In this document: positions 1 through 64,000 of the stretch, one piece after another | Layout of the letters: every line of letters begins with the position of its first letter | How positions within the stretch are numbered: the stretch's first letter is position 1 | Assembly (NCBI GenBank): GCA_907163375.1 | Contig: CAJQUW010009239.1 | Location: 1-64,000 of the forward strand | Source: Prostheceraeus crozeri | Taxonomy: Eukaryota; Platyhelminthes; Polycladida; Euryleptidae | Direction: 5' to 3' | DNA length: 64,000 nt | The notes under the pieces: generated by a model | Database searches by the model: none | The model's input: only the letters and a program-made list of their open reading frames with translations | Told to the model about the DNA's origin: nothing | Made by a program: the position numbers and the translations under genes

Positions 1-1060
1 AGTAGAGTGGATGATTAGCAGGATAATTTGATGTATCAAAATATCTTTCTAAAGATTTTCCTACTTCATTAAAATTTAAATCTTTTTGAGTGGTAATACC
101 TAAGAAGAAACTATCTGTATCACCACCCAACAAACGAACCTCTTTTACGAGAGGACAGGGTTTTAGTATTTTATAGAAGAGTTGATACATTTCAAGCTTG
201 GAGTAATCTAGAACAGCTTGACCAATATAGATGGGCTTGCACAACTCAACTTCAGATTTTATCATTTTAACACCTATAAGGTCCTCATCGATAATGTCTC
301 TATCGATGAATAGAGGTGATGAGACCAATTTGTGATACTTTTGATCATCATTAACTAGTTTGTAGTTTACGCGCTTTCTAACATCCTCCATCGTCTTACC
401 AAATAGACTGTTGTTCTTATATTTATAAAAATCTTTTTCAAAGTTATTTTGGGCTAGTGCACGTTTCTGGCTGTTGCTATCAATATATGGCTTGAGGAAG
501 GCTTTCTGTCTAAATTTAATAATGCGGTGAACTCTTTTTAAAATCATGCCCATTTCTAAATAAAATTTTAAGATGCTAAAGTGGACTAGATAGTTTTCTT
601 TATCATACTGGGTGAGTAAAAGTTTGCGACAAGGTTTCTAGTCGGGTTTAGTCCATGATTCTAAAACTTTTAAGAACTTGTTATCATAAAGTCGGAAAAC
701 ATATCTTTACTACGCTTCACCTGCATTCGGGTTTGCTGAGAGGCCTCATCTCGGTGTCTTATGTTTAATAATAATTGGCTCGATTTAGTCTATACTCAAC
801 CAACTATCCCCAATCCCCATCAACAGGAATTGCTAGTCTGTTAGAAAGGGTTGGAGACCTGTTGATATCACTATCCTTAACCCAAGCTAACCCTTCAGAG
901 TAGCTTGGTAGCGGTCTGGATATGCTGAATTACCATACAATTATTTTGGTCATAATACTTCCGATGCGTATGGTCATTTGCTACTATTATTGATTTTACC
1001 TTTTTTAATTTACAATGTGAGACCACCGCGAATTCCTCGCTCAAATAAATTATCCCTCTC
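1..1060 (-). pseudogene. PolB C-terminal half, copy 1 (partial, runs off left edge)
   Basis: Family-B DNA polymerase of the protein-primed viral/transposon type; it would copy the element's DNA. Read on the minus strand, 637-1 is one open frame of about 212 codons. It contains palm motif B (KNNSLFGKTMEDVRKR, about 430-370) and the catalytic motif C (GGDTDSFF, about 127-104). It has no ATG, so it is the inside of a larger gene. Upstream the frame breaks: a TAG at 638-640, then frame changes. A worn remnant of motif A (an NNLYG-like stretch in shifted frames) sits around 930-960. The matching part of copy 2 lies at 57,830-58,620. The rest of the C-terminus lies outside the window. Membership of the Polinton/adintovirus-type PolB group rests on the motifs and on similarity to copy 2. 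Confidence 0.88.
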
Positions 1061-2208
1061 TGGATCTTGTAAGAGATGAATGGTCTCCCCGTCATGATTA
1101 CAAAGCAGACTTTAAACTGCCAAGATGGCAGACTGGACAAATGTGGACGGGAATCTAAACATCTCATCTTTCTAATGCACTCGTCGCAACCTCGAAATAC
1201 ATCAGCCGCAAAAAAAACATACATCTAACTTAAGGTAGGCATCATATATTCCCAATTGTATGGCAGTCATTTCTATCCATGCATCTTGTGCATGATCATA
1301 ATCTTGGTCTTACATTCTGCGCGGTCCACATCAATTTTAATTAATGACTGGGCGGAAGAGAAGTCTCGCCGAGTTACAGATTGCATTCAAACAAATGCTA
1401 AGGACACAAAACAACCACACACAAACAACACAAAAAAAAGATCTCCTTTCGTGTGATGACATCATCGGTTAAGGATTTGGCGTATTGATTCTTAAGATTT
1501 TGGTGATAGTGGAAGCGCTTTAGAGTTTATGCTGACGGAGATGGGCAGTGAAGCCGTCATGAAATGGTAGGAATCTACACCTTTTATATCAAATAGGACC
1601 GTATTCTATTTTTTAAATATTTACTCGACGGCCCTTTTGCTGTCATGGCCAAACACTTCTCGTCTCGTTTGTGCTATTACACAAAGCTTCCACTCTTCAT
1701 TTGACCTAAACCTCCTTTAATTATTCATCAGGCTGTCGTAGACCTTGAAATTGTATGGAAAATGACGGGGAATGTACGCCTCTTTCATCCTCAGTCGAAA
1801 CATTACATTATGAACAGAGTGCCGTTCCTAAATTTACCAGTGACTGTGATCATGTTCGCGCACTTGTCTTAATCTTATCATCTTCAATGTTTTCCCTTAC
1901 ATTAGGGGCCAAACGTAAGCAACTCTCAAATTTTGTCTTTGAACATTGCTGTCATATGCAAAGATCTGCGATAGAGTCCCGTCTATTTTGCTGAAATTTT
2001 ACGCCTGTTCGCGGAATTGTAGGCCTTGGTGTCACCCAATCCTCCCCTTGCCAGCGCGCATTAATCTTTTGCTACATCCTCAAAGTAGATCATGGCCCTA
2101 CTTCCCTAGCCGGATAAATGGCGGCTGTGGTCGCTGGATGTTATCATCGATCTCACCCATTCGGAAGACCGCATCGCAGCCCACGAAAGGAGGAACTTAG
2201 TAGTTCAG
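1061..2208 (-). other. Diverged middle of PolB copy 1
   Basis: By position this stretch should encode the exonuclease and early palm part of PolB copy 1, because recognisable PolB lies on both sides. I could not recognise a family reading frame in it. Several short ORFs are present but none looks like a gene. It is either too decayed to read by eye or contains an insertion. Confidence 0.4.
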
Positions 2209-2265
<57 letters not shown>

Positions 2266-2382
2266 CCCCCCCCCCCCCCCCCCCCCCCTCGCCCCCCCCC
2301 CCCCCCCCCCCCCCCCCCTCCTCCCTCCCCCCCCCCCCCCCCCCCCCGCCCCCCCCCCCCCCCCCCCCCCTCCCCCCCCCCC
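2209..2382. repeat. Poly-C / poly-G tract, about 174 bp
   Basis: The tract is almost pure C on the plus strand, interrupted only by isolated T and G bases. The apparent poly-proline and poly-glycine ORFs here are artefacts of this composition. It falls inside the PolB copy 1 remnant. It could form G-quadruplexes on the minus strand. Its length is probably unreliable in the assembly. Confidence 0.95.
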
Positions 2383-2429
2383 ATTCTCTCTATGTATGAA
2401 AACTCCTTATAAGCCTTTGGGCATGCGTT

Positions 2430-3849
2430 CACATTTGCAGTTTACCTCGACTTTTACACCACTTCAATAATGAGTTCAAATGGTATGTTTTTCACTCCTA
2501 AAGTTCCGAATGGCATCTGTCACAGTAATAAATCTCATGATGAGGTAGGGGGAATTTACTTAAGTGGTGGTTATAAGCGAGAAATTTTTGTGGGTAATGC
2601 CTGCGAGTAGTGCCATTCCTCACTTTATCATCCGCTGTCTTACTAATAAAAGGTTGACAACCATGGTCATTAACAAAACTCGAAACGCGATGTTTGGTAG
2701 CGCACACCCTTCAATCCCTTATCCCAAACATGGAGAACTATTTTAAAGTTGTTCAATTTTTCAAATTTTTCTATATCTATAATTTTCATATCGTCACTCT
2801 TACAGTCATCGAAGTTTAATTCATTCTCCACTGCCTATAGCTATATGTACGATTTTTTTCCGGGATTTATTTTTATACGGGGCATTGAGATGTCGCATTA
2901 TAGTGGAGAAAGGAGAGGACATCATATTTAAAACATTGCGAATCGCAAACGACATTGATGACTGCAGTTTTGTTTTATAAATTTTTTGGAAGTTTAAATG
3001 ATCCTCGACCACTATGATTTACTAATAGACTGATTTTAAAGAAGGCGGACTCAATGCCTCGTCAAAAAAAATGAGACCGCTATCGCGCTCGTTAAACTTA
3101 TAAATATATTAATTTTAATCCTTGGATGTGAAAATTTTATCCAAGACTCATAGTCTACAACCTCGGTTGCAGGAGAGTGAGGGTATGTGAAACTCCAACC
3201 TCTCTATTATTTGTCCAGTATGGTGGTCGATTTTTACAAATTTTATTTTAAGATAGATGAGCGCCTTCATCCTAAAATTGTCTAAATTGTTGAAGAGCGC
3301 TTCTCTCAATGATGAATTGTGATGAAACCATTCCTCAAAGTTAGCAAGGGTTTCTGAGGAGTCCATCTGGTAGAGTTTCCTCACTAAATTATTTATGGAC
3401 ACCTCAGTAAGTCGGATAGAGGAGGTACCGTTGGTGTAGGTATCGTTACGTGTGTGTATGTTGAAGTCTGATGCGAAGATAGTTCAAAACGTGTCTCGAA
3501 GACTGAATGCATAAATCGCAAGAAAAGGAGACATCGTTAACAGAATCATCCTACCTTTCGGAGATTGGATGCCGCAGTCTTTTAGGTGACGACAAACACC
3601 TCGCTTGATGTGTCGGGTGAAGATCCCATTTCCTCGTGAAGATGTGCCCACTCGAGTCAGCACATTCCCACTCGATTGCCATATCGCAGACAGTTCTGAG
3701 CTGGAACTCGCATCACCTGAAAGAGAACATCATTTCTATTCATCCTCTGTTCAAGCCTCAGTGTAAGTGTTACAACCTACCTTGACTCTAATAACTCTAA
3801 ACTTTCCTCCGAGAAGAGAAGGGCGTTGGTGAATGACAGTTGATGCTCT
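2430..3849 (-). pseudogene. PolB N-terminal half, copy 1 (zinc fingers plus conserved N-domain)
   Basis: This is a degraded copy of the PolB N-terminus seen intact in outline at 59,150-60,720. Reading leftwards on the minus strand: a C2H2-like finger (FSCDLCIQSF, about 3,550), the conserved N-domain (open at 3,402-3,148, KFVKIDHHTGQ), a DSGL-type patch near 3,090, a CDSQCFKYDV patch near 2,930, a KGLKGVRYQ patch near 2,720, and a YCDRCHS zinc knuckle near 2,510. Stops and frameshifts separate these patches. A 64-nt intron with GT/AG ends fits at 3,780-3,717, and a further acceptor follows a pyrimidine tract near 3,850. The shared order with copy 2 shows common descent. Not functional as it stands. 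Confidence 0.82.
3717..3780 (-). other. Short spliceosomal intron in PolB copy 1
   Basis: On the minus strand the stretch opens with AAG|GTAGGTTG and closes with TTCTCTTTCAG|G, giving a 64-nt intron. The length matches introns inferred at 5,666-5,729 and 63,841-63,903 in the same element family. It is inferred from splice consensus and context only; there is no transcript evidence. Confidence 0.55.
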
Positions 3850-5300
3850 GAAAATTGAGGAAGATGCTATTAGTTAACACGTTTGAGGGAGATGAGAGAG
3901 GAAATCTTTAAACTTAGACCCAATTTTAATCGAAATATATGCAATCAGCTTAGAATAATAGTCAAAGAGAGAGATCGTGCAGTTCGTCACTTGTATGATT
4001 CACAACATTAAATGAAATGACGATGAATGTCACTTTGCTTATATACTTTTCATATGTCATCATTCCATTGGATGTTCATTCTGAATGGCTGCTTGTTGAT
4101 ACTTAAGATATTAGACATAACATTTCAAAGTCATTATTCCAAAGTCAGCATTTCAATAAGACAACATGACACGTCCTCCCAACAAAACCAAACTACCGCA
4201 TTGGAGTTCTCCTCTCCATGCACATCAGCAAAGGTGCTCGTTACACCACAAATGCACCAGAGAAAGGCGGAAGGTGGGGGTGGGGAAAAAAAAAAAACAC
4301 AAACAAAAACAAAAGCCTAAAAAAAAAAAGAAACTAATACAAACACCAGACCAACAACAAAAAGAACCAAAAAAAGAAAAAAAAAACGAAAAAACACCAA
4401 AAAAAGAAAAAAGAAGAAAAAGACAAATAAAAAAATACAAAACAGACGCCAAAAAAAAAACAGAAAGCATAAAAAAAGACATACAATCTGGTACAATATA
4501 CGAAAGTTATCAATTATCGGAGGAGTTGCCCGACACTTAGCAGGCATACGGTGGAATTATTTACAATATGATGCCGAAGGGGTGATGGGAGATGACCAGC
4601 CAAGTCGCACTTGCATCAAATAATGGGAGTGGTACACACCCTAACTCCCAACCGCGAAACCGTGGCGGAGTGGGGGGGTGGGCGTACATTGAGAAAGTGA
4701 GGGACGCTTGCAGCAAGAACGTTTAAAGCAGGTCTCAACTGTTTTTGTGATCTATGTGAAGTCAGACACTGGGACGATATTGGATGATGAAGACCTTTTT
4801 GAAATACATGCCATTAATAAATGTTTATTTTCGTATGATATCTTTGCTTTCATACTGACTTACCTTGAATGGGGTGTTTAGTGAATAATTTATACAATGT
4901 ATACTTTTTCAATTTGGAAAATAGTAGCACGCTTAGTCTAACTTGCAAATCTTATAACATTGACATTATGGGACGATGTGATGATTTAGATTGAAATAGT
5001 GATAAATTAAAATTAAGATAGCTTACACTTCTGATACTGGGATAGCAATCGACTGCGATCCATGTGTAAAGAGCTTGTTAGACTACGGACGGCGGGGGAA
5101 CGAGAAAGGTTTGTGTTATGTTGCGTGTGGCCGCGTGAGTGTCCTCCAAGATTAATTGTTCATTCCATTCAATCAATTCGTACTCATTGATAGAGACAGG
5201 TAGAACTCATTGGTTTCTCATAACGTTATGCAATGGATCAGTTTTATAAAGGTAACCTTCGACAGTTGGCTAAATGTCGCCCTGGCGCGAATGCATACTA
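3850..5300. other. Non-coding part of copy 1, with A-rich block
   Basis: No gene is recognisable. The block at about 4,283-4,480 is very rich in A on the plus strand, which produces spurious lysine-rich and phenylalanine-rich ORFs. By position relative to copy 2, this stretch corresponds to the 5' exons and promoter of PolB and the repeat field near 62-63.5 kb, but I could not align it by eye. Confidence 0.5.
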
Positions 5301-5319
5301 CGTTGAGACAGAGGCTACA

Positions 5320-5510
5320 TACACTTGCAAAACATGACGCAGAGAGGTTTAACAAGATTGCCCCATTGCCGAATGCCCTTGCGCACCCCCCACCCCCCCC
5401 CCACCCCCAACCCCCCGGGTATACATAGCACGGGTTTCACCGCCGTCCTATACAGGAACGCCCATCGAAAGGAAGTATTACACCGCGAAACTTCATTTGC
5501 CAACGTTTCA
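5320..5510. repeat. Conserved tail block shared by both element copies
   Basis: This block matches 63,541-63,680 closely. Both contain GCAGAGAGGTTTAACAAGATT, then a GGTATACATAG patch, a GGGTTTCACCG patch, and CGAAAGGAAGTATTACACCG. A C-rich run (5,384-5,417) interrupts it here and is absent from the other copy. On the minus strand it could encode the end of a protein rich in basic residues, but frames differ between the copies, so coding is uncertain. It anchors the alignment of the two copies. Confidence 0.85.
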
Positions 5511-5665
5511 AGTTGAGCTCGATAGTCAGATTCACTCTTAATGATAGTATTCGCCAGTTCTTAACAGACTGCCCAGTGGCAGAAACGCGGACGGAGGTTC
5601 TATCATGTACTTGCACCCGATGGTGGGCCCCTCTTAAGAGAGCCGATGGTTCGTTCTCGTTGTAT

Positions 5666-5729
5666 CTGGAAAATAGAAGGAAAAATAGATGAAAATATAT
5701 TCAAGTGATATGGAGATTTGAGTATTAAC
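5666..5729 (-). other. Short spliceosomal intron conserved with copy 2
   Basis: The minus-strand intron has a GTTAATAC donor at 5,729 and a pyrimidine-rich acceptor ending CCAG before ATACAACGAG. The equivalent intron in copy 2 (63,841-63,903) has a stronger GTAAGTTAAT donor. Same position, near-equal length and similar interior support a real intron. Confidence 0.6.
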
Positions 5730-6494
5730 ATCTTGTACCGAGAAGGAGAAATTGTAGCCGGTTCGTGACCCCTTTGATGGTGGTGGCTCAGGCAAGTACT
5801 TGGGTACCGCGGCAGTTTTCGCTTCCGGTGGCGCAATTCTTTGATGTTGCCATCATGCTCTGATGGAGTCACATGGATACAGCGCATCTCCGCCATTGCT
5901 CCCTCGTAGCATTTCGAACGTGCTGTCGACATCCTCACTCTTGCCAGCAGAATGTTCATCATCAATCCTGCTGTTGATAATTGGTAGGTGGAGTGTTGTT
6001 CTGCTCTCCTTGGTGCTGCTCGTTACCTCAGCCATTTTCATTTTTAGTTGCTCAGAATCTTGTGGCTTAAGCACCCCTTCTTGAGATTTTAAATTTTTTA
6101 TATTTGCTGCCTGCTCTTCAACTCGCTTTTCACTTTGCAGTGCCCTATCCCGAAAATGCCTCCAAATTTATGACCTGCGTTTTGAGGTTCGTGATTTCCT
6201 GGACTTGAGCTTTCAGGTTAACCAATTTTGTGTCACTCTCAAAGTCTCGGATCATTCGTTTCTAAAGCGACTCAGCTCATTTTCAATTTAATTGAGCGCA
6301 AACTCACTTTTGGTCGGCTAACATTTGGCAGCCCCTGATCGTCCTTATTCCAGGCTTAAAGTTTTGGGCTTTAAATCTCCCCTTCAATTTTTTCGGGGAA
6401 GATTGGCTGATTGGTTCGCTGATTCCCTTTAACGGGCACTACAACCTCCTCAGAGTCGGACTCGTTATCATGAGGTGTTCTGAATCACTGCTTA

Positions 6495-6650
6495 GATCAT
6501 TTCCTGTTGTTGGAACAGCAGGATCCGGGGCTATTATTGCATTCTTGCATATTCTTCATTTCCTGTAGTCGGAACAGGAGGATCGGCTAATTTATTGCGA
6601 GTTCTGCAATTCTTCATTTCCTGTAGTCGGAACAGGAGGATTTATGATAT
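6495..6650. repeat. Three copies of a 17-bp imperfect hairpin motif
   Basis: CCTGTAGTCGGAACAGG occurs twice and a variant (CCTGTTGTTGGAACAGC) once, at about 6,503, 6,563 and 6,620, each within CATTTCCTG...GGATC. CCTGT and ACAGG can pair. On the minus strand each copy encodes PPVPTTGNE or a close variant, so the repeats probably arose as peptide repeats. Confidence 0.7.
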
Positions 6651-6699
6651 CTTGCAATTGCATTCTGCAGTTCTTGATCCAAATCGACCAATTCAGAAC

Positions 6700-7780
6700 A
6701 CACAAAAAATAGGGGGCTATGATTTTGCCTATGTCGAAGTGTGTATAATTTGCGAACTTCACAAAATTCTGGACAGTTCTGATGCCTCTCTATAAAATTT
6801 TTTCGTGCTGCTTGCCTCTTACAAAACTGTTTGGCATATGTGTACAGCCGGAAACAACATCCTTTCTCAACATGAATGTGAGGCGTATTCTTATATTTAA
6901 TTCAAGTGGCGTTTAAAACTAAACCACCTCTCTTCACTTCATCACAAGAGCATTTTTTAAACAGAAATTTTGAGTTGCCTCCCATATTCTGTAGAAGGAA
7001 GATAAAATAGGCAATTACTGGACAAGTAGCGATTGACAATCATTTTTAAAATACAACTACTTATGTCATTCAATACTTGAGGATAGACAAGCTAGGGCTG
7101 ATGAAGTTTTTTGCCCTCCGTTACAAGGCATAGTACTCAGAGGGGATCTTATCCCGACGCCCAAGGCCTCGGCCTCAAATCCAACCTCCCGCGGACAGAG
7201 CAGAGCGTGCGTCATATCACTTGAAGTGTTGGTATTTCGGACCCGATTTTTGACATTGAGAAAACCGGTGGAGTTATTTACATCAGGAAGCATAGTCTCG
7301 AGCCGAAGCTCGCCTCTGACAACTTTTATAGTAATGTCTTAGTTGTAATTCAGATAGGTTGAAAACCCCGAAAATTGCCCTAAAAATAGCGAATTTTAAA
7401 TTTTTCAACTTTTTTAGCATCTACTTTATGAAATTTTATTAAAGTAGTCTATCAACTTTAGGGTAGGTCAAATAGCGACGAACATTTTTTGAATCAAGTC
7501 AAACGGACTTGTAGGAAGCAAAAGTTACAAGCCTTTAAAGTTTTGGGAGTCTTTTTAATGGGCCTGGATGACGAAGGCCATTCCTGGCTAACCTCTAAGT
7601 TGACGCCTTAGCTGATACTCAGCAATGATAATTTTCTAAGTCGGTTTCTTTCTGAAACTACGGGGATTTGGAATGTCCGAAGCTATCATCGGAGCTCAGA
7701 GAGTACGACTTACCGTTGACTATCTTCTCGTATTAATGACAAGTCTCTCTCGGTTCCCAGCTTATATAGTGTGTGGCGAT
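6700..7780. other. No gene recognised
   Basis: AT-rich flank beyond element copy 1. At about 7,130-7,300 the minus strand has a tRNA-SINE-like patch (a degenerate B-box near GGTTGGATTTG), too weak to call. Nothing else was seen. Confidence 0.4.
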
Positions 7781-8800
7781 CAGCTGATGACGCAACACCC
7801 ATCATCCCAACACTAAAAAACCCGTCTATCTCCGGTTCTAGTGCTCCGATTGAGCTGGAAATACACCATGTCCATGTAGAATTTCACGCTGAATCCGAAT
7901 CTGGCCTCCGTTTTCTCATCCGATGCTTCGTTTGGGCGCTACACACCAAAACATCCCAAATTCTAACTCTGTCGTTTTTTCGAAAAATGTTGAAAATTTT
8001 TTCTCTCCGATTGACTTGAAACTCACCATACATATAAAGAATTTCACGCTGATTCCAAATCTGAAATCCGTTTTCCAATCCGATGCTTCGTTTTGAAGCT
8101 AGAGCCCAAAACGTCCCAAATTCTAACTCTGTCGTTTTTCACCAATGTCCCAAAATCTTAAATGGCGTCTCACATCTAAACGAAGACAGATAGGAACAAG
8201 CCGATTCTTTCACTGAATTTGTCTCACTCTTAGCTTTCAAACGAGCTATCGCACGACAAAATCCGTCCACTAGAAGCCAAAATCGAAGCAAGCTGTCCAG
8301 AGGGGGGGGGACGTCAGCCGAAAATTTTTTCTCTCCGATTTCGCTGGAAACATCCTTCCTAACCCAAAATTTCACGTAGATTCCGAATCTGGCCTCCGTT
8401 TTCTCATCCGATGCTTCGTTTGGGCGCTACACACCAAAACATCCCAAATTCTAACTCTGTTAAAATTTGAAGAAAAATTTTTTCTCTCCGATCGACTTGA
8501 AACTCACCCTACCGATGCAGAATTTCACGCTGAACACGAATCCGACCTCCGTTTTCTCATCCAACCACTCCTTCCACTCGAAACAACCCATTTTACAACC
8601 CAACATTCAGCACCAAAAACATCACACACTATAGCCTCAACACTAATCCTGGCGGTCGCCCAAGTCCACCACGACACTCTATCGTTCCAGAGGGGGGGGG
8701 GACTCAGACACGAAGCACCACGGCGGCCGACCACGACACTCTGCCGTTCCAGAGGGGGGGGGGACGTCAGCGATGGCGGCCATCTTGCGCTATCTGGTGT
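7780..8800. repeat. Degenerate tandem repeat with G-run motifs
   Basis: Several imperfect units of about 130-160 bp contain GAATCTGGCCTCCGTTTTCT, CGATGCTTCGTTTGGGCGC and CCCAAATTCTAACTCTGT. Units start near 7,845, 8,005, 8,335 and 8,490. Three CCAGAGGGGGGGG motifs sit at about 8,297, 8,690 and 8,750. An inverted copy of the same family lies at 50,474-51,075, next to element copy 2. ORFs within it are by-products. Confidence 0.75.
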
Positions 8801-8942
8801 TCGCCGTTTTCTTACTACTAACATTTATTCGAAAAACACCGTTAAACAAATCACTGTCTATAGTAAAGTTACGAACTACATGTAGATTTCATCACTCCAA
8901 GCAATCGTGGAATGTTTTGCTCCGAAGATGTGATTTTTTATA

Positions 8943-10370
8943 GGCTGAGTCGTAAAAAACCGCGTTTTTTTCATCGAAAACGACTATAATAAATGACTAT
9001 ATAAGTTGTTGTCAATAAGAAGACGTGAAATTGCATTCAAATTGAGCAGATATCTACATAGTCGTATTGAGAAATTGACGTCAATAAGAAGACGTAAAAT
9101 GGCATTCAAATTGAGCAGATATCTACATAGTCGTATCGATTATTATAGTAAATTCATCTATGATAAATTATTTAAATTCTACATTGCAAGATTTCTAGCC
9201 ACTTTGACAATATCATCTCAATTGGCAATAATATTGGCATTCAGCATGGAATGTACGAAAGAAAAAATGTATTTCTTAATTAAATCTCTCAGAAGGTGCA
9301 ACTATACAGCGACAAAAATCCATACGATCCTAATGCAGTCCTGGCCAGATCAATCATTAAGTGTCAGAAGGATAAAAGAATTATGCAAAGAATTCAAAGA
9401 AGGAAACAGATGCACTTTCAGCCGAATCGATGGTAGTGGCAGAAATTACTGCGACGAAAGATATAAAAAAGTAGAAGAAATCAACCACTTGATTGATGAT
9501 AACAACAGCTTGTCAACAAGAGCAATCGCACGAACTGTTGACATCACTAAATCAATAGCACAGAGAATCCTAAGCAAAAATCTGGAGAAGATGTGGATTC
9601 ATGCTCGTTGAGTTCCTCATCAATTGACTCCATATAACAAGGCCGTTAGGTATGAAAAGTGCCAAGATATGCTCGAACAACTGAAGTCGTGTTTAACAAG
9701 AAAGAATTTGATTACAATATACGAGAAATGGATTTACCTGCGAAATATGAACCCACGCAATACTATCGGAAGCTGGGTTACTACAGGTGGCGATTCTCCT
9801 TTTGTCAAAACTGCCAAAAGAACACCCATGGAAGCAGAAGTCATGTTTATCTTGGCTCTATCACAGACAGGCCACCATTACTTTGAGATCTTTCGTCAAT
9901 GCGAGACTATCAACTCCGAAAGATACGTGCAATTCCTAAGAAATCTGGAAAATCATCTGAAGACATTGCCTCAACCCATATTGTTTCAAAACGTTCGACT
10001 GATTCAAGACAACGCACGACCACACGTATCTGCAATCACCACAAATTTCCTGATTGAAAAAAATGTACAGTTATTAAAGCAACCACCCTACAGTCCTGAC
10101 TGTAATTTATGCGATTGCTACGCTTTCTCAAGACTGGAATCCGTAAGAAAAAGTGATTTCGTTGTTGTGCATGAAATCCATGACTTTTTGAATGAAGAAC
10201 TTCCAAAATCTACAGCACTTCAAATGGAAAAGGCATTGAAAGAACTGGAAGAGCACTTGGAAAGAGTTATTGCAGCCAGAGGTGACTATGTTTAGGCAAT
10301 TCGTGAATTTTGAAATGACTTTGTAATTGATAATAAAGATTGAAGGATTGCGGTTTTTTACGACTCAGCC
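8943..10370 (+). mobile_element. Tc1/mariner element 1 (1,428 bp)
   Basis: A 21-bp perfect terminal inverted repeat (GGCTGAGTCGTAAAAAACCG plus C) bounds the element, and a TA dinucleotide flanks each end (8,941-8,942 and 10,371-10,372), as expected for Tc1/mariner insertion. It encloses one transposase gene. The leader carries a tandem duplication of roughly 70 bp (about 9,010-9,140). Confidence 0.93.
9246..10295 (+). pseudogene. Mariner (DD34D) transposase, broken
   Basis: Cut-and-paste transposase of the mariner family. The ATG at 9,246 starts a helix-turn-helix N-terminus (SLSVRRIKELCKEF) and a second HTH (LSTRAIARTVDITKSIAQRI). The catalytic domain has QDNARPH for the second Asp and SPDCNLCDCY for the third, 34 residues apart, so it is DD34D type. 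Two defects are visible. There is an in-frame TGA at 9,609-9,611, just before VPHQLT. The position of the first catalytic Asp is Tyr (ITIYEKWIY). Otherwise the frame stays open to 10,295. The element is probably immobile unless helped in trans. The upstream ORF extension (from 9,006) reads through the duplicated leader and is unlikely to be translated. Confidence 0.88.
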
Positions 10371-10372
10371 TA

Positions 10373-11110
10373 ATATATTTATACCACTGGATTGATGCTT
10401 GGAGATTTTTCCTGATTATTCCATAGCTATTCGTTTTTATTACCCCATGAATGCCCAATCAATTTTCTTAACTTAAGAATTTTTAGCGCAAATTGTGGAC
10501 CTTGCAAGCATCGTACGAGAATGGAAGTGGTAGGCCTACCAGTAGAATAGCGTTGATATGGAAGTTTGGCAACGTTGACTCAAGAACCTCGAAATGTACT
10601 AAAAAGGACTGTCACTAACGTCCATGTCGTTGACGTGCTTCTACTGTGAACGTTCTACGTGCTTCTACTCTTATATTTTGGAGTTACATGCGAAACTGTT
10701 GGACCTTACAATTGACTGCGGTACACACGACATAAGTGGCACATGTTGCAAATGATGAGAACAAAGATTAGAATAATCACACTATTAACAACACTGTTGA
10801 ATATTGGATTTTATTGTGTCTAGTAAATTTCGGCATGAGTCGAGAAATGTTCGACCTGATTCCGTCCTATTTCTGACACATTGCGCTTTGATGCGGGAGA
10901 CTACATGTACATGTTAATAGTGTCCTAAGCCTAACAATCAGCAGGGAATTTGTATTGCCGTGAGTTATATGCTTGAGTTTCGCAACATATCACTGCAAAT
11001 ATGTTACGTATATACACGCATGTTTAATTAAGCAAGTCTGATACCAATGATGTAGTGAAATAATTATTTCTCAATATTCATCAGTCACAAGACTGTATTG
11101 AATACTGGTT
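10373..11110. other. No gene recognised
   Basis: AT-rich DNA with no convincing ORF or repeat structure. Confidence 0.5.
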
Positions 11111-11179
11111 GTTACGTCATGCTATTTTGTCCGTGCTGTTCATGACACATAAGTTCCCGCATTCAATTGGGACAATGTT

Positions 11180-11835
11180 GAACGTTAATAATAATAATAA
11201 TCTCTTTATTGTTTCACTACAAGGAATCGGTGAACACCTACAAAATGCAATGACATGTTTTGAAAGTAAAGAATAACATGCAAGGTACCACAAACTATTT
11301 ACATTAAAAAAGAGTAATAAAAACAAAAGTACCGACTATTTACAATATCTAATAAAAGTTTGAAAATCTCATCGCTTTTGAGCGTGGACGATACAAGGTT
11401 TTTGGCGGAGCACGAGTAGCCTACTTACAGTTCTTTCCGCATCGCAAGTGCAAAACGTCGAACGTAGGGGATGTTCAAAATTTGTACCTATAGCAGACAT
11501 AAGTTTCTCATATGATTTGTTTACAGAGCACAACCATGAATTACTTTCCGAATGCTGAATCCCAATGATGCGGAAAGCACGTTTTTCAACACGTAAAAAG
11601 TAATTTAAAAGATATTTAGGTGCATTGCAAAAACATGGAAATCCGTAAGTCATATCAGATCGTAAGAAGACATGGTAACTTTTCAATAACCATTCAGCAT
11701 CACAACCAGCGCGCTTAAGATTGTAAATTATATAGATTCTTTTGGAAACTTTCTTCACAATCTCTCGAAAATGAACATTTCATTTGAGATCACAAGAAAT
11801 GGTTACACCCAAATAAGAAATGGAGTTAATACTGT
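11180..11835 (-). mobile_element. CR1/L2-like non-LTR retrotransposon, 3' fragment
   Basis: On the minus strand the sequence encodes the end of a reverse transcriptase: SYLGVTISCDLK (about 11,820), a TGA, then NVHFREIVKKVSKRIYIIYNLKRAG and a palm/thumb end with RVEKRAFRIIG (about 11,590-11,560), to a stop at 11,369. After the gene come an AATAAAGAG stretch and a short ATT microsatellite (11,188-11,206), typical of the 3' tails of CR1-like elements. The 5' part is missing, as in most such insertions. Dead copy. Confidence 0.8.
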
Positions 11836-12205
11836 CTCATAGAAACATAGGCCTATTTCTTGTTTTTTTTAATCTGCGATGATTTCATAATCCTTATTGC
11901 TTATACAAGCATTGAACTTTTGAAATCGATAAAGTTCTAGTAGAGATGGATAGAGGTTGGCACTAGAAGCACAAATAATAATCAGTTATCTTGATATTAA
12001 TAAAAATAATTCATTAATACAAATAGTTGCAACAATTAATATCAAAAGAAAAACCCGCACAATTATGAACATGTATAATGGAATACGTCAACAGAGAACC
12101 TCTCTGTACTGCTGGATCTGGAAGATAGAGGTCTGAAATATTCGCACTGGCATTTAAGGGAGAAGACATTTGAAGCTTTACATGTAAACCAAAATCAGAG
12201 ATATA

Positions 12206-13919
12206 CAGGGTGCGAGAAAAGTCTTTGCGGATTTTTGATAACTTTATATTTAGTTATTGTATGGTGAATTGTTTTACTTTGTTTTCATTTTTCGTGGAAC
12301 AAACCCATCTAGAAATAAAACTAAACATTCCATGTACTCATTGACATTTTTATTCTTCAAATAGCTCACCGTCATGCTCAATGCACTTCAGAAAACGTTT
12401 CTGAAAATTCCTCAACGAATCACGGTAGTAAGAGAGAGCAATGTTGTTCATTTGTCGCTCAATCTCTTCCCGCAAGTCCTGAATGTTCCTGTAAATAAAA
12501 CCTGGAGGATAAACCAATTGCCGCAGGTGACTCCAGAACCAAAAGTCGCACGGTGTCAAGTCCGGCGATCTTGCTGGCCATTCAATAGGTCCTCTCCTGC
12601 CGATCCAGCGATTGGACAAATGAGTCTCTAGAATTTGACGCGCTGAAAGAGAGTAATGGGGAGGCGCTCCGTCTTGCTGGAACAGAAGGGTTCTTCCAGT
12701 GCCACGAGAGAAATAAGGAACGACTTGGTTCAACAGAAGATCAGAATATCTCTTTCCATTCATGGTTTCTGAACTGATATCGTAGAGAAGAAGTCCGGAA
12801 TAGCCTATACAGGCCCACACGGTGAGGATAGGAGTCTTGCCTGGGTTGGTCATTCTAATATTCGGGTTCGTCGTAGTCCAGAAGTGCACATTGTGCTTGT
12901 TGATGTTGCCTGTCAACGACATGACACACTCGTCCGAAAATGTTAGCTTTCGGAGGAAAGCAGGATCTTCTCTCGATTTTCTCCTTATTTCTTCACAAAA
13001 TTGTAAGCGGCGGTCTTCGTCCCCATCACAAAGAAATTGAGAATATAGCGGCTTGTATGGATGATAATGCTCGGCTTTTAGAACTTTTCGGACAGTGAAA
13101 TCAGAGATCCCGACATCCCTCGATATCGCTCTTGTCGAAGTTGAAGGATTTTCAGTGACAGCTTCAATTACCTTTTGCCTGTTTTGATCTCCAGATGCTG
13201 TTATGGGTCTGCCACTTCTGGGTCGGTCGTGGGACAGGCTGCCGGTTTCAAGAAGTTTGTTCTTCCGATACAAGATTGTTCTCGACGATGGGGGTTCCTT
13301 GTTAAATTTCTCTCTGAATTGACGAGCACTTTCTTCACAGTTGAAAGAAATGGCCCACGATGTGCAATAAACTTTTTCTATTGTCGAGAATTCCATCACA
13401 ATATCAAATTACTCACATCCATCAGTGTATCGAGTTTATAAACACAGTTTATAAAATGTATTGATTAAAATTAAAAATCTCGTAGTAAGATTCAAATGTG
13501 AAATCTATGCTGGTCAGCAAAAATAAGTGGCATAGCTTTTCAAGGCATAACATTTATTAAGGTTAATCATCCATGGTTTATTCCGTCATTTAATGATCGA
13601 TCCTCGAAGTTAGATTTAAATTTGAAATCTATGGAGCTCAGGAAAAACAAGTGGCATAGCTTTTTAAAGCATCGAAAAAAGCACAATGGAATGCCGAGTT
13701 TACAAAACGTATGGAAAGTAATCAATTTAAATTTTGTTGATTGAATAGCATAAAGCTCACTATGTGTTAAATCTGAAGACTTGGCATGCATAATAGTCGA
13801 GTGACAGAGTTATCTACAAACGCATTGCCACATATTGGTCACTGAAGAAATGATATTTGATCATTGAATAGCAATATATAAAGTTGACAAAAATCCGCAA
13901 GGACTTTTCTCGCACCCTG
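12206..13919 (-). mobile_element. Tc1/mariner-type element 2 (1,714 bp), coding-intact
   Basis: Terminal inverted repeats of about 30 bp (CAGGGTGCGAGAAAAGTC at the left, its complement with one inserted base near 13,890-13,919 at the right) are flanked by TA on both sides (12,204-12,205 and 13,920-13,921). The repeats and one full transposase frame are preserved, so this is the youngest-looking transposon in the window. A degenerate duplication of about 120 bp (around 13,470-13,545 and 13,590-13,675) lies between the gene and the right end. Confidence 0.95.
12350..13399 (-). CDS. Transposase of mariner-type element 2 (DD41D), full length
   Basis: 349-residue transposase, uninterrupted. N-terminal HTH (CEESARQFREKFNKEPPSS), a linker with a GRP-type motif (PRSGRPITAS), a second HTH (STRAISRDVGISDFTVRKVL), then the RNase-H-like catalytic domain. 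The acidic triad is visible as FSDECVM, FQQDGAPPH and SPDLTPCDFWFW. The last two Asp residues are 41 residues apart. The ATG at 13,399 is followed in frame by a second Met. It would bind the element's inverted repeats and cut and rejoin at TA. Length and all three catalytic residues are as expected for an active enzyme. Confidence 0.95.
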   Translation of the reverse strand: MMEFSTIEKVYCTSWAISFNCEESARQFREKFNKEPPSSRTILYRKNKLLETGSLSHDRPRSGRPITASGDQNRQKVIEAVTENPSTSTRAISRDVGISDFTVRKVLKAEHYHPYKPLYSQFLCDGDEDRRLQFCEEIRRKSREDPAFLRKLTFSDECVMSLTGNINKHNVHFWTTTNPNIRMTNPGKTPILTVWACIGYSGLLLYDISSETMNGKRYSDLLLNQVVPYFSRGTGRTLLFQQDGAPPHYSLSARQILETHLSNRWIGRRGPIEWPARSPDLTPCDFWFWSHLRQLVYPPGFIYRNIQDLREEIERQMNNIALSYYRDSLRNFQKRFLKCIEHDGELFEE

Positions 13920-13921
13920 TA

Positions 13922-15190
13922 TCACAAGTCATGATAGGAAAATGAAGACAGTCGAAGATGGGCTACTCATGCATGCTGAAGCAAATGAAAGTCGATGCAT
14001 AGAAGTGATGCAAGTGCAAAGGATGTCACTGTAAATTATATGAGTGCATTTTTTGTTGTCACGGAATGGCGATTTTTGCATTTTACATGATATGACGCAA
14101 ATATTACAGCGTCGTCCAATCACAGGCGCCAGAACCGTCATGGCAGCCCACAAACCAAAAGTTTTTGCATTTCCATGCCGAAAACTTGATCATCATACAG
14201 GTAGTTCAGCCTGAAGGAAAAGTGGCAAAGAGAATTTTTTAAAAATATAATTTGCACTGATTGATAAAGCTTTACTTTTGTAATTTCCAAATTCATTTAC
14301 CAGTGCCTGCATTTTTGGCATAGTTCAAATGCGCATTTCTAGAGCCTGCAAGTAGCTCATTGCAAGTAGCATCATCCTTAAGGGCTAAGCAATGATTTTT
14401 GTGAAGCCAACAAGCACAAGCAGGGGGACCTCATGTAAAACTGCGTTATATTGGCAATTTTTCTAAAACTGAATTTCGCAAGAAGTTTGCAAATACGCCA
14501 AATAGTAATAATTTGAGCAGTAATGTTTGTGGTGAATGAAAATTTAGAAAATTTGTCATTGCTATATACACCTTATTACACAAATAATTATACAGCATCT
14601 TTGATGATGAAACGTTCTGTATATGCAGCAAATTTGAGATGCGCAGACAGTAGCATATTTTAAGTGAACCACACAGGCAACTTCCGAACAAGTTTTCGAC
14701 AACTTTGTTGGCAGTCTGTAAAATGAATCACTAGATTTTAGTTCATTCAACAATTCAATTTCAAGGCTGTAACGCTGAAGAAAAGAGATACCAGATGATG
14801 GATAGTTTTGTGTTATTGCATAGCCTAGACAAAATAGCCTGCATTCAAAATATATATTTGAATCTCCGTAAGCACCGTTTATGAAAAATACTGCTGATGA
14901 TCATATGGAAACTGGTCACTAATTGATCAAACTCATCATATGCAAGTATGCTGAAAACTGAAAATCCTGAATTTAAATCGATGATCACAGACTTACATGT
15001 GTATGTACATTGTACATGCATCACTTTTGTTGTTCAAATACTTAATGGTGTGTAATTGATTGCATAAAATCTGTAAAAATATTGAAATCGTAGACAATTT
15101 ATCAATTTTGAGTATAAAGAAACTATATAAATCTTTAAGATTCCGTTGAATTAACTGACAGTCTTCATCGAATATTCAAAAATATTACTG
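13922..15190. other. No gene recognised (3' flank of SLC36-like gene)
   Basis: AT-rich intergenic DNA. The proximal part presumably holds the 3' UTR of the transporter gene, whose stop codon is at 15,232-15,234 on the minus strand. No other feature seen. Confidence 0.5.
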
Positions 15191-15231
15191 GCCCACCTTT
15201 CAAAGAACATCATGCTTTTCCGTGTAATATA

Positions 15232-16779
15232 TTACTTCGGTTTATTTTCATCTTGAATAGCATTATAGATAGCCAAGATACTGGCGTAAGAACCAATGAT
15301 GGCTCCAAAAACACCAAGTGCTATTATCAACATGTTTTTGACAAAAGTGAACTTAAAAGAATAAAATTCATAACTGTGATCCCAAAAAAGGATAGTGTAA
15401 ATTAAAGGAGGAAATATAAGACATATTGAACTTCCGGCTAGCGCCCCAGTCAGAGAAATAACGTGTTCTATGTATGGAACTCCAGAGGCAACACCCACAG
15501 CGATTAGGTAAATTACAATCCTTAATGTACAATCAATCCATTTTTTGTCAAATCGGGCGGGAAAAGTTGATGTGAAAGCCTGCCATGACACATCCATTAA
15601 GATAAAACTTTGAAGTCCAAAGCTCAGTGCAACCAGTAACGCGGAGAAAGGCTTTACAAGCATCGTATACCAATGATGAAATGGCATGGAATAGACTATA
15701 GATCCTTCAACGCTTTCTCCAAACTTTGCATAACCAAAGAATGCTACAGCTACGTATATTACTAAAACAATATAAAATGAGGCATTCAAAAGTCCACAAC
15801 TTCCTAAGAGATTCCGTTTGTCTTTTAAAGCCATTTCAACTGGCAGGATGACATTTATAGATTCAAATGCAAACACAGCCACTCCGAAAAATAAAGGAAT
15901 ACGATCGATATTTGTAATCATTGGATACTTCGTCAGTGGCGGAATATCTTGGCAACAATACACTAGAATAAAAACCAAAATGACAACCATGAAAATGTTG
16001 CCAACGCTGCTTATTGTAGATAACAACTTGATTGATTTGATGAAAATAAATGGAAGCAGTAAAACGGCAACACATGCTACATAAACAGTGAGAGGCTGCT
16101 TAAAATCGGGGCGATAATGCTCAACCACATATTTGGTATTTTCTGATATAAACAGCAGAAATACGACGATTATGCCGAATTGAACAATCAACAAACTTGT
16201 GTTTAGAATTTTAGATGTCCATCGATATTTGCGACAGCGACTGTTACCAAACACAAATGAGTATTCCACAGTAGCACCATAATCCAGATAAACGTCATTG
16301 AGACCATAACGACTTCTCAAGAAATGACTGCATTCAACCACCAGATGAACACAGTGAATAACTACCAATGCCGTCATTACGATACCAACGATGCCAAATA
16401 GAAGACCAGCATTTGCAATTGCAGACGGTAAAGCTAGGGCACCGGTACCAATGCTTGCTCGAAGAACGACCATGAAAAAATACCAAGCGGAAATTTCTGA
16501 GTGCGTGCCATGAGCAGAAATTTTCTTTGACACCTCAGTTCTTGAGGCATGCTGTGAGGCTGTCAGATGTGATTTCCAAACTGTTGGGAGAACTGAATTT
16601 TCGGTTTTGAAGAATCGAAGTGAATAATTTGATGAATCAGTAGTCAGCTGATGATTCTGGTGGTCTTTCTCATTTAATGCTCTACGAGTATCGCTAGCTG
16701 TTTCTGAGGCTTTTGAGCATGAATTTCCACTTATTATTTCAGAGCTGGATTCTAGCAAGGGTTGCTTTTCAGAAGCCAT
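15232..16779 (-). CDS. Proton-coupled amino-acid transporter-like protein (SLC36/PAT family)
   Basis: 515 residues, one uninterrupted exon. A hydrophilic N-terminus of about 100 residues is followed by the amino-acid/auxin permease fold with about 11 hydrophobic segments. The first membrane segment carries the family signature (ASIGTGALALPSAIANAGLL, about residues 109-128). Other conserved patches are VAVFAFESINVILPVE and SLTGALAGSSICLIFPPLIY. Members carry small neutral amino acids with protons across plasma or lysosomal membranes; which applies here cannot be told. The ATG at 16,779 is the first Met of the frame. The N-terminus has a dileucine-like motif (KQPLLES) that could direct lysosomal sorting. 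Animal SLC36 genes usually have introns, so the single exon is notable and may mean a retrocopy, but no poly-A relic was seen. Confidence 0.93.
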   Translation of the reverse strand: MASEKQPLLESSSEIISGNSCSKASETASDTRRALNEKDHQNHQLTTDSSNYSLRFFKTENSVLPTVWKSHLTASQHASRTEVSKKISAHGTHSEISAWYFFMVVLRASIGTGALALPSAIANAGLLFGIVGIVMTALVVIHCVHLVVECSHFLRSRYGLNDVYLDYGATVEYSFVFGNSRCRKYRWTSKILNTSLLIVQFGIIVVFLLFISENTKYVVEHYRPDFKQPLTVYVACVAVLLLPFIFIKSIKLLSTISSVGNIFMVVILVFILVYCCQDIPPLTKYPMITNIDRIPLFFGVAVFAFESINVILPVEMALKDKRNLLGSCGLLNASFYIVLVIYVAVAFFGYAKFGESVEGSIVYSMPFHHWYTMLVKPFSALLVALSFGLQSFILMDVSWQAFTSTFPARFDKKWIDCTLRIVIYLIAVGVASGVPYIEHVISLTGALAGSSICLIFPPLIYTILFWDHSYEFYSFKFTFVKNMLIIALGVFGAIIGSYASILAIYNAIQDENKPK

Positions 16780-18655
16780 TTTTGAATGAATTCGGCAGAC
16801 TTGATCATTAATGTATGATAATGGCTAAGTTGGCGATGATGATGATGATGTAAGCAACATCTGATCAAATTTAGGTGGGGCAGAGTTCAATTTCTGAGTT
16901 TTCATTGAAATGGAATTTGCCGCTGGCAGCTTCGATTGTGAACTTGATGCTGAAGCGCGCCGAATAACATCGCTATCACGCATTTCATGTGTGATGTCTC
17001 ACGCCGATAAATTGAAGTGGCAGGCGAGTCAAATGTGAAATTGATTGTAGCACATCATGCAGCATCATAGGCGTGCGCAAGGGGGAGTGTCAAAAGCACC
17101 ATAGCCTCACTTTTTGTCTAGATAGCAGGTGATCCTTCTCCAAGAATTAACATGATTGATGATTGTGTACCGCATTTTAAACTGTGTTGTGAGCATGTCA
17201 AGTCTGTTATACACTGATCACCCTAGTAGTCTAATTCTTAACGGATCTTAAGGAATTACTAAGGTTAAACTAAACGTCATTGTAGGACTACTATACGTTC
17301 AAGTGTTTATTTCATTATGCCACATTAATCCATCAATTATTTCATTATCCAATTGATTAATGGTAACATCATTAATAATGTTTTCATTGTGTGATGTGTA
17401 CTATCACATGCATGAAGAAATCAAACAAAGCGCTGTGAGTCTCTACAGTTTGCAAAATAATTTTGAAATTTCTGTGCTAAGATTAGTAGGTACTGTCAAC
17501 ACAGCTTCACGTAGTAGGCATGACATTACGAATTTTTGCATGTTCCTGGATTCACTCTCTTCTATAAACATATTTAATCCACTGTCGATGTCTTTGCAGA
17601 TTAAAAGTCAATGAACCAGAAGAAGGCATCATTGATTTATGTGATAATTAGTAGCAATGCAGGTCATAAGCATGAATTTCTATATAATAGGCCTATTTCA
17701 TGCTATATAAAAATCGATAGTTGGCATATAGGTTCATCTTAGCATGATGGTAAGTCATTCAAATGATGCAAGATACTGTAGGCATAAATGTACTTGATTA
17801 TATTGAATAATTTGATGAAAAGAGCTCGAATATCGAATTATTCCATTCAGTCAATTCATCTTAATAGTGAAGAGACAGATCGATTCAGCCTCTGTCACTT
17901 CCAAACTGCACGTTCAGTGGATACATAAAGGCGACAATTTCGTGGCCGTTGATGTCGTTTCTGATTTATTAATGATATTATTATTATAAATTATTAAGTC
18001 ATAAGTCATAAATGTTTATTCTGAAATATACAGAAAACGCAAAGCGATAGCCGCAAGGCACTTACATGCAAACGTTGATAACACGTGCAACATATGCATA
18101 CGCAAAGTTTAACATTAATAAAAAATACATGCGACATATATTTGCAAATTTACCGAGTGATCATGATGTACATGTAAATCATATACCATCATAAACAAAT
18201 TGCATGAGACTTGCATATTTACAAATTTTCAGAGTCGTCATGATATACATCATATACCATATACAAAATACGTGAAATCTATAGGGCCTATATTTAGAAA
18301 TTTGAAGAATGATGATCACGACATGATAAAAGTTTACTGGATGGGAGTCCTCACAATGGAGGAAAAGAGCGCAAATGCTTAACATCTAATATAGAAATGA
18401 ATGTAACAAAATCATCTATACAAAATTTGCACTTAAATGATCATGGTCACAAAATATGCAAATTCACTCGGATCAATGAGATTGAGACTCTTGTTGATCT
18501 TCATTATGATGAGAATCATCTTCAATATGGAATCTAAGAATGTATCTAAATAAAAATTTACCATCAGGTATAAAAAAATACTTATCAAATAATTTTATAC
18601 GAAATCACATATTAGCAGTCACAGTATGAGCAAAATTCACTTAGATCAATTGATT
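16780..18655. other. Upstream region of SLC36-like gene; no other gene recognised
   Basis: The proximal part should contain the transporter promoter. A short TGATGATGATGATG microsatellite lies at about 16,836-16,851. No clear TATA box or second gene is seen. Beyond 17 kb only AT-rich sequence with short chance ORFs. Confidence 0.45.
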
Positions 18656-18659
18656 TGAG

Positions 18660-19628
18660 TCAATTCTTGAACATCATAAAAGTTGGAGCTTTCACTATTG
18701 AATCGTTCAACGAATTCCATATTTTGATGACGCGAAAGAAAAACAATCCACTGAGATAGTTCAAATTAACTTTCAAGACTGGCACAATCTGACAGCTGTT
18801 ACGTGATTGACCTCGAGTAATGTGAGATGAAAGGTAGGTGGTAAAGAAAGAGTTGAGCGACAAGTCGAAATGATTATACTACAGTTTATACAAGAAGTAC
18901 AAGTTCAACAAAATGCGTCCATATTCTAGTGATTTTAATTTTAACATTTGTAATCTATGAGGGTAGCTGTCATATTTAATACCAGAGCGTTTACAAACGA
19001 TGCGAGTGAAGAATCTCTGAACACGCTCAATACGGAAAATGTCGCGTTTGAGGTAAGGTGAAAAGATTACACTTCCATATTCCAAGAGAGGGCGAACAGA
19101 GACAACAAAGGCTTTCATTAAGATACGGGAGTTGTGGCAAACGAAAGATTTTAGGATACAGTATGCTCTGGCATATGCGGTTGAGCTGATGCGCGCACAG
19201 TGATCACTAAATCTGAGATCTGATGAGATCAAAAAGCCTACGTCTTTCACAGTGACTGAATTTTTCAGGGATACACTGTCAAGATGATAGTTGACGGAAG
19301 GAGCATATTGATCTCCAGCAGTAAACAGCAAGCTTTTTTGCATAGAAATCTTCAGTTGCCACGTTTTACACCAATTATCAAATTTGAGAAGAGTATGTTT
19401 TAGGTCTGAAGATACTTGTGAAGAGGAGCTATAACTTCTGGTTGACATAAACTTGAAGTCATCAGCATAAAGGCAGGCTGAAGTCGATCCAACTAGACAG
19501 TCAAACACGTCATTGACATAAAGAAGGAACAATACATGTCCAAGAACAGATCCTTGGGCACGCCACTTGTGACAGCTACCTCGTCCGAAGTGATGTTTCG
19601 GACCTGTAAGGATGGTAAGGATGGTCAA
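18660..19628 (-). mobile_element. CR1-like non-LTR reverse transcriptase fragment
   Basis: The minus-strand frame 19,628-18,879 begins just before the RT motif QGSVLGHVLF, followed by the catalytic box YADDFKF, a thumb region (VKDVGFLISSDLRFSDH) and RIERVQRFFTRIV. A TAG at 18,879-18,881 interrupts, and the same frame continues from 18,863 to 18,660 through SSHITRGQSRN, the usual C-terminal patch of CR1/Jockey-like ORF2 proteins. The N-terminal endonuclease and early RT are absent. A 5'-truncated, inactive insertion. Confidence 0.88.
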
Positions 19629-19889
19629 TAGTTTATTAATTTAGTTGTCATTTTTGGTAGTCATTTATAGATGTTTTATACTTCGCTAATGGAAACCGAG
19701 TAGATTTTCGGATACTTTTTAATCTCTTTCTTTGAATTACTAATTCAATATTGCAGTCTATATGTCACAGTTATGTCAAAATGTGTGATTATATACTTTC
19801 GCCCTTTATGTTCTCTGATCGTGCAGGGCAGAAATTCCACAATCCCGGAAGATCTCGGTCACGGATTGAGTGGAATAGTAAACATGCCA

Positions 19890-20115
19890 TGACAGAGCAC
19901 ATGTGTGTTAATAATATGGGACACTGGGATGTGGGAATAGCGGGGAGTCGGAAATTCAGTGTTGGAACCGGTCGGGATATGCCGACCCGGACCCGACCGG
20001 CAGCCAACTTTTGCGACCAGCCGGTCTACCTGCCGGTCGACTGGCAATATTGCTTTGCTTCTTGACCGGTTTCTGAGCGGTAACAGAATTTCATGACCGT
20101 TAGTCGACCGGCAAA
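19890..20115. repeat. Cluster of CCGGTC/GACCGG motifs
   Basis: Dense repeats of the hexamer and its complement (for example GACCCGACCGGC, CAGCCGGTC, CTGCCGGTCGAC) lie close to the hAT remnant to the right. Subterminal hexamer arrays are common in hAT elements, so this may be a hAT terminus. No terminal repeat or target duplication could be fixed. Confidence 0.45.
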
Positions 20116-20649
20116 GTTTCTACATGTACAATAGCCAAGTTACGATTCCAATTTCGTAACTTTCGGAGATAAAATTGAATTGAAATATATTCTTGGCGAT
20201 TATCATAGTAAGATTACTTCAAATATTATCTATTTGAAATTTTTTTAGCTTAGAACTAACATAAACTATAAATTAGAACTATAGTAGCTTCAATCAAGAA
20301 TAAATTGACCAATCGCATGTATATTTATAAACCTGATGAAGCCATGGTTTGATAGGAAATCAAGTCGAGCGAAGCAAATTTTCGTGTGTGAATTAATAGG
20401 ACTATGGTTCTAATAAAATATCATTTCACATGTTTACAGCAGACATATCATTCTTTATACTCAAAGGATGCTGAATAAATGCTTATTCATATTGTACCTA
20501 CATGTACACGAATTTATAATATAACATGACAAATCGTCACAATTAATAAATAGCAAATTGTAAACAAAACAATTGCATGCACTTTGAGCAAAAAATTCTA
20601 TTCATAAATTTTGGAAAATCTGCAATAGGCAGTCTCCATAGGCAAAAAA

Positions 20650-22215
20650 TAGAAACCTTGTGTCAAGGCCAGAGTTTCTTTAATTGAGCCTCTTTCAAAA
20701 CTGAAAGAGCGTCAACAGATTGTGTTGACAATCTCTTACTTTTTTCGCTTACGATTTCACCACTAGAGCTGAAATGCCTTTCTGATTCTGCACTCGATGC
20801 TTGTACTACAAGAATCTGTTTCACCAGGCTGGCCAGAACGGGATATTTCATTTGAAGAGATCTTGAAACTTGGTTCAAGAATGCATCCGATTTTGTGTAA
20901 GTCTGTGGTGGATGACCAATATTTCTTGTTCATCTCATCAACAATCTGTATTTTAATGTACGAGATGATGTCACTATCTGAGTCACAGAGGGGTTATTGT
21001 GATCAAATAGTATGTGAGAATCACGTTTTGAATGCTCAGGTTTTCACTTTTTTCTAGTTTATCAAATATCATATTGAATAATCCAAAGATTATTCTACTT
21101 TAGGAGAATAGGCGAAATTTGCAATAATCTATGCTCCTCGTTGCGACTCTCAAGGATGTGTCGCAATTTTTCATATGATGAAAAGATAGAGTCATGAAAT
21201 GTAAGAAAACTACGCCATGGACGGGTTCCACTCATACTTTTGATAGTTTTCAGCAGGGATGCGGAGTACTATCATTTTAATAGGACTCCGACCCCGGGGG
21301 TTGATATGACTCCGACTACGACTCCGGGTGGTCAATATGTGAAGCCTAGTTTTTTGAAAAATTAACTGTCAACCTACGTTATAGACCATTACAGGCTTGC
21401 CTGAACCTATTTTTAGGGATAATTGCTGTATCAGTCATCAATCATTTTCGATGAAAGTTTATCAAATGTCGCTTTCAGTTGGATGCGTACAACTCGGCGC
21501 CTCCCATCTTCTTGATGTGTGCTTCACACGGCTTTTCTCCGGTCTCTACCAGGCAGGAAAATCCCCATCTTTCTCAAAAACATGAGTACACTTTCGATTT
21601 TATTATGCGTTTTAGATGACCCATCACACACGATTAATGTGAGGTTAAGAGGCTATGTTCTCTTAACAAACTCGCATTTCATTTTTGTCTCTGATGTGAC
21701 CTTTGGCGCGTAGGTGTGATCGAGGTAAGACTTGTCTTCTCTACTGAATCACCGAGTGAAAAGACAGCACTTTTTCACTATCACGGCTCATTCCCTCAAC
21801 TATTACAAGCTTTGCATGCATAATTGTCTCTGTACTTTTGTTTGACGGAGAAGGCTGACATCAAGACAATAACAAATGTACGAGGATAAATAATTTGTTT
21901 GCATTACGCTTCGGGTCTAGTTATAGGCCGGAGTCGGAGTCCTATCATTTGATAGGACTCCGACTTCAGCAAAAATGATAGGACTCCGGGACTCCGACTC
22001 CGCATCCCTGGTTTTCAGTAAATGCTCTTGTATGCAGGACGATTGTGATACATATCGCGTAAGAGCTCTGACAGCATTATGAAATACTTAAAATTGACCA
22101 TCATTGTTCTTTGTACTCTCCCATGCGTCATTTAAAATGGTATTCAATCAGTGAGTCATGCACTGGTGTCTCACTTCAGTTGCTAACGCAGCAACGATGT
22201 TCGCTCCTGAAAATA
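20650..22215 (-). pseudogene. hAT transposase remnant (split by a nested element)
   Basis: On the minus strand, patches of a hAT-family transposase appear in order: ANIVAALATEV and LNTILNDAWESTK (about 22,200-22,110), AVRALTRYVSQSSCIQE (about 22,070-22,020), then after the inserted element TRPWRSFL and SYEKLRHILESRNEEHRLL (about 21,225-21,115), and the C-terminal dimerisation domain (YPVLASLVKQILVVQASSAE and SERHFSSSGEIVS, 20,848-20,730). Stops and frame changes separate them. The last domain (20,878-20,663) is open. Ends and target duplication were not found. Confidence 0.85.
21254..22010. mobile_element. Non-autonomous hAT-type element nested in the hAT remnant
   Basis: 757-bp element with CAGGGATGCGGAGT at the left and ACTCCGCATCCCTG at the right, flanked by a perfect 8-bp duplication (GTTTTCAG at 21,246-21,253 and 22,011-22,018). 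CAGGG ends and 8-bp target duplications are hAT hallmarks. Subterminal GGACTCCGAC repeats occur at both ends. No transposase is encoded. Confidence 0.93.
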
Positions 22216-22219
22216 AGAC

Positions 22220-23390
22220 AAATTTAATAATTCATTTAGTCAACCTATACATATCGTCAAAAAATACATTTTATCTGATAATAGTTGTTGCATCAATTAC
22301 TTAATTAAGTTGGAAACAATACATTTAGGCTGTAGGCTAATGAATTTCAATCTATATTGATATTGTATAACAAATATATCTTATCCTAAGTGTCATAGTC
22401 ATACAAAAGAAAATAGAGTAAAGATTTACCCTTCATGGAAACACATGTACTGTTTAGAATTATTTACTAGTGCATTGACTGAAATGCAAATTTTTAGTGC
22501 GGCCTAGCTGTGGCTTACATGTAAGTCATATTGATATTGACCTTACATCTCCCAACGTTCCTATTTGGGAACATGATGTGAAAAGCTGCAAAACATTTTA
22601 TATTTGGTGAAAGATGAGCCTATATATTTTTTTCTTATACTTCTTTTAAGATATCTAGTCCTTCAGGTGGTAGGGGCATATTTACATGTATGCCCCTTTA
22701 CATTTTTTGATCCTGAAATATGAATCGTATGATTCGGAAATTGCATAGCTGTATTTTAACATATTTTAGCTCGTAGCCATGTAGCTCTTAAATCATTTTC
22801 TTATAACGTGATGTAAAACATATCAACTTTACTGGATTCAAAACAAGCGTATGAATGAATCATTCATCAGGAAAACTTACAGGATAAACGAGAATCCAAG
22901 TCATTATCAAACAAAGCCAATTCACTTTTGGATATTTGCTATTTATACGAGTATATGACATATAGCACGATGAATGTGAGATTAATTGTATCTAGAAATT
23001 ATGTACATGCACTCCTTGAATTGCATTCGTATACTGCTTATGATAGATGCATTAATAAATAAATATCAATTATCAACATCATTGATACAATTTAAGTCAA
23101 TATTGTCAAATACAAATGACAATCCAATATACAAATACAAAATTGAGGAAAATGAAATCATCATCTAATGAAACCATGTCAACTAGATTAGACAGCTGAG
23201 GATATTTCCAGGTTAGTGATCATTATGGTTCTTAACCAAATCTTTGGTTAGGCCCCATTGGCTACTTCTCGAGAAATCTGCCAAAAATGTACCTAAAATA
23301 GTCAAGGGTGATAATCTCAAGTAGAAAAATATCATAGCTATTAGAAATCTGGTAACAACATATAAAACAATACTTTCATGACTTGACTTA
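22220..23390. other. No gene recognised
   Basis: AT-rich DNA without a convincing ORF or repeat boundary. Confidence 0.45.
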
Positions 23391-23394
23391 AATA

Positions 23395-23497
23395 CAGTCG
23401 AACTTTTCTTATTGCAACATCTCTTATAGCAAAACTTGTAGCATATTGCCACAGATTTTGGCGGTCCCTTGAATTGGCAAAAAGACAAGTTCGACTG
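23395..23497. mobile_element. Pogo/Tigger-type miniature element
   Basis: About 103 bp with ends CAGTCGAACTT and AAGTTCGACTG (with offset bases inside), flanked by TA on each side. CAGTCGAAC-type ends with TA target sites are typical of pogo/Tigger miniature elements. No coding capacity. Confidence 0.7.
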
Positions 23498-23739
23498 TAT
23501 TATACTTAAAAGCAGTATATTGATTTGAAACCGAAGACCAAAGAAATCTATAGCTTACAGCAGGCTAGGTTCATATTGGTACCATGTAGCCAGTACAGCC
23601 AGTCAATAAAACCCGCTGTAAACTTCTGTAACTATCTGTATACTGTAAACTGTTTACCATAGGAAATCCCACGACAATAAGATGTCAACTTTCTCATGAA
23701 GACTTCCATTATAATGTCGTTCATTAGATTTCCTTGATC

Positions 23740-23995
23740 ATCAGCATAATTTCCTCTTAGTTACGATGCTTGTTAGCAAATATTCATTCCTTTTGATATC
23801 CAACTTGTTTCATACTACTAATAAAGCGGCGTCATGTCGATAGTATATGAACTAGCAAAAAATTAGCTTTTTCAAAACTGCTCAAATAATTTATCGGACC
23901 ACAGGAACGCAATCTTCACAAAAAACTGAATCTTTTCATATAAAAATTTTCACTGTATACAGATACTTTTTTAAGTCGACACTCTACCTAATATA
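23740..23995 (+). repeat. Dispersed repeat, left member of an inverted pair
   Basis: The stretch from the TAGTTACGATGCTTG patch through the GCGGCGTCATGTCGATAGT patch to AAGTCGACACTCTACC is found inverted at 37,195-37,410 with scattered differences. No ORF or terminal repeat explains it. Confidence 0.75.
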
Positions 23996-24982
23996 CCTAC
24001 TCTATGAGTAGGAGTACGAAAACGACAAAAGAAAATGCTAAACTAATACATAGTGAAATAAATATTCCTCCTATATATACAAAAGCCGCCCCCAGCTCGG
24101 CCATTACCATGACTTGCTCCACGACTATGACTAAAGACCATTTCAGCATTATCAAACAGTGTCGTTCAGTATTTGAACTCCGTATTGCCGAAACAGTCCA
24201 GATTCACTTTTCATCTCCCGTTGTGTGTATACAAAAGGAATATTTGTTTGACTGTGTATTAGTTCAGTATTTTCTTTTATCGTTTCTGTACTCGTACTAC
24301 TTTATAACTTAACCTTCTTGCCTTTGTATCTTATCATTGCTTTATTTACAGCTTAGCCCATGCACATCGAACATCAATAACTAGGTCTTGACCGAACAGC
24401 TCCTATCCGCATCATTAAAATTCGTGGCAGGGGTCATTTGGTCGACAGAGAGAGACTTTAATTCAATTCTTTGTTTTAATTCATCAAATTAGCTGTCCGC
24501 CATCTCAAATTTTCGACAGTTCTTGGAATTGCGAATTACCCAACTCTTCAAAATAATTCATGAGATGTTCAACCTTGTGGATTCTACCTAGAACATGTAT
24601 CTCAAAATAACATTGATTAAGCATTATTAAATTGGACACCAGTAGTTTTTGTGTTTTGTCTAACTCGCATAGTTGCAAAGTTTCTTTTAGTCGCGACTTT
24701 CCTCCAAATATTACGCGACTGACGTGGCTACTGCAATCAGGCATATAACAAGATAAACATATGGGAGAATAGAGATTACAGAGCGCCAGTATTGACTTGT
24801 TGCTTTTTCTTGCTTAAACTTTGCTTGGTCTTACTTCGTCCTTTTTGGTTATTTATGGAAATTTAATGATTCCTCATGCGAATCAAACTCATTCTCCAGA
24901 TAAAAGCGACTCCGAAATACCCAACGTTATGGAAAATCATTTGATCGCTTCATTATTTGCTGTGGATGATTTATATTTTATA

Positions 24983-26592
24983 AAGGGTGTTCCAATAACT
25001 TGGAACGATTTTAAATGTAAATTATGACGAAATGACCAACTATTTCTTTACGTTTTAAGCATATTGATTAACTCCAGTCATTGTCAATTGACAATTGTAA
25101 CAATGTGTTCGCTTGAACATAGTTCAACCGATTAAAGTCAAACCTTGAATCTGCGACTGTGAAAAGATTAATTGACAATCATTGAACCACTGCAGACGTC
25201 TTCTCTGACAATCACAGCAATGGAAAGACTAACAATCCAGCAACGTGTTAAAGTTATCGAGGCCTATTACGAGAATGGACGTTCAAACAAGAAAACATTT
25301 CGTGCTCTTCGGTCTGTCTTTGGTCATCAGAAGCGACCAACTGAGAGCGCGATTGGGAAAATTGTGAAGAAGTTCGAAGAAACTGGGTCTGTGGCAGATG
25401 TAAAGACATCATCGCGTGCTCGTTTGCGCCGTTCGGATGAGAACATTGACGCAGTTCGCCAGTGTTGCCGAGAACCCTAACACATCCATTCGTCATCGTG
25501 CGCAGGAATTGAGCATCTCAGCAACAACATTGCATCGGATTTTGACTAAAGATTTGTCCCTACACGCTTACAAGATTCAATTGACACAAGAACTGAAGCC
25601 CGATGATCATCTGAAGACTCACTTTCGTTAATTGGGTTCATGAGCAACGACAAGCCAATGTTGACTTTTCGCAGAAGATCCTCTTCTCTGACGAAGCCCA
25701 TTTTCACATTGGTGGATATGTCAATAAGCAGAACTGTCGCATTTGGGCAGATGAAAATCCAAGGAAGATTGTTGGGAAGCCGCTGCATCCACGAAAAGTC
25801 ACTTTTTGGTGTGGATTTCATGCCAACGGAGTCATTGGACCGTATTTCTTCGAAGATGATGCAGGGAATCCCGTTACGGTTACTGGTGAGCGGTATCGTG
25901 CCATGATAAAGAACTTTTTATGGCATGCATTGGATGGCATGGATATTGGAGGTCTGTGGTTTCAACAGTACGGCGCCACAAGTCATACAGCAAATTCAAC
26001 GATGACTTTACTCAACGAGAAGTTCCCAGGTCGCATCATTTCGAGAAACAGTGATGTCAACTGGCCACCAAGATCGTGCGATTTGACGCCTTTAGACTTC
26101 TTCCTTTGGGGCTATCTGAAGAGCAAGATCTATGCCAACAGCCCAACAACCATTCAACAGTTGAAGGATGCGATCGCACAGCAAATCAATGAGATCAGTC
26201 CCCAGTTATGCACAGAAGTTATTCAAAACTTTGATCATCGAGTGAATGTGTGCCGCCGCAGTCTTGGTGAACATTTGGGAGACATCATTTTTCATACTTA
26301 ATTGTCGTATGTAGGATGAAGTGGTCCTAAAGGAAACAGAATGTAATTTTGATAATGAATTGGCAGATTTTTGATTGCTAATTAATATTTTTGCACTTGT
26401 AATCACTAAAGAATTAAGGTTAAAAATAAATCGATTGAACTATGTTCAAATAGACACGTTGGTCAAACGACACTACATTCATTGTAATTGCCAATAGCTA
26501 TAGTCAATAAATCCATTTGAAACGTAAAGAAATAGTTGGTCATTTCGTCATAATTTACATTTAAAATCGTTCCAAGTTATTGGAACACCCTT
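24983..26592 (+). mobile_element. Tc1/mariner element 3 (1,610 bp) with long inverted repeats
   Basis: The terminal repeats begin AAGGGTGTTCCAATAACTTG and match nearly perfectly for about 65 bp, with weaker pairing to about 155 bp including the GAACATAGTTCAA patch. TA flanks both ends (24,981-24,982 and 26,593-26,594). It encloses a decayed transposase gene. Confidence 0.93.
25220..26301 (+). pseudogene. Mariner-type transposase of element 3, frameshifted
   Basis: From ATG 25,220: an N-terminal HTH (TIQQRVKVIEAYYENGRSNK), a second HTH (SIRHRAQELSISATTLHRIL), then the catalytic domain FSDEAHF, WFQQYGATSHT and RSCDLTPLDFFLWGY. The reading frame changes twice (about 25,455 and 25,630), and a stop lies at 25,629-25,631. 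The second catalytic Asp is replaced by Tyr in QQYGAT, so even the open C-terminal frame (25,636-26,301) would be inactive. The spacing to the last Asp is 41 residues. It resembles the insect and marine-invertebrate mariner group annotated as Tc3-like transposable elements. Confidence 0.9.
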
Positions 26593-26594
26593 TA

Positions 26595-28160
26595 TTTATG
26601 ACGCAATCGGTATTACCGGCCCAGCCGATGTAGTAACCATTGCCATTCTTTTGACCTAGCAGTTTTATATGATTATGTGATTTGACTCGGCGTAGTTTGG
26701 TCAATTTCAGAAGCTAATTTTGTCTCGGAAAATGGAAGCACTCAACCACTGCGACGATCACTTTCCCACTTGTCACTTTGCTTGCAAATTCATGTAAAGG
26801 TTTCGTGATGATTTCACAGCTTGTAATTCACGCCTACTAAAAACCAGAAAGCCTCACACTAGACATGAGGTTCGCTGTTATTGGCTGATAGAGTAACTTT
26901 GTAGCATACAAAGAAGTTGAATTTTCAAATTTTTATGCGACGTACTCTTAGGTTAAATGCTTTAAGACTTCATTCAGAAGTTTTAATGCTTTTTGATATT
27001 TCAGTACTAATAGGCTCTGAATAGAAGTAACGATGCCTGGCAGTCCCCGGGCAGTATTTCAAGTATTGCAATACACGGCTATGAAAAATATCTTCACCGG
27101 AATGCGTTTGAACTTTGTTCCACTTTGTGAGTTTCTGCATTTATTTAGGATTGAATAACAATTTTTGGTCTAAACATCATTTCACTATTTTAGTAAGCTA
27201 TGTCTGTATTAAGCTAATATTAAATAGCTAAGTCTGTCAGCTTTTGCATCTTCCAAAATCTCTGTTACACTGAGACTGGAGATTCGAACTCCAGATGCAT
27301 GGAGACCGATTTCATGCTGATAGATGGTAATTGATTATTTCATATATGCCTTATTGTTGGATTAGTGCGACACAGAGTGTTAAGTAAGATTTTGAAGGAT
27401 TTTATGTTTTGAATTTAAGTCTAAATTAAATTTTTTAGATCAAACAACACTACGTAAAAAATTCATTTTTTCAAAAAAGATCCCAGGAATGATAATGTGG
27501 TAACGGGGGCCCCAGCATCGTTTTTGAGGCTTAATTGTAGTTACTTTCTAGCGCGCTACTCTCTCTTGTTATTATCTGATCAACAAAACGTGGAATAGGC
27601 CCCCGACTATAAATTTGCAATAGAATAAAGATGCGAGAAAGTTGTCGCAACTAATTCTACCTGCAATTCGAGTTTTAGAGTGAGCATGCACCTATTTGGG
27701 ATTTTTTAAATGGCAGTGGCCACCGAGCTGTATTCTATGCAAGGGTGCGGACTTACTTTGGCCGGCTTCGACGCATTGGCGCGTGCTTGGTTTCAAAAAT
27801 TCTAGAAATGGATCATACGTCTGGCGCGCAGGCAACGTTGGATCTGGCGCGCTCGGATCTACCTTCGTCGCACCTGGCTCTGACTTCGGTGCGCTTAGCC
27901 TCGTCTGTGGCGCATTTTTTCAGGTATTCTATAAAAAGAACATATGCACAGATTCCAGTTGGGAGTTGCCATTACTATGGCTGGTCCGGTGCAATTTCGG
28001 TCTTGCGGCTGTTGCAGATCAGCGGAACCGATAACATTGATTGCTGCATAGGCAGACAAGTAATACAGGCAAACAAATTATCTATACAAAAAATCGCTTG
28101 ATGATGGGAAATACGTTTGTCTCGCCACAAGGGTCACGAAGAAAAACAAATCAGCGTGTC
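26595..28160. other. No gene recognised
   Basis: Overlapping ORFs at 27,696-28,101 (up to 118 codons) have no recognisable domain and are probably chance. A T-arm-like patch at about 27,275-27,295 has no matching acceptor stem. Confidence 0.4.
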
Positions 28161-28164
28161 AAGA

Positions 28165-28530
28165 CACACTCTGATAATAATAATGATAACAATAATAAAA
28201 TCTTTATTTTATGAGGATGACACTGGTAGCAATAGCTAATTTACAATGGTCCTCTAGCATACAGAAAAACATGATTAGGTAGATAAAAGAGAATGAACAT
28301 CAATTAGAAGTTTTTGAAGAAATCACATATATACATGTAGTTTCGCTTAAATTTCAAAACACTGTCAGCCTCTCGGACACAAAGATTGCAGGAATTATAG
28401 AGTTCTGCACCTCGAACCACAAGCGTCATCTTTCTTAGTTTGGTTCTAACTTTGGGAATACATAGGTCTCCTTGTGTTACAGATCGTGTCTTTTTCTCTT
28501 GTTCCTTGCGTAAAAACATGCGTTGTAAAT
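28165..28530 (-). mobile_element. CR1-like non-LTR retrotransposon, extreme 3' end
   Basis: The minus-strand frame 28,519-28,304 encodes the very C-terminus of an ORF2 protein (TRSVTQGDLCIPKVRTKLRK, then VRGAELYN), followed by AATAAAGATTTTATTATTG and an AAT/ATT tail (28,172-28,205). Heavily 5'-truncated insertion. Confidence 0.75.
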
Positions 28531-30270
28531 AAGTTGGTGCTAACTGATGCTTATTTCTTGCTATATTGAGTTAATTGGAGTCCTCTAAAGCTAAGAACAT
28601 GAGGCGCGGCAATAGACATGAAGAATAATGAACAGGCTCATCCAATGAAATGGCCACTGCCTTAACAGATGAAAGTCATGAATCTCTCAACCCTGATCGA
28701 AAAATAATTTGATCTAGTGCAAGTGATACTAAGTACACTGCATATATTTAGTTTCTTCGACCATTCCCTGATGGTAAATGGTATACATGGTATACCGGTA
28801 CATGGTATGATTGGTATGATACCAATGTAAAAGACAAACCACGTGCTTTTGTGGAAACATATTGAAATTTCAAAACACTTTAAGTAATAAAACAAAAAAG
28901 ATGGTCGGCATACTGTGGCTTCAATTGCCGTGACCTTGACCAGATGGCCAGGTGAGCTAGATCTTAGTGTTAATATCCGATTTCTATGGTTTAGCCAATC
29001 ATGTTAGAGAGACGCGTTCTTTTGATTTGCCATCATAAACATTTTGTACGCCTGGTCTGTATTTCACTCTGTCGTGTCAAATATCAAGATGCAGCGACAA
29101 GCTTTGCTGGCTATAAATCAATGATAGACTTTCAGCCTTTCAACCAACAAACTTGTTTTCTGTAAAATGGCATTGATGAAATGTGTACATCCAGTCCGGG
29201 AGATACCGACGTTGTGCAGGGAACGAGGTCGAACTTGAAACTTTCACATATAGCGTTATACTCACAGAGTTAGACAGATCGTCTCTTCTTCTGTTTGACT
29301 AGAAAGGAAGTATTGGGACATGTAACGTTAATGAAATGGCACAATCTGCTGATATAAAACCATAACAATCGAACAATGAGGAGCCAGTTCAACAATAAAT
29401 ACGCTAAATGGTGCGAAGTTTCAGTGACTGCTATCAACCAGATCACACAGCAAAGAGACACAGTCGATGTCAAGTTCTACAGAGAAGTTTGTGAGCGTTT
29501 TTTGATGCGGCTGTTTTGGCGCACGACTATTTTTCCTATCTCTGCAAGGTATCAAAAATTTCTTTTTGCCCACTTAGTAAGTTCCTGCATGTGCCATCGT
29601 TTTGAATCAGTCTGCACTTCTAGTAAAGTGACACAATCAAACAATCTAATTATGTGGTTATACACCTCTTGATTACTGTAAAACTGTTCGTCTTCCGGAT
29701 TAGATCGCTTGCCTCTCATAAAGCTTGGACTGAAGAATCCCATTTTTGGATTCTTCAAGGGAGATAGTGTCATTTATTGGTTATAAACACGATTTCATTG
29801 AGTTATTGACTGCAGATTAAAATCTGAGGTATATCTCAATGGGGGAGAGGGTTCGTACATGTAGAAAGCATTTAATGAGTGGTTGTTCGAGGCAGATGAG
29901 CGAAGTGCCATTGTATACATACATCTTATCCGAGAGGAAACGGTACTTATTTGCTGGAATTTCTATGAACATGTTGTGAAGTCACTACATACATGCCATA
30001 CTAGTCAAAGAACAGTGATTCTGATTACTAAACGATCACTCATGAAAAAGCATGACCTGCAGATGTCCTCTATAGAAATCATATTGAAGAAATAACTCTT
30101 CGATTTTATTTAGTCTGCAGCCAACTATCGTTTCGATCAAATATTCTCCACATTAGAAAACAACAAAAAAATACTACAATTTTTTCATCATTCATGACCT
30201 CAACCTCGAGAACATATTGATTGGGATCGAGATTGATGTCAGATGATTGCTTGGAGGTCACCGTCAAGGT
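28531..30270. other. No gene recognised
   Basis: AT-rich intergenic DNA with short chance ORFs only. A GGTATACATGGTATACC palindrome-like patch lies near 28,780-28,820. Confidence 0.4.
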
Positions 30271-30289
30271 AGAAATTTTCACTGCCATC

Positions 30290-30525
30290 CTAACAAAAAG
30301 ATGATGGATAAATGAACCTTGTTTATTCTCGGAAGCACATAAGGCACGGAACGTTTCATCCATGTAGCCGAGCTGTTATTTATCCCACTCTCATTCTTTT
30401 TGTGCTTAGCAAGAATGCAGAGTGTACCCATTTTGTAAGTCTTAGGTTTGACCCGACCAAGGTTTGAACCAAGGTCTTCCGGACGCAGAGAGAGCACTCT
30501 ACCACAAGGCCACAGCGTCGGTAAA
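30290..30525 (-). repeat. tRNA-derived SINE
   Basis: On the minus strand from about 30,523: an A-box-like TGGCCTTGTGGTAGAGTGC and, about 40 bp further on, a B-box GGTTCAAACC, the internal RNA polymerase III promoter of tRNA-headed SINEs. It continues with an AAGACTTACAAAATGGGTAC patch and a body resembling SINE tails of marine invertebrates. The 3' boundary near 30,290 is a guess. Not a functional tRNA: the acceptor stem does not close. Confidence 0.7.
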
Positions 30526-30686
30526 ACTACGAAATCGTTGAAAAAGATTCCTTAAGTATTCATATATGACAGAATTGTCGGAAATTCCGAAAACCGGAAG
30601 TGCTATTCCTATAATAAGAAGAAGTTTATTAGCCATCTTTGCGAAATATCATTTGACATGACTCAAATAGCTGAATTAATTGAAAG

Positions 30687-31580
30687 TCAATCTGTCTGAT
30701 GCAAACTGCATGTACTATTGCCGTGTGATTTAATGGGATATAATTTGACATGAATGGAACAACATGGAGACTCGAAACCAAGTGACTCATACAGAGATAC
30801 GGCAATTAAATTCTCGACCGAAGTCTCGAGAACAGAATTACATTTAATTTCATTCAAAGCCTTGGTCATCAAATGAACAAGCACTTTGGATATTCCACGT
30901 CCTCGATGTTCCCCTGCAACTGCTAAGGATTCCATAATTCCATGATTCCACAATATACGTCCTACCGCAATGCCATCGCTCGTTAACACTTCGAATGCTG
31001 GGACATTTTCATTCCAAAGTTCTCGATATGATTTCTCTGACCATTCTCCGAATTTGTAATCCCATTTTGCCATAATTCGCTGACTGTCTTCTGACTTAGG
31101 TTGTCTAACTTCATAGCCGCTTGGAATGCACTTCAACTGAGTTGGTGATGTCAAGAAAAAGCACTTCATTGTAAATAGAATTTCAACTTCAACACCGTTG
31201 AACATATCAGGTTGATACAAATATTCAGGGAAGGACATCAAGTAAATGGCTTTGTCACTTATGCGCTTACTGATCCAATCGTTTAATGTTGCCTTCACCA
31301 TGTCGAAATCATACTTGCTGTCATCAATATAGCAAAAGTCAATGTACATGGTCGTGTCATCTTCATACTGCTCGAAGCAGAAAGACGGAGCGGGTTTGTC
31401 AATCCAAACTTGATGTTTCAATATTGGCTGAACTACTTGCAAACTGTTTATTCCACGAAGTAAATGCCACTGTTGTTCATTTGCACAGCACTTTAAAACA
31501 GTTTGAAAATGCTGGATAATTGTCTTAATTTCGTGATTTTCAGTCACCGACTTCAACTGAGGAATAAGCTTGTCATCCAT
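30687..31580 (-). CDS. Glycine N-acyltransferase-like GNAT acyltransferase
   Basis: 297 residues in one exon. The N-terminal half resembles the GLYAT N-domain in layout. The C-terminal half is a GNAT/FR47-like fold: ESLAVAGEHRGRGISKVLVH (about residues 218-237) contains the acyl-CoA pyrophosphate-binding R-G-R-G-I-S loop, followed by ENLIAVSLYESLGFE, the usual GNAT motif B. Such enzymes join acyl groups from acyl-CoA to glycine or other amino acids for detoxification, usually in mitochondria. The substrate cannot be told here. The family is often expanded in invertebrate deuterostomes. Start taken as the first Met of the frame. The frame is intact. No neighbour suggests a cluster. Confidence 0.88.
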   Translation of the reverse strand: MDDKLIPQLKSVTENHEIKTIIQHFQTVLKCCANEQQWHLLRGINSLQVVQPILKHQVWIDKPAPSFCFEQYEDDTTMYIDFCYIDDSKYDFDMVKATLNDWISKRISDKAIYLMSFPEYLYQPDMFNGVEVEILFTMKCFFLTSPTQLKCIPSGYEVRQPKSEDSQRIMAKWDYKFGEWSEKSYRELWNENVPAFEVLTSDGIAVGRILWNHGIMESLAVAGEHRGRGISKVLVHLMTKALNEIKCNSVLETSVENLIAVSLYESLGFESPCCSIHVKLYPIKSHGNSTCSLHQTD

Positions 31581-31599
31581 CGCAACATCTGCTGTTTGT

Positions 31600-33150
31600 G
31601 TGATTGAGCTCAGTGCTGAATGCTTTTGTCATTGAGACTTTCTCCATTGGTTCATGCATGCACAGTGTATACAATCTTAAATCTTAATTACATCGCCAAT
31701 AAAATCAGGCAATCATTTATGCATTTGAAGGTAGAGGCGATTGACCTTTTAATTTGCCACATTCCATAGTTCAAGTGCATGTAGGCCGATATAATGAAAT
31801 GCTGTGGCTGATTAGTTTGCATTAGTTTTTGCGAATCAATGTGAATGTAAAACTTGTTATGATTAGTTTTGTTTTTCTTGCTTTATCTATGATAACGTTC
31901 ACCCGCCACAAGCGGTAATGCAAAAAAAGTCGAATGCCTTTCTCTATCAGTAAGGTCAACGAGTGCGGTCGAGATTTGTGTGACAATATGCATGTTCAAT
32001 TTCTTGTAGCATGAAGCAAATGGAGTCTTCTGTGGTGTGATCAAATAATTGATATCTAAAACATTCTTACTTTTGGAAGAGATTTTCTAAATACACCGAA
32101 TTGTGGAATTGCAAGTTTTCATTCTACCTAAATTCGGTGCATTGTAAAATTAGGTAATAAGATTAAGTTTTTTAAAAAATACCTAACAATTTCTTGTGTG
32201 CAATGTCAAATGGTATGTCATTAGCTCATTGAATAGAAGTATTAAGTTCGACTCTTTCCCACACAGATGAATAATGTTCGACTGCAGGCCTATGTCGACA
32301 CGCCTCGGAAAATCAAGAACGATGAGTGCAGATCAGACTTCAAACGTAGAGGTAAATACTCACGGATTGTGGTGCTACAGAAATTTCGAGAGATGAGGAA
32401 ACCTTTTCTACGGTAAATCAAAAATGATACTATTGGTACTTGTCAAATGACTGTTCAATCCCAATACTACTGAGCAGGCTTTTCTAAGTGATTTAAAATA
32501 AAAGAACCAGAAGAAGGAATTTAACCCGAGTGATCATTTTCTACGGAAATCCCATAAAATTTGGCAGTAGAATTATCGTGCTTTGTCGACTGCCAAAACG
32601 TGTTACAGAAATTAATTGTCTACTGCCAAAAAGCCTGCAGACATCAATTTATAAACGTATTCAGACAAGCATCAATTTTCACGATATTTTTCAATTAATT
32701 AGGAGTAATATAAATGCCGATCAAACCTCAAGCAAGCTTAATTTTAAGTCCTGTTGATACATTAAAGCATCCATCAGGATTCAAAACTACCGAATTTGAG
32801 GTATTGAACCGTACCTAAAAATGAATCAGTAATAAAGCTCACATTATATTTTCCTTGTTCTCCAATCCTCCTTCAGAGATTCAACTTGTATTATTCGATT
32901 ATTCGATCGACTGTAGGGGTGTGTGGATCGAATATTTGATTACAATATGATTTCACTTCAAATTACTTTTCAGCAATATAATCAATCACATCAGTTTATG
33001 GTTTTCAGCGAAAGTGAGAAGATAGTTGAGTCGGAATGATGCGAATCAAAACGTGTAGATGATGCTGAAGGTTAGGAAGAGGAGGTATTTCAATTTTCCT
33101 GTCATTGTGCTAAAGACAAGCTGGTCCCTTCTTTGTTTTTGTCTTTTATT
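31600..33150. other. No gene recognised
   Basis: The first few hundred bases upstream of the GNAT gene should hold its promoter, but no clear TATA box is seen. The remainder is AT-rich with no supported gene. Confidence 0.4.
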
Positions 33151-33152
33151 TT

Positions 33153-33314
33153 AGGCTATGTGCAAGATAAAAATTCAATAAGGTGAAACCACAGCGCTTT
33201 GTGTCAGGTGGGACCGTGCATTCAACATTCGGATTCCAAGGTCTCCCCTTGATGTGTCTGTGACACGAAGCGCTGTGGTTTCTCCTTATTGATTTTCTAT
33301 CTTGTACATAACCT
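33153..33314. repeat. Hairpin element, 54-bp arms
   Basis: The arm at 33,153-33,206 pairs with 33,261-33,314 (CCACAGCGCTT and GTGTCA are exact; a few mismatches elsewhere) around a 54-bp loop. Probably a foldback or miniature inverted-repeat element. No obvious target duplication. Confidence 0.8.
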
Positions 33315-33515
33315 CAAAGGCAAATACAAAGGAGTGACCCGCTTGGTTTTAGCACAATGTCAGGAAAAGAAAAGATCGGGAATTATTTCCAGAATGAAAA
33401 AATACGTCGGCGTAATCCTGAAATTGGTTGTGAAAGTCGAATTACGACAGAATCCTCTGAATGTCCAAAACACAAATAACTGACTTGAGGCGTTGTTAAA
33501 AGTTTCGTTAATTCG

Positions 33516-33725
33516 CAAGTGAATAAGTTCAGCAATCAATTACATGAGCTTAAGCAGCTTACGGTTAAATTTGATGAGATTTGATTGATGAATTTGATGA
33601 TGACGTACAGTCAGTTTCCTATTTCGTTGCACAACCCGAAGAGCTCTTCTATCTCTTGCTTATTCTCATCAAATTTAACCGTAAGCTGCTTAAGCTCATG
33701 TAATTGATTGCTGAACTTATTCACT
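33516..33725. repeat. Second hairpin element, about 62-bp arms
   Basis: The arm at 33,516-33,579 and its near-perfect reverse complement at 33,664-33,725 (including TTAAGCAGCTTACGGTTAAA) enclose an 84-bp loop. It is unrelated in sequence to the hairpin 200 bp to the left. Confidence 0.85.
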
Positions 33726-33729
33726 TGGT

Positions 33730-35980
33730 CAGCCGAGACACTTGCTTGATTTAGGAAACAGTGTGGTGTGCCTAATTAAATGAAGTAATTGGTGATTAGA
33801 AAAATTATTCATGATAATATCATAGCTGATCATGTAACTGCTCCCGTTTCCTGCCATCATTGAAAGAGTTGCTAAAAGTCTTGTCGATTCACTTATCGGG
33901 GTGCAGCAACTACAACGTGAAGAGATTGCCATTGTTTGTGAACAGGTGGCGAGTCTCAGTCTGACGACAAGTCTTAGTGTGCGCGCAGATCAAGGATTCG
34001 AAATCCTAAACTCCACCGAGGGAAATAATGACTCACCCGATGGCTGAATGTAGGAACAATACGAATTTGAAGTTTGCCACTGAACGGATGGGCATATCGT
34101 GACAAAACGTACATATTCTTGGAGCTGATAACACCAACATTCTTTTCACCTGGCACTCGAAAGCGCCAGCGTTAATACACAAAAGTTATTAAGTTGTGTG
34201 CAGTTGACCGTTAAAAACATTTTTAACGCGAAAAATCATGCAAACGTGTCATAATTGAGTAAAACTGTACTAAATGTTGTCGAAATTCGAAAAAATATAT
34301 CATATGAAAGCTTTACACTAGTCTGATTGAACAGTGATAATCTAAATTTTCTGTTTTGCGCAGTTTAGTATGTAGGCATCGGTGAATGAATTGACCAAAA
34401 ATTCATATATTTAATGTTTGCTGACCACAGCTGACCAGATACAATCTAATCGCTCTGCCAAATCAAAGTACTAAACACATCCTTTCACAAGGCATAAAGT
34501 CTATTGATACTGAGCACCCTCATCGAAAAAATCATGTTAGACTTATATAGCAACATTTTTTCGGTAAATTTCATTTGTACTTCATCTTTTTGTAAATTCA
34601 ACGAATCTTAAAATCTTTACATTATGATGAAGCTGAGTGATAGTTCACACTATCTGTCAATTTTCATTAAAAAATTCCGGCGTCTTCATGTTAAAATCCT
34701 GCATCAAAGAAAACGCTCAATTCTCTTTCAGAAGGCCTACTGACACCGCCACTGCCACTGTCACTGGCCTACCACAACTGACACTTAAAAAAATGTAAAA
34801 TGCATGCCAAAATAATCTATGGAACGTAAGGTTTCATAGGGTATATCGTTTATCAAAATTGAAACAGGACTTCAACACGAAAATTACATTTGAAAATAGG
34901 TTAACTTTTTTGTGCAATCAGTTATGAAGCGGTCTGTAGAACGACATGTATTGACGCTGCTAAGTTGATTGATGTAAGTAGAAACACGCAAGATGCACTG
35001 GAAGGAATGACTCTGCAATGAATGACGCCTGGTTGATATAGTACTACACAGTCTTTCCGCTCGCATCCTCTTTGTCATGTGATTCATGGACCGAAGGCCG
35101 TTATCAAGGTATTCATTAGTCATTACCAGCAGGCGATCGACGCAGTTGTTTATTCTACAGTAGAGGAGAGCAGTGTGCAGAGGAAATTGTGACGGATGTA
35201 TGCAATACGTCCTTAAGTCATCATAGTCTTGCAATTAGGGGACCAACTGATCCGCATTGTGACTTAATTCATTCCAGCTATCAACTATTATCAGAAAATC
35301 AGAAATCAGAAATCAGAAAATCAACTATTAGATGGATGTACTACACACATTCTATGGATGCCATGAATGGCGGTAAGAATTCTTTAGAATGGCAGTAGGC
35401 ATTGTTGGCTCATATAAATGTCTCTAAAACCATAGAATGTCGACCGCCAAATCAAATGTCTGTAGCAATTATGAAAGGCAGTACAAAATCGTAAATGCTT
35501 TAGAAAATGATCACTCGAGAAGTCACGGTTAAAATGATCAATGAATGAGTAAGACAATGATTAAGGAAACTATGTGTGAATTATGAGTGATCTTCAAAGC
35601 TTGAAAGAAACTGGGAGGCCTATATGCGGGCTTAGCGTTGGGCATTGGGATTCGGTCGGGATGAGATTCGGGCAGCAAAAATGAGCGCAATCCCAACAGG
35701 GCGAATCCTCTTGTAAGTTTACTACTTGGACTCATAGGGGTACTTTTCAAATTAAAAGAGAAGCCAAATTAACCTTTTCATTCATGAAATGTTCTCAAAA
35801 TTAAATTGAACTTTTTTTTCATTTGCAATTTGCGGTCGTTCTACGCATCGTAAGACGTTAGGAATGGTGTCATTAGAATCGCATTGATCTCCTCCTTCTT
35901 CTGCTTACACGTTTTTGGCGCAATGATGTACCTATAATGCGGCCCGAGATGTTGTCAAATGACCACAATATGCATGGAAA
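33730..35980. other. No gene recognised
   Basis: AT-rich intergenic DNA. Short ORFs (for example 35,234-34,884, minus) show no domain or family feature. Confidence 0.4.
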
Positions 35981-35985
35981 TGTTA

Positions 35986-36442
35986 TCTTATATATAAAAT
36001 GCAAAACGCCGACAAACTCCTCCTAAACCATGAAACTTTACGCCAATATGATACTACCATTTAATAGAACAAAAAATTTGTAGTTAAAACCGCCCTGTCT
36101 CATTTCCCTAAGTATCATAATTACAGAGAAAAGTAGACTTTTGTGTAAATTTTTACCGAAAAAATATTAATTACACAAGTAACTACATTAAATTTACAAA
36201 TGAACTCCTCATTTGCTTTAAAAAATTGCCTCGCTAGACATGCGTCTCATTGATTCTAATGTTTCACGACGGATTCAGCAACAGCCAATGAGAACGCGAT
36301 CTAAATGGTAAGACAGCCAATCAGTGTAGGCGAATGAGTTGGTAAACTTGATATGCAACAATGTGCATACATACAATGTGCACTGTCTTAATTTAACATA
36401 CTTATGCATATAAATCCTGGACGAAGTCCGGGGCCTTACTAG
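35986..36442 (+). mobile_element. Short non-autonomous Helitron
   Basis: The stretch begins TCTTATATATAAAA directly after an A and ends CTAG directly before a T. Close to the end lies a hairpin (TGGAC-GAA-GTCCG) 11 bp upstream of CTAG. TC at the start, a 3' hairpin plus CTRR, insertion between A and T, no inverted repeats and no target duplication are the Helitron signature. 457 bp; encodes nothing. Confidence 0.72.
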
Positions 36443-36449
36443 TTATATA

Positions 36450-37190
36450 TAAATTAATTGCAATAACTTTACTGCATAATAGCTAACATGACAACGAACA
36501 TTAATGTAGCATAATATTAGTTGCATGCATAATAGGAAAATATTATCAATGTTATGTAGCCTAAGCCTTATTCAAATGAAAAAACACGTCGAATCTACCA
36601 TAGAGTACCATACCATACTCTATGGAATCTACGGCACTGATTTGGGCAAAAGACATGTCACAATAAGCCCATCTTGAGATGATTTGATGTTATTAGGTTA
36701 AACATTGTGGGTTGATAAGTCACCAAAAATATTTAGATATTAAATGAATTTGTATTCTTGGTCGACAAAAATCATTTGATAGCATGATATCCAGGCGTCA
36801 TGGTGTCATCCTGCATGAATAATTATTGTAATCATGCTGCGATTGTTTCTTGCCCGTGAATTGCAAGCGGATTTCTTATCCCGTCCTGTGGTTACAGGCC
36901 AAATCTATGGTTACAGGCTTCACGCAGTCGTGTAAAAAATAATAAATATGTTCTTCTAAATCTGGGAGTGAAGTAATACGTATTACGTCACGGCGTTCAC
37001 AACAATAACCGATTTCTGGTTCTCGATTAAAAGGACGAGTAGGCCTAGTCTGTACTGCGAGCAAGCATTGGTCAGATTTTTGTAATTCATGATTTGCTTC
37101 AGAGATGTAACAATGTTGTAAGTTTTTTACTGTAGTTTTAGTCATAGATTTTAAAATAGGATTGTTTGTGCCGAGGAGTAGGGATATATA
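36450..37190. other. No gene recognised
   Basis: AT-rich DNA. A perfect short palindrome (CCATAGAGTA, 8-bp spacer, TACTCTATGG) lies at about 36,599-36,626. Confidence 0.4.
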
Positions 37191-37194
37191 GGTA

Positions 37195-37410
37195 GAGTGT
37201 CGACTCAAAAAAGTATCTGCATACAGTCAAAATGTTTATATGAAAAGATTCAGTTATTTTCGGTCCAATAAATTATTTGAGCAGTTTTGACAAAGTCAAA
37301 ATTTTTGCCAATTAATTTACTATCGACATGACGCCGCTTTATTAGTAGCATGAAACAAGTTGGATATCAAAAGGAATGAATATTTGCTAGCAAGCATCGT
37401 AACTAAGTGA
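37195..37410 (-). repeat. Dispersed repeat, right member of the inverted pair
   Basis: Inverted copy of 23,740-23,995, sharing GGTAGAGTGTCGACT, the ACTATCGACATGACGCCGC patch and CAAGCATCGTAACTA. The two members are about 13 kb apart and have diverged by substitutions and small indels. Confidence 0.75.
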
Positions 37411-37419
37411 AAATTAAGC

Positions 37420-38540
37420 TAATTTCTAAGGGAATTTCATGAGCCGCAATGTAATGGAAGTATTGATGAAAAACTCAAGATTTTATTGTGGTTTCTTGGC
37501 TGAAATTTCAAGTTTTATTTCAATTTTCACCGGCATGATTTTGTGATTCACTAAATTCATGTTTCATTTCTTGAATCTGAATAGTGATGTGGACCCATTT
37601 ACATCTTTCAAAGTTGATCGAAATCATTGTTCTTGATTTTGCTATTTTGCTCTACCAGTGGCAGGATGTTTATGATATGATCTCGCTTAAGAAGATTCTC
37701 TTGAGGTTGAGCATGAAAGCAATAGCAGGTCATCGAGTTTCAAATTTGACAAGCATTACCTCACCAAGGCTGTCATGACCCGGGAGATCTGTAAAATAGT
37801 ATCATCTCCTTCTGCATTATACCATCATGATTAGTCAATTCTGTTGTAATTTCTTAAAAATGCAAAAATTTACATATCTCACATTTGGTGACAATACCAA
37901 CTGTATCCTCCTCGAGCTCATTTAATAAAATCGAAAGTGTATACACATTGGGAATCTAATAAATGCGGAGTTGCCACTCTACCTAATATACTTACTCTAT
38001 GGTTTGTGATACAATATTAGGGCACATCATTTTCGAAGTGTGACATTTTTGCTTTTATTAATCGAGGTGTCTTTTGAGATTAGCGCTGCGTTCATACGAA
38101 GAATAAGGAAATAACATTTGCACAGTTAAAGGCTACCTAAGTAAAATGCCAATAAAATTTTTCAAACAGTGCATAAAATGGAATAGTCTAGTTCGTTAAG
38201 CATAAAACACGTAAATAGTCTTATGGAGACATTTTACTTGCTATTCCCGTGAGACGTAGACTTGCAGGCCCTTTAAACCAAATACTCAACATTGGATAAA
38301 GGCAGAATGTAGGTATGTATATGTACTTCATGTCTTCATGGCCCCATAGTCTCCCACACTCGATTCGCGAAATATAAGCTCTTATAGTGTGCAAATATGC
38401 AACTCACAAGTATTATGATGATGATATATGCATGTAGAATAAAAATCAATCATTACTAAGAAATTTCCGAAAAGTGAAAGTGATCGCAAATTCACATCAA
38501 TGCAAAGTAAATTGATGTGATGCGAGACGGTGGTGCTTGG
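37420..38540. other. No gene recognised
   Basis: AT-rich. The CACTCTACCTAATATAC patch of the dispersed repeat recurs in direct orientation near 37,977. No gene seen. Confidence 0.4.
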
Positions 38541-38548
38541 ATACCAGG

Positions 38549-38612
38549 GCTGTGGAGCCGGAGCCGGAGCCGATTTATCACAAAGGCTCCGGCTCCGGCT
38601 CTGATAGTTTGA
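38549..38612. repeat. hAT-type terminus with GGAGCC subterminal repeats
   Basis: CAGGGCTGTGGAGCCGGAGC followed by inverted GGCTCCGGCTC repeats resembles hAT left ends. A related cluster lies at 40,746-40,806 but in the same orientation, so the two do not form a clean element. Either two separate remnants or one damaged element. Confidence 0.45.
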
Positions 38613-38619
38613 GCTTTGA

Positions 38620-40740
38620 TATAAATCTAGAATTTTGAAAGTTATTAATTGGCATCATAAAATAATTAAATTATTTGAGATCTAAAGATATGTCTTTTAA
38701 GTATACCAATGATCTGTCCTCCACGATATCTTTCTTTGCAGTTGCCGCCTTCTTTTGTATTATATTTATTATATATTTACACACATGTGTAATATTTTTT
38801 ATTGCATATGTTTCGTAAGACTAATTTCCATATTGACAACGTATTCTCCAAAATCCATTAATTTGAAGACTTGTTATATGCATGCTAACTAGATGATTGT
38901 AGATTCCTAGAGACAAGTCGCCAGTCATTTATGTACACATTTCCAGTTCAGTCAGCAAAGCTAATATAGCTACATTTCTTGCGCAATGTCTTAAATCTAA
39001 TACGGTTACTATGTAGGCTATCATCTATCGCTATGGCTACTGGCAGAAGCTACTGGCATCTGTGACAATGCCAATTTCCTTAGATTGTATTGTAGGCTCT
39101 TGTGCAGTCCCCCCACCTACATTTTTCAAAACAATCGATTATTCAATTGATTGGAGGGATAACTCTTCACACTCACACGAATGACCTGACTACAAGTCCT
39201 CACATGGCTATAGCAATAAGCGACCCAGCCACTTCTAGTAGCGCCCTATTATTTTAAAGGTATCTCATTCACAATGAATATCCTTTGACTTCAAAATTCA
39301 AAGGGTATATTTCAATGCGAAAAACCCGAAGGCAAATTACAATGTTGACTTGCTGACGAAGTTTGCGACCATGACATCGCAATTACCCACGTAGATTTTT
39401 ACAACAGCACGGAATGCTTCACTCAAACCGGTGATGCTGAAACGGACATCCAATGGTGCTGCATCTTTTGACCAGAGAAAAAATGGAAGGGGGAGGACTG
39501 CACAAGAGCCGTATCGTGTAATAATATTTCCCCAAATGTCATAGACCTGTGGATTTCAAGAATTTTCATTATTATTTTTTCCGTCTGTCAACACTTTATG
39601 CTGATATCATGCTGACTTATATGTAAACAATAAAAAAAGACTGAGACGCTCTCAATAAAGGCGCCTTTTGACCTCCCTTTTCTATTGTCTGTGACATTAA
39701 ACCGCACGCGCATTCGAAAGCTAGCAAAGTAGATGGGATTTCTGCTCGGTGCTCGCAGTCAAATTTTTATTATGCATAGCACCCTGCAACATACTGTGTG
39801 ATACTCCGAGTTCAGTTTCATCAGCCTAACCATCATCAGAGGAATAGTGGTAGTGTGTTATACATAAATTGAATATAATAATATACATGAATCATTGATG
39901 AATTATTTAGTGCAACTTTACGCCATAATGAAAAATACGAAATTAATATAATGTAAGTTAGGCCTTAACTTATTAAGTATGCTGCATAGAATTACAAAAC
40001 TTGTCCTAAATTAGATATTTTTAATTTTTTAAGTATAATTTTCAATTGTACATTTCTAGCCTACACTGCAATGAGGCTATCTAACTTACAATTTCTACAG
40101 ATGATGAGTCGTGGGCTACCCACCGATCATATTATTCATGGACCAACAGACTATTGAATAAAGGCAATAACAAATAACAATAACAACCTAAGCTAGCCTA
40201 CATACACTTTAATATTCAATAAAGCAATTAATATCTTTATTGATACGGTATATTTGGCTATATAGCCGATACCCTTTCCATGTTCGAGTAAATACAGGCC
40301 CTATAAGCTATTTAGAGGCATACGCTATCCAGTTTCATATTCAAGCTTTGTTAAAAAGCTTATACTACTATTCGGCCTCTGTGACGGCTAATTAGGTATA
40401 TCATCATCACTCATGTGGTCTTATTTAATGTAGCCTCGTAGTAGACTGGTTGCAGGCTAGGCCAATTTATATTTAACCAGTGCGGGAGATCTTTATCTAA
40501 TTTAACCAATCCTGGCTATAACTTTATTTTATCTTTCAGAGATAGTCAATTCATGCAAAAATATATGACAAGTATGTTATTTGTCATTATATTAGGCTAT
40601 TATCATTTTTATTATTAACTTAAGTCGTTGCTTGTTAATGAAAACTAATTTGATGATTGTAGCAAGCCTCTAAAGGCCACACCGTTATCCAAAAAACCCG
40701 TTCAACGGATCCAGGATAACCAGCATAGATAGAACCTGAA
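38620..40740. other. No gene recognised
   Basis: AT-rich. It lies between the two GGAGCC clusters and could be the interior of a non-autonomous hAT element. No coding sequence seen. Confidence 0.4.
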
Positions 40741-40799
40741 TTTGAAGTCGGAGCCGAAGCCGAGCCGGAGCCTTTCACATCAGTGTCGTGGAGCCGGAG

Positions 40800-42120
40800 C
40801 CGATGAGATAACGCATCGGCATGAGAGCCGATATCCTGTTGGATACAACGTGCTTGGTATGTCGAAGAAAAGGCGGAGTGAGATGATATAGAAAATGATC
40901 GGAATGTACCATTGACTGAAACACTTTCATAAAATGGTGGGAATTTCGCATCTTAATGGGGAGTGCCACAAAGGCAATCAAGACCATACACAAGACGGTG
41001 ACAATGACTCCTGGCAATTTCCAGTCTTTTGGAATCTTCCTGATTAAGACCAATGAAGATCGGAGTGCAGAACTCCAAAGTGCTTGCCACGAACGAGTGG
41101 TGAAAAACAACACGATGACGTTTCGTGACAAAATTCTATATTTTGCGCAATATGAATAACTTTTGATTTGCCTTTTTGCACACATTTTCAATATGAAACC
41201 GCAATGACAAATCTTTGGTTTAAGTAATACCTAGAATTTTGACAAAAAAAGCCATTTCCATAATAGAGCGTAGAAGCAATGCATTTTTCTTGCCAAAGGA
41301 CATTACTTGTGTTATTTGCATGTTCAATTTTAAACCATTTCTCATACACCAAGAGTCAACATGATCAATTTTGGCACTAATATTCAGGGGCGTCCGCACA
41401 GAAACGCTATTAAGCTAACAAATCTCTAACAGTGTCATTCACCCATTGAAATTTGCTTGTCACTAACAAATAACTACCTAACACTGCTTCTGTGCGGTCG
41501 CCCCAGTCGACATCACCAGCATCATCAGTCTACATCATCAGCAAATTTAATCATCACTACATGTGAATGACAAGTTGATAAAGTTCTCATGTCAGTGGCA
41601 AATATAAAAGGCGCCGATGCTGACCCTTAAGGTATGTCGGAAACAACTGCGCGAGGTGAGCTTGCTGCTGAGTCGTCAAACCTGACAAATTGGATGCGAT
41701 TTTGGAAGAAATCTATGCACCCGGATACAAAATGCAAGGGATGACCCGCGTTAATCAGAGAATCTATTGGTCTGTCATGAAGTAAATAATCTAGCGTCAT
41801 GTACACATCGAACGATATCATAAGAACGGATTATACATCAGATTCGTCAACTATTGATGTAATGTAGTCATGTGTGAGGATATGGGAATGCATAACAGAC
41901 TAAACTGGTCTGAAACCAAACTGGGTCGGACTACAAAGGTTCACCAAATGTTTCTTCAGGGTTGATATTATGCATCTTTCCAAAGCTTTTGAAAATATTG
42001 GTAACAATGAGATGGGTCGCAAATCTTGCTGTGTACATGTAAGGCAGTTCGATCTTTTCGGAACTGAGAGATGCTCACAATTTTCCATTTTAATGGGATC
42101 TTGAGGCTTCATTTTGAAAG
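40800..42120 (-). mobile_element. Decayed CR1-like non-LTR reverse transcriptase
   Basis: Patches in order on the minus strand: DLRPISLLPIFSKALERCI and SPTQFGFRP (about 42,030-41,905), LDYLLHDRPIDSLINAGHPL and FQNRIQFVRFDDSAASSP (about 41,800-41,650), a degenerate GSVLG-like patch after a stop, the FADDV catalytic box (about 41,546-41,532), and thumb sequence (SWCMRNGLKLNM, about 41,350). The end trails into 41,191-40,775. Frames change several times. Inactive. Confidence 0.82.
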
Positions 42121-42124
42121 ATAT

Positions 42125-43065
42125 ATGATGTTAGCCAACGGCTCATCAAGGGCAACATTGGTTTCTTTGAGAAGTTATGCTACCATCACATTTACTAATA
42201 TTCAGCTTTAATAACTCAACAAAGACGTCCATCACTGATACAGATGGCGTCAAAGAGGATAATTCTTCAGAAGAAAATTCAGGCAAGTCATCGATAGGAA
42301 CATTATGGTCCGCTGCATCCCAGAAATTTCACGCAAAAGCATCATTCATTGCCTAAGCCGCATGTTCAGCAAGTTTATGCACGTGCGTTTCAGCAATTGT
42401 TGTTTTAATTGAGGCCTAATTCAGCTTATTTTTTCGCAAGATTACTTAGATTAGTAGATTACTTAGAAGATTACTTAGCCTGCTATGCCGCTGGCAATTA
42501 AGGAAATAGACCTATCAGACAAGACCTAGTAATCATGGAATTTGCATGGCTATTCAAAGATACAGTGACACTTTGTCATTTGCATTAATAAAGAAATAAG
42601 CGGTCAAATTAAAGTGTCTCCATTTTGCTGAAAAAATATAATTCTGCCACCCTTTGTGTAACTACTACAGCCCATTTCGAATACCTTTTGACGGTAGATT
42701 ATGAATAAATTACGTGTTGGTGCAACTTTGTAAAGGAATGCATAGAAGAGAAAACTATGTTGTCTCATGGCCACGCCTGTTCTCTACGGTGAGATACAAC
42801 AGTACAGTACAATCTGGGTTAACAGTTGATACATAAGACGCTAGATTACAGTTCAGTTCATACGTCATCAATACTGTACAAACAAGTCGCTTAACTAGAA
42901 ACGCGTAGCATAAAATTCACAAGAAAAATGCGTACTAGTAAAATCGATAAAGGTAATATACAAAAACTGAAAATATGTGTAAGAGAATAATAATAAACTT
43001 TAAATACATAGACTAAAGGAAAACTGAAAGTTACAATAAAGACCAAGGCAAAGGAAAACTGAAGC
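42125..43065. other. No gene recognised
   Basis: AT-rich with no supported ORF. Confidence 0.4.
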
Positions 43066-43070
43066 AAAAG

Positions 43071-43475
43071 TCAGCACAGTTTCAACAAAAACAATCTGTC
43101 CTTCTGTACACAAAGATCCGGGAGTGAGAGTCGAACGCTTACACTTTCTGTGATGGCCAGGTCCAAAGATGTCCTTGCTTTTCTTGCTACTTGAAAGCTT
43201 TGGTGTTCCTGCTCTAACACTGCTGATCGATGTTCACAACTGCTCAAATGACGGGTGATGGCGGACACTGGCGGTTGTTTGCCTCTCGGTCTTGTTGTTC
43301 CTTTGTAGAGCCACTTGGGAAGATGCTTTGCCCTTCGAAGTAGAAGACACCGCTCCGTTTTCCCAGTATACCTTTCACCGCAAGGACAAGAGAAGTTGTA
43401 AGTCACTTTGGGTTGCTGGGTTATCGGGATTGCGTCTTTCACACTTGCTGAGGCTAGGAAACTTGTACGGAACAC
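43071..43475 (-). mobile_element. Penelope-like element GIY-YIG endonuclease fragment
   Basis: The minus-strand frame reads KVTYNFSCPCGERYTGKTE, then a LRRAKHLPKWL patch and SAITRHLSSCEH. A CPCG-type pair, YTGKT in place of the GIY-YIG core YIGxT, the Arg of the R-x-x-H helix and the H-x-x-x-x-x-H end are as in the endonuclease domain that follows the reverse transcriptase in Penelope-like retroelements. Only this C-terminal domain is present. A long palindrome 2.7 kb to the right may derive from the same type of element. Confidence 0.75.
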
Positions 43476-43479
43476 CGGA

Positions 43480-46090
43480 ACGGGATTGACGTAGTAGAAA
43501 AATTTATCGGGTAGATTATGAGTTGGATGGATGTTGAGTTGACAACATGTATTGAAATGCTTATTGGGCTTGCTTTACTAAATTACCCGAACACAGTTTG
43601 ATGATTGGGACTAGGTTTATAGAAGAAGTCCTCTGAGTATTACGCGGGACTGGAAATGCAGCATCCATCAATCGTCAACATACTTGAGCCTTTGCCCGGG
43701 GGAGCATCAATTTTCATACAATTAGTGGATTTTATCACATCTGTCGTAATTTTCAGATCAGAGCACAATTAGTAGAATTTTACCAACAGGCTATTGTGGC
43801 CTGCAACATCCCATTTTATCGCTGTCTGTTGACTATCTAAATTATTCAGGCCGAATTCAAAATTAATTTTTAAATGTCCTGTGTAGACTTCTACGAAATC
43901 TGTCACTCAAGCTGATACAAGTAAAGGATTACAGAAGACTTCGAGCATTATAATGTATAACTAATTATTGTAGTCTTGAACTTATCAGCTTGGGAATTGA
44001 AAGTCAATGAAGTAGGGGAATCCAGCAGATGTAGCTTATGGGGAAATCTAATTAAGATTCTAAGAAATTACCCTAAATATGCAAGTCACAAAAAAAGTTG
44101 TGTGCAAAAGAAGACAACCACATCTTGTATTTAAACTCATGCAACCATCTATGCATGCAACCTTTGTAGTAGACGTTCGATTAATTTCATCTCTATGATG
44201 CAGATGAGGATGCAGGATAAGAGGAACATCTCGTCTCCACCAACTATAGACCAAATCTCAACAGGAAAGAGATTCTAGTCAGATCATCAAATTAGTCCGT
44301 CATTAAAAATAGATAAATTTCATTGCTTTTACAGTCGAAATAGAAATGCTCCCTTTTCCTGAAGCTTCTGTAGGACTAGCTCAAAGATTGCATGTAAGCG
44401 GGTGGTTCATGAGTTACAGGGGTGAAGTGCAAAAACTCTGATATAAAAAAGTTATTCAAGGGCCGGGCCTCACTTAGAGAAATATGAGAAACACTGTCAA
44501 AGGACAAGATGATATGCTGATGAATAGAGCAATCTTTACTTATTTATTTGATATCCTGTCTGAGCTTCTTTGCGCCATGTCCTACTTTCAGTAAGAGTTC
44601 CTGTTTCAGGATTTGTAGCATAATTCACTGTTTTTGAAAACTGTGCATAGTGAACCCAAGATTCCTGACGAAAGACAGATTGAAAAGTAAGTCTTTAGTC
44701 CTTGTCAAGCGCAAGCTTACGAGGCTGCAAATGGTCCATTTACTAGTTCAGCAATAGAGACGCTTTTAGCCACTTTCAGTGAGAATCCGCTTTCGTCGTA
44801 ATGAATGGAAAGAGGCTATAAATTAAAAAAAAGTTGAAATAATTTTTGGCCAGCCGACGAGGACCAATTCATTCGGTCAAATCCTCGAATCGCAATTTCG
44901 AATTGAATCCAATGTTGAAGCTTCGCAGGTCCTTAAAATTTAACCAAGGTCTCGACTTTTTGTGAAATATGGGCCTACCACTTACCTGCACATGCACGGG
45001 TACTATAATAAGGCAGCCAATATAATTATTTTAGAAGTATCATTGATAATATTTTTGATATCGGGATTCTCTTTGGGTTGGGATCCTAAAGGAAATTATC
45101 ATTGGAATTGACTTGAAATTGAGTTGGGAGCCTGGACCATATACGCCAAAATTTGGGACACATATCCTTGTACCATTGATTCTTCCGATTTTGTTCGCCT
45201 CCTCGTTCAAAGTGTTTGCCAGGCAGTGCTGTTGTAAGATAAGTAATATCTTCCAACTTCAGTTGCAAGCATTTTTCTCCAATCAATCATTTTTTGCTAC
45301 CTCCTGAGGCAGTATAGAGATAATGTCAGATACTGACGTTCTTTTGCGAAATTCACATGCGAGCGTCTTTAGTTGGTTATATCAAGATATACACAACTGA
45401 TGATTAGAGCTCTTGAATATCAAAATAGAGGAGTTTTGGTAAAGCTATTCATAGCTACTCATCATTACGCTGAGACACGATGATATAATATGTTGGAAAC
45501 TAAAAACAATTAGCAATGAAATCCAATATCTGCATGTAATATGGATATCGTTAACACGTCGCAATTTACATGAGTAGAAATTGTCGCACAGTAGCGGTGT
45601 AAAAGATCGATTCACAGTGGACGCGGCGCGTCCTGAACGAAAGCTCTGAACGAAGTTTCGGAACGAAAATGGTTCAGTTTCTGAACGAAAATTGTGACGC
45701 GTGATAAATGCACCTTAAGAAGTCACAGCCCAGCGTGTTCTAATTAACTTGAACCGATTGCAAAATTTCTTTTAACATGCGCATTTGTAAGTCCATGCTA
45801 GTTTCAATCTATTTCTATATAACTTGATCAATGAATTACAAAGCATTAATAAACTGCACATTTTTCGATGGGGAGTTGAATCAAATACCAGATAAATTAG
45901 GCAAGAATTGCATTATTTTACAATGATTGGTGCCGTGATGCTTTGTGCCGCATTATCATTTTCCTGCAACGAACAGCGTTGCAAGATGAAGGTTTACACT
46001 CTGCTGCAACCACAAAAATGATGAATGATGCAATTGCTGGTAAAACACCTTAAATTGTAGGCAAGCTAAATGATATTTTTTATGATACTG
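43480..46090. other. No gene recognised
   Basis: AT-rich. A patch of repeated CTGAACGAAA-type words lies at 45,625-45,700. Nothing else supported. Confidence 0.4.
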
Positions 46091-46097
46091 AACTTGT

Positions 46098-46383
46098 GAC
46101 CATGATGAATCAATGATGTGAAAAAAATCAGTTTTCTCTCCCGAGTAATTTAATGCCACTAAATAATTACGAATAAAAAATATGTACACAGCCGACGTTT
46201 CGGGTCCAGACCCTTTCTCAAGGCAAGGCAGCAATAAAAATTTTTTATTGCTGCCTTGCCTTGAGAAAGGGTCTGGACCCGAAACGTCGGCTGTGTACAT
46301 ATTTTTTATTCGTAATTATTTAGTGGCATTAAATTACTCGGGAGAGAAAACTGATTTTTTTCACATCATTGATTCATTATGGT
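46098..46383. repeat. Near-perfect 143-bp-arm palindrome (foldback)
   Basis: Left arm 46,098-46,240 and right arm 46,242-46,383 are reverse complements with one or two mismatches and a 1-nt spacer, centred in AAAAATTTTTT. Each arm contains GGGTCTGGACCC, CGAAACGTCGGCTGTG and AATTATTTAGTGGCATTAAA. The mirror-image ORFs on both strands are by-products. The GGGTC..GACCCGAAACGTC part resembles stem II and the GAAA-side core of hammerhead ribozymes found in Penelope-like elements, but the other core half reads CTTGAGA. Confidence 0.93.
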
Positions 46384-46389
46384 CCTCCC

Positions 46390-47060
46390 GCCTTCAGCCA
46401 TCTCTTATATTTGTCACCATGAGCCTACCAGTTAACGTCTGTCGGTGCGGGAGGTTCTTAACAGTCAATCTTAGCTGCAAAGAAAGTGCTCTCCCCTCAG
46501 TTGCGACAAATAGTTCACTTGCGGTAGGTACAACTATAACATTATGACGGAGGCAGTGTGATCTTTCATCGTGTGAGCGATTCAAGCTTACAAACTTCAC
46601 TGAACTTTATTAATAAAGATGATTTTTTTCTCTCACATTATCAATAATCATTCTAGTGTATCAGGAGCTGCTGGCAACTAGCTTTTCTATCGGTGGTATA
46701 GGTTGAATTCGGTAGAGGCAAATTGCCGCAACAATGAATCTAATTGATGAGCATCAATACAGCAGTAGGGGGCATGATATCCAGCAGGACAAATTTTGTA
46801 ATTTTTGCCAAAAGGAATTGGATTGGTAGAGAGTAAAGCCCTGCTTCCTGACAATTGAAACAATTAGAATAATTCTTGTCAAAGATGCAAACTAATTACA
46901 ATTCACATAGGCATTACAGTCAAAGAAGTTAGTTCTAGCATAATAAAGTACTATGACTTGACTTACTTGCTGTTCTGAAATCTGTGCATACATACATGGG
47001 TTTCAGAAATATAGTTTTTACTTTGGAGATTACATCTGCTGACTTTGGAGAACTGGGCCC
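46390..47060. other. No gene recognised
   Basis: AT-rich flank of the palindrome with no supported gene. Confidence 0.4.
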
Positions 47061-47069
47061 CAACATTAA

Positions 47070-48030
47070 CCCTCAGAGATCTGAGTTTTTTCATATCCTC
47101 TGAGGGGGTCCAGTGGACCCCTTTTACTAATTCTTAGTTTGCCTCCTAAAATCGACATCAAATGATGAGGAAAGTTGATTTTAAGTAAAACAATGATTTT
47201 TGCGTGTAGCAAGTCGATATACGTGTAGCTAATCCTTTGAGTGTCTTTCAGCCTTCTCAGTAAACACATTCGAAAATGTGGTGTTTTTGCAATTCAACGA
47301 CATTTAGCAAAGCATCAGTTGTACAGAGAGTCGGTTTTACGATGTTTGCTGTTGCCAAGTTACCTCAGATAGTTGATTTTAAGGAAATTGATTTATTCCA
47401 TGCAGCACATTGGCAGGGAATAACTTACATTTGGCCATTTCTTTAAAAAAATTAGACTATCCGTTTCAATCGGAAAATAAGCCTAAACTGAGTCATAATT
47501 GCTGCATTTTGAGACCCCCAAAATAACTGTGGAGATCTCAAACTCATCAATTTCTGCTTTGAAAACTTTGCCAACACTGTGTTTTTAGTGTTGAACCACG
47601 AATATGGTTATGGCTTTCATTTTGAACATTGATTTGTGCTGAGTTGGTCATGTAGGCCGACCAATCATACACGATCATGTACGAAAACAAAATATTCTCA
47701 CTTTGCGATCCTCTAACATAAAGCACATGAACGAGCATGATTGAATAAATTAATTTCACTCATAATGCACCATCGTGGACATGCACAAAATTATTTTTCA
47801 TCTGATAGTAAAAATTTTGTTATGGGAATTTCTACAGCATGTGAGACCTGAGGGGGCTTGACCTATCTACCATACTTCTACTGATTCAATTGAAATGATA
47901 TAATGCATGTAGACTCATTTGCATGATGATTTTACATGGACATGAGCGGTTGATGCATCATCAGCAGAAAAATTAAAATAGAAAAATATGGCTCCGGGGT
48001 CCACTGGACCACCCCTCAGGTCTGTGAGGG
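47070..48030. mobile_element. Non-autonomous piggyBac-type element (961 bp)
   Basis: Flanked by TTAA on both sides (47,066-47,069 and 48,031-48,034). Ends are CCCTCAGAGATCTGAG and CTCAGGTCTGTGAGGG, near-perfect inverted repeats, each followed inwards by an inner GGGTCCAGTGGACCC repeat. TTAA target and CCC-starting ends are piggyBac features. No transposase inside. Confidence 0.9.
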
Positions 48031-48034
48031 TTAA

Positions 48035-50470
48035 TGATCATTCAATGGTTTATTCTGTAAATCGAAGCGCTTTTTATTGAATCACATCATTTACATTACA
48101 TGTATATCGAACATATTGTCAGTCGGATATACTAAGCTCGGTATTAATGCAACTTCGAAGGTGCAAATTAAAAAATGACCACTGCAAAATATTGCCTTTT
48201 AACTCCGTTGGAACAGGGATTCACCCCATTTCATATCACTTCATTTTGAAGATTATACATAAGAGGTATGAACACTTCACGCCATCTACAGAAACAAAGA
48301 ACATAAGCTGATTTAATTTATTTTTTGATTTGCCGATATAGCAATTTTTCAGTTAATATTGGACATTGAAAACGCTGTTAGGATTTAACAGGACGATTTG
48401 AAATATACATGCAAGTAATATTAAATCACAGATAAAATAGCAATAACTTATCTTAATAACTCCGATACCAATGAACGGGGAAAATTTAAGTGATCGAAAG
48501 ATAAATTTTCATTGACATCAAATAGAACTTCAAATTTTAGGCCTATCGGCAATTACACTATTACCGATGAGGTTTGGGTAGTAATTCCCGGTGGTGATTA
48601 CCCTTTACAACACTACCTTTGTTATATGAAGATAACAAGAGGTCGTGAAGTCTCAGAAAGACTACCAGGAAATGATGAATGGATTCGGACGTGCAGGATG
48701 ACTTGGCCACTAGCAGCCATGTGTTCCTATTGGCCCCTTAATTAATCACAATGTAGCACAAGGCAGATCTAGATGAACCTGTTAATCAACTTTAAAAACT
48801 TGAGTGGTGCCCTATTCAGTATAGTAGCTCTCGCACTAATTTTGATTGTTAGTTTATTTGCAGTCTGTAGGTAAACAGAAATCAATATGATTGAAAAAAA
48901 CATAATAACCTTATGACAATATGCATTATTCCACATGTAATTAAAAATGTAAGACTAGTCGATGCAAATCTTCAAGCTTTCAAAAAATTCTCATAGGCCT
49001 ATTCACACATTGGCCTACGTGATTTGCAGGTCTTTGGGCATTCCGTTAATGTTTTGACACTTGAAGTCATAGCCCTATTGTTAGGATAGTGACGAAGTAG
49101 ATTTACCGATAAGTAATAGTGCGGTTTTCGTGCCTATCAATTACCCCTTCAAGCAATAATGACAATAGGAAGGATTTATGACAACTTAAAGGAATATTTG
49201 GCATAATTGCATTAAATGATGGTTGTAGGTTATATTTAGCCTTGTCAGTTTACTTGGATTCAATTTTTATGCTCCATATCGGCGAAACCAAAAGACGCCA
49301 TGAAAGCTAGGACGGATAAATACAGTAGTTTTAGAAATTTGAGGGGCAGAGCGCGCGGTCGAATCTTGGGAAGAACTTAGACGCCAAACAGTTGAAGAGA
49401 ATTGGTTGGAGAGGATTGTAAGTGGACTGGATGGTGGTGCTTGACTTTAAATGATGACATTTCGAAATCAACCTCATTGACAAGATATTCTAGTTTTTCT
49501 AGTAAATTTATCAAATCATGTGCTTTGTAAGTATATGAGTAAATACGTTTAAAATGGTCTTCGAAAGCTGGTCTGTGTTCCGAACCTCGTGAATTTTGTA
49601 CTTTTGAGGACTGGATGTGCATGTATGCAGAATATGTACAGCTATCCCTGTTGCCAGCAAATTTACTAACCTATTTGTACCGGTATACAAAATTTCGATA
49701 AGGATTCAAAATTTGTGACATACCTTGGCCTATAGAATAGTTGGATCAATTATTAAATTATTATCATTAATGGAAAAAGGATTGTATTCAATATAGATTG
49801 TCTGCTTTACTGTCAATAGGAGGGTATTTAAAAAATTTTGCATATCCAAGTGGAAGGATTTTCTGTCCTATTTTGCAAAATTTGTAGGCTCTACATATTG
49901 TGATGTGTAAACCTAGGATCAAAACTTGGAAAGAGTGTATACTTGAGAAAAAAAAATTGGAATCAAAAGAAGTTGATGTCGAAGAAGCGAAAGAAATTCA
50001 GAGTTCTTGTATAAAATAGAGTTCTTGTAGTTCTTGCATTCATTTTGAAGGCAACATGCTCGTAAGATCAAATTTTATCATCTCGATCTACCGTCGATCT
50101 CCAACGGAAATAGACGTTGTTCAAGAAGAAATCGATGCCCTATACAAATATGAATGTAGTTTACTTTCTATTGAATAATTCAATAATCAATAGAGTTTTA
50201 AATCGAAAAAATGTATATTTGTTGATGAAATGTTGCTTGTGAGTTCCTGATATACCGGTATTTGGTTTCAATGATACTTTGCAATGGAAGCGTGTAGTCA
50301 ATTTGATAATAGTATGCTATGGATACACGTTTACATACATAGGCCCTACCAGATGTCACACAATTAAAAATGATTAATCTTGGTAGACAAATTGAATCAG
50401 CATTAACGATAAACTAACACATCAGTAGTAACCCCGTGGCAAATTCACGCGCAAAATGTGAAAGGATGAG
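48035..50470. other. No gene recognised
   Basis: AT-rich with short chance ORFs. No domain or repeat boundary recognised. Confidence 0.4.
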
Positions 50471-50473
50471 TCA

Positions 50474-51075
50474 TCATGCTGACTCAGCCCCCCCCTCTGG
50501 CAGGAAGGGAGTTGTCCAAGGATGTGTTGGGAGGAATGGGTCCGTGAGGAGGAAACTGGTCCCTCCCCCCCTCTGGAAGTAAGGAAGGAAGGAGGACTGA
50601 TGAGGCAAGGGGTGGGAAGGAAGGCGGTAGGAATGTGTGAGGGATAGAGTGAGGAAAGGGCGGGTGTTGGTGGTTTTGGGATGAGAAAAGTCGTTTTTCG
50701 AGCAGAAGGAGGCCTCGGATGAGAAAACGGAGGCCAGATTCGGAATTTTTGGCCAATTTTGGGTTAGGAAGGATGTTTCCAGCGACATTGGAGAGAAAAA
50801 GTTTTGAAGACGTCCCCCCCCCCTCCTGCCAAACTACCAACTTTGGTTGTAGAGATCGTAGAAAGTCGTGCAATAGCTCGTTTGAAAGCTGGGAGTGAGA
50901 CAATTTCAGTGAAAAACATGGCTTGTTCGTATCTGCCTTCGTTTAGAGGTGAGACGTTATTGAAAATTTTGGGACATTGACGAAAAAACGACAGAGTTAG
51001 AATGTTTATGAAAATCGGTCTAGCGGGTGAAGCAAGCCTCGGACGGGAAAACAGAGACCAGACTTGGAATCAGTG
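50474..51075. repeat. Inverted copy of the 7.8-8.8 kb G-run repeat family
   Basis: On the minus strand it repeats the units at 7,780-8,800: CTCACCTCTAAACGAAGGCA, a CAGCTTTCAAACGAGCTAT patch, an A-(G)9-ACGTC motif, the CTGGAAACATCCTTCCTAAC patch and CTGGCCTCCGTTTTCTCATC. Three C-run motifs lie at 50,488, 50,565 and 50,812. It directly borders element copy 2 and may mark its left boundary. Confidence 0.78.
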
Positions 51076-51132
51076 TGCCATGTTACACCTGAATGTCATT
51101 CATGCTATGTCTCCGAAGTGAAAGGAAGAAAG

Positions 51133-51555
51133 ATGACAGAAGCAGTAAAGTTTACGAATGAATTTTGTTCACTACGTTTTCATCGACAAAGTCTTCGGGG
51201 TGTGATTAGGGACTACATCATCTCCTTTCATCATGAAAAGGCAGACTTAGAATTTGCTATCGCTAAAGGTTACTTCGTTTTCCAACAGCTCATGGACAGT
51301 TTGATGAATAAAGATGTGAAAGGACGATTAGTTGCAGAGATTGAATTTGAGAAAGTGACTGATGAACATGTAGGTGAACGTGTAGTGTTTCATTTTGCAT
51401 CCTATTCTGCAGAGACGATACATGATCCCAAAGATTTCTATCAGCGACACATGGCGAAAATTGCATCTCGACTAGATTCATTTCATGAGCATGGATCCAA
51501 CTTGCTCTTATGTCGCATAAAACACATTCATATTCAACTCAATGTGCTAAACTAG
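51133..51555 (+). CDS. Stand-alone protein related to the PolB N-domain, paralogue A
   Basis: 140 residues, intact; role unknown. It shares a pattern with two other small proteins here (53,920-54,341 and 62,123-62,575) and with the conserved N-domain of the element's PolB (60,110-59,790). Shared marks are LRFHRQSLRGVI, DVKGRLVAEIEFEKV, an F-x-x-RH-x-x-K-I segment (FYQRHMAKIASRLDSF) and an alternating-hydrophobic end (IKHIHIQL). In PolB the domain sits between the zinc fingers and the exonuclease region, so a replication-linked role such as binding DNA or polymerase is a reasonable inference. The ATG at 51,133 was chosen over the track start because 51,064-51,075 belongs to the flanking repeat. 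No promoter was identified. Confidence 0.65.
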   Translation: MTEAVKFTNEFCSLRFHRQSLRGVIRDYIISFHHEKADLEFAIAKGYFVFQQLMDSLMNKDVKGRLVAEIEFEKVTDEHVGERVVFHFASYSAETIHDPKDFYQRHMAKIASRLDSFHEHGSNLLLCRIKHIHIQLNVLN

Positions 51556-51653
51556 ATTTGACTACAAGATTTGGGAAAAGCATTTATGAGTTAGACGTCC
51601 GCGTGCCTCCTTTTCCCTGCCGCAACGAAGTCAGTGGAGAAACGGAGGTCTCT

Positions 51654-51725
51654 GATTGGCTCACATAGTGTCAAATGTGGATTCGCAGGAGATTATAAAA
51701 GCAGACGTCTCCCCATTTTCTCTTC
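51654..51725 (+). promoter_or_regulatory. CCAAT/TATA promoter for the 51.8-52.9 kb gene
   Basis: Inverted CCAAT box GATTGG (51,654-51,659), then TATAAAA (51,694-51,700), 40 bp apart. Transcription would start near 51,725. The same pair precedes two other genes of the element. Confidence 0.7.
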
Positions 51726-51819
51726 ATTTCATTCTCTTGACTTGGAAAGCGTGTGTGACTTGCTGAAGCCATTCTCTCCTCTCAACTTTGTCTGATCAAT
51801 CCTGTTTGCAAATTTACAA

Positions 51820-52176
51820 GTGAGTGTCATGACTGTCTGGCCTAAACCTTACCAGCCTTTTAGAAGAGAGACGCAGGAGAGTGTGTGGCCGATGATTGTA
51901 CAAGCATATTTTGTTGAACCTTCGCCGCCACCGCTTCCACCACCTAGACGCTTTACCTTTAAGTCTTTCAGGGAATTGAAACTCAATGCGGGTCCTAAGC
52001 CCAAGACATTTAATTTACTGAACGATGACGAAGACTTAGACTTTGGTGATAAGCTTTAAATCCTGTGAACGCTCCAAAAGGTCCTCTTAAGGGCCACCTC
52101 ATATGTCACTGCTAAGCTAACAATTTTCTTTTTTCTGATGATCATGAATGTACTTAGTGGTACTCTTTCGTTACAG
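51820..52176 (+). other. Probable 5'-leader intron
   Basis: Donor ACAA|GTGAGTGTC at 51,820 and acceptor TTTCGTTACAG at 52,176 would join a non-coding first exon (about 51,725-51,819) to the coding exon whose ATG is at 52,183. The donor nearly equals that of the PolB leader intron (ACAAG|GTGAGTGTC at 61,935). Inferred from consensus only. Confidence 0.5.
51829..52059 (+). CDS. Small proline-rich ORF with acidic tail
   Basis: 76 residues starting MTVWPKPYQPF, with a PSPPPLPPPRR patch in the middle and an acidic end (NDDEDLDFGDKL). No family recognised. It lies wholly inside the probable leader intron, so it would be made only from unspliced or differently spliced RNA, or may not be a gene. Composition is protein-like rather than random, which is why it is listed. 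Confidence 0.35.
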   Translation: MTVWPKPYQPFRRETQESVWPMIVQAYFVEPSPPPLPPPRRFTFKSFRELKLNAGPKPKTFNLLNDDEDLDFGDKL

Positions 52177-52182
52177 ACTGCC

Positions 52183-52866
52183 ATGGCCATGAATCCTACT
52201 CCAACTGCTGCATCACTGAATCCTCAACATCTCGAGCTGTGGTATTCGAAAATTGAAAAGGTAATTTACGGCTATCCTACCTACAAACAACAAGTGCGCT
52301 ACAACGGTGTACGACTCTATCTTCAAACGCCGGCGGTATACTTACCAAAAGTGGCTACGCAAGTAAATCGTTGCGGTCAAAACCTGAGTATCCCTATTGA
52401 TAATTGGTTGCGACAGCAGCTTGACATTTTAGAAGACGTTGTGAGGCAAAAGGCTCTTATTCCTACTGAACTATTACAGTTGTGACCAGAAAAGAAAACT
52501 TCTTATTATAAACCATTGTATCGCGGCACTCGCTGCTATATTTTACAAAGCAAGTATTGTAAAGTCACTTCAGGAGTGACAGTTGAACAGTCAGTTGAAA
52601 CAGAATTGTCATCGCTAGGTGCTGGCTTTTATTCATTTCATATTGAGGTGCCTGCTGTTTATGTGGGACCTCATCAATCTGACGGTAATTTGATTTCTCT
52701 CAATTTGCGCATTGCTCAAATTCATCATCAACCAGAGTTAACAGGACTTGATCACATTGAGAAAGTCATTGATTCTTGTGTCAAAGAGTGTCAAGAACCT
52801 GTCACCAAACCTAAACGTCGTCGCACATCAAAGAAAGATGGTGCTACCACCAAAGAGAAATCTTAA
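52183..52866 (+). pseudogene. Putative ssDNA-binding-like protein A (in-frame stop)
   Basis: About 227 codons in one frame interrupted by a single TGA at 52,483-52,485. The first half carries RYNGVRLYLQTP and LSIPIDNWLRQQLDILEDVV. The second half carries KPLYRGTRCYIL, GFYSFHIEVPAVYVGPH and SLNLRIAQI, and ends in a basic tail (KPKRRRTSKKDGATTKEKS). A paralogue at 54,682-55,241 keeps the same two halves. The layout (an N-G-x-x-L-x-L-Q-T-P strand, a helix after L-x-I-P-x-D, then beta-rich segments) reminds me of ssDNA-binding proteins of large DNA viruses, but that is a weak judgement by eye. The in-frame ATG at 52,138 lies within the probable intron, so 52,183 is preferred. Confidence 0.5.
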
Positions 52867-52966
52867 GTATTGTAATCAGTTAGTATGTAGTGAATGTGGA
52901 AAACGCGGTCTTGCGCGTTATGTTCAAATAAAACATTGTCATCATGTTGTATGCATCTTTTGTTAT
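52867..52966 (+). other. Zinc-binding exon candidate before the exonuclease
   Basis: The open frame encodes LVCSECGKRGLARYVQIKHC followed by HHVVCIFC, a CxxC...HC...CxxC pattern suited to zinc binding. A donor TAT|GTAAAG at 52,966 and an acceptor ATATTGTAG at 53,039 would join it in frame to the exonuclease exon across a 73-nt intron, similar in size to other introns of the element. There is no start codon in this stretch, so a further upstream exon is needed. Confidence 0.4.
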
Positions 52967-53039
52967 GTAAAGGACAGACATCCTTGTAAAGTTCCTGCTC
53001 AATGTATTATTTTGTAATGAAGTCTTTTTGATATTGTAG

Positions 53040-53771
53040 GTTGTCATCTTCATAGACAGTGAGGGAACGCCCATGCAGGAATTGAGTGCTATTGCAATGA
53101 GAGAAAGTGATCAAACTGTTGTTAGTGTATATCATAGATTTGCCTACTGTCCTCCACACAAAGACAAAAAAACGCAATGCCCATGCAGGAATTGAGTGAG
53201 ACAAAGACAAAAACGCAATGCCCATGCAGGAATTGAGTGCTATTGCAATGAGAGAAAGTGATCAAACTGTTGTTAGTGTATATCATAGATTTGCCTACTG
53301 TCCTCCACACAAAGACGAATGGTCACGACGTCATGTGCATGGACTTGATCCTTCTATTTTGATTCATATTGGATTTGTAAATGAAACGTATTTGATAAGT
53401 GATTTCAAACGGTGGTTGTCAGGTTTTCATATTGTTAAAATATTAGGAAATGCTTCTGAACGAGAAGCAACAACACTTCAGTTGCACATTGATAATTTAT
53501 ATTTACCATGTTGGGTAGATCGTGTAAGACAAGACCATCATATGCATTGTGATCAAAAGAAGTTTAGAGATGAAATGATTTTTGACATGGCAATATGTTT
53601 CGGTGAGAACATCACCTGTACAGACCACCATCCCATTGTAATACTAGAAATAAAGCTGCCTACATTGCAAAACTCTCTTCACGCTGGCATTGTAGTCTCT
53701 ATGACGTTTATGAACTGTATATTATTGTCAACAGCATGGGTGTATGTAAAACATGTTTTTACTCCTTGTGA
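53040..53771 (+). pseudogene. DEDD-type 3'-5' exonuclease-like gene, broken by tandem duplication
   Basis: Begins after a probable splice acceptor with VVIFIDSEGTPMQELSAIA, where D-x-E is motif I of DnaQ-like (RNase-H-fold) exonucleases. The middle has RRHVHGLDPSILIHIGFVNE and the end has HCSLYDVYELY (about 53,690), fitting motif III H-x-x-x-Y-D. A 151-bp tandem duplication (the ACGCCCATGCAGG segment recurs at about 53,067 and 53,218, with a 41-bp sub-copy between) shifts the frame. A second frameshift near 53,635 separates the body (53,218 onward) from motif III. Proofreading or nuclease work beside the PolB is the natural inference. AATAAA follows at 53,830. Confidence 0.7.
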
Positions 53772-53919
53772 ATGAATGATGATCATTTTATGAAGTGTAT
53801 TCTGTACTTGTGAATTTTGTCTGGTGTTGAATAAACTTACAGTGGAACATGATTGTTATTTCTATTTTATTCATAGTGGAAGTCATTGAAGCAATGTGAA
53901 ATCTATAGTTACAACGTTT

Positions 53920-54341
53920 ATGATGGCGCATCGTACCTTAAGCAACCACATGTGTCATTTGACACTTGATCAACAAGGATTCGATGGATTTTTACAAGAT
54001 TGGAAACTTACATTTAAAATGAAGATGAATGATATGAAAGTAGTGCTCACTGAAAGCCTTCCTCTCTTCAAAAGATTGATGGAGAGTTTACGACCTCAAG
54101 ATGTAAAGGGTAGACTCGTTGCTTATATAGAGTTGAAAGATTTACAAAACCACTTCGTTTTGGATCTTATTGCACAGAATGGATTACTCTTAGTGATCAA
54201 TTTTATGGTCGTCATATGGAGAAAATTATGGAGAGAATAGTAGAGACGTTGGAAGGAAATGCATACGTTGTTAAACATATCATGATTCAACTGAGTGTGT
54301 TTACATCCACGACTTTGTTTGATGCTCGACACATTGTGTAG
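53920..54341 (+). pseudogene. Stand-alone PolB-N-domain-like protein, paralogue B (frameshifted)
   Basis: Starts at tandem ATG codons (53,920). Contains LRPQDVKGRLVAYIELKD, matching DVKGRLVAEIEFEK of paralogue A. Near 54,145 the frame shifts and the family pattern continues in another frame: FYGRHMEKIMERIVETL and VVKHIMIQLSVF, to a TAG at 54,339. AATAAA at 54,346 follows closely, as expected for a compact viral-type gene. One frameshift is the only visible damage. Confidence 0.68.
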
Positions 54342-54611
54342 ATGCAATAAAGATTTCTTTTCACTGAGTATTTTGTAATGGTGTATAGAGCAACATGAGT
54401 CATTGCGCTTTGTGCATTACTATCAGGCTCTTTGTTAGATAAATGAATGCGTCTTTGTTCGCTAGAAGGGCGTGTCACTCAAGTCTTTGTGAGGACTAGA
54501 ACGAGTTTGTAAGAGGGAAGGTTTCCACCCACGCAGTCAAAAGTTCACGTGTGATAACTCTTTGTCACATAACAAAGACAGGGAAAACGAGAGAAGGTAA
54601 AAACGCATGTG

Positions 54612-54680
54612 ATTGGAGCTAGGTCTGCTTATAAAACGGACGACTGAGCGCATGGTAATCATTTCCGTCCTTGCGCTAAC
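54612..54680 (+). promoter_or_regulatory. CCAAT/TATA promoter for the 54.7 kb gene
   Basis: GATTGG (54,612-54,617) and TATAAAA (54,631-54,637), 19 bp apart; the first ATG of the gene follows at 54,682. Spacing is tighter than in the other two promoters of this type. Confidence 0.7.
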
Positions 54681-54681
54681 C

Positions 54682-55241
54682 ATGCAGTTGCTCAAAGCCA
54701 TCAACTCCTCTGCTCTCGCACTGGGTACACTGAACTCCCTTACTTTAGCATCGGGTAAAAATGCTTTCAATGAAAAGATAACTCATCATGGAGAACCCGT
54801 AACCATAAAAACTCCAAGTCAACGGATAGATTATCTAAAGATTATGTCAACAAAGAATAGACTGACCGTGTGTGTGCCGTTAGACTATTGGACACGGTTA
54901 CAATTCAATACTCTTGAAACATTCCTGAAAGAAAATCTCACCATTCCCAAAGAAATTGTTCGACACAATGGGAAGCGGTCACAAGTTCCCATCATGGAAA
55001 GACGATGCATATATGTGCATATGGATAGACACTGTCTCATCATCCATGAAAAGGAGGGCAGCGAATTCGACTTAGTCAATTGTAAGCCATTCCTTGAAAA
55101 GGATTCTATTCCTTCGAAATTAAAATTCAAACCATCTACATGACTCCGCGCAGGGACGGAAGGTTGTTTACGTTGAATCTCTATCTTGTCTCCATCACCT
55201 TTAAAAATGATGTCCATGTTGATGATGATCAACTACAGTAA
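54682..55241 (+). pseudogene. Putative ssDNA-binding-like protein B (frameshifted paralogue)
   Basis: The open part (54,682-55,143) has THHGEPVTIKTP and LTVCVPLDYWTRLQFNTLET, aligning with NGVRLYLQTP and LSIPIDNWLRQQLDILED of the protein at 52,183. After a frameshift near 55,105 the second-half pattern resumes in another frame (IYMTPRRDGRLFTLNLYLVS) and runs to a TAA at 55,239. Two divergent paralogues in one element suggest separate roles. The ssDNA-binding idea is inferred, not shown. Confidence 0.5.
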
Positions 55242-55259
55242 CACTCTCCACACACTGAG

Positions 55260-55320
55260 AACGCACCATCGGTCTTTATAAGACCACGGCCTAACGGCCA
55301 CCGTATCAAGAAAGAAAATG
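55260..55320 (+). promoter_or_regulatory. Possible TATA promoter in a small hairpin
   Basis: GGTCTTTATAAGACC (55,271-55,285) is a perfect palindrome centred on a TATA-like core, followed by GGCCTAACGGCC. It lies about 45 bp upstream of the ORF at 55,331. No CCAAT box is seen within 60 bp. Confidence 0.4.
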
Positions 55321-55330
55321 TATACTCACC

Positions 55331-55690
55331 ATGCCACACATGAACATGACTCTCTCTCCTTCTTTCTTAGGCATACCCTTCTTCACTCAGGTTTTAATCA
55401 TGTGGAAATTATCAGCATGGCTCCGTGTATCATGGAAAAGTCAGTGTGTCACATTTCATGATACGAAACGTCAACTTCAGATAACTCTAGAACGCTTTCA
55501 TCTACGAAGGTTGCATCGCGCTATCCCATCCAACTCTTGTCGTGTCATTAACGTAGGAGACGGCATTGTATTTATTCGCATTCAAGAGATGATTCTACAT
55601 AATGATCACTGCTACATTGTGATTCCAAAACCCTCATGGGAAAAGTATAAAAGGGAAGTTCACTCCATCCTCATGTCATTTATGAGTCAT
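55331..55690 (+). CDS. Unknown ORF upstream of the TBP-like gene
   Basis: The open frame from ATG 55,331 reaches 56,029, but the part beyond about 55,690 overlaps the TBP-like gene in another frame and turns S/R/H-rich, typical of a shadow; only the first part is listed as a candidate. It encodes VLIMWKLSAWLRVSW, TLERFHLRRLHRAIPSNSCR, VGDGIVFIRIQEMILHND and YIVIPKPSWEKYKREVHSIL. No family recognised. Two pyrimidine-rich AG sites (55,370 and 55,390) could be splice acceptors, so the true start may lie inside. It could also be an N-terminal extension of the TBP-like protein lost to a frameshift. Confidence 0.35.
55646..55655 (+). promoter_or_regulatory. Consensus TATA box before the TBP-like gene
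   Basis: TATAAAAGGG lies 43 bp upstream of the TBP-like ATG (55,689), so transcription would start a few bases before it. It also reads as codons of the upstream ORF (EKYKRE), so overlap by chance is possible. Confidence 0.5.
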
Positions 55691-56228
55691 GCTTCCCATC
55701 CGCATCATAAACGCCATGCGCGAAATGAATCTCAGAAGAGACATCGATTTAGAACAGTTGCATACCCATCTTCCCGATTCAGTCTATCATCGCGGTCGTC
55801 CGCAAATGTTGGTCATTCGCATGAGCAACGGTCGAAATCTTCAAATCTTTCGCTGCGGCAAAATCCAAGTCCTGGGAAACCTTTCTCATTTCGTGATGCA
55901 GTCCATGTGTTACGAAGTCGTCAAGAAAATGCGAACACTCATGCCTCATCTCCGCCTCAGTCCCCTGACATTGAAGAATATAGTAGTGTCTGTTTAATTG
56001 AAGATGTTAGTGAATCTAGCCAACATTAAAACCAGTAATCATTGTATATTTTATGAAACTGAAATCTTTCCTGCTGCTCTGATTCGGAAGTGGCATCCTG
56101 TACATATTGCAGTGTTTCATAACGGACATTGTATCATGACTGGTTTACGTGATATCAGTAAAGTAGCTGCCATTGTTAAATCTTTAATGCGTTATCTGTA
56201 TGAGTCACAGTTAATAGAATCGTGTTAA
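55689..56228 (+). pseudogene. Divergent TATA-binding-protein (TBP) core, one in-frame stop
   Basis: 179 sense-or-stop codons, the size of the TBP core, with the two pseudo-symmetric repeats of the TBP saddle. Repeat 1: PQMLVIRMSN, LQIFRCGKIQVLGN and YEVVKKMRTL. Repeat 2: LKNIVVSV, IFYETEIFPAALIRK, HIAVFHNGHCIMTGL and IVKSLMRYL. The F-x-x-GK-x-x-x-(T)G strand-turn-strand and the E-x-FP-x-L-I-x-R segment are TBP signatures. Three of the four DNA-kinking Phe positions appear kept (IFRCGK, EIFPAA, AVFHNG); the first in repeat 1 is not. A TAA at 55,995-55,997, between the repeats, interrupts the frame. Animal nuclear TBP is extremely conserved, so this divergent copy is not a host retrocopy. TBP-like proteins are known from some large DNA viruses. 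It would direct transcription from TATA promoters. Confidence 0.85.
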
Positions 56229-56264
56229 TCACATGATGTGTTTTGAATGAGTCATCGCAATGAA

Positions 56265-56520
56265 CTATCGTCCACACTCTTGTCGGCGAAAAGGGCATCA
56301 ACAAGGTTCTTCGCTTTATGATGAGTCACAGCTATTTATAGACATGAAAGGATGCCCACACACTTGTCGGTGAAAAGGTCACGCTGTCCGACGTGAGGCG
56401 CCATCGATGTTGAATGACACGCCCACACACGTGTCGGTGAAAAGGTTGAACATGACCGATTCGATTCTTATGACTGGCCCTTACCCCTTCATGAGTCAGA
56501 GCTATTTATAGACATGAGTC
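56265..56520 (+). promoter_or_regulatory. Repeated cis-element cluster with TATA-like cores
   Basis: CACTCTTGTCGGCGAAAAGG and its variants occur three times (about 56,275, 56,358, 56,430). ATGAGTCAnAGCTATTTATAGACATGA (n is C or G) occurs twice (about 56,320 and 56,490); each copy joins an AP-1-like TGAGTCA to a TATTTATA box. Lies just after the TBP-like gene and before the AT-rich repeats, in the gap between convergent gene blocks. It could be promoters of small transcripts or part of a replication region. Confidence 0.6.
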
Positions 56521-56539
56521 AGCAAAGTGGTTGATGTTT

Positions 56540-57000
56540 CCTAAGCCGAAGAAATTGTCATGATGTTACATTCGTTGGTATGGATGATAACTTACAAACT
56601 CTAACATGGTTTTGACTTCATTTTATATTTCACCTATCTTACAAACAGCGACATGGGTATAACTTTATTTCTAACTTTACAAACAGTTAAGTGATTCTAA
56701 CTTCATTTATATTTCACCTATCTTACAAACAGTGATATGGTTATAACTTATTTTATGCTTTACCTATCGTGTAAACAGTGAGATGATTCTAACAATTATT
56801 CAAACTTTACATTCATCAACTTTATTTCTAACTATACAAACGTCAATTTTATTTCTAACTTTGCAAACAGTGAAGTGATTCTAACTTCATTTATATTTCA
56901 CCTATCTTACAAACAGCGACATGGGTATAACTTTATTTCTAACTTACAATCAACATCTTTATTTCTAACCCTACCCATCTTACAAAATGATTGAAATTTT
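56540..57000. repeat. AT-rich tandem repeat field, about 100-bp units
   Basis: Imperfect units contain TTCTAACTTCATTTATATTT, CACCTATCTTACAAACAG and a GGGTATAACTTTATTTCTAAC patch. The unit TTTCACCTATCTTACAAACA appears at about 56,625, 56,727 and 56,897. No ORF. Comparable but different repeats lie on the other side of PolB (62,640-63,540). Confidence 0.75.
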
Positions 57001-57388
57001 TACTTCTGTCTAATGAGTGAGAATTCCATCTTTATGTCAAAAGAAAAACGACACAGTCTGTACATGATATGTTATTCATCATCACAACCGATTTTCATAG
57101 CACTGCACATAGTTAATACTGATGGCAGCAGAAAAAAAAGTTTTTATGGCTCACATCACCGGAGAAAACAAAGTCACTGATATTCAGGGAGAAAACAAAG
57201 TCACTGATGTGTCGGAAACTGTACAGGGAGAAAACAACGTCAGGAAAACCAGTTGATATGCAAGTCATGATATGAAGTGATCAGGAGTTGGACGCATGTT
57301 ACAAGGCACTCACTCACAACATCCCATAGAAAACGCCATGGAGCGAAAAAGCAAAACATCAACCACAACAGAGAGGAAGCATTCATCA

Positions 57389-60300
57389 TCAGACATCGCC
57401 GGACGGAGGAGGAGAAAGTTTCTGTCTCTTGGGTGGAGGTAGATGAGTGTCTGGATGGCCGTACGGTAATGAGTGGTTAGGACTCATCCAGCATCGCTTG
57501 TCTTCCCAAGCTGAGAGACCTCGTTTCCTAAACGTCGTTGTTCTGACTTGATGCGACTGAGATTTTAAAATGGTCATTTCTACTTTTTTAATTTTAAGAG
57601 AATCTAAGGCATCTTGATAGTCCCTATGTGTCATTTTTCTAACGATTGACTTCGAGATGCCTTTCGCCCGTTTTATAGAAAGCTCTGAGGATTTTAGCTT
57701 TATGGAGTACATCTTGGGGCAAAGCAAGATCATCTCCTCTATCTGTTTGCCTTGAATCCTTGAAGCAGCCAAGCTTCGCTTTATTTGAGGTAGAGTAAAG
57801 CGGATGGTCAGTGGGATAGTTGGAACTATCAAACTTGGGTGCTAAATATTTTAAAATGTGTTCCTGCTTGACTTGGCTCGTGGTTGTCAAAGCTAGGAAG
57901 AAGCTGTCTGTATCACCTCCTACTAATTCCACACGTTTGAGAAGTGAACATGTCTAAAAAGTGTGGTAAAATAACTTATACATTTCTAACTTGGAGTGAT
58001 CCAAGACAGCTTGACCGACATAAATGGGCTTACAAAGTTCTACTTTAGATTTTAACATTTTAAAACCAGTGATGTCTTCGAAAATGACATCATGGTGGCA
58101 AAACAACGGCGAGCGACATAACTTGATACTCGTTTCCGGATCAGTTACGATGCGATAGTTCATGCGCTTTCTTACATCCTCCATGGTTTTACCAAAGAGG
58201 GCATTATTCTTAAATTTAAAGAAGTCCTTTTCGAAAGGATTCTTGGATTCAGCCCGTTTCTTGCTATTAAATTCTATATACGGTTTTAGAAAGGGCTTCT
58301 GCCTAAACTGGATAGCGCGATGGACTTTGTCAAGTCGCATCCCCATACCTAGATAGAATTTGAGGATGGAATAGTGCACGATGTAATGCTGCTTGTTCAA
58401 TTGGGTGAGCAACAACTTCCTAGTGGCTTTATACTTTAAGTCATTTTCCACCTCATATTTCTTATTGTGTTCTTCCATAAAGGGAGAGAACATATCTGGA
58501 CTGACTATGCCAGATTCGGGTGCGAGAGGAAAATCAACGGTCCTATTCTTAATGCAGTCTGGATAGATGAGGTCGACTTCAAATAAATAACCTATGTCGG
58601 CCTCATCTCCCAGTGCCATGATGTGTGCTGGATTGGAGAAGTGTTAAATGTCATGGGGCTCTAATGTTCATCTGTCAGTGATGCACATAAATTTTTCCTT
58701 ACTTTGTGCAATCACTTTGGATGACCAGGATTTCATTTTACCGAATCCATGGCGAATGATGATTTGAGCATCATAACATTTAAAGTTATGAAAGATGACG
58801 GGGAGCGTTCGCCGTTTGAGCCTAAGTTTCATATTGCATTTACTGCATAATGCAGACCTAAATTTACCACTGAGATGGCAATGGTCCCTCACTTTCTTAT
58901 GTTGCTGATCATCAAAGGATGAACAGCAGCGGGGACATTCCGTGGTCCTATCAAATTTGACTTTATCGGCTTTTGTGAAGCACATGGGTTTCCTAGTTAG
59001 CTCCGTTTCATAGCGTTGATGAAAATGGGCTTTCCTATCTAAAAAGTTGAGGAAGTTTTCAACGCACTCCTCGCCTTGCCACGCATGCATCTTATTTTGA
59101 TTCCTATAATATGGATGCCAAACTTCATAGCAGGCAATGGCTGCTGGCTCATGACTTAGGTCTTCTTGTTCAATATAACATTCAATGTCCGCATAGATGG
59201 TACACATGGGACTGAGCTCATTGCCGTTTTCCTCACACCTATAAAATTTATCTTTGGGCATGACTTCCATTTGAAGTTTACCCCGAGAGCACCACTCGTA
59301 ATGCTGTTCAAAAAATGCTTTTGACCTAAAGCGTCGTGTGCAGCGATCACAGTAATAATGTTTGTTATCATAACTTTGCTGGTGGTGATACAATCTAGAA
59401 ATTTTGGGAATGCCACAATAATGCCATTCTGGGTGGTTGTCGCTATAGACTAGGAGGAGATTGACACCCCGGTCGAAGTTACTTTGGCGGTTTTTATACC
59501 TAACGCCCTTCAGACCTTTTCCCCAGAGATGAATGACAATCTAAATGTTATTCAATTTTTCAAATTGGGCGATGCCTTTAAAATCTAATGTGTTGACATC
59601 TAACCCGTCAAACTTAAGCTCATCCTCCCATTCACGATACTTGGTGACTCTTTGACGATCCCTATCTATATCATTATAGTGAAGAATGGAGAGGACGGCA
59701 TACTTGAAACACTGGGACTGACATTCTACATTGACGACAGCCTTTTTGTCAGCCAGTGCTTTGGGGAGGGTGAAACAACCACTCCCTTGTCAATTTTCTA
59801 AAAGATTGATTTTAATGTCTACTTTCTCTATCCCATCAAAGACCAGACCGCTGTCTGTTTCATTAAATTTATTTAAATTGCTGACGAGATAGGTCGCATG
59901 TCTCTCTATCCACTCGTTTACATCACCTATGAGATCAGCAGCACAGGAGGCTATCCTAATGGTCACAGGGGACTCTACTTCTCCCGTGCTACTGTCTACC
60001 TTATTGAAACGAGCAGTGAGATAGAACATGCCCTTAAGTAAAAATCTATCTAAGCTCGCCAACATTTGATGAATGAAGCCTATATTATTCATCAAGAAAG
60101 GATGAGTATCTTGTGCAGGTTCAGAGCTTTCTAACTCATAGTCGCGAACGAGCCTCTCAAGGGAAAACTTGCTCAGCCTTAGAGTGACGTTGTTGTCAGT
60201 GTAAAGCTCAGTGGGATGAGTGTGACAGAGTGTGTGTGAAGAAAGAAAAAACTCTGTAGGAAAGGTCTTCTGACACGAAGAACAGGAAAAGCCGACGTGC

Positions 60301-61486
60301 GATGAAGGATGCTTCCCACCTGTTGTTGTTGGTGTTTGCCTCATACTGCCACAGGAACCGCCTTCGATGTGGACTCGCAAGTTGGCGCTGTTGTAGAACG
60401 TGCGTCCACAACCTTCACACTTGGGCCGTTGAGGGATTGGTCGGCGCTTTCCTCCCCTGCAGGCGCGCCCAGCGGTGTGACGTCTCAAACTGTAGGCTGA
60501 GGCGAAGACTCTGTCACACCGCTGGCATTGAAAGTCCTCCTTCTTTTCGACTTCCATCTCCCTCTCCTCTCCCACTATCTCTAGCTCCTCCTGCTCCAAC
60601 AGTCTCTCCACCGACTTGACGAGGAGGAGAGGGAGGTCGGCCGCTGCAGGTGGTGGTAGTGATGCCGGGATGATGATGGAACGGGAAGGAACGTCGCCGT
60701 CCAGGAGGTAGGCCGCCAGATCTGTTGAGAAAAACAGAAAAGAGATTAGTAACATGATCAACATTTCAAGTTAGAAGTCTTATCCCCCTATTTCCCTATC
60801 ACGACTACTTACCATCTAAGGACTGTAACTCCGGCAGCAGGGATGGACGCGGAGGAGGCAGGAGAGGGACGGGAGCCGAGGTTGGAAGGGTCCTTGGCTT
60901 CGGTGTCGGAGGGACGTGATGGCGAGGAGCCGGGACTGGCGCAGGGACGGGCGCAGGTACCAGAGCTCGTGGCGGTGGGGCGATGACAGTGCCCGAGAAA
61001 GGGGTCGCAGCTTGGGCGGAGGTAGATGAGCGGGAAGGTAGGGCCGGAAATTCCTCGCGGTATTTCCGCCTCGCGGCTTCCTCCCACTTCTTCTTCTTCG
61101 CCATATCTGTAGAGAGAAAAGAGAGATTAGATAATGAGACAGGGATGATGCAGAATTTCTGAAACATTATAAGCATGAAATGTTAAAGATACTTACACTT
61201 TCCGAGCAGCTCATAGGCTTCCCCGATTGCTCCTTGGGGGATGGGTTCCCCATTACGAATACATTCATGTACTGAAAAAGAATGACAGCAAAGATAAGCA
61301 GAGGTGAAATTTGGATTCGGTTTAAACATGAACAACATAGGGGAGGGGCTGTTGATTTTAATGAGGATGTCTACCCTAATGATGTTAGTAATAGAGTCAA
61401 CCTTGTTACAAATACTTACATTGCTCGATGGTGGCTTTCTCCATCTCGGCAGCAGTTCGATAGTTCTCAATTTTTGCGAATTCCAT
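57389..61486 (-). pseudogene. Spliced PolB gene, copy 2 (zinc-finger N-terminus; damaged)
   Basis: Family-B, protein-primed-type DNA polymerase. Proposed coding exons: 61,486-61,420, 61,271-61,197, 61,106-60,813 and 60,721-57,389. Order of parts: short helical start (MEFAKIENYRTAAEME), basic and proline-rich linker, three C2H2-like fingers (FQCQRCDRVF, PKCEGCGRTF, FSCSSCQKTF), conserved N-domain (60,110-59,790), exonuclease region with a YADIECYI motif (about 59,190), then the C-terminal palm with motif B (FKNNALFGKTMEDVRKR, about 58,200) and motif C (GGDTDSFF, 57,920-57,897). Damage: TGA at 59,790, TAG at 59,541, stops at 58,668 and about 58,646, TAG at 57,954 and a frameshift near 57,760. 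At 58,620-58,670 the palm stretch with motif A is missing. Splice phases agree at every exon join. Not functional now. Confidence 0.88.
60722..60812 (-). other. PolB intron 3 (91 nt)
   Basis: Donor GATG|GTAAGTAG at 60,812; acceptor TTTTTCTCAACAG ending at 60,722. Joins two open frames in phase. Intron 2 (61,196-61,107, donor AAGT|GTAAGTATC, acceptor TCTCTCTACAG) and intron 1 (61,419-61,272, donor CAAT|GTAAGTATT, acceptor TTCTTTTTCAG) have equally strong consensus. Confidence 0.75.
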
Positions 61487-61532
61487 TTTTGTTCGATTAC
61501 AGACAGCAGATTATGTTAGTAGATTTCAATCA

Positions 61533-61935
61533 CTGAAAAGGAAAGATGAAAACCGTTTCATTTGCCTAGTCAACGTTTGGGAACAATCATTGAAGTGACA
61601 TCTAATGAGTTACATCTCACTCTACTCCATATCATAAAGACTAACCTTTGTCGAATGGCTGAAGTACTCTGACCTGGCGAGAGAAAGCATCACGTTGAGT
61701 ATGAAGTCGAACGCCCAACATGAGCAACGGCTCAGAGGTTTCGGTCTAACAAACGACGAACAACCCGTGCAACGCAATCCCTCTACGGCAGTACCCGCCG
61801 TCCCGAAGGAACGCTCGAGCAAAGGAGGTATTAAAGCGATGATATGTTTTATGAGCAGAAGATGTGATAGCAAGAGACTATTCAATTTGATAGCAAGTCA
61901 AAACAACCTGATAGCAGGAGCTCACCGACACTCAC
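61533..61935 (-). other. PolB 5'-leader intron (403 nt)
   Basis: Donor ACAAG|GTGAGTGTC at 61,935 and acceptor CTTTCCTTTTCAG at 61,533, just upstream of the coding ATG at 61,486. The first exon (about 61,955-61,936) is non-coding. Confidence 0.6.
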
Positions 61936-61949
61936 CTTGTGAAAGATAA
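61701..61949 (+). CDS. ORF opposite the PolB leader intron, doubtful
   Basis: 82 codons starting MKSNAQHEQRLRGFGL on the strand opposite PolB, inside its leader intron. No family recognised. The composition is not obviously random, but no promoter or paralogue supports it. Probably a chance ORF. Confidence 0.2.
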   Translation: MKSNAQHEQRLRGFGLTNDEQPVQRNPSTAVPAVPKERSSKGGIKAMICFMSRRCDSKRLFNLIASQNNLIAGAHRHSPCER

Positions 61950-61954
61950 ATGTG

Positions 61955-62030
61955 AAGAACACAGCTGGTGCACTTTCTTTTATAAGATTTTCCTAAGCGG
62001 TGAATGGATGAGACCTCTCGTCCAATCACA
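61955..62030 (-). promoter_or_regulatory. CCAAT/TATA promoter of PolB
   Basis: Minus strand: GATTGG (complement of CCAATC at 62,022-62,027), then TATAAAAG (complement of 61,977-61,984), 43 bp apart, matching the layout at 51,654-51,700. Transcription would start near 61,950, shortly before the leader intron. The CCAAT box may also serve the divergent gene at 62,123. Confidence 0.72.
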
Positions 62031-62122
62031 GACGAGCTAGAGTTCCCGATGTGCGCACGCACATTTGTAACGCGTTATTGAAATCGTCCTAGGCAAAATG
62101 ATGTTTAGCAATAGACTCAACC

Positions 62123-62575
62123 ATGGCACCTGAAGTCAATACATTGAAACATGATGATTGTACGATTCGTTTTCATCAAGAGTGCTTCGGAGGCTTAATA
62201 CAAGATTACATCCTTGAGTTTCAAAGGGAGGAGACAGAATTGGAAGCATATTTAGACTACACACGAGAAATATTTACGGAGTTGATATCATATTTCAAAG
62301 ACAGTCTCATCAAGGCTCATTTAATTGCACATGTCAATTACACTCATTTTCCAGAAGAAGAAGTAGCGGAAAGTGTTGACTTTCAATTTCGTTCCTACGG
62401 ACAAGAATATGTTACTGATGCTTCTGAGTTTCATACACGACATCTGCGGAAGATTATTTCTCGGATGGAAAACTTTCACGGTTACGGCGATCATTTGCTT
62501 CTGAATAAAATAAACCATATTGTCATTGCTATTAGTAAAGTGGGTTTCAATGATGTTAAATCAAAGACCAAATAA
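62123..62575 (+). CDS. Stand-alone PolB-N-domain-like protein, paralogue C
   Basis: 150 residues, intact. Aligns along its length with paralogue A at 51,133: CTIRFHQECFGGLIQDYILE, then SLIKAHLIAHVNYTHF, FHTRHLRKIISRMENFHGYG and INHIVIAIS. It shares the F-x-x-RH-x-x-K-I segment. It lies divergent to PolB, sharing the region between 61,985 and 62,122 as promoter. The stop codon overlaps an AATAAA signal (62,571-62,576), an economy typical of viral genes. Function unknown; homology with the polymerase's own N-domain suggests work with the replication machinery. Confidence 0.65.
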   Translation: MAPEVNTLKHDDCTIRFHQECFGGLIQDYILEFQREETELEAYLDYTREIFTELISYFKDSLIKAHLIAHVNYTHFPEEEVAESVDFQFRSYGQEYVTDASEFHTRHLRKIISRMENFHGYGDHLLLNKINHIVIAISKVGFNDVKSKTK

Positions 62576-62639
62576 AGTATTTTTTCATGACACTTGTGTT
62601 GTGCTTAACTTTCTAGTGCTGTTGTGAACACTGTTTTCA

Positions 62640-63540
62640 TATAACATTCTAAACTCTCATTGCAGTAGAAAACTGCTTTTAGTAAACCTGATGAAGCTAA
62701 TCTAACAGTCACGAAGTTTGAATTTTCTAATAAGGGAACATTTGCCAACTGTCTCCAATAAAACTTTCTAACACTGTGAAAGTAAGTTACAAGACAATCT
62801 ACACTGTGCAGTAAAACCTTTTTGATAAAACTTTCTAGTGCTGTGATGAGTTTGGTCAGTCATACAACTTCAATGATTAAACTTTATTTTCACAAACGTG
62901 CGTTGCGGTAATATTATTTGACTACACTAACTTTGCAAACCATGATACACTTTCTGACGACACTCAAGAATAAACTTCAATGATCAAACTTTATTTTCAC
63001 AAACATGTGTCGCAGTAATACTAGTTGACTACACTAACGCTTGCATTTCATGACATGTGTGTTTCATACAATGTCAATGATCAAACTTGTCTAACTATAC
63101 ATCAACCTGTGTTGCAGTAAAACCTTTGTAAAACATGATAAAGTTTCTGACTAGACTTACGAATACAACTTCAATGATTAAACTTTTCTAACTATACATC
63201 AACCTGTGTTGCAGTAAAACCTTTGTAAAACATGATAAAGTTTCTGACTAGACTTACGAATACAACTTCAATGATCAAACTTTACTTTTACAAACGTGTG
63301 TCGTAGTAAAATTATTTGACTACACTAGCGCTTACATTTTATGACATGTGTGTTTCATAAAACGTCATGATCAAACATTATTTTCACAAACGTGCGTCGA
63401 GGTAAATTATTTGACTACACTAACACTTGCATTTCATGACATGTGTCTTTCATACAACGTCAATGATCAAACTTGTCTAACTATACATCAGCCTGTGCTG
63501 CAGTAAAAATATTTGACTATACTAAACTTTGCTTTTGCAA
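62640..63540. repeat. AT-rich tandem repeat field between element genes
   Basis: Mixed units of about 60-130 bp share TTCAATGATCAAACTTTATT, CACAAACGTG, TTATTTGACTACACTAACG and GTGTTGCAGTAAAACCTTTG. One block of about 115 bp is repeated almost exactly (about 63,090-63,205 and 63,190-63,290). No coding sequence. Could be a replication origin, a spacer, or expanded non-coding DNA. Confidence 0.78.
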
Positions 63541-63680
63541 ACCATGATGCAGAGAGGTTTAACAAGATTGACCATTGCCGAATGTCACTTGCGGTATACA
63601 TAGCTACGGGTTTCACCGTCGCCCTTTACAGGAACGCCCGTCGAAAGGAAGTATTACACCGAACTTCAAATGCAACCTTA
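63541..63680. repeat. Conserved tail block, copy 2
   Basis: Counterpart of 5,320-5,510: GCAGAGAGGTTTAACAAGATT, GGTATACATAG, a GGGTTTCACCG patch and CGAAAGGAAGTATTACACCG. Its conservation between otherwise decayed copies makes it either coding in the past or a cis-signal. Confidence 0.8.
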
Positions 63681-63720
63681 AAGTTGTCTGATAGCAGATA
63701 CAACTTTATGATTATATTTT

Positions 63721-64000
63721 TTATATTTGTGTGATAGATTCAGTCAGACCGAAGTCTGTCCAGAGCAAACCACGAGGAGGTACTATCACTTTTTGCTCCA
63801 TGGTGGTCTCATAAAGACCGTTGGTTCGTTCACGTCGTATCTGAAAAACAGAAAGAAAAATAGATGAAATTATATTCAAGTGATGGAGATGATATTAACT
63901 TACCATAAATCAATTCAGCCGGTTCTCTGAACCTTCGCTGGTGGTGGATGAGGCAGGTACTTTGCCGGCAACTTTCTCTTGCGGTGGCGCAATTCCTTAA
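63721..64000 (-). pseudogene. Spliced minus-strand element gene, copy 2 (partial, runs off right edge)
   Basis: Last exon 63,840-63,721 encodes IRRERTNGLYETTMEQKV and ends FGLTESITQI at a TAA. A 63-nt intron (63,903-63,841; donor TTATG|GTAAGTTAAT, acceptor TTTCTGTTTTTCAG) separates it from an upstream exon with the basic segment KELRHRKRKLP, shared with copy 1 at 5,810-5,845. A TGA interrupts the upstream exon in the frame that matches copy 1. No family recognised. The rest lies beyond the window. Confidence 0.55.

What the first reader, a model, noticed from the sequence alone, without database searches (positions are those of the whole stretch)
55689..56228. A divergent TBP core carried by a PolB-type virus-like element
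The ORF has both repeats of the TBP saddle, the right length, and three of four expected DNA-kinking Phe positions. It sits among replication-type genes of the element, not beside host genes, and is far more diverged than any animal nuclear TBP would be. TBP homologues are known in some large DNA viruses. I am not aware of TBP as a standard Polinton/adintovirus gene. It may define a distinct lineage that brings its own promoter-recognition factor. One in-frame stop lies between the repeats.
Basis: partly seen in the sequence, partly recalled or inferred. Interest (0 to 1): 0.92.

Follow-up and report, generated by a model that had tools for sequence, protein, structure and literature searches.

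The report
Mobile element carrying its own TBP
A high-copy mobile DNA element in an animal-like genome carries its own very diverged TATA-binding protein, the factor that normally marks gene starts for the host, beside its own DNA polymerase gene, which suggests that the element helps to switch on its own genes.

Summary
Both halves of 55689-56228 hit Pfam TBP separately (E 1.3e-9, 3.4e-7), with three of four DNA-kinking Phe. The stop is not shared: 38 of 47 locus hits in this genome have an unbroken 179-aa frame. The gene lies in a ~13-kb repeat (window ~50424-63515) with a Polinton/adintovirus-type DNA polymerase; 8 of 8 other copies fetched at length have polymerase sequence beside TBP. The host has an ordinary TBP elsewhere. 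101 relatives were found. A second family in this genome has a 44%-identical TBP near a capsid-like frame.

Inferred mechanism: it binds TATA-type promoters and recruits host TFIIB and Pol II. TFIIB-contact Glu are kept in 31 and 30 of 31 sequences, and a 17-bp TATA block, 43 bp before the TBP start, is identical in both families.

No integrase, capsid or inverted termini were found in the window family, so it is not filed as a Polinton. Ten literature searches showed no precedent in such elements. DNA binding, structure and expression are untested.

The parts
50424..63515 (.). whole element copy in the window: left end AGTAGTAA.. at 50424, right end a ~95-bp tandem array
   Evidence: right limit is the last match to the terminal array of another copy
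51064..51555 (+). ORF1, paralogue of PolB residues 153-327
52138..52866 (+). ORF2, broken here (two frames), 265 codons unbroken in other copies; paralogue of ORF5
53218..53775 (+). ORF3, reading differs at its end from 187-codon frames of other copies; no family match
53896..54240 (+). ORF4, shortened here; paralogue of ORF1
54613..55143 (+). ORF5, shortened here; paralogue of ORF2
55331..56029 (+). ORF6, overlaps the TBP gene in another frame
55638..55654 (+). 17-bp block with TATAAAAG (55646-55653) 43 bp before the TBP ATG, identical in the second TBP family
55689..56228 (+). TBP gene, two PF00352 repeats, one stop between them in this copy
56577..56949 (.). tandem repeats between the convergent TBP and PolB genes
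57389..60764 (-). PolB gene, broken and lacking about 700 bp at 58663/58676; 1361-1364 codons unbroken in 3 of 4 copies read
60805..61176 (-). ORF9, possible upstream exon of PolB (splice-like sites by eye)
62123..62575 (+). ORF10, paralogue of ORF1
62862..63515 (.). right terminal tandem array

Best explanation
The ORF is a dead copy of a gene of a high-copy mobile element that encodes a B-family DNA polymerase. The gene makes a small TATA-binding protein of a distinct family. Shown: two TBP repeats, unbroken copies in the same genome, linkage to PolB, constraint on the protein between divergent families, and an identical TATA block just before the gene in two families. Inferred: where the element is active, this TBP binds TATA-type promoters of the element, its own included, with a saddle whose second half keeps both kinking Phe and whose first half has one of them replaced by Pro. 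Inferred: it recruits host TFIIB by the conserved E-x-E-L stirrup and so loads host RNA polymerase II on element genes without the host's TFIID.
For: PF00352 on both halves and 78.3 bits for an unbroken copy. PolB beside TBP in 8 of 8 long copies. 101 relatives among 114 candidates, all tagged PF00352. E123 31/31, E125 30/31, L126 28/31, F54/F127/F143 31/31. No TFIIB-like match in the ORFs tested, so host TFIIB is the likely partner; a survey found that viral TBPs mostly come with their own TFIIB and keep this Glu in about 40% (PMC7221094, passages). 17-bp TATA block identical in two families at the same 43-bp spacing, while the surrounding ORF6 frame is 20% identical over 85 codons. dN 0.64 against dS about 3.3 for TBP between families.
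Against: No expression, binding or structure data. One of four kinking Phe is lost in all 31. The 17-bp block was found only before the TBP gene; no 8-mer is shared by more than 3 of 10 upstream stretches, and TATAAAAG is not over-represented in the window (6 against 4.44 expected). The block also lies in the ORF6 frame, so protein constraint is not excluded. dS is near saturation.
Confidence: 0.6

Rival explanations
1. The TBP saddle serves replication or another DNA-handling step of the element rather than transcription, for example binding the repeat-rich stretch between the TBP and PolB genes, or single-stranded DNA.
For: TBP stands beside PolB. Altered first-half Phe. A Giardia TBP lacking key Phe binds single-stranded DNA (PMC12209930, abstract in the listing).
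Against: TFIIB-face residues are kept, which a replication role would not need; both second-half Phe are kept.
Confidence: 0.17
2. The protein acts on host transcription: it competes with host TBP for TFIIB or promoters, damping host genes or defence.
For: TFIIB face kept while the helix that is strongly basic in host TBP (6 K/R, 2 D/E) is mostly near neutral in the family.
Against: No evidence of expression; a genomic resident in many copies gains little by harming its host.
Confidence: 0.13
3. A passenger: a captured host TBP paralogue without function in the element.
For: The host holds further TBP-like sequence (C3829, one TGA).
Against: Scores best with archaeal and microsporidian rather than animal TBPs; shared by two divergent families here and by relatives in other assemblies; protein constraint between families.
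Confidence: 0.05

Closest known systems
Archaeal and eukaryotic TATA-binding protein (PF00352)
   Same: two repeats, length, second-half Phe pair, T-G turn, TFIIB stirrup
   Different: first-half Phe replaced by Pro, no N-terminal extension, scores far below curated TBP equivalog cut-offs, gene of a mobile element
Maverick-Polinton / adintovirus elements
   Same: B-family polymerase with a long N-terminal part, multi-kb mobile element
   Different: in the window family no integrase, capsid, ATPase or protease match and no inverted termini; TBP and TATA not mentioned in two papers on these elements (word counts)
Nimaviruses (wsv303 TATA-binding protein, PMC10871703)
   Same: TBP listed among genes of arthropod viruses that also live as genomic elements (passage)
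   Different: large dsDNA viruses with other gene content; wsv303 sequence not compared here
Mirusviruses and Cymbomonas mobile elements
   Same: TBP in 59% of mirusvirus genomes (PMC10132985, passages); sporadic TBP in algal repeat elements (PMC10675990, passages)
   Different: HK97-type capsids, protist hosts; the algal elements lack an identified DNA polymerase

Membership tests
TATA-binding protein (PF00352) | two tandem TBP repeats over the gathering score | tested here: met
TATA-binding protein (PF00352) | four DNA-kinking Phe | tested here: not met
   three of four; the fourth is Pro in 31 of 31
TATA-binding protein (PF00352) | TFIIB-contact E-x-E-L stirrup | tested here: met
   31, 30 and 28 of 31; role of these residues from PMC7221094 passages and recall
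TATA-binding protein (PF00352) | saddle fold and TATA binding | not testable with these tools
   structure prediction switched off
Maverick-Polinton / adintovirus | B-family polymerase | tested here: met
   exonuclease, A, B and C motif residues invariant in 20 aligned relatives (motif names recalled); some relatives carry PF03175
Maverick-Polinton / adintovirus | retrovirus-like integrase | tested here: not met
   no match among the window family's ORFs; an undetected diverged enzyme is possible
Maverick-Polinton / adintovirus | capsid, ATPase, protease genes | tested here: not met
   none in the window family's ORFs; a capsid-like frame in the second family is unconfirmed
Maverick-Polinton / adintovirus | terminal inverted repeats | tested here: not met
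   none found
Nimavirus TBP (wsv303) | sequence kinship to wsv303 | not tested
   no sequence fetched

The most novel reading that the evidence does not exclude
A widespread lineage of PolB-encoding mobile elements, some with a capsid-like gene, runs a private promoter system inside animal nuclei: its own TBP family recognises an extended TATA block and borrows host TFIIB and Pol II, bypassing TFIID. In this host such families have spread to at least hundreds of copies.
Probability: 0.35. Interest if true: 0.92.

Novelty: new variant of a known kind. Interest (0 to 1): 0.8.

Why it matters
TBP is the near-universal first factor of nuclear transcription. In the searches made here it was seen in print in large DNA viruses, herpesviruses and a few algal repeat elements, not in small PolB elements. 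A ~13-kb transposon-like element with its own TBP, kept across divergent families, would be a compact natural test of what is needed to redirect Pol II, would show one way in which selfish DNA could escape host promoter control, and would give a natural TBP with altered DNA contacts but an intact TFIIB face. It is also a marker for an element lineage that I did not find described.

Tried and rejected
Chance ORF: rejected. Family-wide stop or intron at the stop: rejected, other copies read through. Host gene: rejected, the host TBP is elsewhere and ordinary. Relatives in IMG/VR viral contigs and prokaryote genomes: none confirmed (TBP; PolB; capsid-like frame; recalled capsid-motif patterns); phages none. 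These collections may hold few animal viruses, so the absence is weak. A shared promoter motif over the element: not found (for ORF9 the start chosen was inside the frame). Polymorphism-based selection (40 synonymous, 40 non-synonymous, 5 stop against 24.0, 57.4, 3.6 expected): set aside, because most copies were picked by protein identity. Host species: not identified.

Linkage of the second TBP family to its own PolB: the genome search with the L059 TBP piece did not complete. Read by eye, no TBP row other than C8363 lies near a capsid-like row, and none near a PolB row; each list holds only the best rows of more than ten thousand candidates, so this neither supports nor excludes linkage.

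Full report
Observation. ORFs 55689-55997 and 55998-56228 share a frame broken by one stop. Each half passes Pfam's TBP cut-off on its own (38.2 and 30.4 bits against 22.9). A natural unbroken copy scores 78.3 bits with two stretches and matches archaeal TBP subfamily models over residues 4-170, well below their cut-offs. Solved TBPs are hit at E 1.1e-10 by the single protein and 1.5e-21 by the family profile. It is a TBP homologue.

The window copy is a dead one. The genome has 2.05 Gb in 14165 contigs and is unnamed; a caspase-like frame in L016, recognised by eye, suggests an animal. The DNA search scored 40 of 1505 candidates, all 40 at 98-100% identity. The first TBP half, as a protein, listed 150 of 8187 candidates, all 150 at 98-100% identity and without a stop in that half. 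Of 47 locus hits, 38 have the full 179-aa frame. Several loci are one place fetched twice; one search counts 35 distinct ungapped copies after gapped and partial hits were dropped. All were best-match rows, so the true intact share is probably lower. Other genes of the window copy are broken too, PolB among them.

The element. Eight other copies were fetched with about 8 kb on either side. Counting pieces of 300 bp or more at 85% identity or more, seven are colinear with the window from about 50.6-51.0k to between 61.1k and 63.15k, mostly at 92-98% identity with some pieces down to 85%; the eighth (C381) is a palindromic rearrangement. All eight have PolB sequence beside TBP. In 38 shorter loci (36 places, the window included), 20 show the PolB end within 1.5 kb and 33 show ORF5. 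The other 18 do not reach PolB or do not have it there; for one of them longer sequence shows PolB further off behind expanded repeats (L007/L019). The left end is AGTAGTAA.. at 50424, seen with different flanks in other copies; the right end is a ~95-bp tandem array. No inverted termini were found, and no target duplication was evident in the two copies with both ends read. Stop-to-stop frames in four copies read are: ORF1 174, ORF2 265-270, ORF3 187, ORF4 about 150, ORF5 211-212, ORF6 225-244, TBP 180, PolB 1361-1364 (unbroken in 3 of 4), ORF9 132-136, ORF10 141-164 codons. ORF1, ORF4 and ORF10 are paralogues (ORF1 and ORF10 also of PolB residues 153-327), and ORF2 and ORF5 are paralogues. 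PolB keeps its exonuclease and polymerase motif residues in all 20 aligned sequences (motif names recalled). No ORF tested matched an integrase, transposase, capsid, ATPase, protease or TFIIB; PolB matched zinc fingers and endonuclease VII, as relatives do. The host's own TBP is a separate normal gene at C9306.

The TBP family. A search of 5.77 billion proteins scored 114 candidates and gave 101 relatives, all tagged PF00352; one is 100% identical, the others 39-64%. I aligned 30 of the 101 with the element's protein. F54, F127, F143, Pro38, E123, T151 and G152 are in 31 of 31, E125 in 30, L126 in 28. Aligned to solved TBPs, E-x-E-L lies on the stirrup that contacts TFIIB. PMC7221094 (passages) reports that viral TBPs keep this Glu in about 40% and that nearly all viruses with a TBP-like protein also have a TFIIB-like one. 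Here the residues are kept and no TFIIB-like gene was found, so use of host TFIIB is the natural inference.

A second family. PF00352 hits in this genome (150 listed of 10982 candidates) include many with 234-codon frames. One of them, fetched in part (L059, C8363), is 44% identical to the window family over 121 codons. On the facing strand a frame starts 1.9 kb away and runs towards it (L060). Its opening reads, from memory of Polinton and adintovirus capsids, like a double jelly-roll major capsid protein. Pfam, PHROGs, NCBIfam, PDB and IMG/VR gave no support, so the name is a lead only. In the genome 150 relatives were listed of 10714 candidates, at 96-100% identity, 109 of 150 by my count with a 428-codon frame. 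A second PolB family, 52-65% identical to the window's, has 76 listed copies of 24211 candidates. The two lists share 11 contigs: in 8 of 11 the two genes stand 6377-6398 bp apart in the same convergent order, in 3 they are far apart. So PolB and the capsid-like frame form one element, and a TBP stands beside that frame in the one locus read. TBP next to the second PolB itself was not shown; that search did not complete.

Linkage elsewhere. Among 101 TBP and 125 PolB homologues, two pairs share exactly the same longest-contig length, 16341 and 16847 bp. For contigs of 10 kb or more (13 and 37) this is 2 against 0.04 expected per offset; over all lengths it is 2 against 0.42, and another offset reached 4, so the support is moderate.

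Promoter block. GGGAAAAGTATAAAAGG lies before the TBP gene, with TATAAAAG starting 43 bp before the ATG in both families. The ORF6 frame upstream is 20% identical over 85 codons, so constraint on the DNA is likelier than on the protein, but both remain possible; only one second-family locus was read. The block was not found before the other genes, no common motif was found, and TATAAAAG is no more frequent in the window than expected.

Selection. Between the families TBP has dN 0.64 and dS about 3.3, near saturation; PolB has dN 0.29-0.43 with saturated dS. The proteins have been under constraint. The comparison among copies is biased and not used.

Print. Ten searches (listings and abstracts) and passages of nine papers showed TBP in nimaviruses, mirusviruses, algal repeat elements, herpesviruses and other large dsDNA viruses, but no TBP in Polintons, adintoviruses or similar PolB elements. 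The founding adintovirus paper was not held, and most subscription papers are not in the library.

Verdict. TBP identity and linkage to a PolB element are shown. The promoter role is inferred (0.6). The window element works like a Polinton-type self-replicating element as far as PolB goes, but is not filed as one, because integrase, capsid and inverted termini were looked for and not found.

Noticed in passing
genome contigs C6222, C381 (L025), C6261, C12493, C1944, C2494; window about 58.3-58.7k: Tail-to-tail inverted pairs of TBP copies 3.8-6.8 kb apart recur (6 of 7 close pairs noticed by eye, listed); in C381 the fold-back lies inside PolB, near the place where the window copy lacks about 700 bp. 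This looks like an amplified palindromic derivative.
   Followed up: partly
window 55331-56029: ORF6 overlaps the TBP gene in another frame over a long stretch, and the second family has a long frame in the same arrangement; a possible overlapping gene or a by-product of TBP constraint.
   Followed up: partly
window 51064-51555, 53896-54240, 62123-62575: Three free-standing paralogues of one domain, two of which match an N-terminal part of PolB; function unknown.
   Followed up: partly
window 3148-3483 (-): By eye, a fragment of a PolB N-terminal part resembling the second PolB family.
   Followed up: no
window 8997-10295, 12350-13408, 25172-26301: By eye, mariner/Tc1-like transposase frames.
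   Followed up: no
genome C3829:151570-151938: A second strong TBP-like sequence with one TGA (64.8 bits); host TBP pseudogene or paralogue, not fetched.
   Followed up: no
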